A stretch of DNA of 42,231 nt, taken from assembly GCA_013297655.1 (NCBI GenBank), contig JAAFHV010000049.1:1-42231 (forward strand), written 5' to 3'. This document shows positions 1 to 42,231 of the stretch, piece after piece. The position numbers were made by a program, and so were the translations under genes. Within the stretch, counting starts at the first letter, position 1. Each line of letters begins with the position of its first letter. The notes under the pieces are model-generated. The model had not been told where the DNA came from and made no database searches. It saw only the letters and a program-made list of their open reading frames with translations. Source of the stretch: Myxococcales bacterium (GTDB lineage: Bacteria; Myxococcota_A; Polyangia; Polyangiales; Polyangiaceae).

Positions 1-2
1 GG

Positions 3-572
3 TGGGAGGCCTTCGGTCCCGAGCGCATCGTGACGCGCTCGTTCGCGAGCACACTCTACGAGCTCGATGGTGAGCCGGCCCTCGACCTCTACAAGCGGTA
101 CCTCGGACCGGAGGCCTCTCGCTTGCCCGCGAGCGCTCTGCTCTATCCCCTCTTGGTGAGCCGCGAAGGCGGTCACGAGGCCGCACTCGTTCGGACGATC
201 GTCGGCGTCAGCGACCTCGAGCGAACGATGAGCTTCGCCGGAGACATTCCTCAGGGCAGCGTCGTGCGGTTGATGCGCGGCAGTCTAATGCGCTTGGTCG
301 AAGGCGCCGAGCACGCCGCGCAGGCCGCGCTTCGCTCCGGTCCGTCGGCCGAGGAAGGAGGCCTCGCCCTCCTCGTGAGCTGCATCGGCCGCAAGCTGAT
401 GATGGGCCAACTGGTGACCGACGAGGTGGAGGCGGTGGCCGGCGTGCTCGGCGCCCGGTTCCACTCCGTGGGCTTCTACTCCTACGGGGAGCTCTCACCT
501 CATCCCCTCACCGGTGTCTCCGAGCTTCATAACCAAACGATGACGATCATGACGATTGGCGAAAAACCATGA
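3..572 (+). CDS. FIST-domain signal-sensing protein (5' truncated by window edge)
   Basis: The reading frame is open from the first bases, and the residues before the first ATG (GWEAFGPERIVT) already look like FIST-family sequence, so the gene starts outside the window and only the C-terminal part is seen. Recognisable pieces are the stretch ELDGEPALDLYKRYLG, typical of the end of the FIST N domain, and a C-terminal FIST_C part with SCIGRKLMMG and GFYSYGEL. FIST proteins are cytoplasmic sensor modules thought to bind small ligands such as amino acids, and are often encoded next to kinases or cyclic-di-GMP enzymes. The stop codon overlaps the start of the hybrid kinase by 4 bp (ATGA), so the two are probably translationally coupled and act in one pathway. 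Family confident; ligand unknown. Confidence 0.88.
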   Translation, partial: WEAFGPERIVTRSFASTLYELDGEPALDLYKRYLGPEASRLPASALLYPLLVSREGGHEAALVRTIVGVSDLERTMSFAGDIPQGSVVRLMRGSLMRLVEGAEHAAQAALRSGPSAEEGGLALLVSCIGRKLMMGQLVTDEVEAVAGVLGARFHSVGFYSYGELSPHPLTGVSELHNQTMTIMTIGEKP

Positions 573-3061
573 GACACCGCCTCCTTCAGCGTCAGCTCGA
601 GAGAGCCACTCGCGACGGTACGGTAGACGTCGACCGGCTCGCTGCGCTAGTGAGCGAGGCCTACGTCGAGGCCGACGCTGAGCGCGCGCGGACGGACATC
701 TCCTCCCGTGTCATGTCGGAAGAGCTCATGAAGCTGCACGAGATGTCGACCGCGGAGGCGAGCTCCCGTGTGCGCGCCATCCTCGACGCGGTGGGGGAGG
801 GGGTCGTCATCGTCGCGCGGGACGGCACGATCGAGGCCATCAATCGGGCGGCGGAGGCGCTCTTCGCGATCGCGGCCGACGACGCGCGGGGAACGGCGGC
901 CTCGGCCCTCGGGCTCGATGCGAACGGTGAGCTCGGCACGGCGCTTGCGACCGCGGTCCGAAAGGACGGCTCCACGTTTGCCGCCGAGCTCACGAGAAGC
1001 GAGGTTTACCTCGATCGTCGGACCGTGCGCGTCATCATTCTGCGCGACGTCTCGGAGCGAAACGAGCAGCGGTCGCGCTTGGAGGAGGCGATCTCGAAGG
1101 CGGAGGCCGCGAGCCGGGCGAAGTCGGACTTTCTCGCGACGATGAGCCACGAGATTCGGACCCCGATGAACGGCGTCATCGGCATGGTGGGACTGCTCCT
1201 CGACACCGCGCTCAACCCCACCCAGCAAGCGTACGCGACGACGATCCGCGACTCGGCCGATGCACTTCTCGTCCTCATCAACGACATCCTGGACTTCTCG
1301 AAGATCGAAGCGCGCACGGTAGAGCTCGAGGTGCTGGACTTTGCCCTCGTTCCGCTCGTCGAGAGTGTCATCGAGCTCCTCGCTCCGCGCGCCCACGCGA
1401 AGGGAATCGAGATCGCGGCCTTCGTCGCGAAAGACGTGCCGCGCCACATCCGCGGCGACGCCGGGCGCCTACGCCAGGTCCTGACGAACTTCGTAGGGAA
1501 CGGTATCAAGTTTACCGACCGCGGCGAGGTGAGCCTCGAAGTGAGCCTCGAAGTGGATTCGGAAGGGGCGCGACGTGTGCGGTTCGAGGTCGTCGACACC
1601 GGCCCTGGCATCTCCGACGCCGACAAGGCGAAGCTGTTTCAGGAGTTCGTCCAGGTCGACTCCTCGAGCACGCGAAAGCATGGTGGTACGGGCCTCGGTC
1701 TCGCCATTTCGAGGCGAATCATCGAGGCGATGAACGGTGAAGTGGGGATTCGCGACAGTGACGGTGGAGGCAGTACCTTTTTCGCCGTCATGCCATTCGA
1801 GGAGTCGACCGTCGTCTCCGATCCCCCGAAGCTCGGCCTCGAGCGCCGTGTGCTCGTCATCGACGACAACGCGACCAACCGTCGAATCTTCGAGCGTCAG
1901 CTCGGGAACATGGGCTTTCGTGTCGAGGCCGTCGAGTCGGGCGATATGGCGCTCGCGGCGATCGTGAAGGCAGCCTTCGGGAACGACCCCTTCCACGTCG
2001 CGGTCGTCGACCACCAAATGCCGGGCATGAGCGGCGACGTCTTCGCCCGGACGTTGAAGGCCATCCCGACGTTCGCCCAGATCCCGCTCATCTTGGCTTC
2101 CTCGGGTGGCGCCGAGGCGGTGCGATCCTCCGATGCGGCGCCGTTCTTCTCCACCATCCTCACGAAGCCGGTGCGGCAGGCTGCGTTGCGGGAAGCCATC
2201 GCGACATGCATCGGCGAAGACGCCGTTCGCCCGGCGCCGGTCGCTCCCGTCGTGGTCGAGCGTGAAGGGCGGAAGCTTCGTGTGCTCGTCGTCGACGACA
2301 ACCATGTCAACACGCTGGTCGCTTCTGGATACCTGGAGCGAGCGGGGCACCGCGTCGATTGTGCGGCGAGTGGCCGCGAAGCCGTCGATGCGGTGACCAG
2401 CTTTCCCTACGATGTCGTCCTGATGGACGTCCACATGCCGGACTTGGACGGGCTCGCGGCGACCGCGCTCGTTCGATCGCTTCCGTCGAAGCGTGCGCGT
2501 ACGCCCATCATCGCGCTCACGGCGAGCGCGATGCGCGAGGACCGCGAGGCGTGTCTCGCGGCAGGAATGGACGATTTTCTCCCCAAGCCGTTCGAGCGCT
2601 CGGCGTTGCTCGCGATGGTCGAACGTTGGGGCGAGTCGGGGGCGCCTGACGCCAGCGCACCCGTCGTCGAGGAGGAGCTCCCCGCCACGGGGGACGCAGC
2701 GTTTTGGCGGATGGTCGACGATCTCTGCGAAGTCGGCGCTCACGACGTTTATGCCAAGTTCGCGGTCGAGGCCCGCCGTGACGCTGCCGACCTCCGAGAT
2801 ACGGCCAAGATTGCTGACTACCCTCGGATCGCCTCGACGGCGCATCGACTGCGCGGGGCAGCGGGCACCTTGGCGCTGGGGGTGATCGCCGCGCTCGCGA
2901 CACGCCTCGAAGCGGCCGGGAAGGCACACACCGAAGAGGCACTCCAACTCGCCGCCGATCTTGCACATCATGCCGACGCGACCGCCGGGTTTCTGGAGGG
3001 CCCAGCGTTCGCGGCCGCCCTCGCCCGCTCGCGCGCGAAGGCGTTGCGGACCGGCAGTTAA
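569..3061 (+). CDS. Hybrid sensor histidine kinase, PAS-HisKA-HATPase-REC-REC-Hpt
   Basis: An 830-residue phosphorelay protein with no membrane segment, so cytoplasmic. In order: N-terminal helical region, PAS domain (about 64-170, ending LRDVSERNEQ), HisKA with the phospho-accepting His194 in the motif SHEIRTPMNGV, HATPase_c (about 270-410; N box NFVGNGIKFT, DTGPGIS, GGTGLGLAISRR), a first receiver with Asp481 (VVDHQMPG), a second receiver with Asp620 (LMDVHMPD), and a C-terminal Hpt domain with His759 (TAHRLRGAAG). All phosphotransfer residues are present, so a full His-Asp-Asp-His relay is possible. The start overlaps the FIST gene stop by 4 bp; the FIST protein is the likely input partner (inference). 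No cognate output regulator is adjacent, so the final Asp acceptor is elsewhere. Confidence 0.93.
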   Translation: MRHRLLQRQLERATRDGTVDVDRLAALVSEAYVEADAERARTDISSRVMSEELMKLHEMSTAEASSRVRAILDAVGEGVVIVARDGTIEAINRAAEALFAIAADDARGTAASALGLDANGELGTALATAVRKDGSTFAAELTRSEVYLDRRTVRVIILRDVSERNEQRSRLEEAISKAEAASRAKSDFLATMSHEIRTPMNGVIGMVGLLLDTALNPTQQAYATTIRDSADALLVLINDILDFSKIEARTVELEVLDFALVPLVESVIELLAPRAHAKGIEIAAFVAKDVPRHIRGDAGRLRQVLTNFVGNGIKFTDRGEVSLEVSLEVDSEGARRVRFEVVDTGPGISDADKAKLFQEFVQVDSSSTRKHGGTGLGLAISRRIIEAMNGEVGIRDSDGGGSTFFAVMPFEESTVVSDPPKLGLERRVLVIDDNATNRRIFERQLGNMGFRVEAVESGDMALAAIVKAAFGNDPFHVAVVDHQMPGMSGDVFARTLKAIPTFAQIPLILASSGGAEAVRSSDAAPFFSTILTKPVRQAALREAIATCIGEDAVRPAPVAPVVVEREGRKLRVLVVDDNHVNTLVASGYLERAGHRVDCAASGREAVDAVTSFPYDVVLMDVHMPDLDGLAATALVRSLPSKRARTPIIALTASAMREDREACLAAGMDDFLPKPFERSALLAMVERWGESGAPDASAPVVEEELPATGDAAFWRMVDDLCEVGAHDVYAKFAVEARRDAADLRDTAKIADYPRIASTAHRLRGAAGTLALGVIAALATRLEAAGKAHTEEALQLAADLAHHADATAGFLEGPAFAAALARSRAKALRTGS

Positions 3062-3113
3062 TGCGACGCCCGCGCGGATTGAGGAGGCCGCGTTGACAGG
3101 CTTTCCGCCATCA

Positions 3114-3133
3114 GCGAAGGTCCCCGCCTTCGC
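3114..3133. terminator. Short hairpin between convergent genes, possible terminator
   Basis: A perfect 7-bp stem (GCGAAGG / CCTTCGC) with a 6-nt loop lies 53 bp after the hybrid kinase stop codon, in the 378-bp gap before the convergent gene at 3440. No T-tract follows, so terminator function is weakly supported. I see no gene in the rest of 3062-3439. Confidence 0.3.
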
Positions 3134-3439
3134 GACGGCCGCAGCCGTTCGGAAAGCTCGACCGAGCGGATGTCGCACGGGCCCTCTATTTGGGGGGCGA
3201 GCGTCGCGCTCAACGCGTGCGAGCCCCTCACCAAGAGCGCGCGACGCGGCGCGCGATTACGCTTGATCACCGTCGCCCCGAAAGTCACCCTTGAGGGTCA
3301 TGCGCTCCTCGAAGGTTCTTGCGGCGGTGACGGCAGGCGTCCGCCGACGCCCACACGACCCCTTGGAAAAGGCGCCCGCACAAACAGGAAGAAGGCGCCG
3401 TATGAACCGCGCCTCCTTCTCCCCCGCCTTCCCCTCAGC

Positions 3440-4324
3440 TCACTTTTGCCCTTCCGGCTTCTTCTCTTCCGGCTTTCCCTCGTCGGGCTTCTTTTCGCCC
3501 TCGGGCTTCTTCTCTTCCGGCTTCTTCTCTTCCGGCTTGGGCTCGCCACCCTTGTCCGAAGGCTGCTTCGCCTTCTTGCTCACGATGCCGGCGGCGGTGC
3601 GGAGCGCCTCGAACTCATCCTTCACTTCGGCCTGCTTGCGGTACACGAAGTGAACGGTGTCGCGGAGCTCGTTGTAGAGACGCACGATCTCCACGTACGC
3701 ACGCGGGCGTAGACGGTCCCACTCTGCCGATTGAGTTTTGGAGGCACGGTACTGCGCGCGGACCTCGTCTGCGTCTGCGCGCGCTTGCGCCAAGTCCGTA
3801 TCACGGTAGTTTTTGGGATCTTTCGAGATGAGCTTCGCGTGCAGCACATAAAGCGCAGCGAGGCGGGTGAGATCCGACGCCAAGTCCAGGTAGCCGGTGC
3901 CGAGCTTGATGTCGGCGATCTCGTCCTCGACGGACTTGGTGCCTTCCATGATGTAGGACAAGCACTTGATCATGCGACCCTTGACCTGCGTCGCGCGGTC
4001 GAAGACCACCGCGTCGACCTTCACGGTCTGCGTGGTCGCCTCTTCCGTCGCCGCACGATCTTCGATGTACTGCGCGGCGAGGCAAGCCGTCTCGAGATTA
4101 GCGATGAGGTCGACCTCGATGAACTCGGGGGCGAGCTTCGCGATCTTTTCGGCGATTCCGTCTTCGTTCGCCCGATCGACGAGAACCAACCCCGCCATCG
4201 CGGCCTGCGCCAAGTCGATGTTCAGGCCGGCGATCTTCGCCTCCGGAACGGCAGCGAGGGTATCGCGGATATCGTTGTACGCCTTCTCGTTCGTGGTCGC
4301 GTCGTCTCGCTTCTTCGCCGCCAT
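3440..4324 (-). CDS. Unknown helical protein with Pro/Lys/Glu-repeat tail
   Basis: About 294 residues if started at the ATG giving MAAKKRDD (a GGGGG stretch lies a few bases upstream); an in-frame ATG at 4393 would add 23 residues that look less protein-like. I do not recognise the family. Most of the protein is predicted by eye to be helical, with regularly spaced Ala/Leu and charged residues and no signal peptide or membrane segment. The last about 45 residues are a low-complexity tail built from EKKPEE/EKKPEG units, visible in the DNA as near-repeats at about 3446-3545. Such tails are usually disordered and may mediate surface or partner contacts. It converges with the hybrid kinase and stands alone. 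Real gene very likely; function unknown. Confidence 0.75.
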   Translation of the reverse strand: MAAKKRDDATTNEKAYNDIRDTLAAVPEAKIAGLNIDLAQAAMAGLVLVDRANEDGIAEKIAKLAPEFIEVDLIANLETACLAAQYIEDRAATEEATTQTVKVDAVVFDRATQVKGRMIKCLSYIMEGTKSVEDEIADIKLGTGYLDLASDLTRLAALYVLHAKLISKDPKNYRDTDLAQARADADEVRAQYRASKTQSAEWDRLRPRAYVEIVRLYNELRDTVHFVYRKQAEVKDEFEALRTAAGIVSKKAKQPSDKGGEPKPEEKKPEEKKPEGEKKPDEGKPEEKKPEGQK

Positions 4325-4419
4325 TTGCCCCCGTACTTTCGTGTCGCGCTCGCCTGAGAAATAGCCATAAACGGAGCTTCGTTCGACCGTCAATCGGAAA
4401 ATAGCGCCGCGGACCGACG

Positions 4420-4443
4420 TTAGCCGATCGGTTAGCCGATCGG
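4420..4443. repeat. 12-bp tandem repeat, two copies
   Basis: The unit TTAGCCGATCGG occurs twice in direct tandem just after the end of the decayed gene; each copy contains the palindrome CCGATCGG. Too short to assign a function; it could be a protein-binding site or replication slippage. Confidence 0.5.
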
Positions 4444-5132
4444 CTCGACCTTCATCGCCGCGATGGCAGCGGCCGTGGCGTCGCCCAAGACGTCCTGTTG
4501 CAGGCGCTTGGCATCATCGAAGAACGAAGATGCCACTTTCCGATCGAACCGACGTTTGCCGACGAGCGCAAAGGCCTAGTCCGCCTCGTCGACACCTTCG
4601 GCGTACGCCAGACGGTCACCCTCTTCTGCGTGCCCGCCGAGCCGAGCGCAGAAGTACTGCATCGGCAGGCTCCGTTTTCCGCGCCTGATGATTCCCGGTC
4701 ACGACGACTTGAAGCGCGCCGAGCTCCTGTTCGCTGAAGGTCGAATGCTCGTCCTCGACGCACGCGTCGAGCGCCGAGAGCTGCACACGAGCCGCGCGCT
4801 CCGTCGACAGAAGGAGGTCGGGGCCGCACTTTCGTGCAAAGCCCGAGAGCTCAGCGTCGACCGAACGCTCGAGCATCGTGTAGACGGCGAGCGGGGCGTG
4901 CGCCACCGACTTGATCACGTGGAACACGTGCGGCGTGAACGTTACTTCGTGCCGGTCGCCCCGGTAGATAACGAGGCTATCCGCGAGGGCCACCATCACG
5001 GGGCCCGCGCTCACGCACCTTCGTGGCGCTGTCGTAGGCGCGGTGAAACCCGGCGTTGATTTTGTCGAGCTGCTCCCCCGCGTGGGGAAACGGCGCAGCC
5101 GGCAACGTTGACTCGGCAGACGACGTGTTCAT
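4432..5132 (-). pseudogene. Decayed gene of unknown family (two frameshifts, one stop)
   Basis: Protein-like sequence runs on the minus strand but changes frame twice. It begins at ATG 5132 (MNTSSAEST...INAGFHRAYDSATKV), continues in another frame from about 5010 (MVALADSLVIYRGDRHEV ... STFSEQELGALQVVVTG), then in a third frame from about 4690 (SLPMQYFCARLGGHAEEGD), which carries a TAG at 4576-4578 before continuing AFALVGKRRFDRK to the TAA at 4432-4434. Three separate lesions in 700 bp argue for a true pseudogene over a single sequencing error. The intact product would have been about 230 residues. I do not recognise the family. No functional partner is adjacent. Confidence 0.65.
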
Positions 5133-5301
5133 CAATCGGCGCTCCCACTCACCCGAGCGTGGCTCATCCGTGGCCGCGTCTCCGCCTAGGGCAAACGATG
5201 TGCCAGCCGGGCCTCGACGGGCCGCACGTCGCAAAGCTCACGGCTCGAAGGATGGATGCGTGCTGCCCTCGAGGCCGTGACTCGGAGTGCCAGCGACCCG
5301 A

Positions 5302-5550
5302 TTTCGCTTAGTTGGCTCATGTCGGCATGGGCTAACTAATTGAAGCCCGGTCTTTGGAAGAGCGTTCGATGCCCGAGAGCCTGGGGGGGGCGCCGTTTCG
5401 GGCATCACGCGATGGGCGCAGGCGAGGGTGTTCGCTTACTTAGCCCATGCCGCGATGGGCGCCCGATCCGGGTTTCGCTTACTTAGCTCATGCCGCGATG
5501 GGCGGGGAGGCGCCTCGAGCCGTCTCGAGCCCATCGTTCGATGGGCCGAA
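5302..5550. repeat. Array of six phased hairpin units, period about 43 bp
   Basis: Six palindromic cores are evenly spaced, with centres at about 5323.5, 5365.5, 5408.5, 5450.5, 5494.5 and 5537.5 (steps of 42-44 bp). Two units (5431-5461 and 5474-5504) are 31 bp and differ at one base; they contain TTCGCTTACTTAG followed by CCCAT-loop-ATGGG. Unit 1 (5308-5339) is a 13-bp imperfect stem, TTAGTTGGCTCAT against ATGGGCTAACTAA, with loop GTCGGC. The last unit (5529-5546) is a perfect 8-bp stem GCCCATCG/CGATGGGC with a TT loop. Units 2 and 3 are degenerate. The array lies in a gene-free stretch between the decayed gene and the kinase at 5923. It could be a decaying tandem element, structured RNA, or a multi-site binding region. 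Confidence 0.6.
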
Positions 5551-5922
5551 GCGGGCGCGTCGGGGCGCTCAGTCACGGCCTTCACCGGATCAGCTCGATT
5601 TGCTCGACCCACAGCAGGTCCCCATTGAAGACGCGTGGGCGGACACAAGCTCGGACGATCGCACCCAGAGGCGTAAGGAACGCCGAGGCTCCACGAGCGC
5701 GGCCGGTGCTTCCGAGGGCCAATCGGCGCGCTCCTCGAGCACCGCGCGACGGTCGCGATGCTCAGCGTCCGCCGCGGGAGGCAGGTTCGGAGCTTTCGCC
5801 CGTCTACCCTCCGGGGCGCTTGACGCACGTTCCCGCTGTCACTCGAACGGCGCGGGCGAGCGCCAAGGGGGTGACGGCGTCAGCGCATGAACGCTGTCGC
5901 CATGGAATTGGCTTCGCGACTG
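5551..5922. other. Gene-poor stretch, possible minus-strand gene remnant
   Basis: No convincing complete gene. On the minus strand one frame ends at a TGA near 5587 and reads FLTPLGAIVRACVRPRVFNG then DLLWVEQIELIR, which looks like the C-terminus of a real protein. Upstream the frame dissolves into Arg/Gly-rich sequence with no plausible start. It may be a remnant of a gene decayed together with the one at 4432-5132, or chance. Confidence 0.25.
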
Positions 5923-7854
5923 TCAGCGCGGTGTCGGTTGGGGGCTGGTGACGCTCTCGGACGCCGCGCCCTCGTCGGAGTCGAGGAGGGCACGAACCTC
6001 CTCCGCGAGCACCGTCGCGATGAAAGGCTTGTGAACGAGGCGCACCCTCGGGCTCCTGAGGAGCTCCATGACGGAGGGGGTATCGGGCGCATGGCCCGTG
6101 ATGAAAAGCGCCTTCAAATCCGGCCGAAGCTCGCGCATTCGCTGGAGGGCGGCCGGTCCGTCGAGCTTCGGCATCACGACGTCCAAGACGACGAGGTCGA
6201 AGGCACCCTCGTGATCGATGAACGCGCGCACTCCCTCTTCTCCGTCGGCGGCGCTGACCACGCGATAACCGCACCGACGAAGCGTTCGCTCCGTGAGCAT
6301 ACGGACGGTAGGTTCGTCGTCCACGAGCAGAATTCGTTCGGTTCCGAGCGCGACGGCCTTCGTTCTTTGGGAGGAAGAGAGGCGGCGCTCGGAGAGCGGA
6401 AAGAGGGCGCGGATCGACGTGCCCTTCCCTTCCGTCGAGGTCGCGATGACGAAGCCGTGGTGGCGCTCGACCACCCCGTGGACGACCGCGAGCCCGAGGC
6501 CGGTACCGGTGACTTTGGTCGTGAAAAAAGGCTCGAACACGCGCGCGAGAGTGGACTCGTCCATGCCCGCTCCGTCGTCCGTGACGCTCACCTCGGCGTA
6601 GCGCCCGGGCTCCGCGCCCGCGTGGCTCGCGGCCTGCAATGCGTCGACGAAGGTACTCCCCGTTCGGACGACCACGCGCCCGCTTCCCTCGATCGCCTGG
6701 CCGGCGTTGAAGACCAGGTTCGAGACGACCTGCCCGATTTCGGTGCGGTCGCCGACGATCGTCAAGGGTGACGTGGCGTGCTCCACCCTAACGTCAATCC
6801 GCGACCCGAAGACCTTGGATAGCAGCGACCGGTGCTCGTCGACGATGGAAACGAGGTCGACGGGGACGGGTTGCGTGACCAACCGCTTCGAGAACAAGGT
6901 CAGCTTCTTCGTCAGGTGGTTCGCCCGACCCGCCGCGTCAAGGACGAGGCCGAGATCTTCGTAAGCTTCCGCGGCGAGATCGAGATCCTCGCGCGCCGTC
7001 TCCGTGCACGCGGTGATGACGGACAGCAGATTGTTGAAGTCGTGCGCCACGCCGCCGGCGAAGACCCCCATCGCTTCCATCTTCTGCGCGTGACGGAGCT
7101 GCTCCTCGAGCAACTCGCGTTCGGTTGTGTCGTGAACCACGACCTGACGGGCTACCGCGCCCGCGAACGCGACCGGGTAGTCCACGATCTCGACGGCGAG
7201 CCGGGCTCCATCGCTCCTCGTCTGTCGACTCGTTCGGCGCCGTTCGTGGCGAGGATTCTCGCGGAACGCGCGCGCCTCTGCCTCTCGCGTCGCCGCGGGG
7301 AAGAGGTCGAGCCACGCCATCGTGCGGAGCGCGGCTTCGTCGAGCGCATAGAGGCGAACGGCGGCAGGATTCACCGCGAGGATGGCGAGCGAGGCTACGT
7401 CGACGACGAGGACGGCGACGGGATTCGACCGAAAAAGAGCGAGATAGCGTGCTTCGGAGGCTTCGAGCTCGGCCTCGGCCCTTCGCACCGGCGTGGTCTC
7501 CGTGCGCACGAGGACGAAGAGCCACCGCCCATCGGGCTGGCGGATCGGGACACACTTCTCGATGAACCAACGCACCGAGCCGTCGAGGGCTTCGACCCGA
7601 AGCGCGTCGTTGACGATCGGCTCTCCCGACCCCGCGGCGAGGCGAATCATCTCTCGAATTTGCTGCGCTCGCGAAGGGGAAAGGAAGGCCTCGAGTGGCT
7701 TGCCCTCGACGTCCTCGCCCTCGGCCCCGCGCACGCTGCGATTCAGATGTAGCGCGAGCCCCGACTCGTCCAGGAGGCCGATGAAGTCGCTCGTGTGTGC
7801 CGCGAGCGCCATCCAGAGCGCTCCGGCATCGAGTGGTTTGGTCTTTGCAATCAT
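5923..7854 (-). CDS. Hybrid sensor histidine kinase, PAS-PAS-HisKA-HATPase-REC
   Basis: About 643 residues from the ATG giving MIAKTKPLDAG. The frame stays open to 8001, but that extension would overlap the divergent gene at 7970, so I reject it. No membrane segment: a cytoplasmic sensor. Two PAS domains (about 10-130 and 135-250) are followed by a HisKA of the GGVAHDFNNLL type with His271, an HATPase_c domain (VTDDGAGMDE, TGTGLGLAVVHGV), and a C-terminal receiver with Asp558 in VLDVVMPKLDG. Kinases of this shape often use their receiver for self-regulation, not for onward relay. It is divergent from the YrdC-like gene, with a 115-bp gap containing two hairpins, so the two may share a control region. 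Signal unknown. Confidence 0.92.
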   Translation of the reverse strand: MIAKTKPLDAGALWMALAAHTSDFIGLLDESGLALHLNRSVRGAEGEDVEGKPLEAFLSPSRAQQIREMIRLAAGSGEPIVNDALRVEALDGSVRWFIEKCVPIRQPDGRWLFVLVRTETTPVRRAEAELEASEARYLALFRSNPVAVLVVDVASLAILAVNPAAVRLYALDEAALRTMAWLDLFPAATREAEARAFRENPRHERRRTSRQTRSDGARLAVEIVDYPVAFAGAVARQVVVHDTTERELLEEQLRHAQKMEAMGVFAGGVAHDFNNLLSVITACTETAREDLDLAAEAYEDLGLVLDAAGRANHLTKKLTLFSKRLVTQPVPVDLVSIVDEHRSLLSKVFGSRIDVRVEHATSPLTIVGDRTEIGQVVSNLVFNAGQAIEGSGRVVVRTGSTFVDALQAASHAGAEPGRYAEVSVTDDGAGMDESTLARVFEPFFTTKVTGTGLGLAVVHGVVERHHGFVIATSTEGKGTSIRALFPLSERRLSSSQRTKAVALGTERILLVDDEPTVRMLTERTLRRCGYRVVSAADGEEGVRAFIDHEGAFDLVVLDVVMPKLDGPAALQRMRELRPDLKALFITGHAPDTPSVMELLRSPRVRLVHKPFIATVLAEEVRALLDSDEGAASESVTSPQPTPR

Positions 7855-7882
7855 GGGCGCAACGCACACGAGCTTAGCGCAT

Positions 7883-7900
7883 CGCGACCAGTCGGTCGCG
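7883..7900. promoter_or_regulatory. Inverted repeat in divergent intergenic region
   Basis: A perfect 7-bp inverted repeat, CGCGACC-AGTC-GGTCGCG, sits 29 bp upstream of the kinase start and 70 bp upstream of the YrdC-like gene. Its position suits an operator for either gene, but no regulator can be named. Confidence 0.4.
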
Positions 7901-7933
7901 GGCATCGGGCTCGACGCGTCACTTCTTTGACTC

Positions 7934-7952
7934 GCCCAGGACCACCCTGGGC
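7934..7952 (+). promoter_or_regulatory. 5'-leader hairpin directly before the ribosome binding site
   Basis: GCCCAGG-ACCAC-CCTGGGC forms a perfect 7-bp stem that ends one base before the AGCAGGAG ribosome-binding sequence (7953-7960) of the YrdC-like gene. A hairpin so close to the ribosome site could limit or protect translation initiation. It could equally be an operator. Confidence 0.4.
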
Positions 7953-7969
7953 AGCAGGAGCTATTTGCC

Positions 7970-8641
7970 ATGAATCCGAATTCTGTCGTGGACTCGAACA
8001 CTCTCTATCAGGTCATCCGTGATGGCGGGCTGGTGCTGGCGCGCACGAACACCGGTTACGGGCTCGTCGGTATGACGAGCGACGCGGTTCGCCGCATTTA
8101 CGAGCTCAAGGGCCGACCGACGCACAAGCCGTGTGTGACCGTAGGCACGATGGCCATCCTCGCCGACGTCGCCGTGGGTATCGACCGCCCGACCCGAGTG
8201 TGGCTCGAGGGCGCCGTCACGAAGTGGCCTGTTGCGATTGTCGCGAGGACGAACGCGCGATCGAGCCTCGTCCGTAACTGGGAACCTTTCGTCGCCTCTC
8301 AGTGCACGAAGGGCGGGACGATCGCGACGTTCTTCGGCGTCGGCGAGCGCATCGCCTCTGCGGCGCGGCTCGCCCACGCAGAGGGCCGATTGGTCGTCGG
8401 CTCGAGCGCGAACCTCGCGGGGACCGGAAACCACTACACCCTCGACGCCGTACCCGATGCGATTCGTAAGGCGGTCGACCTCGAGATCGACGATGGGGTC
8501 GCGCCGTTCGCCAGCGCGGAGAGACTCGCCTCGACGATCCTCGATTTGACGACGGGTTCGTTTCAGCGCCGCGGCGCATGCTTCGCGGAAATCGAAGCTT
8601 CGTGGCGCGGTGTCGCCTTCGACCATCGCCTTGCTGCCTGA
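7970..8641 (+). CDS. Sua5/YciO/YrdC-family protein (paralogue 1)
   Basis: A 223-residue single-domain protein. Family signatures are visible: TNTGYGLVG where the nucleotide-binding TDTVYGL motif lies, KGRPTHKP matching the conserved KxRP..KP stretch, and SSANLAG matching the SxN motif. YrdC/Sua5 enzymes make threonylcarbamoyl-AMP from Thr, bicarbonate and ATP for the tRNA t6A modification. The sequence is divergent elsewhere (for example ARTNTGYGL has lost the usual Pro-Thr-Asp), and it sits beside a sensor kinase with no tRNA-modification genes nearby, so it may be an accessory paralogue with another carbamoylation or nucleotide-binding role (inference). A good ribosome site precedes the ATG. 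A second, more degenerate paralogue lies at 31249-31947. Confidence 0.8.
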   Translation: MNPNSVVDSNTLYQVIRDGGLVLARTNTGYGLVGMTSDAVRRIYELKGRPTHKPCVTVGTMAILADVAVGIDRPTRVWLEGAVTKWPVAIVARTNARSSLVRNWEPFVASQCTKGGTIATFFGVGERIASAARLAHAEGRLVVGSSANLAGTGNHYTLDAVPDAIRKAVDLEIDDGVAPFASAERLASTILDLTTGSFQRRGACFAEIEASWRGVAFDHRLAA

Positions 8642-8714
8642 CGGTGTCGCCCGCAGGGATATGGACGCCAGCCTCACGCGCGATGCAACCGCGCCGGGGC
8701 TGGCAGTACCGGAG

Positions 8715-9575
8715 CTACGAGGGGGACCGCCGGGTCGGCCGCTTCTGCACCATCACCGACGGCGGCTTCCCGAAGTGCTCGCGAAACGCCACTGTGAACG
8801 AGGCGGGGTTCTCGTAGCCGACCCGCAACGCGACCTCGGAGATCGTGCCGTATCCGCTCCGGAGGAGCACGAGCGACTCTTCGAGACGTCGCGCGCGCCA
8901 ATGCTCTCCCGGACCGTGTCCGAGCTCGCGGCGAAACGCGCGTAGGAGGCTGCTCTCGCTCGTGCCGATCGCCTTCGCCAGCGCCGCCATCGGCTCCGGA
9001 GCGAAGAGTCGCGACTCGATGCGAGCGAGCGCGCGCTCCACCATCTCGCTGTGGCGATGGGCGGAGCTCGCGCGGTCCGTGCCGCTCTTTCGATCGCGAA
9101 GCAGGAAGAAGATCTCCTTCGCGATTTCGGTCTCCAGGAAGCGGGTCGCGACGTTGTCGTCGGCGGCGAGCACGGTGCGCTCGAAGACGTACCGGTGCAC
9201 GATCTCGTGGACCCAGACCGTCCTCGGGAGGAGCTCGGCGACGGTGAGCCACGCGCGGAACTGGCCAGCATCGACCCCGAGCGCGACGAACGCGCGCGCC
9301 GTTTTCTCGATCAGGTCGTCCGTAAGACGGAGGAAAAATAGGCGCCCGCCCGCCGCGCGTGTGGTCGCTCGAGCGGTCGCCCGGTGCGGACACACGAGCA
9401 TCGTGGCGTGGTCTACCACGTAGGATTCGCCCGCAAGATCCAAGGTCGCGTGGGTGCGCTCGGCGCCGACGACGAGCGAGATGGGCTCGAGCACGCGTCG
9501 CGTCGCTCGCTCGGGGAGGAGCCCGACCACCCCGAGCCCCAGCCGCCCGCGGGTTGACGGTTTTTGCTGGATCAT
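8715..9575 (-). CDS. AraC-family transcriptional regulator
   Basis: About 286 residues from the ATG at 9575 (MIQQKPSTRG); longer in-frame starts would run into the divergent amylase gene. The N-terminal about 190 residues resemble the cupin-type effector domain of AraC-family regulators (VVDHATMLVCPHR, RLFFLRLTDDLIEK). The C-terminal about 95 residues are a standard double helix-turn-helix: ALAKAIGTSESSLLRAFRRE, then ISEVALRVGYENPASFTVAF, then REHFGKPPS. It is divergent from the alpha-amylase with 65 bp between the starts, so it is the obvious candidate to control amylase expression and its own gene (inference). It converges with the YrdC-like gene, 73 bp apart. Confidence 0.9.
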   Translation of the reverse strand: MIQQKPSTRGRLGLGVVGLLPERATRRVLEPISLVVGAERTHATLDLAGESYVVDHATMLVCPHRATARATTRAAGGRLFFLRLTDDLIEKTARAFVALGVDAGQFRAWLTVAELLPRTVWVHEIVHRYVFERTVLAADDNVATRFLETEIAKEIFFLLRDRKSGTDRASSAHRHSEMVERALARIESRLFAPEPMAALAKAIGTSESSLLRAFRRELGHGPGEHWRARRLEESLVLLRSGYGTISEVALRVGYENPASFTVAFREHFGKPPSVMVQKRPTRRSPS

Positions 9576-9640
9576 TGCCCGGCCTCGCACGGCTCGTGAC
9601 GGCGTCGCACGGTAAGAAGGGTGCATCGAAAGGCGGCACG

Positions 9641-11215
9641 ATGCACCTAGGAACTCGGACTTTGGCACTCGTGACGCTCCTCCTCCTCGGCGGGTGCGCG
9701 TCCGGCGAGGTGCGCGACGATGCGCTACCAGCCGCTTCGTTCCCGCCCGCAGCGACACCGACCCCGTCGACGAGCACGCCCCCTCCGGTATCGGCCGCCC
9801 TCGATTCGGAGGCTCGCGCGACGAAGGCGCTTCCCGATCGTCCTGCGCTTCCGACCGGGCCGCGGACCACGATGGTGCACCTCTTCGAGTGGCGCTGGGC
9901 GGACGTCGCTCGCGAGTGCGAAACGACCCTCGGTCCGGGAGGTTTCGCGGCGGTGCAGGTCTCCCCTCCACAAGAGCACGCCGAGCTGCCGACGCACCCG
10001 TGGTACGAGCGCTACCAGCCCGTGAGCTATCGCCTCGTCAGTCGAAGCGGCGATCGCGCCGCGTTCGTCGATATGGTGCGGAGGTGCAAAGCCGTCGCGG
10101 TCGATATCTACGTCGACGCGGTGCTGAACCATATGTCGTTCGTCGAATCCGGAGTAGGCAGTGGCGGTACTTCGTTCTCGCGCACGAGCTACCCCGGGAT
10201 TTACGATAGTCGCCACTTTCATGGCTGCGGGCGCGAGATCCGCGACCAGGGCTCGCGCGACGAGATTCACACCTGCGAGCTTGCCACTCTTCCGGACCTC
10301 GACACCGGCAACGAGCACGTTCGGAATATACTCGCGGCGTATCTGCAAGATCTCGTCGACGTCGGCGTAGCGGGTATTCGCGTCGACGCGGCAAAGCATA
10401 TATCCCCCACTGACTTGCAGGCGATCTTCGGTCGTGTGCGAGGGCCGCTCTACGTGTATCAAGAGGTCATCGACAACGACGGCCAAGGGGCCGTCACGTC
10501 GCAGGAGTACACCCCGCTCGGCGACGTGACCGAGCTTCGTTATGGCGCCGAGCTGAGTCGCGTGTTCCGGAATGGCAAGCTCGCCTGGCTCGAGACGTTC
10601 GGCGCACGCTGGGGATTCCTCGATAGCGCCGCCGCGATCGCGTTCGTCGACAATCACGACAACCAGCGCGGCCATGGGAGCGGCAACCCGCTCACGTCCG
10701 CCGAACGCGAGCTTTACGAGCTCGCGGTCGTGTTCATGCTCGCGTGGCCTTATGGCTACCCGCAGATCATGTCGAGCTACGCCTTCTCCGGCCCGAACGT
10801 GGGGCCCCCCTCCGACGCCGACGGCAAGACCAGGAGCGCCCTCACCCCGACAGGCGAGTGCGCTGCGGGCTGGATTTGTGAGCATCGATGGCCCGCGGTT
10901 GCGAGCATGGTTCAGTTTCGGAACACGACCTCCACGGCCTTCGTCACGACGAATTTTTGGACCGATGGTGATCGGCAAATCGCGTTCGGGAGGGGTGGGC
11001 GAGGGTTCGTCGTCATCAACGCGAGCGGGACAGCCATCGCGCGGCGGCTGCAGACGTCCCTCCCCGAGGGCGACTATTGCGACGTAATCGCGCGCGCTCC
11101 GCTCGTCCGAGGGTGCGCCGGCGGCCCGCTTCACGTCGACCGCGACGGCAGGGTCGACGTGCGCGTCGCGCCGATGCGCGCGCTCGCCCTCCAGATCGAT
11201 CGCCGCGGGGCCTGA
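9641..11215 (+). CDS. Secreted lipoprotein alpha-amylase, GH13 animal type
   Basis: 524 residues from the ATG giving MHLGTRTL, preceded by an AAGGCGG ribosome site. A lipobox (LLGGC, Cys19) and a Pro/Thr/Ser-rich linker tether it to the envelope. The catalytic domain resembles animal alpha-amylases: VHLFEWRW near the start, nucleophile Asp249 in GIRVDAAKH, acid/base Glu275 in YQEVID, transition-state Asp340 in FVDNHDNQRGHG, then the C-terminal beta domain with WICEHRW, MVQFRN and YCDVI. It should endo-hydrolyse alpha-1,4-glucans. The chloride ligands Arg247 and Asn338 are kept, but the position equal to pancreatic Arg337 is Gln375 (PQIMSSY), which suggests chloride independence. The divergent AraC gene is the likely regulator. 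Confidence 0.93.
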   Translation: MHLGTRTLALVTLLLLGGCASGEVRDDALPAASFPPAATPTPSTSTPPPVSAALDSEARATKALPDRPALPTGPRTTMVHLFEWRWADVARECETTLGPGGFAAVQVSPPQEHAELPTHPWYERYQPVSYRLVSRSGDRAAFVDMVRRCKAVAVDIYVDAVLNHMSFVESGVGSGGTSFSRTSYPGIYDSRHFHGCGREIRDQGSRDEIHTCELATLPDLDTGNEHVRNILAAYLQDLVDVGVAGIRVDAAKHISPTDLQAIFGRVRGPLYVYQEVIDNDGQGAVTSQEYTPLGDVTELRYGAELSRVFRNGKLAWLETFGARWGFLDSAAAIAFVDNHDNQRGHGSGNPLTSAERELYELAVVFMLAWPYGYPQIMSSYAFSGPNVGPPSDADGKTRSALTPTGECAAGWICEHRWPAVASMVQFRNTTSTAFVTTNFWTDGDRQIAFGRGGRGFVVINASGTAIARRLQTSLPEGDYCDVIARAPLVRGCAGGPLHVDRDGRVDVRVAPMRALALQIDRRGA

Positions 11216-11238
11216 GCCACGGGCGGAGGAGCACGTTC

Positions 11239-11283
11239 GCTCGGTCTCGCCCGTGCGCTCGGTCTCGCCCGTGCGCTCGGTTC
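11239..11283. repeat. 18-bp tandem repeat, about 2.5 copies
   Basis: GCTCGGTCTCGCCCGTGC occurs twice without a gap (11239-11256, 11257-11274), followed by a partial third copy. It lies 23 bp after the amylase stop in the 386-bp gap before the convergent gene ending at 11602. The rest of that gap holds no gene I can support. Confidence 0.7.
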
Positions 11284-11601
11284 GGTCACGCTCGCGGGGA
11301 TACCGCGTCTCGACTCACGCGGACGAGCTCGTCGGTCAAGACGCGAATCGCGCGGAGCGCGCGATAAGTCGGCGGCCGCTCCAAACAACGACTCTGCGCC
11401 GCGGTTCACGAGGACGGCCGCTCGCTTTCCGAGTCCGGTCCTCGGCCCGCCGAGGGAGGCCTGCGAGAGCGAGCGAATGCTCGGACGCAAGCGCCAAGCT
11501 GCTTCGCGGCGCGGTGGACTTCGCGCGTCGCGCCGCCGAACGGATAGGGGGTCTTCGTTGGCGCGCCGAGCCAAGCGTATGAAAGCTGGAGGGATCGATA
11601 G

Positions 11602-12894
11602 TTAGCGGGCCGGCGAGCGGGCCCACGTCGTGAGGGGCGTTCCGACCCGCGCATAGAGCAGCGCCTCCAATACGATGCCATTCGTATTCAAGGTGAGGGC
11701 GCGGTTCGGACGGTCTCCCTCTTCGTAGAAGCCGGCGAAAGCACCGGCCTTCGGGTCGCCGATCCATCGCATGGCCTTGTAGACACGCTCGGTGTCGGTG
11801 TTGCGGAAGAGCACGTGCCAGCCGATGGCGGCCTTTAGGCTGCTCCCCCTCTTGGATTCGGCTTCGTGACCGGAGGCATCGAGAGTGGTCCATGCTTTTC
11901 CGTCTACGTAGACCGAGTTGTAGACGAACCATGGTGAAGCATCGAGGTTGTCTTCCGACCACGCCGTCGGGACCCCAGTGCGTCGACCGCGTCGGATCTG
12001 GGCGAGGAGGACGCGCCCGGCGAGGTTGCTCGAGAGTGCCGCAAAACCATTTTCGAGGCCGTCGAGGACGTAAGGTTCGCTCGTGACGTAGTTGTGCGCC
12101 TCGGAGTCGTAGGTGTCGCGGCCGTCGACGGGGACGTAGATGTCCTCCACGGCGACGTAGCGAAGGTGGGCGAAGCTCGAGGCCTCTTTCGCGACGATGC
12201 CGATCTTGGCGAGGCCGTAGGCGGCGTACTGTTCGTAGCCGAGGCGCCCCTCTTGTTCGTAGGCCTCGGTCACGCCTCGGACGTCCGTCCCCATCAGGCG
12301 CCCGTCGCGCGCGAGCCGTTCGAGCTTCCAGCGAGCGAACACTGCCCGGCACGCCTCGCGGTGTCGCGGATACCGATCTCCGACGATCGTGAGCCACGAC
12401 GCGATGCGGCCCAAGTCGAGAGCAGAGAATCCAATTTCCTTCCTCGTCGTCACTTGCCCGTATCCAGTGGGGTAGAGCGCCTCGGCGTTGTACGCCTTGT
12501 TCGGCAGCTCGTTTCGATACAATGGTATCGCCGCGAGCGTCGAGAGGACACGAGCCATCCAATCGTCGAAGGCGGGGCGCTCTAGAATGCCGAGCTCGTG
12601 GGCCGCCGTCATGCCGGCGAGCTGGCTCGCGGCATCCCACATCGTGGTGGCGGGGAACGCGGCCGCCGACGACACGAGCCCGTTCTGGAGGCGGTTCTTC
12701 TCGAAGTAGGCCCACGCGGTCCGAGCGAGGGCGGCATCTTCCTCGGACAGCTCGACCGCGCGCGGGTGAGGCTTCGGGACGAAGCGCGTCTCCGCGGTAG
12801 TGAGCGCCGCGTGAGCGAGCGACGTGGCGACGAGAATGACGAGCGTGACGTGGAACGCGCGTGCACGGGCTACGATCACGTGGAATTTAGGCAT
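11602..12894 (-). CDS. DUF3131 protein A, exported
   Basis: 430 residues from the ATG giving MPKFHVIV. A hydrophobic segment (VTLVILVATSLAHA) is a signal peptide, so the protein acts outside the cytoplasm. The rest is a single DUF3131-type domain sharing with the two paralogues at 18383-21183: LPNKAYN, GFSALDLGR, EGRLGYEQYA, SEPYVLDGLENGF, AWSEDNLDASPWFVYN and NTNGIVLEALL. The alternation of helices and conserved Trp/Tyr/Glu/Asp motifs suggests an (alpha/alpha) barrel of the kind used by glycosidases (inference). The gene starts 8 bp after the OpgC-like gene stop, so the two form one operon. A role in trimming or modifying a glucan-like polymer fits the neighbourhood, but no enzymatic activity can be read from the sequence. 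Confidence 0.85.
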   Translation of the reverse strand: MPKFHVIVARARAFHVTLVILVATSLAHAALTTAETRFVPKPHPRAVELSEEDAALARTAWAYFEKNRLQNGLVSSAAAFPATTMWDAASQLAGMTAAHELGILERPAFDDWMARVLSTLAAIPLYRNELPNKAYNAEALYPTGYGQVTTRKEIGFSALDLGRIASWLTIVGDRYPRHREACRAVFARWKLERLARDGRLMGTDVRGVTEAYEQEGRLGYEQYAAYGLAKIGIVAKEASSFAHLRYVAVEDIYVPVDGRDTYDSEAHNYVTSEPYVLDGLENGFAALSSNLAGRVLLAQIRRGRRTGVPTAWSEDNLDASPWFVYNSVYVDGKAWTTLDASGHEAESKRGSSLKAAIGWHVLFRNTDTERVYKAMRWIGDPKAGAFAGFYEEGDRPNRALTLNTNGIVLEALLYARVGTPLTTWARSPAR

Positions 12895-12902
12895 GTTGTT
12901 GC

Positions 12903-14087
12903 TCAGCGGGGGACGATGTTGAAGAGGAACCGTGAGCGAACCATGGCGAGCAGCGCGACGAGGACTCCGAGCTGTACGATGGTGGTGATTTGGGCACTCT
13001 GCATCGGGAGGCCGAGCGCGTGCCACGCGACGACGAACGGGATATGGACGACGAACACGTACAGCGAGCTCTGACCGAGTGCGACGAGGCCAGGCCCGAT
13101 CGTGCGCGCGAAGAGCCGGTAGAAGCGGTCGAATAGCGAAAAAATCAACGTGAAGAGCGCAGCGGCGCTCGGGAGCCGCGCGAAGCCCATGCTGCTCCTG
13201 TCGGTCGCCGCGGTCCAAAACGCGCGGTCTACGACGCCGACCGGCCAAACCCCGAGCCGCGTGTCCAGGTGATTGGCAACCACCGAGGCGGCGACGCCCG
13301 CGACCGCGAGGATGGGAAGCAGCCAGCCCGGCGCGCGCCGGAGCACGTTGGACAGCGCCGTTCGGTGATAGCCGAATACGAATCCGACCACGTAGACGAG
13401 CTGCCACGCCGCGAGAACGAAGTACGGATGCTCGCGACCGAGCGGAGTCGCGCTGAGCGCGTAAGGGTGGAATTGGTGGAAGGCCCACGCCGCCGCGGAC
13501 GCGAGGAGTAGCGGCGCCGTCCACCCGCGTCGGAGCGCATAGAGCGCGACGGGGGACGCGCAGAGGAGCAGCACGTAGAGCTGGAGGACATCGAGTAGGC
13601 GCGGCGAAACGCCGAAAATGGGTATCGCGAGCATGGCCTTCCACGGTGGCGTGGCGAGCTCGCGAAAGATGGGGGCAGCGGCCCCGGCGTGAACGAGCGT
13701 GACGACCGCGGCGACGACCGCGAGCACGAGGTAGGTGCGGTACAGCGTCCCGGCGCGAGCGACGAGCGCGCGGCTCGCGGCGCGGAGCCCGCCGTCCTCG
13801 ACCCGCCGCAACGACGCGAAGCCGAGGACGAACCCAGAGAGAAAAACGAACGCTTCCGCTGCGCTTACGTAAATGCGGCCTTGGGTAACCGCATTGAGGT
13901 AGGAGCTTCCGGTGAGGTGGTTCGTCACCATGACGACGATCGCGAGCCCTCGCGCCATGTCGATGCGAAGGTCGCGCGAGCCATCGGCGACGTAGCGGAA
14001 GCCGGACAGAACCGACCCCCGCGACCTGGCTGGGGGCCTCACGGTGACCACGGCGTCGCGTGATTGGGGGAGGGTCGCCATGCGCAT
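12903..14087 (-). CDS. OpgC-like membrane acyltransferase
   Basis: 394 residues with about ten membrane segments after a cytoplasmic N-terminus of about 40 residues. The sequence RIDMARGLAIVVMVTNHL followed by AAEAFVFLSGFVLGFA is the N-terminal signature of OpgC-domain proteins, and LGQSSLYVFVVHIPFV near the C-terminus is the matching final block. OpgC in Proteobacteria adds succinyl groups to osmoregulated periplasmic glucans from the cytoplasmic acyl pool. Here the substrate is more likely the polymer made by the divergent GT2 operon. The gene heads a two-gene leftward operon with DUF3131 protein A. Its start lies 190 bp from the divergent GH2 gene, so both operons can be co-controlled. The acyl donor is unknown. 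Confidence 0.85.
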   Translation of the reverse strand: MRMATLPQSRDAVVTVRPPARSRGSVLSGFRYVADGSRDLRIDMARGLAIVVMVTNHLTGSSYLNAVTQGRIYVSAAEAFVFLSGFVLGFASLRRVEDGGLRAASRALVARAGTLYRTYLVLAVVAAVVTLVHAGAAAPIFRELATPPWKAMLAIPIFGVSPRLLDVLQLYVLLLCASPVALYALRRGWTAPLLLASAAAWAFHQFHPYALSATPLGREHPYFVLAAWQLVYVVGFVFGYHRTALSNVLRRAPGWLLPILAVAGVAASVVANHLDTRLGVWPVGVVDRAFWTAATDRSSMGFARLPSAAALFTLIFSLFDRFYRLFARTIGPGLVALGQSSLYVFVVHIPFVVAWHALGLPMQSAQITTIVQLGVLVALLAMVRSRFLFNIVPR

Positions 14088-14277
14088 GAGAACGGCGTCG
14101 CGGGCCGCGACTTAACGCGCTCTCGGGTCCTACCTTCGCCATCCCTCGTCGGGACCACCGAAGCCGTCGCCGCCGCATCCGACCGCCTTCGTTGCGATCC
14201 CGCGGTAGTGACGACCGACCTCGGTCCGAAGCTCGGTAAAGACTGAACGCGACCCTCCGCGCGCCGTTCTACGGACC
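14088..14277. promoter_or_regulatory. Divergent control region of the polysaccharide locus
   Basis: The 190 bp between the two divergent polysaccharide operons must hold both promoters. I see no clear -35/-10 or sigma-54 (GG-N10-GC) element. An inverted repeat GACCGA-CC-TCGGTC at 14213-14226 lies 52 bp upstream of the GH2 start codon and is a candidate operator. Confidence 0.45.
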
Positions 14278-16500
14278 ATGGAATCGACGACGAGCGTGAG
14301 GCGAGGGGCTTCGGTCCGACGATGGCTGCGGCGGATCGCGACGGCGGCCCTCGTCGTGATCGTGTTGTTGCTCGCGCGGCGGGGGGCGTGGAGCTCGCCG
14401 CAGGCGGCCGTACCTCCGATCGTGCGCGCGCGTCCCACCGCCGGGCCGGTCTCTCTCGACGGTCCGTGGAGCTTCCGCGTCGGCGACGCCGCGAGCGAAG
14501 TATCTCTCCCCGCGTCCTCGCCCGAGATGAGCGTTCCATCCAATTGGTACCAGCAAGGGCTCGACGTGGACGGGGTCGTCTGGTTCTCGCGTACCGTCGA
14601 GGTGCAGGCGCCGCTTTCGCACGGCCTCCTCCGGTTCGAGGGGGTCGATTACGAAGCACGGGTGTACTGGGACGACGCGGAGGTCGGACGCCATCGCGGA
14701 TACTTCGGCCCCTTCGCCTGTGAGCTCGGGCCCGTCGCGCCCGGGTCGCATCGACTCGCCGTGCGCGTCGACAGCCCCCGCGAAACGAAGGAAGCCTTCA
14801 GCCTCAAGAAGACCCTCATCAAGGGCGTCCTCGGGCACCACGATACGCGGCCCGGAGGGGCGTGGTCCGTGCGCGGCCAAGACGCGAACACGGGAGGTAT
14901 CTGGGGCAGCGTGAGCCTCGAGGATGGCGGGGCCGTCGCCGTCGACGATGTCCGCGTGACGACGCTCGCGACGGGACCCGAACGAGCCTCGCTCCGACTA
15001 CGCGCTCGCCTCGCACCGCGTGGAGAGGCCGCGAGCATCCGGTATCTCGTCCGTGACCCCGACGGCAACGTCGTCGCGGAGGGCTCGCTCGCAGACGTCG
15101 CTGCCCACGAAGCGGCGCGCGTCGCGGAGGTTCCCCTCGCCGTAGTCGGCCCCCGCTTGTGGTGGCCCCGCGAGCTCGGGAGCCAGCCTCTCTATAGCGT
15201 CGTCGTCGAAGTGGTGTCGGAGCGGGCGCGGACGACATCGGCGCCAGTACCGTTCGGCATCCGCACCGTCGTCAGGGACTTTCGCAGCAGGGTGGTCATC
15301 AACGGCGTGCCGACGTTCCTCCGCGGCGTCAACTACATCGGCTCGCTCTATCTCGCGACGCTCGGCGAGCGGGAGATTCGGCGCGACCTCGACCTCATGG
15401 TGGCGGCACACGTGAACGCAGTGCGAGTCCACGCGCACGTGACGTCGCCCGCGTTCTATCGCTTGGCCGACGCACTCGGCATTCTCGTCTGGCAGGACTT
15501 TCCACTCCAGTGGGGATACGACGACTCCGAGTCGTTCATTCGTGAGGCGGAGCGTCAAGTGAGCGAGATGGTCTCGCTCCTCGATCGGCACCCCTCGGTC
15601 GTGTTTTGGAGCGCAGACAACGAAGCTCCGTGGTCCTCCGATTGGATGAAGTGGAAGTACCCCGACTACGACCCCGACCAGAATCGCGCGCTCGGTGCCG
15701 CGCTCGCCAATCGCCTCGCGGAGGAAGATCCCGGTCGGCCATCGCAGGGGAACGCCCACCCCGCGGAGCACGCCTGGTCGGGCTGGTACGAAGGCACGTA
15801 TCGCGACTTCGCGAAGGCGACTGCGCAGCCGCTGATTACCGAATTCGGCGCGCAGGCGTTGCCCGATTTGTCGACTCTGAGGACGATCTTCCAGGATCGC
15901 GAGCTGTGGCCGATTCGCGGCGAGAACGCGCGAACCTGGGACTATCACAACTTCCAGCTCCACGAGACGCGCGACATCGCGAGAGTGCCAATCGGTACCA
16001 CGATCGAGGGCCTCGTCGCGGGCACCCAGGCGTATCAATCGAAGCTCACGCAGTTCGCCGCCGAGAATCTACGTCGTCAGAAATGGCAGCCGGTCGCGGG
16101 TATCTTCCAGTTCATGTTCGTCGAGCACTGGCCTTCGGTGAGCTGGGGCGTCGTCGACTACCTTCGCCGACCGAAGCCTGGATACGGCGCGCTCGGCCGC
16201 GCATTCCAGCCCGTCCTCGCGGTCGCCCACCGCCTACCGCGGTCGGCCCTCCTCGCCATCGACGTGGTCGACGATCGGCTCGTCGGTACGTCCGGTGCGG
16301 TGCTCCGCGTCGTCTACGAGGGAGAGAAGGATAGAACGACGGTGGAGCTACCGGTCGCCACCCGCGCGAACGACGTCGTGCGGCTCGTCGACGCCATCGC
16401 CTGTCCCTCGAGGGACGCGTCTCTCCGCCTCTCCCTCGTCGACGCGAGCGGGATAGTCGTCTCCGAGAATACCTACGCAGCGGGATATTTCGAACCATGA
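14278..16500 (+). CDS. Glycoside hydrolase family 2 enzyme, exported or membrane-anchored
   Basis: 740 residues. An Arg-rich N-terminus and one hydrophobic segment (ATAALVVIVLLLA) act as a signal anchor or signal peptide. The GH2 layout follows: jelly-roll sugar-binding domain (VPSNWYQQGLD ... VWFSRTVEV), immunoglobulin-like domain (RLWWPRELGSQPLY), then a TIM barrel (FLRGVNYIGS). The acid/base is Glu449 in FWSADNEAPW and the nucleophile Glu522 in LITEFGAQ. Family members cleave beta-linked galactosides, mannosides, glucuronides or glucosaminides; the specificity cannot be read here. The stop overlaps the GT2 start by 4 bp (ATGA). A beta-glycosidase translationally coupled to a polysaccharide synthase most likely trims or proofreads the nascent polymer in the periplasm (inference). 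Confidence 0.9.
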   Translation: MESTTSVRRGASVRRWLRRIATAALVVIVLLLARRGAWSSPQAAVPPIVRARPTAGPVSLDGPWSFRVGDAASEVSLPASSPEMSVPSNWYQQGLDVDGVVWFSRTVEVQAPLSHGLLRFEGVDYEARVYWDDAEVGRHRGYFGPFACELGPVAPGSHRLAVRVDSPRETKEAFSLKKTLIKGVLGHHDTRPGGAWSVRGQDANTGGIWGSVSLEDGGAVAVDDVRVTTLATGPERASLRLRARLAPRGEAASIRYLVRDPDGNVVAEGSLADVAAHEAARVAEVPLAVVGPRLWWPRELGSQPLYSVVVEVVSERARTTSAPVPFGIRTVVRDFRSRVVINGVPTFLRGVNYIGSLYLATLGEREIRRDLDLMVAAHVNAVRVHAHVTSPAFYRLADALGILVWQDFPLQWGYDDSESFIREAERQVSEMVSLLDRHPSVVFWSADNEAPWSSDWMKWKYPDYDPDQNRALGAALANRLAEEDPGRPSQGNAHPAEHAWSGWYEGTYRDFAKATAQPLITEFGAQALPDLSTLRTIFQDRELWPIRGENARTWDYHNFQLHETRDIARVPIGTTIEGLVAGTQAYQSKLTQFAAENLRRQKWQPVAGIFQFMFVEHWPSVSWGVVDYLRRPKPGYGALGRAFQPVLAVAHRLPRSALLAIDVVDDRLVGTSGAVLRVVYEGEKDRTTVELPVATRANDVVRLVDAIACPSRDASLRLSLVDASGIVVSENTYAAGYFEP

Positions 16501-18386
16501 GCGCCACCGCCAGCCACCGTTCTCCAGTCACGGTCGATACGGCAAAACCGGTCATCGCGGCGCCTTCGCCGGCGTCGCCCACCGCCGCTGCCGAAGAGCA
16601 CTATTTCGCGAAGTTCGAGGGCCGGCAGCCGCCGCGTCCGGTGCCGGCGAGCCGTACGCGGGACTTCGCGTTCCAAGCGCTCGCGTCGGCGGCGTTCTTC
16701 CTCGGCATTCACTACTTGGTCTGGCGGTGGCGCAGCTCGCTCGTCGGGGTTCCGCTCTGGATCGGGGTTCCGCTCGTGGCAGCCGAGACGCTCGCCTTCG
16801 TAGGGACGGTCTTGTTCTTTCTGTCGATTTGGCGCACGGCAGATACGCCCCGCCCGGCGTGCCCAGTCCACGTCGGCGACGTTCAGGGAACCTGCGACGG
16901 TGAGATTCGTCCGCTCGTCGTCGACGTCTTCTTCCCGACGTACAACGAAGACGTAGAGCTCGTGCGACTCTCGATCCGCGACGCGAAGGCGATGACCTAT
17001 CCGCACCCTATCGACGTGCGGATTCACGTCCTCGACGATGGAAAGCGCGCGGAGATGAAGCGCGTCGCCATAGAGGAAGGCGTCGGCTACATCACGCGGT
17101 CCGTCAACGTCGGGTTCAAAGCGGGAAACATTCGAAACGGCATGGAGCAAACCGAGGGCGATCTCCTCGTCATTTGCGACGCCGATACTCGCCCGCTCCC
17201 GAGCCTCCTCGAGGAGACGCTCGGGTTCTTTCGCGACCCCAAAGTCGCGTGGGTACAAACTCCGCAGTGGTTCTACGATCTCGACGAGGGCACTTCGATG
17301 ACCGAATGGCTCGCGGCGCGCGCCGGAACGCCCGGTCGCTGGCTCGGTCGCGCGGTCGAACGCTGCATCGGCCCCGTCATGCTCGGGGAAGACCCCCTCG
17401 GGAACGACCCGCGCATGTTCTACGACGTGATCCAGCGGCGGCGCAATTGGGCCAACGCCGCGTTCTGCTGCGGCGCGGGCAGCGTGCACCGGCGAGAAGC
17501 GGTCATGGAGGCGGCTCTCAAGGCGCTCGGCTCGTCCGTCGAGGCGACCCTCGCTCCGCTCGAGCGCGACATCGCGTGCGAAGCGACGCGCGACATGCTC
17601 GCGACCGCGGTGGCGTCCGAAGCGGCGCGCGAAATCGAGCTCACCCCGTACAAGTTCCACGTGTCGGAGGATATCTACACGAGCATCGTCCTCCACTCCG
17701 ACCAGGAGCGTCGTTGGAAGTCCGTGTTTCACCCTACGGCGGTGTCGAAGATGCTATCGCCACAGGATCTTTTGACCTGGTCGATTCAGCGCTTCAAGTA
17801 CGCGGGCGGTACGCTGGATATCTTTCTCCATGACAGCCCGCTCCGGCGCGCGGGCCTCGACCCGTGGCAGAAGCTCGCGTACGGGGCGACCGCCTATTCG
17901 TATTTGGCGCCGTTGTGGACGGTCGTCTTTCTGCTTGCGCCGCTGGTTTACCTGTTCGCTGGCGTTTCGGCAGTCAACGCCTACGAGGCCGACTTTTACG
18001 CCCACCTCGTCCCGTTCCTCGTGATCAATCGGCTCGCCTTCATGTTGGCGACCTGGGGGGTGTCGACCCACCGCGGAGAGCAGTACTACCTGGCGTTCTT
18101 CTGGCTCAACATCAAGGCCCTCTGGGACGTCGCGTTGGGCCGGCCCGTCAAATTCCACGTGACGCCGAAAACCAAACAATCCGGCAATCATGCCGGGCTC
18201 GTCGCGCCGCACCTTATCCTCCTCGCTCTCTATGCCGTTGGATCGTTGGTCGGCGCGCATCGAGTGGTGAGCGCGGGAGGAGCGGGGCTCGGGCCACTCC
18301 TCGTCAATCTGTTCTGGGCAGTAAACAACGTCGCCGCGCTTTCGATCATCGTTCGCGCGGCCTTTCGGAAGGTGGAGCCGTCATGA
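16497..18386 (+). CDS. BcsA-like processive glycosyltransferase (GT2), no PilZ
   Basis: 629 residues. Two N-terminal membrane helices (about 55-110) precede a cytoplasmic GT2 domain opening with FFPTYNEDVELV. Catalytic motifs: DDG at 180-182, DAD at 228-230, FCCGAGS at 323-329, SED at 390-392 (usually TED), and QRFKY at 431-435 in place of QxxRW. Four or more C-terminal helices follow, ending at residue 629 with no PilZ domain, unlike cyclic-di-GMP-activated cellulose synthase. About 40 extra residues lie between the CCG and SED motifs compared with cellulose synthases. It should polymerise a beta-linked sugar from UDP-sugar and extrude it through the inner membrane. It overlaps both neighbours by 4 bp. 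Sugar and linkage are unknown. Confidence 0.92.
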   Translation: MSATASHRSPVTVDTAKPVIAAPSPASPTAAAEEHYFAKFEGRQPPRPVPASRTRDFAFQALASAAFFLGIHYLVWRWRSSLVGVPLWIGVPLVAAETLAFVGTVLFFLSIWRTADTPRPACPVHVGDVQGTCDGEIRPLVVDVFFPTYNEDVELVRLSIRDAKAMTYPHPIDVRIHVLDDGKRAEMKRVAIEEGVGYITRSVNVGFKAGNIRNGMEQTEGDLLVICDADTRPLPSLLEETLGFFRDPKVAWVQTPQWFYDLDEGTSMTEWLAARAGTPGRWLGRAVERCIGPVMLGEDPLGNDPRMFYDVIQRRRNWANAAFCCGAGSVHRREAVMEAALKALGSSVEATLAPLERDIACEATRDMLATAVASEAAREIELTPYKFHVSEDIYTSIVLHSDQERRWKSVFHPTAVSKMLSPQDLLTWSIQRFKYAGGTLDIFLHDSPLRRAGLDPWQKLAYGATAYSYLAPLWTVVFLLAPLVYLFAGVSAVNAYEADFYAHLVPFLVINRLAFMLATWGVSTHRGEQYYLAFFWLNIKALWDVALGRPVKFHVTPKTKQSGNHAGLVAPHLILLALYAVGSLVGAHRVVSAGGAGLGPLLVNLFWAVNNVAALSIIVRAAFRKVEPS

Positions 18387-19738
18387 AGTTCGTCGAAGGG
18401 CTGTTTGCTGCCCGCTCCCATTTCGCCTTCCTCGTCGGCCTCACGATCGCCCTCGGCACGATGGGCGCACTCGGCGCCACGAAGGGCCCCGCCACGCCCG
18501 CGAAGGCCGTCGACGTGGTGAGCGCGCTCGGCACCTCGTCGAGCGACGAGCGGGTCACGACGGTCTTTCGCCCGCTCGACCAAAAGGAGAAGGGGTGGGC
18601 AGAGACCGCGTGGCGCTACTTCGAGAACGAATACCACCCCGAGACGGGCTTCGTGAGCTCCGTCCGGGCGTATCCGTCGGCCACGCTCTGGGATTTGGGG
18701 TCGTATGCGCTCGGGCTCATCTCGGCGCGGGATCTCGACGTTATCGACGAAGCGAAGTTCGACGCGCGAATGGCAGCGCTGCTCGCCGGGCTCGAGAAGC
18801 TCGAGCTCGTCGAAGGCATACTCCCGAACAAGGCCTACAACGCGGTAACTGGCCGCATGGTGGACTACGAAAACCACGATGCGCCCAACGGTGTGGGGTG
18901 GTCCGCTCTCGACGTCGCGCGCATCGGCGTCCCCTTCACCGTCGTCGCGTGGCGGTTCCCGAAGCACACTCCGGCGGTGAAGAGGCTCCTCGCCCGCTGG
19001 CGACTGTCCTCCCTCGTCGCCGGCGGGGCGCTGGTCGGCGCGCGCCGCACGGAGACCGGAGCTCTCGAGCGAGTCCAAGAGGGGCGCCTCGGCTACGAAC
19101 AGTATGCAGCGCGCTCCCTCGTCCTCCTCGGTCACGACGCGAGTCGGTCCGGCAGGGTCGATCTCGACTCCGAGGTCGTGGAAGTATCGGGCCAGAAGGT
19201 GCTCGCCGACGCGCGTCGGTCCGCGGACCACGGTGGCACCCACGCGGGCGTGCTCTCCGAGCCGTACGTGCTCGAGGCGATCGAGCTCGGCTTCGGGCCC
19301 GAGTCGGCCTCGATCGCGACCTCGATTCTGCTCGCTCAAAAACGGCGCTTCGAGGCGACTGGAATCCTCACGGCAGTGTCAGAAGACAACATCGACCGTG
19401 CTCCCTACTTCGTTTATTCGACGGTGGTCGACGATCGTCGTCCGTGGGCGGTCTATTCGCCGGACGGCCGCGAGGCTCTCTCGGCGCGAACCTTCTCCAC
19501 GAAGGCCGCGATGGGCCTGTCGTATGTATTCGAGGGGCCCTACGCGCGGCGCCTTCGCGCTGGCCTCGACGGGCTCTCCGATGGCAACGTGGGCTTCTTT
19601 TCGGGGCGCTACGAGGAGGGCGCGCGCACGAACTCGGCCGTGACTGCGAATACGAATGGCATCGTTCTCGAGGTGCTCGCGTTCGCCAAGCGAGGTCCCG
19701 TCGTCCGCGCGGCGCAGACTTCCGCGGGCGCACCGTGA
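18383..19738 (+). CDS. DUF3131 protein B, exported
   Basis: 451 residues with an N-terminal signal peptide (FAFLVGLTIALGTMGALGA). Its single DUF3131-type domain parallels protein A motif for motif: WAETAWRYFENEY, LPNKAYNAVTGRM, GVGWSALDVAR, VQEGRLGYEQYAA, LSEPYVLEAIELGF, AVSEDNIDRAPYFVY, FFSGRYEEGARTN and TANTNGIVLEVLAF. The ATG overlaps the GT2 stop by 4 bp and the stop overlaps the GTG of the next paralogue by 4 bp, so expression is coupled to the synthase. I infer a periplasmic role on the polymer (binding, trimming, or cyclising). The conserved Glu/Asp in the EGRLGYE and SEDN motifs are the best candidates for catalytic residues. Confidence 0.86.
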   Translation: MKFVEGLFAARSHFAFLVGLTIALGTMGALGATKGPATPAKAVDVVSALGTSSSDERVTTVFRPLDQKEKGWAETAWRYFENEYHPETGFVSSVRAYPSATLWDLGSYALGLISARDLDVIDEAKFDARMAALLAGLEKLELVEGILPNKAYNAVTGRMVDYENHDAPNGVGWSALDVARIGVPFTVVAWRFPKHTPAVKRLLARWRLSSLVAGGALVGARRTETGALERVQEGRLGYEQYAARSLVLLGHDASRSGRVDLDSEVVEVSGQKVLADARRSADHGGTHAGVLSEPYVLEAIELGFGPESASIATSILLAQKRRFEATGILTAVSEDNIDRAPYFVYSTVVDDRRPWAVYSPDGREALSARTFSTKAAMGLSYVFEGPYARRLRAGLDGLSDGNVGFFSGRYEEGARTNSAVTANTNGIVLEVLAFAKRGPVVRAAQTSAGAP

Positions 19739-21183
19739 CCCGCGTAGGGTCGGCGCGGGCGCGGCTCGGCTTCCTGGTCGCGTGGGTCCTCTCCACGGTG
19801 CACTCCGCGCATGCGGCGGCACCTCCCGGACCTCCCGACGCGGCGCCCGTCTGTGTCGCTTCGCCGCCAGCGTCGCAGCCGCCAGCCGCGGCGCGACCCG
19901 AGGCAACGCGTTCCACCTGCTTCACGCCTGCGCTCGACCGTTCGTGCTTCGCTCCGCGTCCTACCTGCGATGGCGACCTCCGTGTCGCCAAGATCGCTTG
20001 GAAGTATTTCGAAAACAACTATCAACCCACGACTGGACTCGTCAACGCGGCCGACAAGTATCCGTCGACGACGGAGTGGGACGCGGCGTCGTCGCTCGCG
20101 GGGACCATCGCGGCGCGCGAGCTCGATATCATTACGGCCAAAGAGTTCGACGATCGGATGACCGCGTTCCTCGCCACGATGAACACGCAGAAGCTGTTCG
20201 GGGGGGTCGCGCCCAACAAGGCGTACAACACCATCACCGGGGCGATGGTCGACTATAACAATAGGGCGTCCGAGGGGATTGGATATTCTGCGCTCGACCT
20301 CGCACGCCTCGTATCGTGGCTCAGTAATCTCGCGTGTCTCCATCCTCGCCACGCGCATGCCGCCAAGCTCGCGATCGAGCGATGGAACCTCGGCCGCGTC
20401 CTCCACGACGGGCAGATGTTCGGAACGTACGTCGATACGGCGACCAAGGCCGTTCGCGAGGTCCAAGAGGGGAGGCTCGGCTACGAGCAGTACGGGGGAA
20501 AGGTGTTTGCCTCACTCGGCTTCGACCAGTCGGTCGCGGCGAGCTACCGGAACGTCTCGGCATCGACCGTCACGATTCTGGGCGTGCCAATCGCGGTCGA
20601 CCTCCGGGACCCGCGAAAGCTCGGCGCGTACAACTACGTCGTCACCGAGTCGTACGCGCTCGACGCGATGGAGCTCGGGCTCGACTCCGTCAATACGCCG
20701 CTGGTGCGAAATATCTTCGAGGTGCAGAAGCGTCGGTGGCAAAAGACCGGAATCGTGACTGCGGTGTCCGAGGACAATATCGACCGCGCGCCGTACTTTC
20801 TCTACAATACCATCTACGCTGCAGGCTCGGCGTGGAACACCATTACCGATACGGGGGTCGACCACGACGCGCTCAAGTCCGTGTCCGTCAAGGCTGCGTA
20901 CTCCCTCGCCGCGCTCTACCCGACGGAATCCTACTCGAACGTGCTCGTCGACCGCGTCGCGAACGCGTACGATCCGGACCGCGGGTACTTCTCCGGTGTC
21001 TACGAATCCGGTATTGGCTACAATCGCGCGACGACGGTCAACACGAACGGGATCGTCCTGGAGGCGATCCTCTTCAAGCGTCTCGGCGCGGTAGGCTCGC
21101 TCTGCTCGCGCTGCGGCAAGGCGCTGAAGATCACTCCTCCGCCGCGCGACTGCGGATGCGCCGCATCGCGCGTGGGGAAGTGA
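19735..21183 (+). CDS. DUF3131 protein C with Cys-rich ends, exported
   Basis: 482 residues from a GTG start (VTRVGSARAR) that overlaps the preceding stop by 4 bp; the frame is open further upstream, but that lies inside the preceding gene. A signal peptide (LGFLVAWVLSTVHSAHA) is followed by a Pro/Ala linker with several Cys, then the DUF3131 domain (VAKIAWKYFENNY, APNKAYNTITGAM, GIGYSALDLAR, VQEGRLGYEQYGG, VTESYALDAMELGL, AVSEDNIDRAPYFLYN, TVNTNGIVLEAILF). Unlike A and B it ends in CSRC...CGC, a zinc-ribbon-like or disulfide-bonded tail. It is followed after 6 bp by the beta-barrel gene. B and C share EDNIDRAPYF exactly, so this pair probably arose by tandem duplication. Confidence 0.86.
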   Translation: MTRVGSARARLGFLVAWVLSTVHSAHAAAPPGPPDAAPVCVASPPASQPPAAARPEATRSTCFTPALDRSCFAPRPTCDGDLRVAKIAWKYFENNYQPTTGLVNAADKYPSTTEWDAASSLAGTIAARELDIITAKEFDDRMTAFLATMNTQKLFGGVAPNKAYNTITGAMVDYNNRASEGIGYSALDLARLVSWLSNLACLHPRHAHAAKLAIERWNLGRVLHDGQMFGTYVDTATKAVREVQEGRLGYEQYGGKVFASLGFDQSVAASYRNVSASTVTILGVPIAVDLRDPRKLGAYNYVVTESYALDAMELGLDSVNTPLVRNIFEVQKRRWQKTGIVTAVSEDNIDRAPYFLYNTIYAAGSAWNTITDTGVDHDALKSVSVKAAYSLAALYPTESYSNVLVDRVANAYDPDRGYFSGVYESGIGYNRATTVNTNGIVLEAILFKRLGAVGSLCSRCGKALKITPPPRDCGCAASRVGK

Positions 21184-21189
21184 GCGCGA

Positions 21190-22572
21190 ATGGGGCTCGC
21201 TCGCAGCGGCGCCTTGGTCGTCGCGATTCTGCTCGTCGCGCCGAACGCCTCGTCGTTACCCAAGCGCTTGTCGACCGCGGTTCGTTGCGCGAGCGACGAA
21301 GCGCAGGCGCGCGACGCCCTCGCACGGCTCGCCGCGACACGCGATTCCGAGCTCGAGCTCCCGCCCAGCCTCGAGCATGACGGCCACGCGCATCGAGCCT
21401 CTGCTGCGGAGGTGGACGAAATACTTTACGAGCTCCACGTGGTTCGTTCGCGATTTCCGCGTCTTGCCGCGAGCGCCGAGGCGCTCGTCGTAGGCTATCG
21501 TTACTGCGCCATCTTCGACGGGACCACATTGTGGGACGTCGTCGCGGACGGCGGTGTCACGCGTCGCGTTCGCCCGACAGCCGCCTGGCCCGTGTGGCGC
21601 GGATTCGAGGCTTGGGGTTTCCTCGGCGCTCGTCGTCCGGCACCGGCGCTCGTCGAGGACGGGCCGCTCGGACACGATCAGCGAGGCTGGTATTTGGGCG
21701 AGCTCGCTTCCGAACGCTGCTTTCCACACCCCATTTTCGGAGTCGAGCGCACCGAGCGTCCGAGCTTCGAGCAACTGCAGAGCGACACGACGGGAGAGCC
21801 CGCGCCCGCGATCGGTGAACCGTGCGACGGCCCGAGCGTACCCCCGTCGTCGAGCGCGCTCGCCTCCGCGCCTCCGCGGCCGGCGAAGGCGCCCGTGCGC
21901 GCCGTGAGCCCATCGCGTTCGGCTGCAATCGTCGCCGTTCCAGCGAGCGCGCTCGGGGCCGCGATGGCGACATCGAACGACGCGAGCGGACTCGGATTCG
22001 CCGGGCGGTTCGTGATCGATGGCAAGCTCGACGGCGTCCCATCTGCCGGGGCGGGCGTCTCGTACAGCCCGCGGCCCGGATACTTCGCCCGGGTCGGGGT
22101 CATGCAGAGGCTCGGCGCGGGGCCGGAGGCCACGTCCTACAGCTATGGGCTAGGCTACGACGACTGGCACGAAGGCACGTTCTCGGCGCAGCTCAACGAC
22201 TGGGGACCTCGTTCGTTCGAGGCGCGCCCGAACCTCGCGTCGGCGGCAGTCGATCTCGGGTACAAGGTGCCGCTGCCGAAGGCGCTCGGTCGCTGGCTAT
22301 CGTGCGGAGTGTCGTTGAACTTCCCGTTCTCCGCTGCGCCGGGCACGGTCGTCACCACCGTGCTCAAACCATTCGGCGACCTGTACGTCCTCGCTGGCCT
22401 TCGGATGTCGCCCTTCGCGTCGACGTTCGGAACGTGGTTCTACGGCTTCGGGTTTTCGAGCTACCACCCATTCACGTTCGGGCTCGCGTATGCCAACTGG
22501 GGCCCCAACAAGGCGTTCGTGCCCAACTTCGACAAGGGGTCTGTCGTCGGCACGTTCTCGTGGGCGCTCTAA
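21190..22572 (+). CDS. Putative outer-membrane beta-barrel, polysaccharide export or assembly
   Basis: 460 residues, starting 6 bp after DUF3131 protein C, so the last gene of the five-gene operon. A signal peptide (LVVAILLVAPNASS) is followed by a soluble domain of about 180 residues, a Pro/Ser/Ala-rich linker (about 210-255), and a C-terminal domain of alternating aromatic and Gly residues typical of beta strands, ending in FSWAL. Two internal strand pairs resemble each other: YGLGYDDWHEGTFSAQLNDW and YGFGFSSYHPFTFGLAYANW, each followed by GP. I do not recognise a named family. Context and shape suggest an outer-membrane component that exports or holds the polymer; a simple structural barrel is the alternative. 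Confidence 0.7.
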   Translation: MGLARSGALVVAILLVAPNASSLPKRLSTAVRCASDEAQARDALARLAATRDSELELPPSLEHDGHAHRASAAEVDEILYELHVVRSRFPRLAASAEALVVGYRYCAIFDGTTLWDVVADGGVTRRVRPTAAWPVWRGFEAWGFLGARRPAPALVEDGPLGHDQRGWYLGELASERCFPHPIFGVERTERPSFEQLQSDTTGEPAPAIGEPCDGPSVPPSSSALASAPPRPAKAPVRAVSPSRSAAIVAVPASALGAAMATSNDASGLGFAGRFVIDGKLDGVPSAGAGVSYSPRPGYFARVGVMQRLGAGPEATSYSYGLGYDDWHEGTFSAQLNDWGPRSFEARPNLASAAVDLGYKVPLPKALGRWLSCGVSLNFPFSAAPGTVVTTVLKPFGDLYVLAGLRMSPFASTFGTWFYGFGFSSYHPFTFGLAYANWGPNKAFVPNFDKGSVVGTFSWAL

Positions 22573-22707
22573 GTCGCCGAACCGGTCGAAGGACCGAGCA
22601 TCGGTGTGCGACGGGCGCTCGCGTGTGAAGCGTGACGCGGCGGGCCTCCCTCGCCGAAGGAAGGGCAGGCAGAGCCACGACACCGGTCGCTCTCGACCCC
22701 AGTCGGC

Positions 22708-23940
22708 TTAGGAATCGTTCGACCCGAGCTGGCGGCGCCGAATCATCTCCACGAGGGTGGTCCGATTCAGCCCGAGGAGCATCGCGGCGCGGTTCTTATT
22801 TCCGCCGGTGCGCTCGAGGGCCTGGTTGATCATCGAGTTTTGGTACGTCTCGGTGCACGAGTAGAGATTCACTCCGGCGGCGGGGAGCTCGTCCGGGAAC
22901 GCGCCGTCGAGTCGCGCCTTCGGCGCCGTGCTTTCACGGTTCGGCTCGGGCGTCGATTGCGTCGGGGCGGCGGCCAGCGTCCGCATCGAAGGCGGGGGCG
23001 GGGGCGGTCGCGATCCGCGCGCGCTCTCGGGCCCCGTCGTTCCGAACATATCCTCGATTTCGAGGCGCGGACCGTGCGCGAGAAGCACGCCCCGCTCGAC
23101 CGCGTTCTCGATCTCGCGCACGTTGCCCGGCCACGAGTGCGAAGCTATGGCGTCGAGTGTGCTCGCCGCGAAGCCCTCGAGATCCTCCCGTCCGGAGGCG
23201 ATCGAGAATCTGCGAAAGAAGTGTTGCGCGAGCACCTGCGCGTCGTCTCCGCGCTCTCGGAGCGCGGGCAAGCGAAGCTGGATCACGTTCAATCGATAGT
23301 AAAGATCCTCGCGGAAGCGACCCGCCGCGACCTCGGCGGCCAAGTCCCGGTTCGTCGCAGCGACGATGCGTACGTCACAGCGAATCGCGCGGGACTCTCC
23401 CACCGGCGTGAACTCGCGCTGTTGCAGCACGCGCAGGAGCTTCACCTGCGCCGCCATCGGAAGCTCGCCCACCTCGTCCAAGAACAGCGTGCCGCCCTCG
23501 GCCGTCGCGATGTGACCGCGGCGCGTTTGTTGTGCCCCCGTGAAGGCGCCGCGCACGTGGCCGAACAGCTCGCTCTCGACGAGATCGGCTGGTATCGCTC
23601 CGCAGTTGATCGTGACGAGGGGCCCCTCTGCGCGCGAGCTTGCGTCGTGGAGAGCGGCGACCGCGAGCTCCTTTCCCGTGCCGCTCTCGCCGGTCACGAG
23701 GACGGTGCACATCGAGTGTGCCACGCGGTCGATCGTATCGAGGAGCGCGGCGATCGACGGGTGGTGACCTATCATCGGACCGCGGCTCGTCTCGCGGAGG
23801 GCAAGCGCGACGAGGCGAATTTCGGAGACTTCCTTTTCTGGCGGCACGCTCGAAGCGCGCAGTCGCCGGTGCGGGAATTCGTCGATTGCGCGGAAGGAAC
23901 GTGAGGCGCTCGCTGCGCCGCGGTTGCTCGCGTATTTCAC
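22708..23940 (-). CDS. Sigma-54 activator (AAA+ and Fis HTH) without receiver
   Basis: 410 residues from a GTG start; the stop of the upstream gene is 2 bp away. There is no N-terminal receiver; about 55 poorly conserved residues come before the AAA+ domain. Motifs: Walker A GESGTGKE, sigma-54 contact loop GAFTGA, Walker B GGTLFLDEVGEL, arginine-finger region YYRLNVIQLRLPALRER, and SHSWPGNVREIENAVERG. A linker of about 80 residues with six consecutive prolines separates the ATPase from a C-terminal Fis-type helix-turn-helix (GGNKNRAAMLLGLNRTTLVE). It activates sigma-54 promoters, and without a receiver must be controlled by another protein or by abundance. It is the nearest regulator to the polysaccharide operon, with which it converges. 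Confidence 0.92.
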   Translation of the reverse strand: MKYASNRGAASASRSFRAIDEFPHRRLRASSVPPEKEVSEIRLVALALRETSRGPMIGHHPSIAALLDTIDRVAHSMCTVLVTGESGTGKELAVAALHDASSRAEGPLVTINCGAIPADLVESELFGHVRGAFTGAQQTRRGHIATAEGGTLFLDEVGELPMAAQVKLLRVLQQREFTPVGESRAIRCDVRIVAATNRDLAAEVAAGRFREDLYYRLNVIQLRLPALRERGDDAQVLAQHFFRRFSIASGREDLEGFAASTLDAIASHSWPGNVREIENAVERGVLLAHGPRLEIEDMFGTTGPESARGSRPPPPPPSMRTLAAAPTQSTPEPNRESTAPKARLDGAFPDELPAAGVNLYSCTETYQNSMINQALERTGGNKNRAAMLLGLNRTTLVEMIRRRQLGSNDS

Positions 23941-23942
23941 TT

Positions 23943-24596
23943 CTACGCCTCGTTCGTTCGTGCGAAGACGGCGCGGGCGCGCGGGAGTGGGAGCACGAGA
24001 TCGACTCGGTCCTCGTGCCGCTGACGGAAGCCGCCGTGGCGGCTCGGCTCGTGACTCGCTCGTTGCCGGGGGCGATAGTCTTCAGGGCGCGTAAGGTAAT
24101 CCGCGGCCACGAGCGAGAGCACGCGGTCGGTCAGGGTGCTCGCGTGATTCGTTGGAAGCCATCCCACCGCTCGCTGCCCGTCCTCGAATGCCGCGACGAA
24201 GCCCTTGGAGAACATGTTGAGCGAAAAGCTCGCCCCCGCCCGCGCATGGCGAACGTCGGCGATGGTCTCCGTGACGCTCAGTCGCGCGTTCGCGATCAAG
24301 CGGCGAATGGTCGGTTCGTCGAGGTCCGGCAGCACCGCCGGAACGGAGGTGGGCACTGCCACGCAGGGCGCTTCAATCGACGTAAGTCGCGTCAATGTCG
24401 CGTAAGGGCCCATGAGCCAGGCCCCGAGCTGCTCCTTGCCCCAGCGCCCTCCCTGCTCCAGGAAGGTTTGCGCGGTGACCCGGCACGCAAACGCCACCGC
24501 CGTGACGTTCGCGATTTGCGGGAGCGACAGGAGGCAATCGATCGAATCGGGGTCGAGGGCGGAGGGAACGACGGAAAGGCGCGCTGACTTGCTCAT
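23943..24596 (-). CDS. Unknown soluble protein between two sigma-54 activators
   Basis: 217 residues from the ATG giving MSKSARLSVV; in-frame ATGs up to 24764 would lengthen it but add non-protein-like sequence containing a CCTCCC/GGGAGG hairpin. I do not recognise the family. It has no signal peptide or strong membrane segment, and a mixed alpha/beta look with phrases such as LPQIANVTAVAFACRV, AWLMGPYATLTRL and FSLNMFSKGFVAAFEDG. It ends 2 bp before the receiver-less activator and lies downstream of the NtrC-type regulator, all on the same strand. It may sense a signal for, or restrain, the activator that has no receiver of its own (inference from position only). Confidence 0.7.
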   Translation of the reverse strand: MSKSARLSVVPSALDPDSIDCLLSLPQIANVTAVAFACRVTAQTFLEQGGRWGKEQLGAWLMGPYATLTRLTSIEAPCVAVPTSVPAVLPDLDEPTIRRLIANARLSVTETIADVRHARAGASFSLNMFSKGFVAAFEDGQRAVGWLPTNHASTLTDRVLSLVAADYLTRPEDYRPRQRASHEPSRHGGFRQRHEDRVDLVLPLPRARAVFARTNEA

Positions 24597-24909
24597 ATCT
24601 GGCGGATTGCAGGTGACGTGCCAGACCAGCACTTTCATGACGTACGGCATTTCAGTGACGATCGTGTCGCCCGTCTGCCTCCCGCTTGGGGGAGGTCTGA
24701 CAGTGCCCGTCACCGGGTTGGCGACGCTCGCCCGCGGGTCGCCGTCGCCTTGCCGTCGCGGCATGGACGCGCGTCCGCGACTGGCCCGAAACGTCGGCCA
24801 CGTCGACGCGCGGGTCGTGCGTCAACGAGCGGGGACATCGATGGCGATCCCACGTTTGGGCAACCGGTGACGAGGGCTAGATTCGAGCACCGAACAGCCC
24901 GACGGGTCT

Positions 24910-26241
24910 CTAGCGACCGCCGCTTTCGCTCCGCTTGAGCTTCTCGACGAGCGTCGTTCGGTTGATCCGCAGGAGGTTGGCCGCGAGCGTCTTGTTGCCG
25001 CGAACGCGCTCCATCGCTTGTTCGATCAGGCTCCGTTCGAGGCGCGCGAGGGTGTCGGCGAGATCGAGCCCCGCGAGGGGCAGGGCCATGTCGCTCCGAA
25101 CCTGGCGCTCGTCGAGCGGAGGGACGTCGTCGGCCTCGAGGACGCCGGCGCCCTTCAAGACGACGGCGCGCTCCACCACGTTGGAGAGCTCTCGCACGTT
25201 CCCGGGCCAAGAGTGGCTCTCGAGGATCGTCATCGCAGTGTCCGATATGCCGGACACATTCCGGCCGTGCGCAGCGTTTGCGTCGGCGACGAACTTCCTC
25301 GCGAGCGACGGGATATCGCCCACACGTTCGCGGAGGGGAGGGAGGTGGAGCGGAATGACGTTCAATCGATAGAAGAGGTCTTCGCGGAAGGTGCCGTCGG
25401 CCACCATCTTCGTCAGATTGCGGTGGGTCGCGGCGATGAACCGTACGTCCGCGGTCACGGGAGTCGACTCGCCAAGCACTTCGTAGGTGCGTTCCTGAAG
25501 AACGCGCAAGAGCTTCACCTGGAGCACCGGTGACATGTCACCGATTTCGTCGAGGAACAGCGTCCCACCCTCGGCGACCTGGAACCGTCCGCGGCGACCG
25601 GTCGTCGCTCCGGTGAAGGCACCGCGGGCGTGTCCGAACAGCTCGCTCTCGAGGAGGGCCTCGGGGATTGCTCCGCAGTTCACCGCCGCGAACGCTCGCC
25701 CTCGTCGTTTGCTCGTCGCGTGAATCGCGCGCGCGATGACCTCCTTTCCGGTCCCGCTCTCGCCGGTGAGCAGCACGGTCGCGTCGGTGTCCGCGACGCG
25801 CTCGAGGGTTGCCAACACCCGCTTTAGCTCGGCGTTCGTGCTCGCCGGAAAGAAGGCCGGCGTCGACTCCCCCGTCGCGGTGGCGGCGCCTCGGCCGAGC
25901 ACGTCCTCGATGACGCTCGCGACGCTATCGGGCGTGAAGGGCTTCGCGAGGAAGTTCGCGGCTCCCTTTCGCATCGCGCCGACCGCCATCTCGACAGAGC
26001 CGTGACCGGTCACGATAATCACGGGTACTTTCGCGCGGATACCGGCCTCGAGCACATCGAAGCCCGAGCCATCGGGCATCTCCATGTCGGTCAGCGTGAG
26101 ATCGACCTTACGAGCTGAGAGCACGGTGGCCGCGCGAACGGAACCGTCTGCCGCAATGACCTCGTGCCCGAGTCGCGTCACGATGCGTCCGAGCACTGTT
26201 CGCGCGCTCGCGTCATCGTCGACCAAAAGAACGACAGCCAT
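24910..26241 (-). CDS. NtrC-type sigma-54 response regulator (REC-AAA+-Fis)
   Basis: 443 residues from the ATG giving MAVVLLVDDD; a start 7 codons upstream is possible. The receiver (1-120) carries the acidic pocket LVDDD, phospho-acceptor Asp52 in LTDMEMPDG, Thr in IIVTGHG and Lys in LAKPF. The AAA+ domain has GESGTGKE, GAFTGA, GGTLFLDEIGDM and SHSWPGNVRELSNVVERA. The C-terminal Fis helix-turn-helix reads GNKTLAANLLRINRTTLVEK. No kinase is adjacent; the hybrid kinases in this window are possible partners. Its HTH closely resembles that of the activator at 22708 (NRTTLVE in both), so the two may bind related sites. It is first in a leftward set of three genes. Confidence 0.93.
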   Translation of the reverse strand: MAVVLLVDDDASARTVLGRIVTRLGHEVIAADGSVRAATVLSARKVDLTLTDMEMPDGSGFDVLEAGIRAKVPVIIVTGHGSVEMAVGAMRKGAANFLAKPFTPDSVASVIEDVLGRGAATATGESTPAFFPASTNAELKRVLATLERVADTDATVLLTGESGTGKEVIARAIHATSKRRGRAFAAVNCGAIPEALLESELFGHARGAFTGATTGRRGRFQVAEGGTLFLDEIGDMSPVLQVKLLRVLQERTYEVLGESTPVTADVRFIAATHRNLTKMVADGTFREDLFYRLNVIPLHLPPLRERVGDIPSLARKFVADANAAHGRNVSGISDTAMTILESHSWPGNVRELSNVVERAVVLKGAGVLEADDVPPLDERQVRSDMALPLAGLDLADTLARLERSLIEQAMERVRGNKTLAANLLRINRTTLVEKLKRSESGGR

Positions 26242-26545
26242 CACCCCTCCGAGCTTGAGCATGCGCTCGTGAACTCACGAGTGCAAGAGCCACGGAACGG
26301 TGGGGGCACGTAGCGGAGCTATGCTCGAGGTCGGCATCCGGCGTTCGGCCGGGCCGTCGTCGCGGCGGAAGCAGGCGCGGATGGAAGGTCAGTCGGTCGC
26401 ACTCGCGAACCTCCGTTCCCGCAGTTGCCCCGCGCTGCTTGCTGGCTCCGGCTGCTCGGCGCGGCAGCCTTACTCGGTCGATGGTGCTCGCGCGCCGTCA
26501 CCGCCCGGGGTCGTCAGCACCGCGCCGAACGAAGGTTTGAATACA

Positions 26546-26574
26546 GTCCCTCGTGAGGACTTGCGGACCTGTAG
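26546..26574. repeat. Dispersed 29-bp intergenic repeat, copy 1
   Basis: Begins GTCCCTCGTGAGGA and continues CTTGCGGAC, ending GTAG; contains the small palindrome CCTC-GT-GAGG. Copy 2 starts 65 bp downstream and copy 3 is at 42125-42153. It lies in the gene-poor stretch 26263-26694, where I see no supported gene. Confidence 0.6.
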
Positions 26575-26610
26575 TGTGGCGTTGCTCCCTCCCAAGATAG
26601 AAGGCGATCC

Positions 26611-26639
26611 GTCCCTCGTGAGGAGTCGCGGACTCGAAG
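26611..26639. repeat. Dispersed 29-bp intergenic repeat, copy 2
   Basis: Shares GTCCCTCGTGAGGA and GCGGAC with copy 1 and differs at about five positions. Same orientation as copy 1, in the same gene-poor stretch. Confidence 0.6.
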
Positions 26640-26694
26640 CGGTCGCCGTCGTTCGCTCTCCGCAACGAATCTTCGGTCCTTTCTGGTGGGCGCG

Positions 26695-26946
26695 TCAGCG
26701 ACCCATGCACGCGCCAATGGACCGCGCGATTGCCAACCATAACGCGGCCGAGGACGCGACGATGACGAGGACGAGCCCGCTGCCGCGGAGATAGTCGCTT
26801 ACGGCGGCGCCGGTGAGTTGGGTGTACGGATCGAGTGTAGCTACCTCGCGTGGTCCCCCACGCTCGGTCGATGCAGTCCGGGGCGGCGGGTGACGACGAT
26901 GTGTCGGCGAGGAGAGGTTGGCGCGGGAAAGTCCGACAAGCTGCAT
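26695..26946 (-). CDS. Small single-span membrane protein (tentative)
   Basis: 83 residues from the ATG giving MQLVGLSRAN. The N-terminal half is basic and low in information; the C-terminal half (LDPYTQLTGAAVSDYLRG, then a span rich in Leu/Val/Ile/Ala, LVLVIVASSAALWLAIA, and a short tail) looks like one membrane helix. It lies 51 bp downstream of the lipoprotein gene on the same strand, which supports co-transcription. No family recognised. The true start may be downstream, or the ORF may be spurious. Confidence 0.42.
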   Translation of the reverse strand: MQLVGLSRANLSSPTHRRHPPPRTASTERGGPREVATLDPYTQLTGAAVSDYLRGSGLVLVIVASSAALWLAIARSIGACMGR

Positions 26947-26997
26947 GTCCGTGGACTTTGCAGGCGACGTGCCAGGGGCTCGCGCGCCGTCCGTCGT

Positions 26998-27666
26998 TCA
27001 TTGCCCGCGAAGCGTAAAATCGAACTCTCCGTTGTCCGAACGCACGCCAATCGGTCCCCGCAGCGTGCGCGCCGACGGTGGAAGCGTGCCCAGCCACGCC
27101 ACCGTCCGATCGACTGTCACTTCGAGGAGGTCGTCGCGGATGGTCGCGCGCAGCACGTGTGGTGCGAATCGAGACACCTCGGCTACGGGACGCGACTGCG
27201 CGGGGAGCACGTTCGCGTAGCCGCGCGCACCGCACGCGTCGTGACGCTCGGCGTCCGGGTTCGATTTTACCGACACGTGAATGCCGACGGTGGGAGCGAT
27301 ATGCCACATGACATAAACCACGTTGCAGGTGTCCCTCGCTCTTAGCTTGATTCCAATTTGCCGGCGGAGCGTGCCGTCGGCGAGTGGCGAGCTGGCCGCG
27401 GTCGGGCCGCGGTACACGAAGCGGAGCTCGGCGACGTCGCTCGTTCCGGCGATCGCCGACTCGGCGCGCATCCCAGGTACGGAGACGGTCGACCAACCCT
27501 CGCTCGTAGAGGTGAGCCTGCCAGCCGATACCCGCAGCGGGACGGGCGCTTCGCGTGCGGGCGCGAGAGCCACTTTCGGCTCGAGGTCGACGGACCGGTG
27601 ACGGCAAGACGCGGTGAAGAGCGCGAAGATTAGAGAGCAGCGAAGCAGCGTGTTCGGGGGGGGCAT
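26998..27666 (-). CDS. Unknown lipoprotein
   Basis: 222 residues with a lipoprotein signal peptide (LLRCSLIFALFTASC; lipobox TASC at about residue 21). The mature part looks beta-rich: GWSTVSVPGMRAES, AELRFVYRGP, IGIKLRARDTCNVVYVMWHI, VGIHVSVKSNP and FDFTLRGQ at the C-terminus. Two internal Cys (DTCNVV and HDACGARG) could pair. The pattern resembles carbohydrate-binding or concanavalin-like sandwich domains, but I cannot name a family. It stands alone or leads a two-gene unit with the small membrane protein. Location: envelope. Confidence 0.75.
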   Translation of the reverse strand: MPPPNTLLRCSLIFALFTASCRHRSVDLEPKVALAPAREAPVPLRVSAGRLTSTSEGWSTVSVPGMRAESAIAGTSDVAELRFVYRGPTAASSPLADGTLRRQIGIKLRARDTCNVVYVMWHIAPTVGIHVSVKSNPDAERHDACGARGYANVLPAQSRPVAEVSRFAPHVLRATIRDDLLEVTVDRTVAWLGTLPPSARTLRGPIGVRSDNGEFDFTLRGQ

Positions 27667-27905
27667 GACTCCGACGAAGCGATGCTCGTGCCATCCCGCA
27701 GGTGCCCGATCGGAGCCGCGCCGTTCTCGGCGTGACGTTCTACGTCGGAGGATTGGCGAAATCGACGTCTGGGTGACGCTCGCGACGACGCGTTACGAGA
27801 GTGTCGCGCGATATCCTCGTTCCGCGCGATGGCACGAGCGCTGCAATCGCGAGGCTACAGCCGAAGTTCGCGCCGTCTCGGTGTGCCCGGCTCGCGAGGT
27901 CGCTC

Positions 27906-28370
27906 ATGCGCTGCGTTCCCCACCTGCATTCCCGCGGAGATGCATCCGTCATTGTCGTTGGCTTGACGGCCTTGGCGCTGTCGGTCGGTTCGACCGGTTG
28001 CGCGCGTGGTCTCTTTTTGGATCCCTCGGGATACGACGCCCAGGCGTGCGCGGAGCACGCCCTCCGCGGCGACGTCGACCACGAGACGGCCCTGCAGGCG
28101 ACGGTGGTTTTTCGCGAGGCTTGCGGCTACGGCGACGCGGGAGCGTGCAGTGGTCTCGGCATCATTTACGAGCGCGGGCTCGGCGGTGTCGAACGCGATG
28201 CATCCAAGGCTGCATCGCTCTATCGAAGGGCATGCGATCGCGGCAACGGCCGCGCTTGCGAGAACCTCCGCGACCTCGAAGCCGCGCGCGCCCTGACGGC
28301 GGGAGCTCTTCACGGCGGCCAGTGCGCGCGGGGGAGTGAGTGTGGGATGACGCGCGCGGCGGCCCGCTGA
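27906..28370 (+). CDS. Sel1-repeat lipoprotein
   Basis: 154 residues from the ATG giving MRCVPHLHS; an in-frame start at 27801 would put 35 residues ahead of the signal peptide and is less likely. The signal sequence (VIVVGLTALALSVGSTGC) has lipobox STGC. The mature part has one to two Sel1-like helical repeats: CGYGDAGACSGLGIIYERGL, then AASLYRRACDRGNGRACENL, with the Cys spacing common in bacterial Sel1 lipoproteins. Such proteins are envelope adaptors that bind partners; some bind peptidoglycan or serve as beta-lactamase-like Hcp proteins. The 239-bp gap to the divergent lipoprotein gene holds no other gene I can support. Confidence 0.7.
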   Translation: MRCVPHLHSRGDASVIVVGLTALALSVGSTGCARGLFLDPSGYDAQACAEHALRGDVDHETALQATVVFREACGYGDAGACSGLGIIYERGLGGVERDASKAASLYRRACDRGNGRACENLRDLEAARALTAGALHGGQCARGSECGMTRAAAR

Positions 28371-28614
28371 CCGGCCGCTGCGCGGAAACCGCAAAAGGCT
28401 GCACCTCTCGAATGGACCGCTAGGCCAAACCGAGGGTCCGGCCTACGAGAGTCGCGATCGGCGCCGCCACGCCGCACCCGAACGCGACCGCTCGGTGCCC
28501 CGAAAGGCTATCGCCGAAATTGCGAATCTGCGACACTCCTGCAATGGCTCTCGATAGGGATCGCGCTGCCAGCGGTCGTTGTCGCGGCAGCGCACGTGCT
28601 GCGAAGGAGGCGCC

Positions 28615-29178
28615 GTGAACGCCATGCGTGGGCGTCCGTCCGAGCTCGACTTCGATCTCCTCGACGCCGATCCTGCTTCCATCGCGCTCGTGCGCCGCGA
28701 CGGGACGATAGAATGGGTGAACCGAGCTTGGCTCGCGTTCGGCCAGGAGAACGGCGCCGACATGCGCGCCATCTCCGCGGGCACGAGCTACTTCGCTGCA
28801 ATCGCTGGCGATGCCCGCCCTTGGCTGGTTCGCGCGGTAGAGGCGTGCATCGAGGGAGACCGAATCTTGGAGGCGGACTACGAGTGCTCTTCGCGATCGC
28901 AGGTCCGCACGTTTCGCATGAGGCTGCTGCCGTATCACGATATCGGTGTCCTCGCGGAGCACAGTCTTCGTGTCGGTCGCCCTCGCGTCGAGCCGCTCGT
29001 CGGTGCTGACGAGCGCTGCTACCGAAACGCGCAGGGCGTCATCGTCATGTGCAGCAACTGCCGTCGAACGCTCCGCGGCGACGCAGACGTGTGGGACTTC
29101 GTTTCGCAATGGACGGTCGAGCCGCCGCCGAGGGTCAGTCACGGCATTTGCGGCGTGTGCTCGAGCTACTTCTATTGA
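28615..29178 (+). CDS. PAS protein with zinc-ribbon-like C-terminal tail
   Basis: 187 residues from a GTG start, chosen because AAGGAGG ends 4 nt upstream; an ATG three codons later sits too far from it. A single PAS fold (about 10-110: DADPASIALVRRDGTIEWVN, FGQENGADMRAISAG) is followed by a C-terminal segment with MCSNCRRTL and SHGICGVCSSYFY. The CxxC-N30-SHGICxxC arrangement matches a tail often found at the end of PAS or receiver proteins (usual form CSYCKKIR ... FSHGICPxC), probably a metal or redox site. No kinase or output domain is present, so it may be a free-standing sensor that docks on a partner. It converges with the next gene, 19 bp away. Confidence 0.78.
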   Translation: MNAMRGRPSELDFDLLDADPASIALVRRDGTIEWVNRAWLAFGQENGADMRAISAGTSYFAAIAGDARPWLVRAVEACIEGDRILEADYECSSRSQVRTFRMRLLPYHDIGVLAEHSLRVGRPRVEPLVGADERCYRNAQGVIVMCSNCRRTLRGDADVWDFVSQWTVEPPPRVSHGICGVCSSYFY

Positions 29179-29197
29179 GGGGCCCGGTACGATTCGT

Positions 29198-30364
29198 TCA
29201 CGGCTTCGTCGCGTAGTCGAGCGCAGCGGACACAGCCTTTGCCGCGTTGGAAGCCGCGCGCATGTTCTCGTCGGCTACCGAGCCCGTGCGCGCGATCACG
29301 ACGCCGCAGGCCGCTCGTTCGCCACTCAGCTCGTCGGAGGTCGCCACATGGCGTGCGGTCCTCTCGAGTCGACGTGCGGCGTCGCGAATGTCGTCGCCGC
29401 GTCCGCGCGCGACGTCGAAGATCGCCGGCAAGCTCCGCTCCAGTGCCCGTACTTTCCGCACTGTCGACTCCGTGGCGGCGCCATCGCTCGTCACCGCCAA
29501 GGCGACGGTGGGGCACGTCGCACGGGCGTACGCGCTCGCCCGGCACGCTTGATGGCAGTCGGCCTCCCCCGCGCACCGAGGGGCCTCGAGTGGAGTGGCG
29601 CAGCGGCCCGGAAGCCTCGTGCCCTCGCACACGCCGCGGCATGCGCCTTCACATCGTTGGCGACCTGCCTGCGGCGTGCACGTCGCGCTGCAGCGCCCCA
29701 CGCAGCGAGTCGCGCAGCGCCCGCCGGAGGCAAAGTCTCTTACGGGCCTCCCGGCGTGGAGGCACGCTCCGTCACACTCGCCAGTGCAGGCTCCATCGCA
29801 GGCGATGGGGGCTCCTTCGGAACCCTCGCACTCCCCACTACACGAGCCATCGCACGGCCCGATGACATTGCCTGCTTCGCAGCGCTCGCCCGAATCGCGT
29901 TCGATGCAGTTTGCATCCGTGCGGCACGTCGCCTCGCACGCGACCTGATAGCCCGTATCGGCGATGCAGGCCTGACGAGCGAACCACACCGCCACCTTCG
30001 CCTCGCGGAGCGATGGTCGGCTCGCGCGAATTCTTTCCGCGGCGTGCTCACAGTCGAGCGTGACCCTCTCGTGAGCCGTGCTGGGGCGCTCGCCGGAGGC
30101 GTCGGCGCCGAAGTCCAATGCCAACTCCGAGCAAGCCGCATCCACGGACTGAAGGAGGCTACTCGCGAGTACCGCGACGTCCGAAACCGCCTGCGCGAGC
30201 GCCGAATAGGTCGGCGTCGCGGGAAGCGGCCCGACGCCTCTTCGGTCGAAGTCCGCGCCGACCTCGAACCCGTCGCAATACAGGGTGACCGGCTCCGGGA
30301 CCGTTGCACAGCCTGCGACGATGCCGAGGGAAACGACCACGCCGAGGAGCGAGCGGCGCCTCAC
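29198..30364 (-). CDS. Cys-rich repeat lipoprotein
   Basis: 388 residues from a GTG start overlapping the upstream stop by 4 bp. Lipobox IVAGC near residue 19. The N-terminal part (about 25-140) is helical with scattered Cys. The middle (about 140-275) is a run of Cys-rich units: CDGSCSGECEG, CDGACTGECDGAC, CVGRCSATC, CEGACRGVCEG, all of the form C-x2-3-C-x3-C. The C-terminal third is helical again (VRKVRALERSLPAIFDVARG). Proteins of this shape are common in myxobacteria, but I know of no function. The Cys are probably disulfide-bonded in the envelope. It is co-translated with the beta-barrel protein encoded upstream. Confidence 0.78.
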   Translation of the reverse strand: MRRRSLLGVVVSLGIVAGCATVPEPVTLYCDGFEVGADFDRRGVGPLPATPTYSALAQAVSDVAVLASSLLQSVDAACSELALDFGADASGERPSTAHERVTLDCEHAAERIRASRPSLREAKVAVWFARQACIADTGYQVACEATCRTDANCIERDSGERCEAGNVIGPCDGSCSGECEGSEGAPIACDGACTGECDGACLHAGRPVRDFASGGRCATRCVGRCSATCTPQAGRQRCEGACRGVCEGTRLPGRCATPLEAPRCAGEADCHQACRASAYARATCPTVALAVTSDGAATESTVRKVRALERSLPAIFDVARGRGDDIRDAARRLERTARHVATSDELSGERAACGVVIARTGSVADENMRAASNAAKAVSAALDYATKP

Positions 30365-31068
30365 AGGAGCACCCCGACGCTGAGCAGCCCGAGCCAGGGG
30401 AGGGGGGTGCGTGCCAGGCTCCTCAGCGTACTGGCCGTCGCGTCGTCCTGCGCGACGGGGACGGTAAGTCCTTGTGCGGTGAGCGTCGCCCGTGGTTCGC
30501 TAGTCCATATAGGGATCGCGAGTCCGAGGTCGGTTCCGATGGTGAGCTCCGGGCCACGCGCCGATGGGGTGAGCGGGATGCGGAATTGAAGGCCGAGCTC
30601 CGGTCCAGCGAAGGCGCTTGCCGCAAAGACGCTCGCCCGCACGCGAGTGGGCATTTCCGCCACCGCCACCGAACGAGGCACGACTGCGAGCGAGCGGCCG
30701 TACCCCGCGACGGCTCCGAAGAAGAACGCGCCTCCAAAAGGGTATACCCGTACATCCCCGGACGCCGAGAATCGTGCGAGCTCGACGCCGAGCCCAGGGA
30801 TGGCGACGAGTGGCAAGTACGTCGCGCGCCCCCCCACGCCGAAGTGCAACGACCGGACGATGACAGCGAAAGCGAGCCCCTCTGGCGCTCCTAGCCCGAG
30901 CGCCGCCCCGAGGCGGATGCCAGGCAAGACGCCAGCGTCGCGAGGGCGCTTCACGTCGGGGGGGGCGGCGCGCGCGATCGCCGGACTCACGAGCGTCGAT
31001 ATCGTGACGAGGACGGCACAGCATCGCAACCACCTCGTCGTACGAAAATAGGCTGATCTCGATGACAT
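30361..31068 (-). CDS. Putative outer-membrane or periplasmic beta-rich protein
   Basis: 235 residues from the ATG giving MSSRSAYF; an ATG at 31113 is in frame but adds 15 charged residues. The signal peptide is WLRCCAVLVTISTLVSPAIARA. The mature part alternates hydrophobic and small residues in strand-like runs, e.g. GIRLGAALGLGAPEGLAFAV, LHFGVGGRATYLPL and LTIGTDLGLAIPIW, consistent with a small beta-barrel. No family recognised. Its stop overlaps the GTG of the Cys-rich lipoprotein (GTGA), so they form an operon and may form one envelope complex. Confidence 0.7.
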   Translation of the reverse strand: MSSRSAYFRTTRWLRCCAVLVTISTLVSPAIARAAPPDVKRPRDAGVLPGIRLGAALGLGAPEGLAFAVIVRSLHFGVGGRATYLPLVAIPGLGVELARFSASGDVRVYPFGGAFFFGAVAGYGRSLAVVPRSVAVAEMPTRVRASVFAASAFAGPELGLQFRIPLTPSARGPELTIGTDLGLAIPIWTSEPRATLTAQGLTVPVAQDDATASTLRSLARTPLPWLGLLSVGVLL

Positions 31069-31248
31069 TGAACGGAACCTCTCGCTCTTCTCGGTGGCGG
31101 CTCTCGGTGACACGCGCCCACGCGTCGAGACGGGGCGGTCGATTCGCGTGCGGCGCCGCGTCGAGGATTCGGCGCGGGTAATGGGCGACGCGAGACGACT
31201 CGGGCTCGCCGTCGATGCGAGAGCGGGCTCGCCTCACGCAGAGAGGCA

Positions 31249-31947
31249 CTACGCCGCGCGGTCGGCTTCGCGTTCGGGGTAGGCGGTCCCCGAGTCCCAA
31301 AGCGACGAGGCCGCCGGCGGTCCGTCCGAGGGCCGCTCGATCGCCGTGACGGCGAGGTTCACGAGCTCGGAGCCGAAGCTACCGCGCGCGCGGAGTGGTA
31401 CCGGTCCATGATCGATCGCGATCGCGGCGGCGTGTCGCATCGGGGCAGGGACCGAATCGAGGGAAAGGCAAGCGGCGCGGCCGAACGGGCTTGCGCCCGC
31501 CCCGACCACGAGGCGCCCTTGGTCGCTCGCGATCTGCACGGTCCGCGCGATGAGATCGCCGACCCCGAGCGCGACGTGGAGCCGCGCCTCTCTCGTACAA
31601 TGGTTCACCACCGAGGCCTCGATTCCGGCGAGGAGGCGCGACGTCGCGTTCGCGCGCGTGATGGCCGTCAGCGGCCGCTGCGCCCGTGCTGCTCGCGCGA
31701 GCCGGCCCAGCGTCACGGGCCCGACGCTGGCCGCGACGTCTTCCAGCACTGGAATCGTTCCCATGACGAGGGTAGGCTCGTATTCACCCTTCGAGCCTTC
31801 GCTCTTTAGCGCGAGGGCGCGCGCCAAAGCTTCACTCTTCATCGCCAACAAGAGGTAACCCGTCGTCGAGCGTGCGATAGCGATGCCGCCGTCCGCGAGT
31901 GCGGTGTAGAGCCGAAGTGCGTCGTGGTCGAGCGTAGTCGAGAACAT
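31249..31947 (-). CDS. Diverged Sua5/YrdC-like protein (paralogue 2)
   Basis: 232 residues, clearly related to the protein at 7970-8641: both start with a Leu-Tyr helix, then DGGxxxAR..TGY, then the KP.L..GT region (here YEPTLVMGTIPVLEDVA), and GRLVVG near residue 145. The nucleotide-site signatures are worn: TGYLLLAM replaces TGYGLVG, KSEGSKGEYEP replaces KGRPTHKP, and GAGASPFG replaces SSANLAG. It has therefore probably lost threonylcarbamoyl-AMP synthesis and may keep only binding or a structural role. It lies 51 bp downstream of the REC-EAL gene, probably in one operon. The C-terminal 30 residues are unconserved. Confidence 0.72.
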   Translation of the reverse strand: MFSTTLDHDALRLYTALADGGIAIARSTTGYLLLAMKSEALARALALKSEGSKGEYEPTLVMGTIPVLEDVAASVGPVTLGRLARAARAQRPLTAITRANATSRLLAGIEASVVNHCTREARLHVALGVGDLIARTVQIASDQGRLVVGAGASPFGRAACLSLDSVPAPMRHAAAIAIDHGPVPLRARGSFGSELVNLAVTAIERPSDGPPAASSLWDSGTAYPEREADRAA

Positions 31948-31998
31948 GGTCTTGCTTTCGGTGGTGAGGACGAAGTTTGGATTCGTGCGAAGGCGATG

Positions 31999-33249
31999 CT
32001 AGCCCGCGAGACGCTCGTGCAACGATCCGCAGTTACATTCGAGGCCGCAGTCGGCGACCCCTGCGATCGGCGCAGCGTGCGATCGCGCGAGCTTCGCGGC
32101 GCGAATAGCCAACGATCCGCCGAACTGCCGCTCCGGACGCCCGAAGAGGTAGCCCTGCAAGCTATCCGCGCCGAGCTCGACGAGTGTCGCTCGTTCGGCC
32201 TCCGTCTCGACTCCTTCGACGACGACTCGGACGTCGAGCTTCTCGCATAATCCAATCAAGCAGAAGACCACCTGCTGGCGCTTGACGTCGACGTCGATCC
32301 CTCGAATCAGGCCCATGTCGATCTTGACGACGTCGGGCTCGACCGTGGCGAGCCAGCTCAACCCGGCGTACCCGGCGCCGAGGTCGTCGATGGCGATTCG
32401 GAAGCCCAAGCTGCGGAGCGCCGCGATCTTCGCCTTCGCGTCGCCCACCCGCTCGAGTGACGCGCGCTCCGTAATCTCGAGGACGACTCTGGATGCCACC
32501 TTCGAGAGCGGCGAGTCGGGCCGCGCGAGCTCACGGTCGGTGAGATCGAAAGGGTGAAGGTTGACGAACAGCTCGACGTCCGCAGGGAGCTCGGAGATCG
32601 CCGCGGCGGCGGCCGCGCGCACCCGTCGACCGATGCTCTCCAATCGTCCGAGTCGCTCCCCGGCGCCGATGAACGCGGCTGGCGCCGCGAGCGAAGGCTC
32701 GTCCGATCGCAATAACGCCTCGAACGCCACCACTGTGCCCGAGCGCTGTGACACGATGGGTTGGTACGCCATCCACAGCCGGGCGCACGCAGCCTCGAAG
32801 CGGCGTTCGAGCTTGCCGTCGTCTCCCGTTGCCTTTCGCGCCGCGCGGGTCGTTCCCAGAGGACCCTGAATTCGGGCCAGCCGCGACAGGGTCTCCGCGC
32901 GGGTGACGGCGGCGAGGAACAGGCTGGCATCGACCGGCTTTGCCATGTATCGAACGGCCCCGGTTTCGAACGTAGAGTCCGCCCTTTGCGCGTCCGGAGT
33001 GTCGGTTACGAAGACGATCGGTACGTCGATGTCGCGGCGCCGGATCTCGCGGAGGAGCTCGATGCCGTCGATATCGGGCATTTGAAGATCGCTCACGACG
33101 ACCCCGAAGCGCCGCGTCGCGAGCACCGCGAGCGCCTCCCGCGCGCTCGCCGCAATCGCCACTTCGTAACGTGCTCCCCGGAGCACGCGGGCAAGGAGTC
33201 TCTGTACTCGAACGTCTTCGTCGACGACTAAAATAGGCTGACGTTTCAT
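31999..33249 (-). CDS. REC-EAL response regulator, c-di-GMP phosphodiesterase
   Basis: 416 residues from the ATG giving MKRQPILVV. The receiver (1-120) has DED at 10-12, phospho-acceptor Asp54 (VVSDLQMPD) and Lys in MAKPV. The EAL domain (about 160-390) keeps every catalytic element: FEALLR, VNLHP, LEITE, AIDDLGAG, VVKIDM, VVEGVETEAE and QGYLFGRP. It should therefore hydrolyse c-di-GMP to pGpG, gated by phosphorylation. The C-terminal tail (CGLECNCGSLHE) has three close Cys and may bind a metal. It is placed between the FliA-type sigma gene upstream and the diverged YrdC gene downstream. Polysaccharide and motility genes elsewhere in the window make a role in surface behaviour plausible. Confidence 0.92.
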   Translation of the reverse strand: MKRQPILVVDEDVRVQRLLARVLRGARYEVAIAASAREALAVLATRRFGVVVSDLQMPDIDGIELLREIRRRDIDVPIVFVTDTPDAQRADSTFETGAVRYMAKPVDASLFLAAVTRAETLSRLARIQGPLGTTRAARKATGDDGKLERRFEAACARLWMAYQPIVSQRSGTVVAFEALLRSDEPSLAAPAAFIGAGERLGRLESIGRRVRAAAAAAISELPADVELFVNLHPFDLTDRELARPDSPLSKVASRVVLEITERASLERVGDAKAKIAALRSLGFRIAIDDLGAGYAGLSWLATVEPDVVKIDMGLIRGIDVDVKRQQVVFCLIGLCEKLDVRVVVEGVETEAERATLVELGADSLQGYLFGRPERQFGGSLAIRAAKLARSHAAPIAGVADCGLECNCGSLHERLAG

Positions 33250-33442
33250 GTCGGCTCGACCTCTCTTCGGCAGCGAATCCCTGCTCCGGCGGTAGACGCC
33301 GGGGCCGACGGCCTCGCCTTCCATCCTCTGCAGTCGACGTGCCACGGACGGAGCGGCGACGAACGGCCTGAACGTGCTCTATCCTCGCGTGGGCGAGCCG
33401 CGCAGCCAAGAGCGAGCGTCGCGCGACTGACGAAAGTGCCAC

Positions 33443-33468
33443 CGGCGTGACGCCGGGTCGTCACGCCG
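33443..33468 (-). terminator. Strong hairpin overlapping the sigma-factor stop codon
   Basis: A perfect 10-bp stem, CGGCGTGACG/CGTCACGCCG, with a 6-nt loop spans the TGA at 33461-33463 of the sigma gene. The position suits a transcription terminator, although no T-tract is evident. It would separate the sigma gene from the downstream REC-EAL gene, or act as a processing site. Confidence 0.55.
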
Positions 33469-34135
33469 CCACCGCGCTGTCATCGGTGCGATCGGCGAGG
33501 AGCGCGCGCAACTTTCGCGTCGCGCTGGCGTTTATCTGCGAGACACGTGCTTCGCTGACACGCAACACTGCAGCGATCGCCTTACTCGGCATTTCTTCGA
33601 AGTACCGGAGGCGTACGACCTCTGCCTCGCGGGCAGGGAGGCTACGAACCGCGGTTCGCAAGTCGGCGCTGTCGCGCCGGCGGATGACTTCGTCGAGTGG
33701 AGAATCGAAGGTCGTAGGTTGTCGAAGCTGCCCCTCACGATCATCGAGCTCCCCGATACCGACGATGCGAAGAGGGGCGCTCGTCGCTTCGCCGCGCGCC
33801 GCCGCTCCCGGCTCCTGCTTTCGGCGTCGCGGAGACCAATCGATGCGCCTCAGCTCGTCCATGATGGCGCCGCGGATACGAATTTGGGCATATGCCACGA
33901 ACATCTCCTCGCTCGAATGCACGCTGTGACGAATGGCGGCGAGGAGCGCCGCCATGCCGGCCGCACGGAGGTCGCGCGGGTCTACGCACCGGGGGAGCCG
34001 TCGCATCTCGCGGGCGAGCACGCGGTCCACGACGTGCTGGTGCGCCTCGAGCGCGTCGCGGAGCTTCGCGGCGTCCTCGGTGATGTTGGTGGGGGGTAGT
34101 GTTCTCGGTAGCGAATCGTTCGTCGTCTGGCTCAT
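33461..34135 (-). CDS. FliA/WhiG-type RNA polymerase sigma factor
   Basis: 224 residues from the ATG giving MSQTTNDSL; an in-frame start 25 codons upstream is less likely. Region 2 reads VDPRDLRAAGMAALLAAIR, then AYAQIRIRGAIMDELRRIDW and SPRRRK, the signature of the sigma-28 group. Region 4 reads LPAREAEVVRLRYFEEMPSK, then VSEARVSQINASATRKL. Sigma-28 factors drive flagellar and chemotaxis genes in motile bacteria and sporulation or motility genes in others. No flagellar gene is in this window, so its regulon is probably different here, perhaps pili or surface polymer. No anti-sigma gene is adjacent. Confidence 0.9.
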   Translation of the reverse strand: MSQTTNDSLPRTLPPTNITEDAAKLRDALEAHQHVVDRVLAREMRRLPRCVDPRDLRAAGMAALLAAIRHSVHSSEEMFVAYAQIRIRGAIMDELRRIDWSPRRRKQEPGAAARGEATSAPLRIVGIGELDDREGQLRQPTTFDSPLDEVIRRRDSADLRTAVRSLPAREAEVVRLRYFEEMPSKAIAAVLRVSEARVSQINASATRKLRALLADRTDDSAVAA

Positions 34136-34247
34136 CGTGCACCTCGACGGCGACAAAGCATCCTTCGTGCCGGCTTGGTGCGCGCCGCTCGCGACCAGGC
34201 CTCCACGCAAGCCCCCGCGAGTGTCGGCACGTTAATTTCGCTCGCGT

Positions 34248-34263
34248 CCGTCCGTTCGGACGG
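34248..34263. promoter_or_regulatory. Inverted repeat upstream of the Cys-rich lipoprotein
   Basis: CCGTCCG-TT-CGGACGG, a 7-bp inverted repeat with a 2-nt centre, lies 41 bp before the lipoprotein ATG in the 169-bp divergent gap with the sigma gene. Its position and symmetry suit an operator or leader hairpin. Confidence 0.4.
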
Positions 34264-34304
34264 GCTGACCTCGCCGCCGTTGTGAGAGGTCGAGGAGACC
34301 CTTC

Positions 34305-35192
34305 ATGCGCACCACATTCTCGTCTTTCGTCGTCTGTTTCGTGGCCGCGACCCTCCACGTCTTCGCGACCGGTTGTGCCTCGGCCGTGCCCGCGTCGGAG
34401 CCCGGCGAGGGGGGCGACGCCTCGCAGGCGCCTTCCTCGGTCGACTCGGGAGCAGGCCCGATCGAGGACCCGAATTCGCGCTCTCGAGTGGCCCTGCCGA
34501 GCGCGCCCGTCGACGCCGGTCCTCCGAGGCCGGACGTGTCCGCGATGCTGGCCCATGCCGAAAAGGAGATCGAGTCCCTCTGCACGCTCACTCGCAGCTG
34601 CTGCCGGGCGGCAGGCCAGCCTACATTCGATATGACGAAGTGCGAGTCTGCCTATCGCAGCTATGGAATGCAGGGCGATCTCGCCGACGTCGACGAGTCC
34701 GTTCTCCGCGGCGGCAAAGTCGCCTTCGACCGCGCGCGGAGCGATAGCTGCCACGTTCGTATCCGCGCGCTCGCGTGCGTCCGGATCGAAGCCGCCACGT
34801 ACTCGTCGGTCGCGAATCAATGCGCGAGCACCTTCCACGGCACGCTGCGGCCCGTCGGCGTGTGCCGTTCGAGCCTCGAGTGCCAGGCTGGCTTCTTCTG
34901 TGAGCACACGGATCCGACCCTATTGCCCGCGAATCAGGCCGGTACGGCGCCCTACGCCGGCCGTTGCATGCCGGTGAAGCCGGTCGCCGCGCCCTGCGAC
35001 CGCGACGAGGAGTGCAGCTATCGCGGACACGGGCGGACGTGCGACCCGGTCGCCCATCGGTGCAAAGCGAAGCTGGCTTTGGGCGAGGCCTGCCGCTTCG
35101 GTGGGGAGTGCACGACCGGACTCTGCACCGGCGTCTGCGCCGAGCGAATCGACGAGCTCGTCACGCTCGACGATTGTGCGTCATTCCTCTGA
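34305..35192 (+). CDS. Cys-rich lipoprotein
   Basis: 295 residues with a lipobox (VFATGC, about residue 24) and an AGGAG ribosome site. A low-complexity Asp/Ser/Ala/Pro linker (about 30-75) leads to a domain with LCTLTRSCC and about fourteen further Cys in CxxxC and C-x5-10-C patterns, for example CRSSLECQAGFFC, CDRDEECSYRGHGRTC and CRFGGECTTGLC. This EGF- or dickkopf-like spacing is typical of many myxobacterial surface lipoproteins of unknown role; the Cys are presumably disulfide-bonded. It stands alone and is followed by a strong terminator hairpin. Confidence 0.82.
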   Translation: MRTTFSSFVVCFVAATLHVFATGCASAVPASEPGEGGDASQAPSSVDSGAGPIEDPNSRSRVALPSAPVDAGPPRPDVSAMLAHAEKEIESLCTLTRSCCRAAGQPTFDMTKCESAYRSYGMQGDLADVDESVLRGGKVAFDRARSDSCHVRIRALACVRIEAATYSSVANQCASTFHGTLRPVGVCRSSLECQAGFFCEHTDPTLLPANQAGTAPYAGRCMPVKPVAAPCDRDEECSYRGHGRTCDPVAHRCKAKLALGEACRFGGECTTGLCTGVCAERIDELVTLDDCASFL

Positions 35193-35214
35193 CCGCTCGC
35201 CACCGCGCGGGTTC

Positions 35215-35248
35215 TCGCCCACCGCCCGCCGCCGCGCGCGGTGGGCGA
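35215..35248 (+). terminator. Terminator hairpin after the Cys-rich lipoprotein
   Basis: A perfect 11-bp stem (TCGCCCACCGC / GCGGTGGGCGA) with a 12-nt loop begins 23 bp after the stop codon. No T-run follows, so it may need Rho or only mark the 3' end. Confidence 0.6.
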
Positions 35249-35959
35249 TGCCTGACTTATACGTGAGCGGCGTAAGCCTCACCGCGTCGCCTGATCCCCG
35301 TTGGAAGATGCTCGTCGATCGTCGTCCGCGCCGCTGCCATCGCGCGCTACGTCCAGAAAGAGCGGAGCCCGGTTCTGCCCTCTCCGTACGCAATTTGGCA
35401 ACGATCCGCTTTCGCAGACGGCCGAGGGTCCCGCTTCGCGAGCCCGGCAGCAGCCGGCGCGGCGCCGATTGACCGTCGTCGCCAGCGATCGAGAGCGTCG
35501 CGTGGCGCCGTCGATCGCGCGGCCCGTTTCTCGAAGTCGAGAGTTCGTCGAGAGCGCGATGGATCGGTCCCGTGAGGCTCATCGCTCGGCGCGTCGCGAG
35601 GGAGCTCCGACGGCGTGCGTAATGCCGTTCCTCGGCACGACGACGAGGGTCCGAAGGTGCTCTGCTCCGTGCGTTCGAAGAGCGCCACGAGCACCGGCGC
35701 GCGGGACGCGGGTCGGGACGTCATCGGTCTGACGGCAGCCAACGGTCTGACGCCGCGGAGGGCCCGCGCGGAGGGTAGGCGTCGCCGCGGTGATCGAAAG
35801 TGTGGCGGTATTCACGGTAAATCGAGCCAGATCGATGACGCCGGTAGCCGCTGGCACGGATGGTGAAAAGGGAGCCGTGCGAGCCGCGCAGTAGCCGGCC
35901 GAATCCATGCACCTCGTCCGCCTCGGCCCTCGCCGAGCGAGAACCTCCCGGAGCCGCAC
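35249..35959. promoter_or_regulatory. Long leader of the second synthase operon
   Basis: A 711-bp gene-free stretch upstream of the TolC-like gene. Two direct repeats CGGTCTGACG (35725-35734 and 35743-35752; 18 bp start to start) look like a paired binding site. A TGGCACG at about 35852 resembles a sigma-54 -24 element, but the matching -12 GC is absent. The ORFs here have no protein-like features. The length suggests complex regulation or a lost gene. Confidence 0.4.
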
Positions 35960-37084
35960 ATGAAGTGGTCCCTCTCGTCGCGCCGTTTGCGTTGCGCGAA
36001 GCTCGTATCGGTCTTGTCTGCTTGCGCCGCGGTGGTGGCCGTCTCGGTCCCCTCCGAGGTAAAGGCGGAAGAGTCGTCCTATTGCAAGAAGGTCCACGCG
36101 CGAACGACGGGCGACGCTGCTCTGCTGTTCGCGCCCACGATCCAAGCGCAGGCGATTCGATACCCTACTGGCGCGGGCGGGACCATCGACGCGGGCACGA
36201 CGTCGGGAACCGGGCTCCAAGCGCGCGCCTCGGTCTCGTGGTCGCCACTCGACTTCTACCGCGGATTCGGCGTGATGAGCGCTGGCGACGCCGACTGCGC
36301 GCGCGGCGACGCGCAAATTACCGCACAGCGGCTCCTTCACTACGGAGAAGACTACGGTCGTCTTCATGCGCGCCGGAGCCAAGTCTCGTACTTCGCGTCG
36401 CGTGAGTCTGCCATCGCGCTCCTCCTCGCGAAGAGCGAAGAGCGGCTCGCCGCGCACGTCACGTCGCTCCTCGACACCAACGAGCTGAGGGCTCGCGCCG
36501 CCGACCTCGACCGCAAGCGCGTGACTGCGCAGGCAGAGGTGGCGCGCCTCGAGGCGCGTGGTGTCGAGAGCTATGGTGGTGATATTCGCCGTCTCGCCGT
36601 CGAAGTAGAGGCCAAGAGCATCCGTTACGAGCGAGAGGTGTCGGCGCTCCGAAAGCTGGACGGCTGGGACCTCCGCGTCTCCGGAGGCGTTATTCCCCAC
36701 GACACTCCGCAGGTGTTCGGATTCGTGCAGCTCGGCTTCAACGTGGGCAGCATCGCGCGGATCGTGAGCGAGAGCTCGTACATGGACGCGCGCACCGAAG
36801 AGCTTCGGAAGGCGCGCTACGAGCTTCGTGACCAGCTCGAGCGCTTCAAGTCTCAGCTTCGCACTGCGCGAGCGCAGGCAATCGGCGAGTCCGCGATCGT
36901 ATCCAATCGCGTCGCCTCGCTCCTCGCGGCTCGACAGGTCCTCGCCGGCTCCGATTCCCCGAACGCCCCGCACGTGCTCGCGGTCCTCGATCTGGAGATC
37001 ATCGGCGCCGAAGCAGATAACGCATTTTTGAACTCGCTGATTTCTGAGCTTTCTAACCTCGAGGAAAACCACCATGGCAAATGA
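35960..37084 (+). CDS. TolC-like outer-membrane export protein
   Basis: 374 residues with a signal peptide (LVSVLSACAAVVAVSVPSEV, cleaved near KAEE). The mature protein resembles an outer-membrane efflux factor: a short strand region (GLQARASVSWSPLDFYRGFG), a long helical pair (residues about 120-220, including ARAADLDRKRVTAQAEVARL), a second strand region (VFGFVQLGFNVGSIARIV), and a second long helix pair (about 275-370, TEELRKARYELRDQLERFK). It is shorter than classical TolC (about 430-470 residues). Its 3' end overlaps the adaptor gene by 11 bp. I infer that it forms the outer-membrane tunnel of the synthase at 38179. A divergent coiled-coil periplasmic protein is the alternative. Confidence 0.72.
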   Translation: MKWSLSSRRLRCAKLVSVLSACAAVVAVSVPSEVKAEESSYCKKVHARTTGDAALLFAPTIQAQAIRYPTGAGGTIDAGTTSGTGLQARASVSWSPLDFYRGFGVMSAGDADCARGDAQITAQRLLHYGEDYGRLHARRSQVSYFASRESAIALLLAKSEERLAAHVTSLLDTNELRARAADLDRKRVTAQAEVARLEARGVESYGGDIRRLAVEVEAKSIRYEREVSALRKLDGWDLRVSGGVIPHDTPQVFGFVQLGFNVGSIARIVSESSYMDARTEELRKARYELRDQLERFKSQLRTARAQAIGESAIVSNRVASLLAARQVLAGSDSPNAPHVLAVLDLEIIGAEADNAFLNSLISELSNLEENHHGK

Positions 37085-38177
37085 ACAAACCCCCGTTGCA
37101 TCCGGCTACGGGCGTACTCGCCTGTTCGCGTTCGGCGCCCTGACGGCGTTCCTTTCGGTCCTCGGCTACGTGGGCAATCAAGGCTACCATGCTGCGACGG
37201 ACTCCTTCGTGGCGCCGATTATCCTCTCGCCGGACAACGACGCCGTGATTTCGAGCAAGCTCAAGCTCACCGAGCTCACCGTGGAGAAGGCAAAGACCTC
37301 CGCCCAAATCGCCGCCGTCGACGCCGACGTCGAAGCGTCCGCGCGCGCGCTCGACCGGCTTCATGCGCTGCACGCGACGACGAGCCACGCCCTCGCCTGG
37401 ACGGCGCAGCTCACCGACCGTCAAGGTGCGGCCGTCACGAAGGAGCTCGCGTCGCTCGAAAAACAGAAGGCCGCGCTCGGCGACCTGCTCGGAAAGCAGG
37501 CGAGCGTGACCGAGCAGGTACGGGAGAACGTGAGGGCCGGCCTCGTGACGAAGCTGGACCTCGCACGAGAGGAGCAGGCGACCGGTCGCTGGCGAGTCGC
37601 GCTCCTAGAGACGGAGCGCTCGTCGTTGCAGGCGAAGCTGGTGCTCCAAGAGGTCGCTGTCGCGCGTAAGTCGCTCGCGCATGGTGGCCCGGCGATGCCG
37701 GAGCAGATCGCTCGCGACGAACAGCTCGTCCGGATCGAGCTCGAGAGCATGAAGCTCGAAGCCGAACAGAGGTCGAAGCGCGCCGAGCGGAAGGTGCTCG
37801 ACGACAAGCTGACGGCGATCGTCGGGATCGAAAAGCAGCTCATGACGCGGCCGATCTTTCGCGCACTCGACCGTTCGCTCGACGTCGCCTTCGTGCCGTA
37901 TACCCAAATTGACGGGCTCGAACGGGGCGCATCGGTCTACGACTGCATTTGGGGAATCTTCCACTGCCACAAGGTGGGCACCGTCTCCGAGCTCGTGCCG
38001 GGCGAGGTCGTCCTCCCCGATCCGTGGGGAAACCAGGCGCGGGGCCAATACGCCGTCCTCGACCTCGACGAACAGGACTCCGCGCGCTCGAAGACGCTTC
38101 GTGTCAGGCCGACGGTCGTCCCCGTCCGCACGGCACAGAAGATTGTTCGGCCGTCCACTCTCGCAACGGTCGAATGA
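37074..38177 (+). CDS. HlyD-type periplasmic adaptor for polysaccharide export
   Basis: 367 residues. One membrane helix (about 17-38) anchors it in the inner membrane. A lipoyl-like half motif (PIILSPDNDAVISSK) is followed by a long coiled-coil hairpin (about 55-245: AVTKELASLEKQKAALGDLL ... VRAGLVTKLDLAREEQATG) and a C-terminal beta-barrel region (FVPYTQIDGLERGASVYDCI, GEVVLPDPWGNQARGQYAVL). A Cys pair in VYDCIWGIFHCHKVG may form a disulfide. There is no PilZ domain, unlike Alg44. It starts inside the end of the TolC-like gene (strong GAGG ribosome site) and ends 1 bp before the GT2 gene, so the three are one unit: tunnel, adaptor and synthase. Confidence 0.85.
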   Translation: MANEQTPVASGYGRTRLFAFGALTAFLSVLGYVGNQGYHAATDSFVAPIILSPDNDAVISSKLKLTELTVEKAKTSAQIAAVDADVEASARALDRLHALHATTSHALAWTAQLTDRQGAAVTKELASLEKQKAALGDLLGKQASVTEQVRENVRAGLVTKLDLAREEQATGRWRVALLETERSSLQAKLVLQEVAVARKSLAHGGPAMPEQIARDEQLVRIELESMKLEAEQRSKRAERKVLDDKLTAIVGIEKQLMTRPIFRALDRSLDVAFVPYTQIDGLERGASVYDCIWGIFHCHKVGTVSELVPGEVVLPDPWGNQARGQYAVLDLDEQDSARSKTLRVRPTVVPVRTAQKIVRPSTLATVE

Positions 38178-38178
38178 T

Positions 38179-40095
38179 ATGGAATCCCTCTTTTGGAGCT
38201 TCAAGACGCTCGACCCACTGCTGCTCGCAACGCCGATCTTCCTCAATCTGGCGATCTGCTTCGTCGTCACGCAGACGGACTTCCTGCTGCTTCTAGGCTA
38301 CGTGTTCGCGCGCGGCGCGCTCGGGTTGGCGGGCAGCTTCCGCCCGCTCGCGGCCGGCGAACGTCCGTCCGGTCTCGTCGTCATCCCGTCGCTTCTGCGC
38401 AACGACGAAGACTTGGGCGCGATCACGACGACGATAGAGAGCGCAGCCACCAATCGGTACCCGGGGAAGCTGGTGATCGTCGCGAGCGTGGATGGAAAGA
38501 CGGAGTATCCGAAGCTCTACGCGGCGCTCGAGGCGTGGGTCGCCACGCGCTCCTATCCGTCGAACGTCTTCGTCTACGTGACGGGGACACCGACCCGGCT
38601 CGGAAAGATGATGGCGGTCGAGGCGGGCGTCGAGCACATGAAGCAGCGCGTCCAAAGCGGGGAGCACGAGTCCTTTCCCACCATCTACTTCAGCATCGAC
38701 GGGGATGGCACCCTCGGCGACCACGCCATCGAGCGCCTCGCACACCGCCTTACGTCGAGGAGCCCGTTTACTGGCAAAATGCGCCGCGTCGTCGCCGGTA
38801 AGATCTGCATTCGTCCGGACCTCGCGTGGCGAGGTTGGCGTGCCTTCTTTACGGTCGAGGGACAGCTCTACATGCAGGCGGCGCGCGAGTTCATCGTATC
38901 GAACGTTTCGCGCTACAATTGGAAGATTACGCCGCGGATCGGTATCCCGGGGGCACTCTATTGCACGTGGACCGATTTGCTCCTCGCCGCTCCGCAGTAT
39001 ATGCGCTTCATGCACGGGCTGCGGGCGCGAGACTACATTCGTTGGTGGATGGGGCTCGGCGCGCCCAAGTTCTCCGAGAGCAACTGCGAACCGCTGCCCG
39101 AGGCGCTCACTGGTGCGTCGGACGACACCTGCATCGCCTTCCTCGCGAGCCTCTCGTCGTGGAAGGGCGACAAGTTGAGCTTCGATGCTCCGCCCACGCC
39201 GCTCCACGCTTTCGTTCGCTTCCTCGCTTCGTACACGTACGATCGGTCGCACGACTACGAGCCCGAAGCGCGCGTATTCACGTACACTCCGCCGACCCTG
39301 TCCGGCTTGTGGAAACAGCGAGTCCGCTGGAACTCGTCACGAGTGGAGTGCGCGGGGCGGTTCTGGAGGGCATTCTGGTTTCACTGGGAGATTGGCCTTC
39401 CTGTCAGCGCACACCTCCTCCTCCTTTTGCACACGGTGTTCGAGGTCGTCGGCTACTACATCGTGCTTCCGTACTACATCGTGGGGACTTCGCAGGCTCT
39501 CACGGGATACGTGCTCGGCTACGCCGCCCAGACGTTGGCGTTCTCGATGTACACGGTGATGGCGCTCGCGCTCGAGCGTGACAGAGCGCGGTATTGGCGA
39601 GTCGTCATGTGCCTGCCGTTTGCGTCGATCTATTCGATATGTATCAACGCGTTCGGCTGCGTGTACGGTGTCACTCGAGACATCTTCTTCTTCGGAAACG
39701 CTACGAACTTCGCTCCGGAGTGGACGCTGGCGAAGGGTGGCTGCGAGCGAATCGCGTTGATGTTCCGCGCCCGTCGCTTCCTCGCCCTCGCGCTCCGGTC
39801 CGTCGTTTACGGCGACGTCCCGCTCGGGACGTTCTGGCTCGGGTGGACCGAGACTGCGTGGACGCCGAGTGGCTTCGAGGGCTGGACGACGGGAAAGAAG
39901 CCCCGCGCCATCTTCCGTATGCCATCGTTCGCCGCTCTCTTCGGCAAACGCGCCGTCGTGCCGGTGGTGTCCACGAACGAGGCGGGGAGTGGGCTCGTGC
40001 CGACGGTGCTCGCCGCCCCACGACGTACGGCGACGGTCACGGCGATCGTGCCGAAGGAGGTGAATCGCGCGGTGGGGCAGAGTCGCGCTGCCTAG
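38179..40095 (+). CDS. Second GT2 membrane polysaccharide synthase
   Basis: 638 residues from the ATG one base after the adaptor stop; the open frame extends upstream but lies in the adaptor gene. N-terminal helices (about 15-50: LLATPIFLNLAICFVVTQTD) lead to a GT2 domain: VVIPSLLRNDED, SVDGK, DGD at 174-176 (SIDGDGTLG), SDDTC at 314-318 (TED-like), and QRVRW at 380-384, the acceptor-site QxxRW. Four or more C-terminal helices follow (HWEIGLPVSAHLLLLLHTVF, YYIVLPYYIVGTSQALTGYV). No PilZ domain. It should polymerise and extrude a beta-linked polymer, handing it to the adaptor and TolC-like protein. It shares little with the first GT2 beyond the catalytic motifs. Sugar unknown. Confidence 0.9.
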   Translation: MESLFWSFKTLDPLLLATPIFLNLAICFVVTQTDFLLLLGYVFARGALGLAGSFRPLAAGERPSGLVVIPSLLRNDEDLGAITTTIESAATNRYPGKLVIVASVDGKTEYPKLYAALEAWVATRSYPSNVFVYVTGTPTRLGKMMAVEAGVEHMKQRVQSGEHESFPTIYFSIDGDGTLGDHAIERLAHRLTSRSPFTGKMRRVVAGKICIRPDLAWRGWRAFFTVEGQLYMQAAREFIVSNVSRYNWKITPRIGIPGALYCTWTDLLLAAPQYMRFMHGLRARDYIRWWMGLGAPKFSESNCEPLPEALTGASDDTCIAFLASLSSWKGDKLSFDAPPTPLHAFVRFLASYTYDRSHDYEPEARVFTYTPPTLSGLWKQRVRWNSSRVECAGRFWRAFWFHWEIGLPVSAHLLLLLHTVFEVVGYYIVLPYYIVGTSQALTGYVLGYAAQTLAFSMYTVMALALERDRARYWRVVMCLPFASIYSICINAFGCVYGVTRDIFFFGNATNFAPEWTLAKGGCERIALMFRARRFLALALRSVVYGDVPLGTFWLGWTETAWTPSGFEGWTTGKKPRAIFRMPSFAALFGKRAVVPVVSTNEAGSGLVPTVLAAPRRTATVTAIVPKEVNRAVGQSRAA

Positions 40096-40116
40096 TTTTA
40101 TCGAGTCGAACGAACC

Positions 40117-41850
40117 GTGACGCCCCGTCGAGCTGGCCTCGGCGGGGCGATCTCGCGTTCGTCCGCCGAGGGCTCCGGTGCGCAATTCTGCATCGAGGAA
40201 GCTTTACTCGACCTGCGTAGTGCCGTTCGTACGGAGATGTCGAGCCTCACTCAGCTGCTGTCATTCTTCGGTCGCGTCCCAGGGGACGAGCTCTGGCTCA
40301 CCATCGGAGAGCGGCCCTATATCGTTCACGGAGGGGTGAAGACGCCACTTGGGTCGCACCCCATGAGCGCTGGGCTCGTCTTCGCAGCAGCCTCCGAGCT
40401 CGTCCCGATCGAGGAGCTCCGCTGCCTGCCCACGGACCGCGCTCGGGTGGTGCGGCACCACCATGACGGGGGAGCGTGGGTGGTCGAAATCGTGCGTGCC
40501 AAGTCCGGAATCAGTCTTTGCATTCGCAGACCGAAGGGAGCGGACGTGGCAGCTCGTCCTACCCTCCACGCGCGCTCCGAGTCCTCGGGAGCGGTGTGTG
40601 AGGACGACGTCGACGTCGAGGTGGACGTCGACGTCGATATCGGCCCCTCGGGGCCCGTCGGGCACTGCGACTCGGTGGCGCCTTTGCCCGCGTTGGCTTC
40701 CGACGTGAGAACGAGCGGACCCGACCGCGGCTCGCTCCGGTCCGCGCTCCTGCGCGCGGTCGCTCTCGGGGTCTCGGATCTCCATCTCTCGAGCGCGGGA
40801 GCGGCGTTCGCGCGGATCGATGGCGAGCTACGGCCCGCTCGCGCGGTGGGAATCCCGCCGGTGGACGACCTCGTCGCCGAGCTCCGGCAGATGTTCCCGA
40901 CCCCGCTCGTCGCCGGCGCTCGTGCGCTCGTTCACGAAGTCGCTGGCGTCGCGCGTTTTCGCGTCGCGATCCACTCCGAGCTCAACGGGCTCGGCGCGTC
41001 GATTCGGGTCGTTCCGAACGAAGTCCCGACGCTCGAGCGTCTTCTGCTACCGCGGGCTTGTCTCGAGCTCTGCCAGCTCCCCGCCGGACTCGTGCTCGTC
41101 GCGGGCCCCGCCGGTTCCGGGAAGTCGAGCACGCTCGCGGCGATGGTCGACCAGGTGAATCGAGACCGCTCCGAGCACATCGTCACCGTGGAGGACCCCG
41201 TCGAGCATGTTCACCCGTCGCTTCGCTCGCTCGTGCGTCACCAGGCCGTAGGCGCCGAGGCCGGCGCGTTCGTCGCCGCGATGCGTTCGTGCCTGCAGCA
41301 AGACGCGAACGTCGTGATGCTGGGAGCGCTCGCGGACCTCCCCTCCGTCGCGCTCGCCCTCCAAATGGCCGAGTCCGGGCACCTCGTTTTTGCTGGAATC
41401 GACACGCTCACCGCCGTGAGCGCAATCGAGCGGTTGGTCGACATGTTCCCGGGGGATGGGCAAACCTATGCACGGCTCATGATTAGCCGTGCGCTCAAAG
41501 GGGTAGTCGCGCAGGCGCTCTGCAAGCGCGTCGCAGGCGGTCGTGTCGCGGCGCATGAAGTGCTGATGAGCACCCCTGCCGTCGCCGCCCTCGTCCGCGA
41601 GGGCAAGACGTTCCAAGTCTCCGGTATCATGCAGGCCTCCAAAGCGCTCGGCATGAGCACGCTGAACGAGTCGCTCGCCGCGCTCGTCCAGCGCCAGCTC
41701 GTCACGCCGAAAGAGGCCATTTCCCGTTCGGTCGACAAGGCCGGCCTCGTCGCCATGCTGAACCAGCTTTCGCGCTTCTCGAGCAGCCATCGGTTGCGCA
41801 AGGTGAGCGCTCCGGTGGAGGTGCCCGAGCGCCTCGCGCGGATACGTTGA
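40117..41850 (+). CDS. PilT-like ATPase with degenerate catalytic motifs
   Basis: 577 residues (an ATG at 40237, MSSLTQLLSFF, is an equally likely start giving 537). It holds a diverged PilT N-terminal domain, an Asp/Val-rich linker (DDVDVEVDVDVD), a second PilT N-terminal domain (SLRSALLRAVALGVSDLHLS), and a RecA-like core with Walker A GPAGSGKS at 330-337 and Asp box VTVEDPVEH. The Walker B region reads VVMLGALADLPS: Ala404 and Ala406 replace the catalytic Glu and the Arg of the usual GE(M/L)RD, and the His box TLHTNSA reads IDTLTAVSA. The C-terminus matches PilT (AAHEVLMSTPAVAALVREGK). PilT powers type IV pilus retraction; this copy likely hydrolyses ATP poorly and may be regulatory. It lies 21 bp after the GT2 gene. 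Confidence 0.85.
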   Translation: MTPRRAGLGGAISRSSAEGSGAQFCIEEALLDLRSAVRTEMSSLTQLLSFFGRVPGDELWLTIGERPYIVHGGVKTPLGSHPMSAGLVFAAASELVPIEELRCLPTDRARVVRHHHDGGAWVVEIVRAKSGISLCIRRPKGADVAARPTLHARSESSGAVCEDDVDVEVDVDVDIGPSGPVGHCDSVAPLPALASDVRTSGPDRGSLRSALLRAVALGVSDLHLSSAGAAFARIDGELRPARAVGIPPVDDLVAELRQMFPTPLVAGARALVHEVAGVARFRVAIHSELNGLGASIRVVPNEVPTLERLLLPRACLELCQLPAGLVLVAGPAGSGKSSTLAAMVDQVNRDRSEHIVTVEDPVEHVHPSLRSLVRHQAVGAEAGAFVAAMRSCLQQDANVVMLGALADLPSVALALQMAESGHLVFAGIDTLTAVSAIERLVDMFPGDGQTYARLMISRALKGVVAQALCKRVAGGRVAAHEVLMSTPAVAALVREGKTFQVSGIMQASKALGMSTLNESLAALVQRQLVTPKEAISRSVDKAGLVAMLNQLSRFSSSHRLRKVSAPVEVPERLARIR

Positions 41851-42231
41851 CGTAGAGACCTCCGCCGAGGGTGCGCGGCGAGGCGCGCCCGGTTCGGTCA
41901 CCGCTCCACAGGTTCGCCACGCAGCTCGATGGGGAGCTGTCTCGCTTCGCGCGCTCGGTTTCGCTACCAGGGAACGGCGCCAATCGCGCGGCTGCATCGA
42001 CCGCGCCAAACGAACCGCGCATGTCGCCGCCGCGCCCGCGCCGTCGACTCCGACGAACGCGCGTGACTGCCAATCGGCGCCGGGGGCAACGACCACGACC
42101 CCAACAGCGCGTCGGTTTTCCTTCGTCCTCGTCACGAACTTGCGGACTCGTAGCGTCGTCGGCCAATCCCTCGTCCGGGATTAGCTGCCTTTCGCGTCGT
42201 CGTCGCCGCGTCATCCCGGCCGCCTTCGTTG
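41851..42231. other. Gene-free 3' stretch
   Basis: 381 bp with no ORF I can support on either strand and no clear terminator hairpin after the PilT-like gene. It contains copy 3 of the 29-bp dispersed repeat. Confidence 0.5.
42125..42153. repeat. Dispersed 29-bp intergenic repeat, copy 3
   Basis: Reads GTCCTCGTCACGAA then CTTGCGGACTCGTAG, matching the copies at 26546 and 26611 in the same orientation, with one length difference near the start and changes in the GTGAGG part. It is more than 15 kb away from the others, so this is a dispersed family. Confidence 0.55.

Follow-up and report, generated by a model that had tools for sequence, protein, structure and literature searches.

The described systems closest to the locus reported here are the synthase-dependent exopolysaccharide (EPS) systems, like those for cellulose (Bcs) and PNAG (Pga), with which it shares a BcsA-like GT2 synthase, periplasmic glycosidases and an outer-membrane barrel; the osmoregulated periplasmic glucan (OPG) pathways (OpgGH, OpgC), which likewise have an OpgC-family acyltransferase near a GT2; and the SGL clan and GH189 enzymes, which its DUF3131 proteins resemble in predicted fold, in a conserved Glu that is a candidate, placed by motif, for the general acid, and in a Glu at the position aligned to the GH189 nucleophile (PMC10834661, PMC12102758). 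Much of its gene set has been listed in passing twice, in the Salmonella island SGI3 (OpgC, a cellulose synthesis protein, a beta-galactosidase, an anti-sigma-factor antagonist and a serine phosphatase; PMC3401170) and in Klebsiella pneumoniae block 3b (a cellulose synthase, three DUF3131 proteins, OpgC, and an anti-sigma factor with its antagonist; PMC12974863), both reported only as accessory-genome content and not studied. An earlier note on this DNA had held that no characterised system with this set was known; this stands insofar as no functional study was found, but the set itself was already on record in these two lists. Our literature search also found no relevant functional study of DUF3131 and nothing relevant on a partner-switched cellulose-like or EPS system.

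The locus lies in a Myxococcales bacterium with a 9.9 Mb genome (GCA_013297655.1, contig JAAFHV010000049.1, positions 1-42,231; this whole 42,231-nucleotide stretch is the window analysed). In our judgement it probably encodes a synthase-dependent system that exports an acylated beta-glucan and has periplasmic (trans)glycosidases of its own, an assignment for which there are no biochemical data.

Organization and conservation of the locus

Gene coordinates and Pfam matches bear out the gene content and order of two divergent operons that the earlier note had described:

11602..12894, minus strand: DUF3131-1 (430 aa; export signal at the N-terminus, judged by eye; Pfam DUF3131)
12903..14087, minus strand: OpgC-like membrane acyltransferase (394 aa; Pfam OpgC_C)
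14088..14277, no strand: divergent intergenic region of 190 bp between both operons (promoters presumed, by inference)
14278..16500, plus strand: GH2 glycoside hydrolase (740 aa; Pfam GH2 domains; one N-terminal hydrophobic segment)
16497..18386, plus strand: BcsA-like GT2 polysaccharide synthase (629 aa; Pfam GT2 family)
18383..19738, plus strand: DUF3131-2 (451 aa; adjoins GT2; Pfam DUF3131)
19735..21183, plus strand: DUF3131-3 (482 aa; barrel-adjacent clade; Pfam DUF3131; predicted (alpha/alpha)6 barrel)
21190..22572, plus strand: outer-membrane barrel protein (460 aa; an N-terminal domain joined by a linker to a C-terminal beta-barrel predicted to have 12 strands)

The first three junctions of the rightward operon are indeed 4-bp overlaps, but the 6 bp at the last, between DUF3131-3 and the barrel gene, are a gap and no overlap. 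An alpha-amylase gene adjoins the locus. No SpoIIE/STAS/HATPase switch genes occur near the operons in the window, which in this differs from SGI3 and block 3b with their partner-switch genes.

Gene set, sequence families, paralogue clades and conservation are matters of observation. Co-occurrence was counted in those 37 related loci whose 10-kb flanks were complete. A GT2 of this type is present in 33 of them, and a SpoIIE/STAS/HATPase switch likewise in 33; two or more DUF3131 genes occur in 30, the barrel in 29, a GH2 or GH16 in 20 (GH16 replacing GH2 in some), and an OpgC, whose profile was built on few seeds, in 7. The best-conserved association is that of GT2 with DUF3131, and the order GH2-GT2-DUF3131-DUF3131-barrel recurs in loci L030, L034, L042, L043 and L088. 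The gene set was found in Pantoea, Salmonella, Paracoccus, Vibrio, Thiothrix and Nostoc; annotated plasmid loci of the first three bring OpgC, GT2 and three DUF3131 genes together. Environmental relatives that carry the locus include Noviherbaspirillum humi and Photobacterium jeanii. A megablast of the Salmonella locus against E. coli complete genomes gave no match. The recurring co-occurrence of DUF3131 with GT2, GH2 and OpgC, which the earlier note had proposed as a check, is thus borne out across phyla. Since a genome-wide search returned exactly three DUF3131 matches, all at this locus, and many genera carry the gene set, the grouping is not due to chance.

DUF3131 paralogues and their predicted fold

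All three proteins match DUF3131 over their full length (Pfam E 1e-122 to 1e-125) and in a tree fall into separate clades, each with a stable gene position, making the division of labour that had been suggested for them likelier; their number is not fixed at three, related loci having one to four DUF3131 genes. The tree gives DUF3131-1 a single close relative, a protein from a Nostoc plasmid, and DUF3131-3 is 60% identical to gammaproteobacterial proteins. This identity, together with the absence of DUF3131 among the same-family genomes listed, suggests on sequence grounds that the locus may have been acquired by an older transfer, which is not proved; its GC content is about that of the surrounding DNA and so gives no sign of a recent one.

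The structure predicted for DUF3131-3 (pLDDT 89) is an (alpha/alpha)6 barrel that matches 8wy1 (GH189) with Z 36.6 and an rmsd of 2.8 over 354 residues, and GH144/192/194/162 glucanases with Z 25-33, the next unrelated barrels scoring about 22. The model thereby meets the fold criterion of the SGL clan, an (alpha/alpha)6 barrel most like GH144/162/189 (Z 25.4-36.6, with a clear gap to 22). In sequence, a profile match to 8wy1 has E 1.3e-5 and one profile-profile comparison, the only one of its kind, E 3e-8; phmmer with a single DUF3131 sequence found no relative in the PDB, and comparing profiles directly with two GH144 sequences produced nothing convincing. In the structural alignment 8-14% of residues are identical to SGL-clan-type enzymes, from which DUF3131 also differs in being a family apart, whose members are exported as proteins of their own and encoded beside a BcsA-like GT2.

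A diverse DUF3131 alignment (A1) proved too variable throughout for scanning, and another (A2) took its place. E251 is invariant (61 of 61 DUF3131 rows), and E346 is present in 56 of 61, with Asp in the other five; all three window copies have both. E251 was set opposite the SGL-clan general acid on the strength of a motif alone, the profiles aligning poorly in that region, and a Glu does occupy the position aligned to the GH189 nucleophile. The clan is said to be defined by three residues, among them a Phe and a Tyr (F286 and Y367 of XcSGL); for these two no clear equivalent is visible in DUF3131, where the alignment is weak and by-eye placement gives Ser/Thr and Arg. From this modelled fold we predict that DUF3131 proteins act in the periplasm as (alpha/alpha)6 glycosidases or transglycosidases, an activity inferred without biochemical data. 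The processing of a sugar polymer by exported DUF3131 proteins, as envisaged previously, fits the GH189/GH144-like fold predicted for them.

Alternative readings of the locus

An ordinary cellulose operon, a periplasmic OPG pathway and an uptake/degradation locus were weighed and ranked low. The OPG reading, in which the GT2 makes a periplasm-retained beta-1,2-type glucan that DUF3131 proteins size or cyclise and OpgC succinylates, with the barrel an ordinary porin, draws on the OpgC_C membership of the acyltransferase (E 2e-48; 165 bits against a Pfam cut-off of 21), the only such protein found in the genome, and on the lack of any other OpgG or GH144/GH189-type enzyme there, searches for OpgG/OpgD (GH186, MdoG) having returned 0 matches in the genome and PF10091 (GH144/GH189-type) none. 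That same set of findings indicates that OpgC probably acts on the product of this locus, and the want of OpgG/OpgD, like the outer-membrane barrel, sets the locus apart from known OPG pathways. Export is favoured instead by the conserved barrel (29 of 37 loci) and, in the Paracoccus variant, by a TPR protein that matches PgaA_barrel, a likeness to Pga; the GH16 of that locus is closest to beta-1,3-1,4-glucanases. We regard a periplasm-retained glucan as unlikely. The barrel protein itself has no Pfam or NCBIfam family; its 12 predicted strands resemble, with moderate scores, the oligosaccharide porins KdgM and NanC and autotransporter domains, among others, and its small size and different N-terminal domain distinguish it from the barrels of Bcs and Pga. 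For the GH2 protein, the best solved relative is a beta-mannosidase, by itself no pointer to glucan.

A divergent cellulose-like (beta-1,4) system with DUF3131 proteins in the place of BcsZ is, to us, rather improbable. BcsA is indeed the closest solved structure to the GT2, whose membrane helices are assigned by that homology and whose processive motifs (DDG, DxD, (T/S)ED) are conserved as VLDDG, ICDADT and FHVSED; BcsZ too shares the general (alpha/alpha)6 fold and is found further down the DUF3131 fold list. Against this, the GT2 scores 230 bits, far under the curated CelA cut-off of 699; the Pfam scan of its 629 residues gave no PilZ match; and QRFKY, dominant among GT2 proteins of related loci, replaces the QRIRW/QRGRW of solved BcsA (consensus QxxRW). 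Moreover, DUF3131 lies much nearer GH189/GH144 folds than BcsZ (Foldseek E 1e-8 to 1e-12 versus 6e-5). Characterised homologues thus do not place these genes in a cellulose pathway; had they done so, the earlier proposal would have been refuted. Bcs and Pga differ further from the locus in that DUF3131 enzymes stand where BcsZ or PgaB would be, and in the partner-switch genes beside most of its relatives. Degradation of an external beta-glucan by GH2, GH16 and DUF3131 after import through a KdgM-like porin, for which the KdgM/NanC resemblance, the several hydrolases and the adjacent alpha-amylase gene might speak, can be largely set aside given the membrane synthase and acyltransferase at the core of tight operons with 4-bp overlaps, the GT2-DUF3131 association as the most conserved one, and the absence of any transporter listed between system genes in the annotated Pantoea and Salmonella loci.

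A proposed mechanism

We return to the acylated beta-glucan export system. The inner-membrane GT2, of a BcsA-like QRFKY subfamily, would polymerise and extrude a beta-linked glycan, probably a beta-glucan. Exported DUF3131 proteins may then cut or transglycosylate the chain in the periplasm (to trim, branch or cyclise it), an action resting on their predicted fold, which is that of the cyclization domains of GH189 and of beta-1,2-glucanases from GH144/162/192/194, with the three paralogues possibly taking different parts of the processing. The membrane-anchored GH2 could trim chain ends or chains made wrongly. Acylation would fall to the OpgC-like enzyme, the group being succinyl if the analogy to OpgC holds, and the product would leave through the outer-membrane barrel with its 12 predicted strands. 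In most relatives, the SpoIIE/STAS/HATPase partner switch encoded beside the operon presumably controls it. Counting against this reading are the few loci with OpgC (7 of 37, by a profile built on few seeds), the moderate barrel scores with autotransporter domains among the matches, the beta-mannosidase as nearest solved relative of the GH2, and the clan Phe and Tyr, for which the weak alignment shows no clear equivalent. The synthesis, trimming, acylation and export scheme first put forward from the DNA is hence supported in outline; polymer identity, step order, enzymatic mode and export route remain inferences, and the DUF3131 and barrel folds model predictions.

More speculatively, and we hold this only as a doubtful possibility, the locus may represent a third way of making beta-1,2-glucans, perhaps cyclic or branched ones, in which a BcsA-like GT2 works with GH189-like DUF3131 transglycosidases that are exported as proteins of their own; the product would be an acylated exported polymer, and the route would have spread horizontally through several phyla.

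With this analysis DUF3131, a domain that had no assigned function, becomes a family that can be tested for glycosidase or transglycosidase activity. The same analysis delimits a polysaccharide operon, so far uncharacterised, of Enterobacterales (on plasmids and islands), vibrios, filamentous gammaproteobacteria, alphaproteobacteria, cyanobacteria and Myxococcota, and would also offer a handle on the function of Klebsiella block 3b and the Salmonella SGI3 island.

Gene organization of the locus

All seven genes lie where the earlier note had placed them, in the rightward order GH2-GT2-DUF3131-DUF3131-barrel and as a leftward pair, in which the gene for the OpgC-like membrane acyltransferase is followed by a DUF3131 gene whose likely ATG is at 12894, 8 bp past the OpgC stop. 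The 4-bp overlaps described for the first three rightward junctions are also present; the 6 bp given for the last junction are a gap, not an overlap. A search of the whole genome (9.9 Mb, 546 contigs) gave exactly three DUF3131 matches, all at this locus:

11602-12894 (-), DUF3131-1, the leftward copy
18383-19738 (+), DUF3131-2, adjacent to GT2
19735-21183 (+), DUF3131-3, adjacent to the barrel gene

Genes of other kinds flank the locus:

569-3061 (+) and 5923-8001 (-), a pair of PAS- and receiver-containing hybrid histidine kinases, to its left
9359-11215 (+), alpha-amylase-type gene (GH13 and a C-terminal domain), convergent with the leftward operon
22708-23940 (-) and 24910-26262 (-), sigma-54 activator and sigma-54 response regulator, directly downstream of the barrel gene

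Nothing was found to indicate that the alpha-amylase-type gene belongs to the system. Searched with profiles derived from its own genes and those of the plasmids, the window gave no SpoIIE, STAS or HATPase match; six SpoIIE-type matches occur elsewhere in the genome. The sigma-54 pair may possibly act as local regulators in the place that a SpoIIE/STAS switch takes in relatives.

Recurrence in relatives

A scan of GTDB genomes yielded at least 570 confirmed relatives, 78 loci of which were kept. Neighbours were counted, with the profiles from window and plasmid genes, at the 37 loci whose flanks extended the full 10 kb: GT2 and STAS were each present in 33 of the 37, two or more DUF3131 in 30, the barrel in 29, GH2 or GH16 in 20, and OpgC in seven. 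Resemblance to DUF3131-3 was the criterion by which these loci were selected, and with many from vibrios and Granulosicoccaceae they are not independent, so the figures apply to this sample and not to natural frequencies. Loci L030, L034, L042, L043 and L088 reproduce the window's five-gene order exactly, and Anaeromyxobacter is among the relatives (L075, L078). Plasmid-borne DUF3131 proteins have near-identical settings. In Pantoea and Salmonella, HATPase-STAS-SpoIIE-barrel-OpgC runs leftward and GT2 with three DUF3131 genes rightward, after which come a hybrid kinase and GH2. At the Paracoccus locus, GH16 replaces GH2, the barrel profile gave no match, and one TPR protein matches PgaA_barrel. 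Of the four DUF3131 domains at the Nostoc locus, two are fused in a 940-residue plasmid gene product (L022:13848-16667 (+)). A Vibrio plasmid locus bears, close to the same gene set, an open frame of 1849 residues that contains dozens of RTX repeats and matches the GH16 profile (L018:578-6124 (-)). In a Sulfitobacter plasmid, a distant DUF3131 gene adjoins a fused polysaccharide deacetylase-GT2 protein (L023:5196-11173 (+)), so that DUF3131 is here paired with a synthase in another way.

Within the window's phylum, DUF3131 matched at the chosen limit in 12 of 379 sampled genomes, but full-length in only five, and the same-family genomes listed had no match at all; a stringent search (E 1e-40) found GT2 in four of the 379, three of them also with full-length DUF3131. 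The system is thus sporadic in the phylum.

Among open-access papers, DUF3131 is mentioned in just three: one lists a Klebsiella block (PMC12974863), another a Brucella gene, and the third, on salt shock, a Shewanella module with four such genes; Salmonella SGI3, of similar content, was listed in 2012 (PMC3401170). No functional description of the system was found in the open-access literature.

Predicted fold and paralogues of DUF3131

The AlphaFold2 model of DUF3131-3 (61 sequences, pLDDT 89.3, pTM 0.84) is an (alpha/alpha)6 barrel. Compared by Foldseek and VIA-align, it best matches GH189 (8wy1, Z 36.6), then GH144 (4qt9, 5gzh, 5gzk, Z 32-33), GH192 and GH194 (8xuj, 8xuk, Z 29) and GH162 (6imu, Z 25.6), below which scores drop to Z 22. 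The DUF3131 profile matches the N-terminal part of the 8wy1 sequence (E 1.3e-5), and profile-profile alignment with the GH189 domains found in cyclic glucan synthases of myxobacteria, from which a large insertion had first been removed, is domain-wide (E 3e-8, not database-scaled). That alignment sets E346 opposite the Glu of the GH189 motif SES, by residue counting the nucleophile E1442 (PMC10834661), while E251 (motif GYE) was set opposite the general acid (E1356 in GH189, E211 in CpSGL) by eye only. Across 61 rows E251 is invariant; at E346, 56 rows have Glu and five have Asp. All three window proteins possess both E251 and E346. Predicted fold and conserved Glu residues lead us to infer that DUF3131 works like a glycosidase or transglycosidase of the SGL (beta-1,2-glucanase) fold; we do not file it in the SGL clan, as the Phe and Tyr also given as clan-defining (PMC12102758) lack clear counterparts.

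A quick-method tree of 162 rows separates GT2-adjacent, barrel-adjacent (including DUF3131-3), middle and third-position clades, and one joining DUF3131-1 to a Nostoc protein, although long branches leave the placement of DUF3131-1 and DUF3131-2 unsure. Gene position and clade mostly agree across phyla, which supports distinct roles for the paralogues. The Pantoea GT2-adjacent copy (L019:12589-13920 (+)), with Arg aligned to E251 and Asp to E346, may be non-catalytic.

Synthase, barrel and acyltransferase

The window GT2 has DDG, DxD and SED motifs and QRFKY, the prevailing form in GT2 proteins of these loci, in place of the BcsA QxxRW; no PilZ domain was found in it, and its CelA score is far under the cut-off. 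The C-terminal part of the window barrel has its counterparts in a protein of 300 aa at the Pantoea, Salmonella and Vibrio loci and, at Thiothrix-type loci, in the C-terminal end of larger proteins, both by sequence match. Its model has 12 strands, and its best fold matches include the porins KdgM, NanC and VhGalP (Z 12-13) as well as autotransporter barrels and FapF, a mixture that indicates an outer-membrane channel and nothing further. Searches of the genome found no MdoG/OpgG family member, no PF10091 (GH144/GH189-type) match and no other OpgC_C, so the simplest reading is that OpgC acts on the product of this locus.

Proposed pathway

GT2 would polymerise, to judge from its BcsA-type family and motifs. 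The DUF3131 proteins, all three with export signals recognised by eye, would on that basis be periplasmic and may cut or transglycosylate the polymer; GH2, going by its family, would trim it. OpgC would acylate, as suggested by its family and the absence of other known targets, and the barrel, given its predicted fold and the PgaA-type protein of a relative, would export. Neighbourhood and structure prediction bear out the conserved, uncharacterised polysaccharide system that had been proposed from the sequence alone. Its kind, synthase-dependent polysaccharide export, is already known; this locus varies it in a new way, through its synthase subfamily, its processing enzymes and its barrel.
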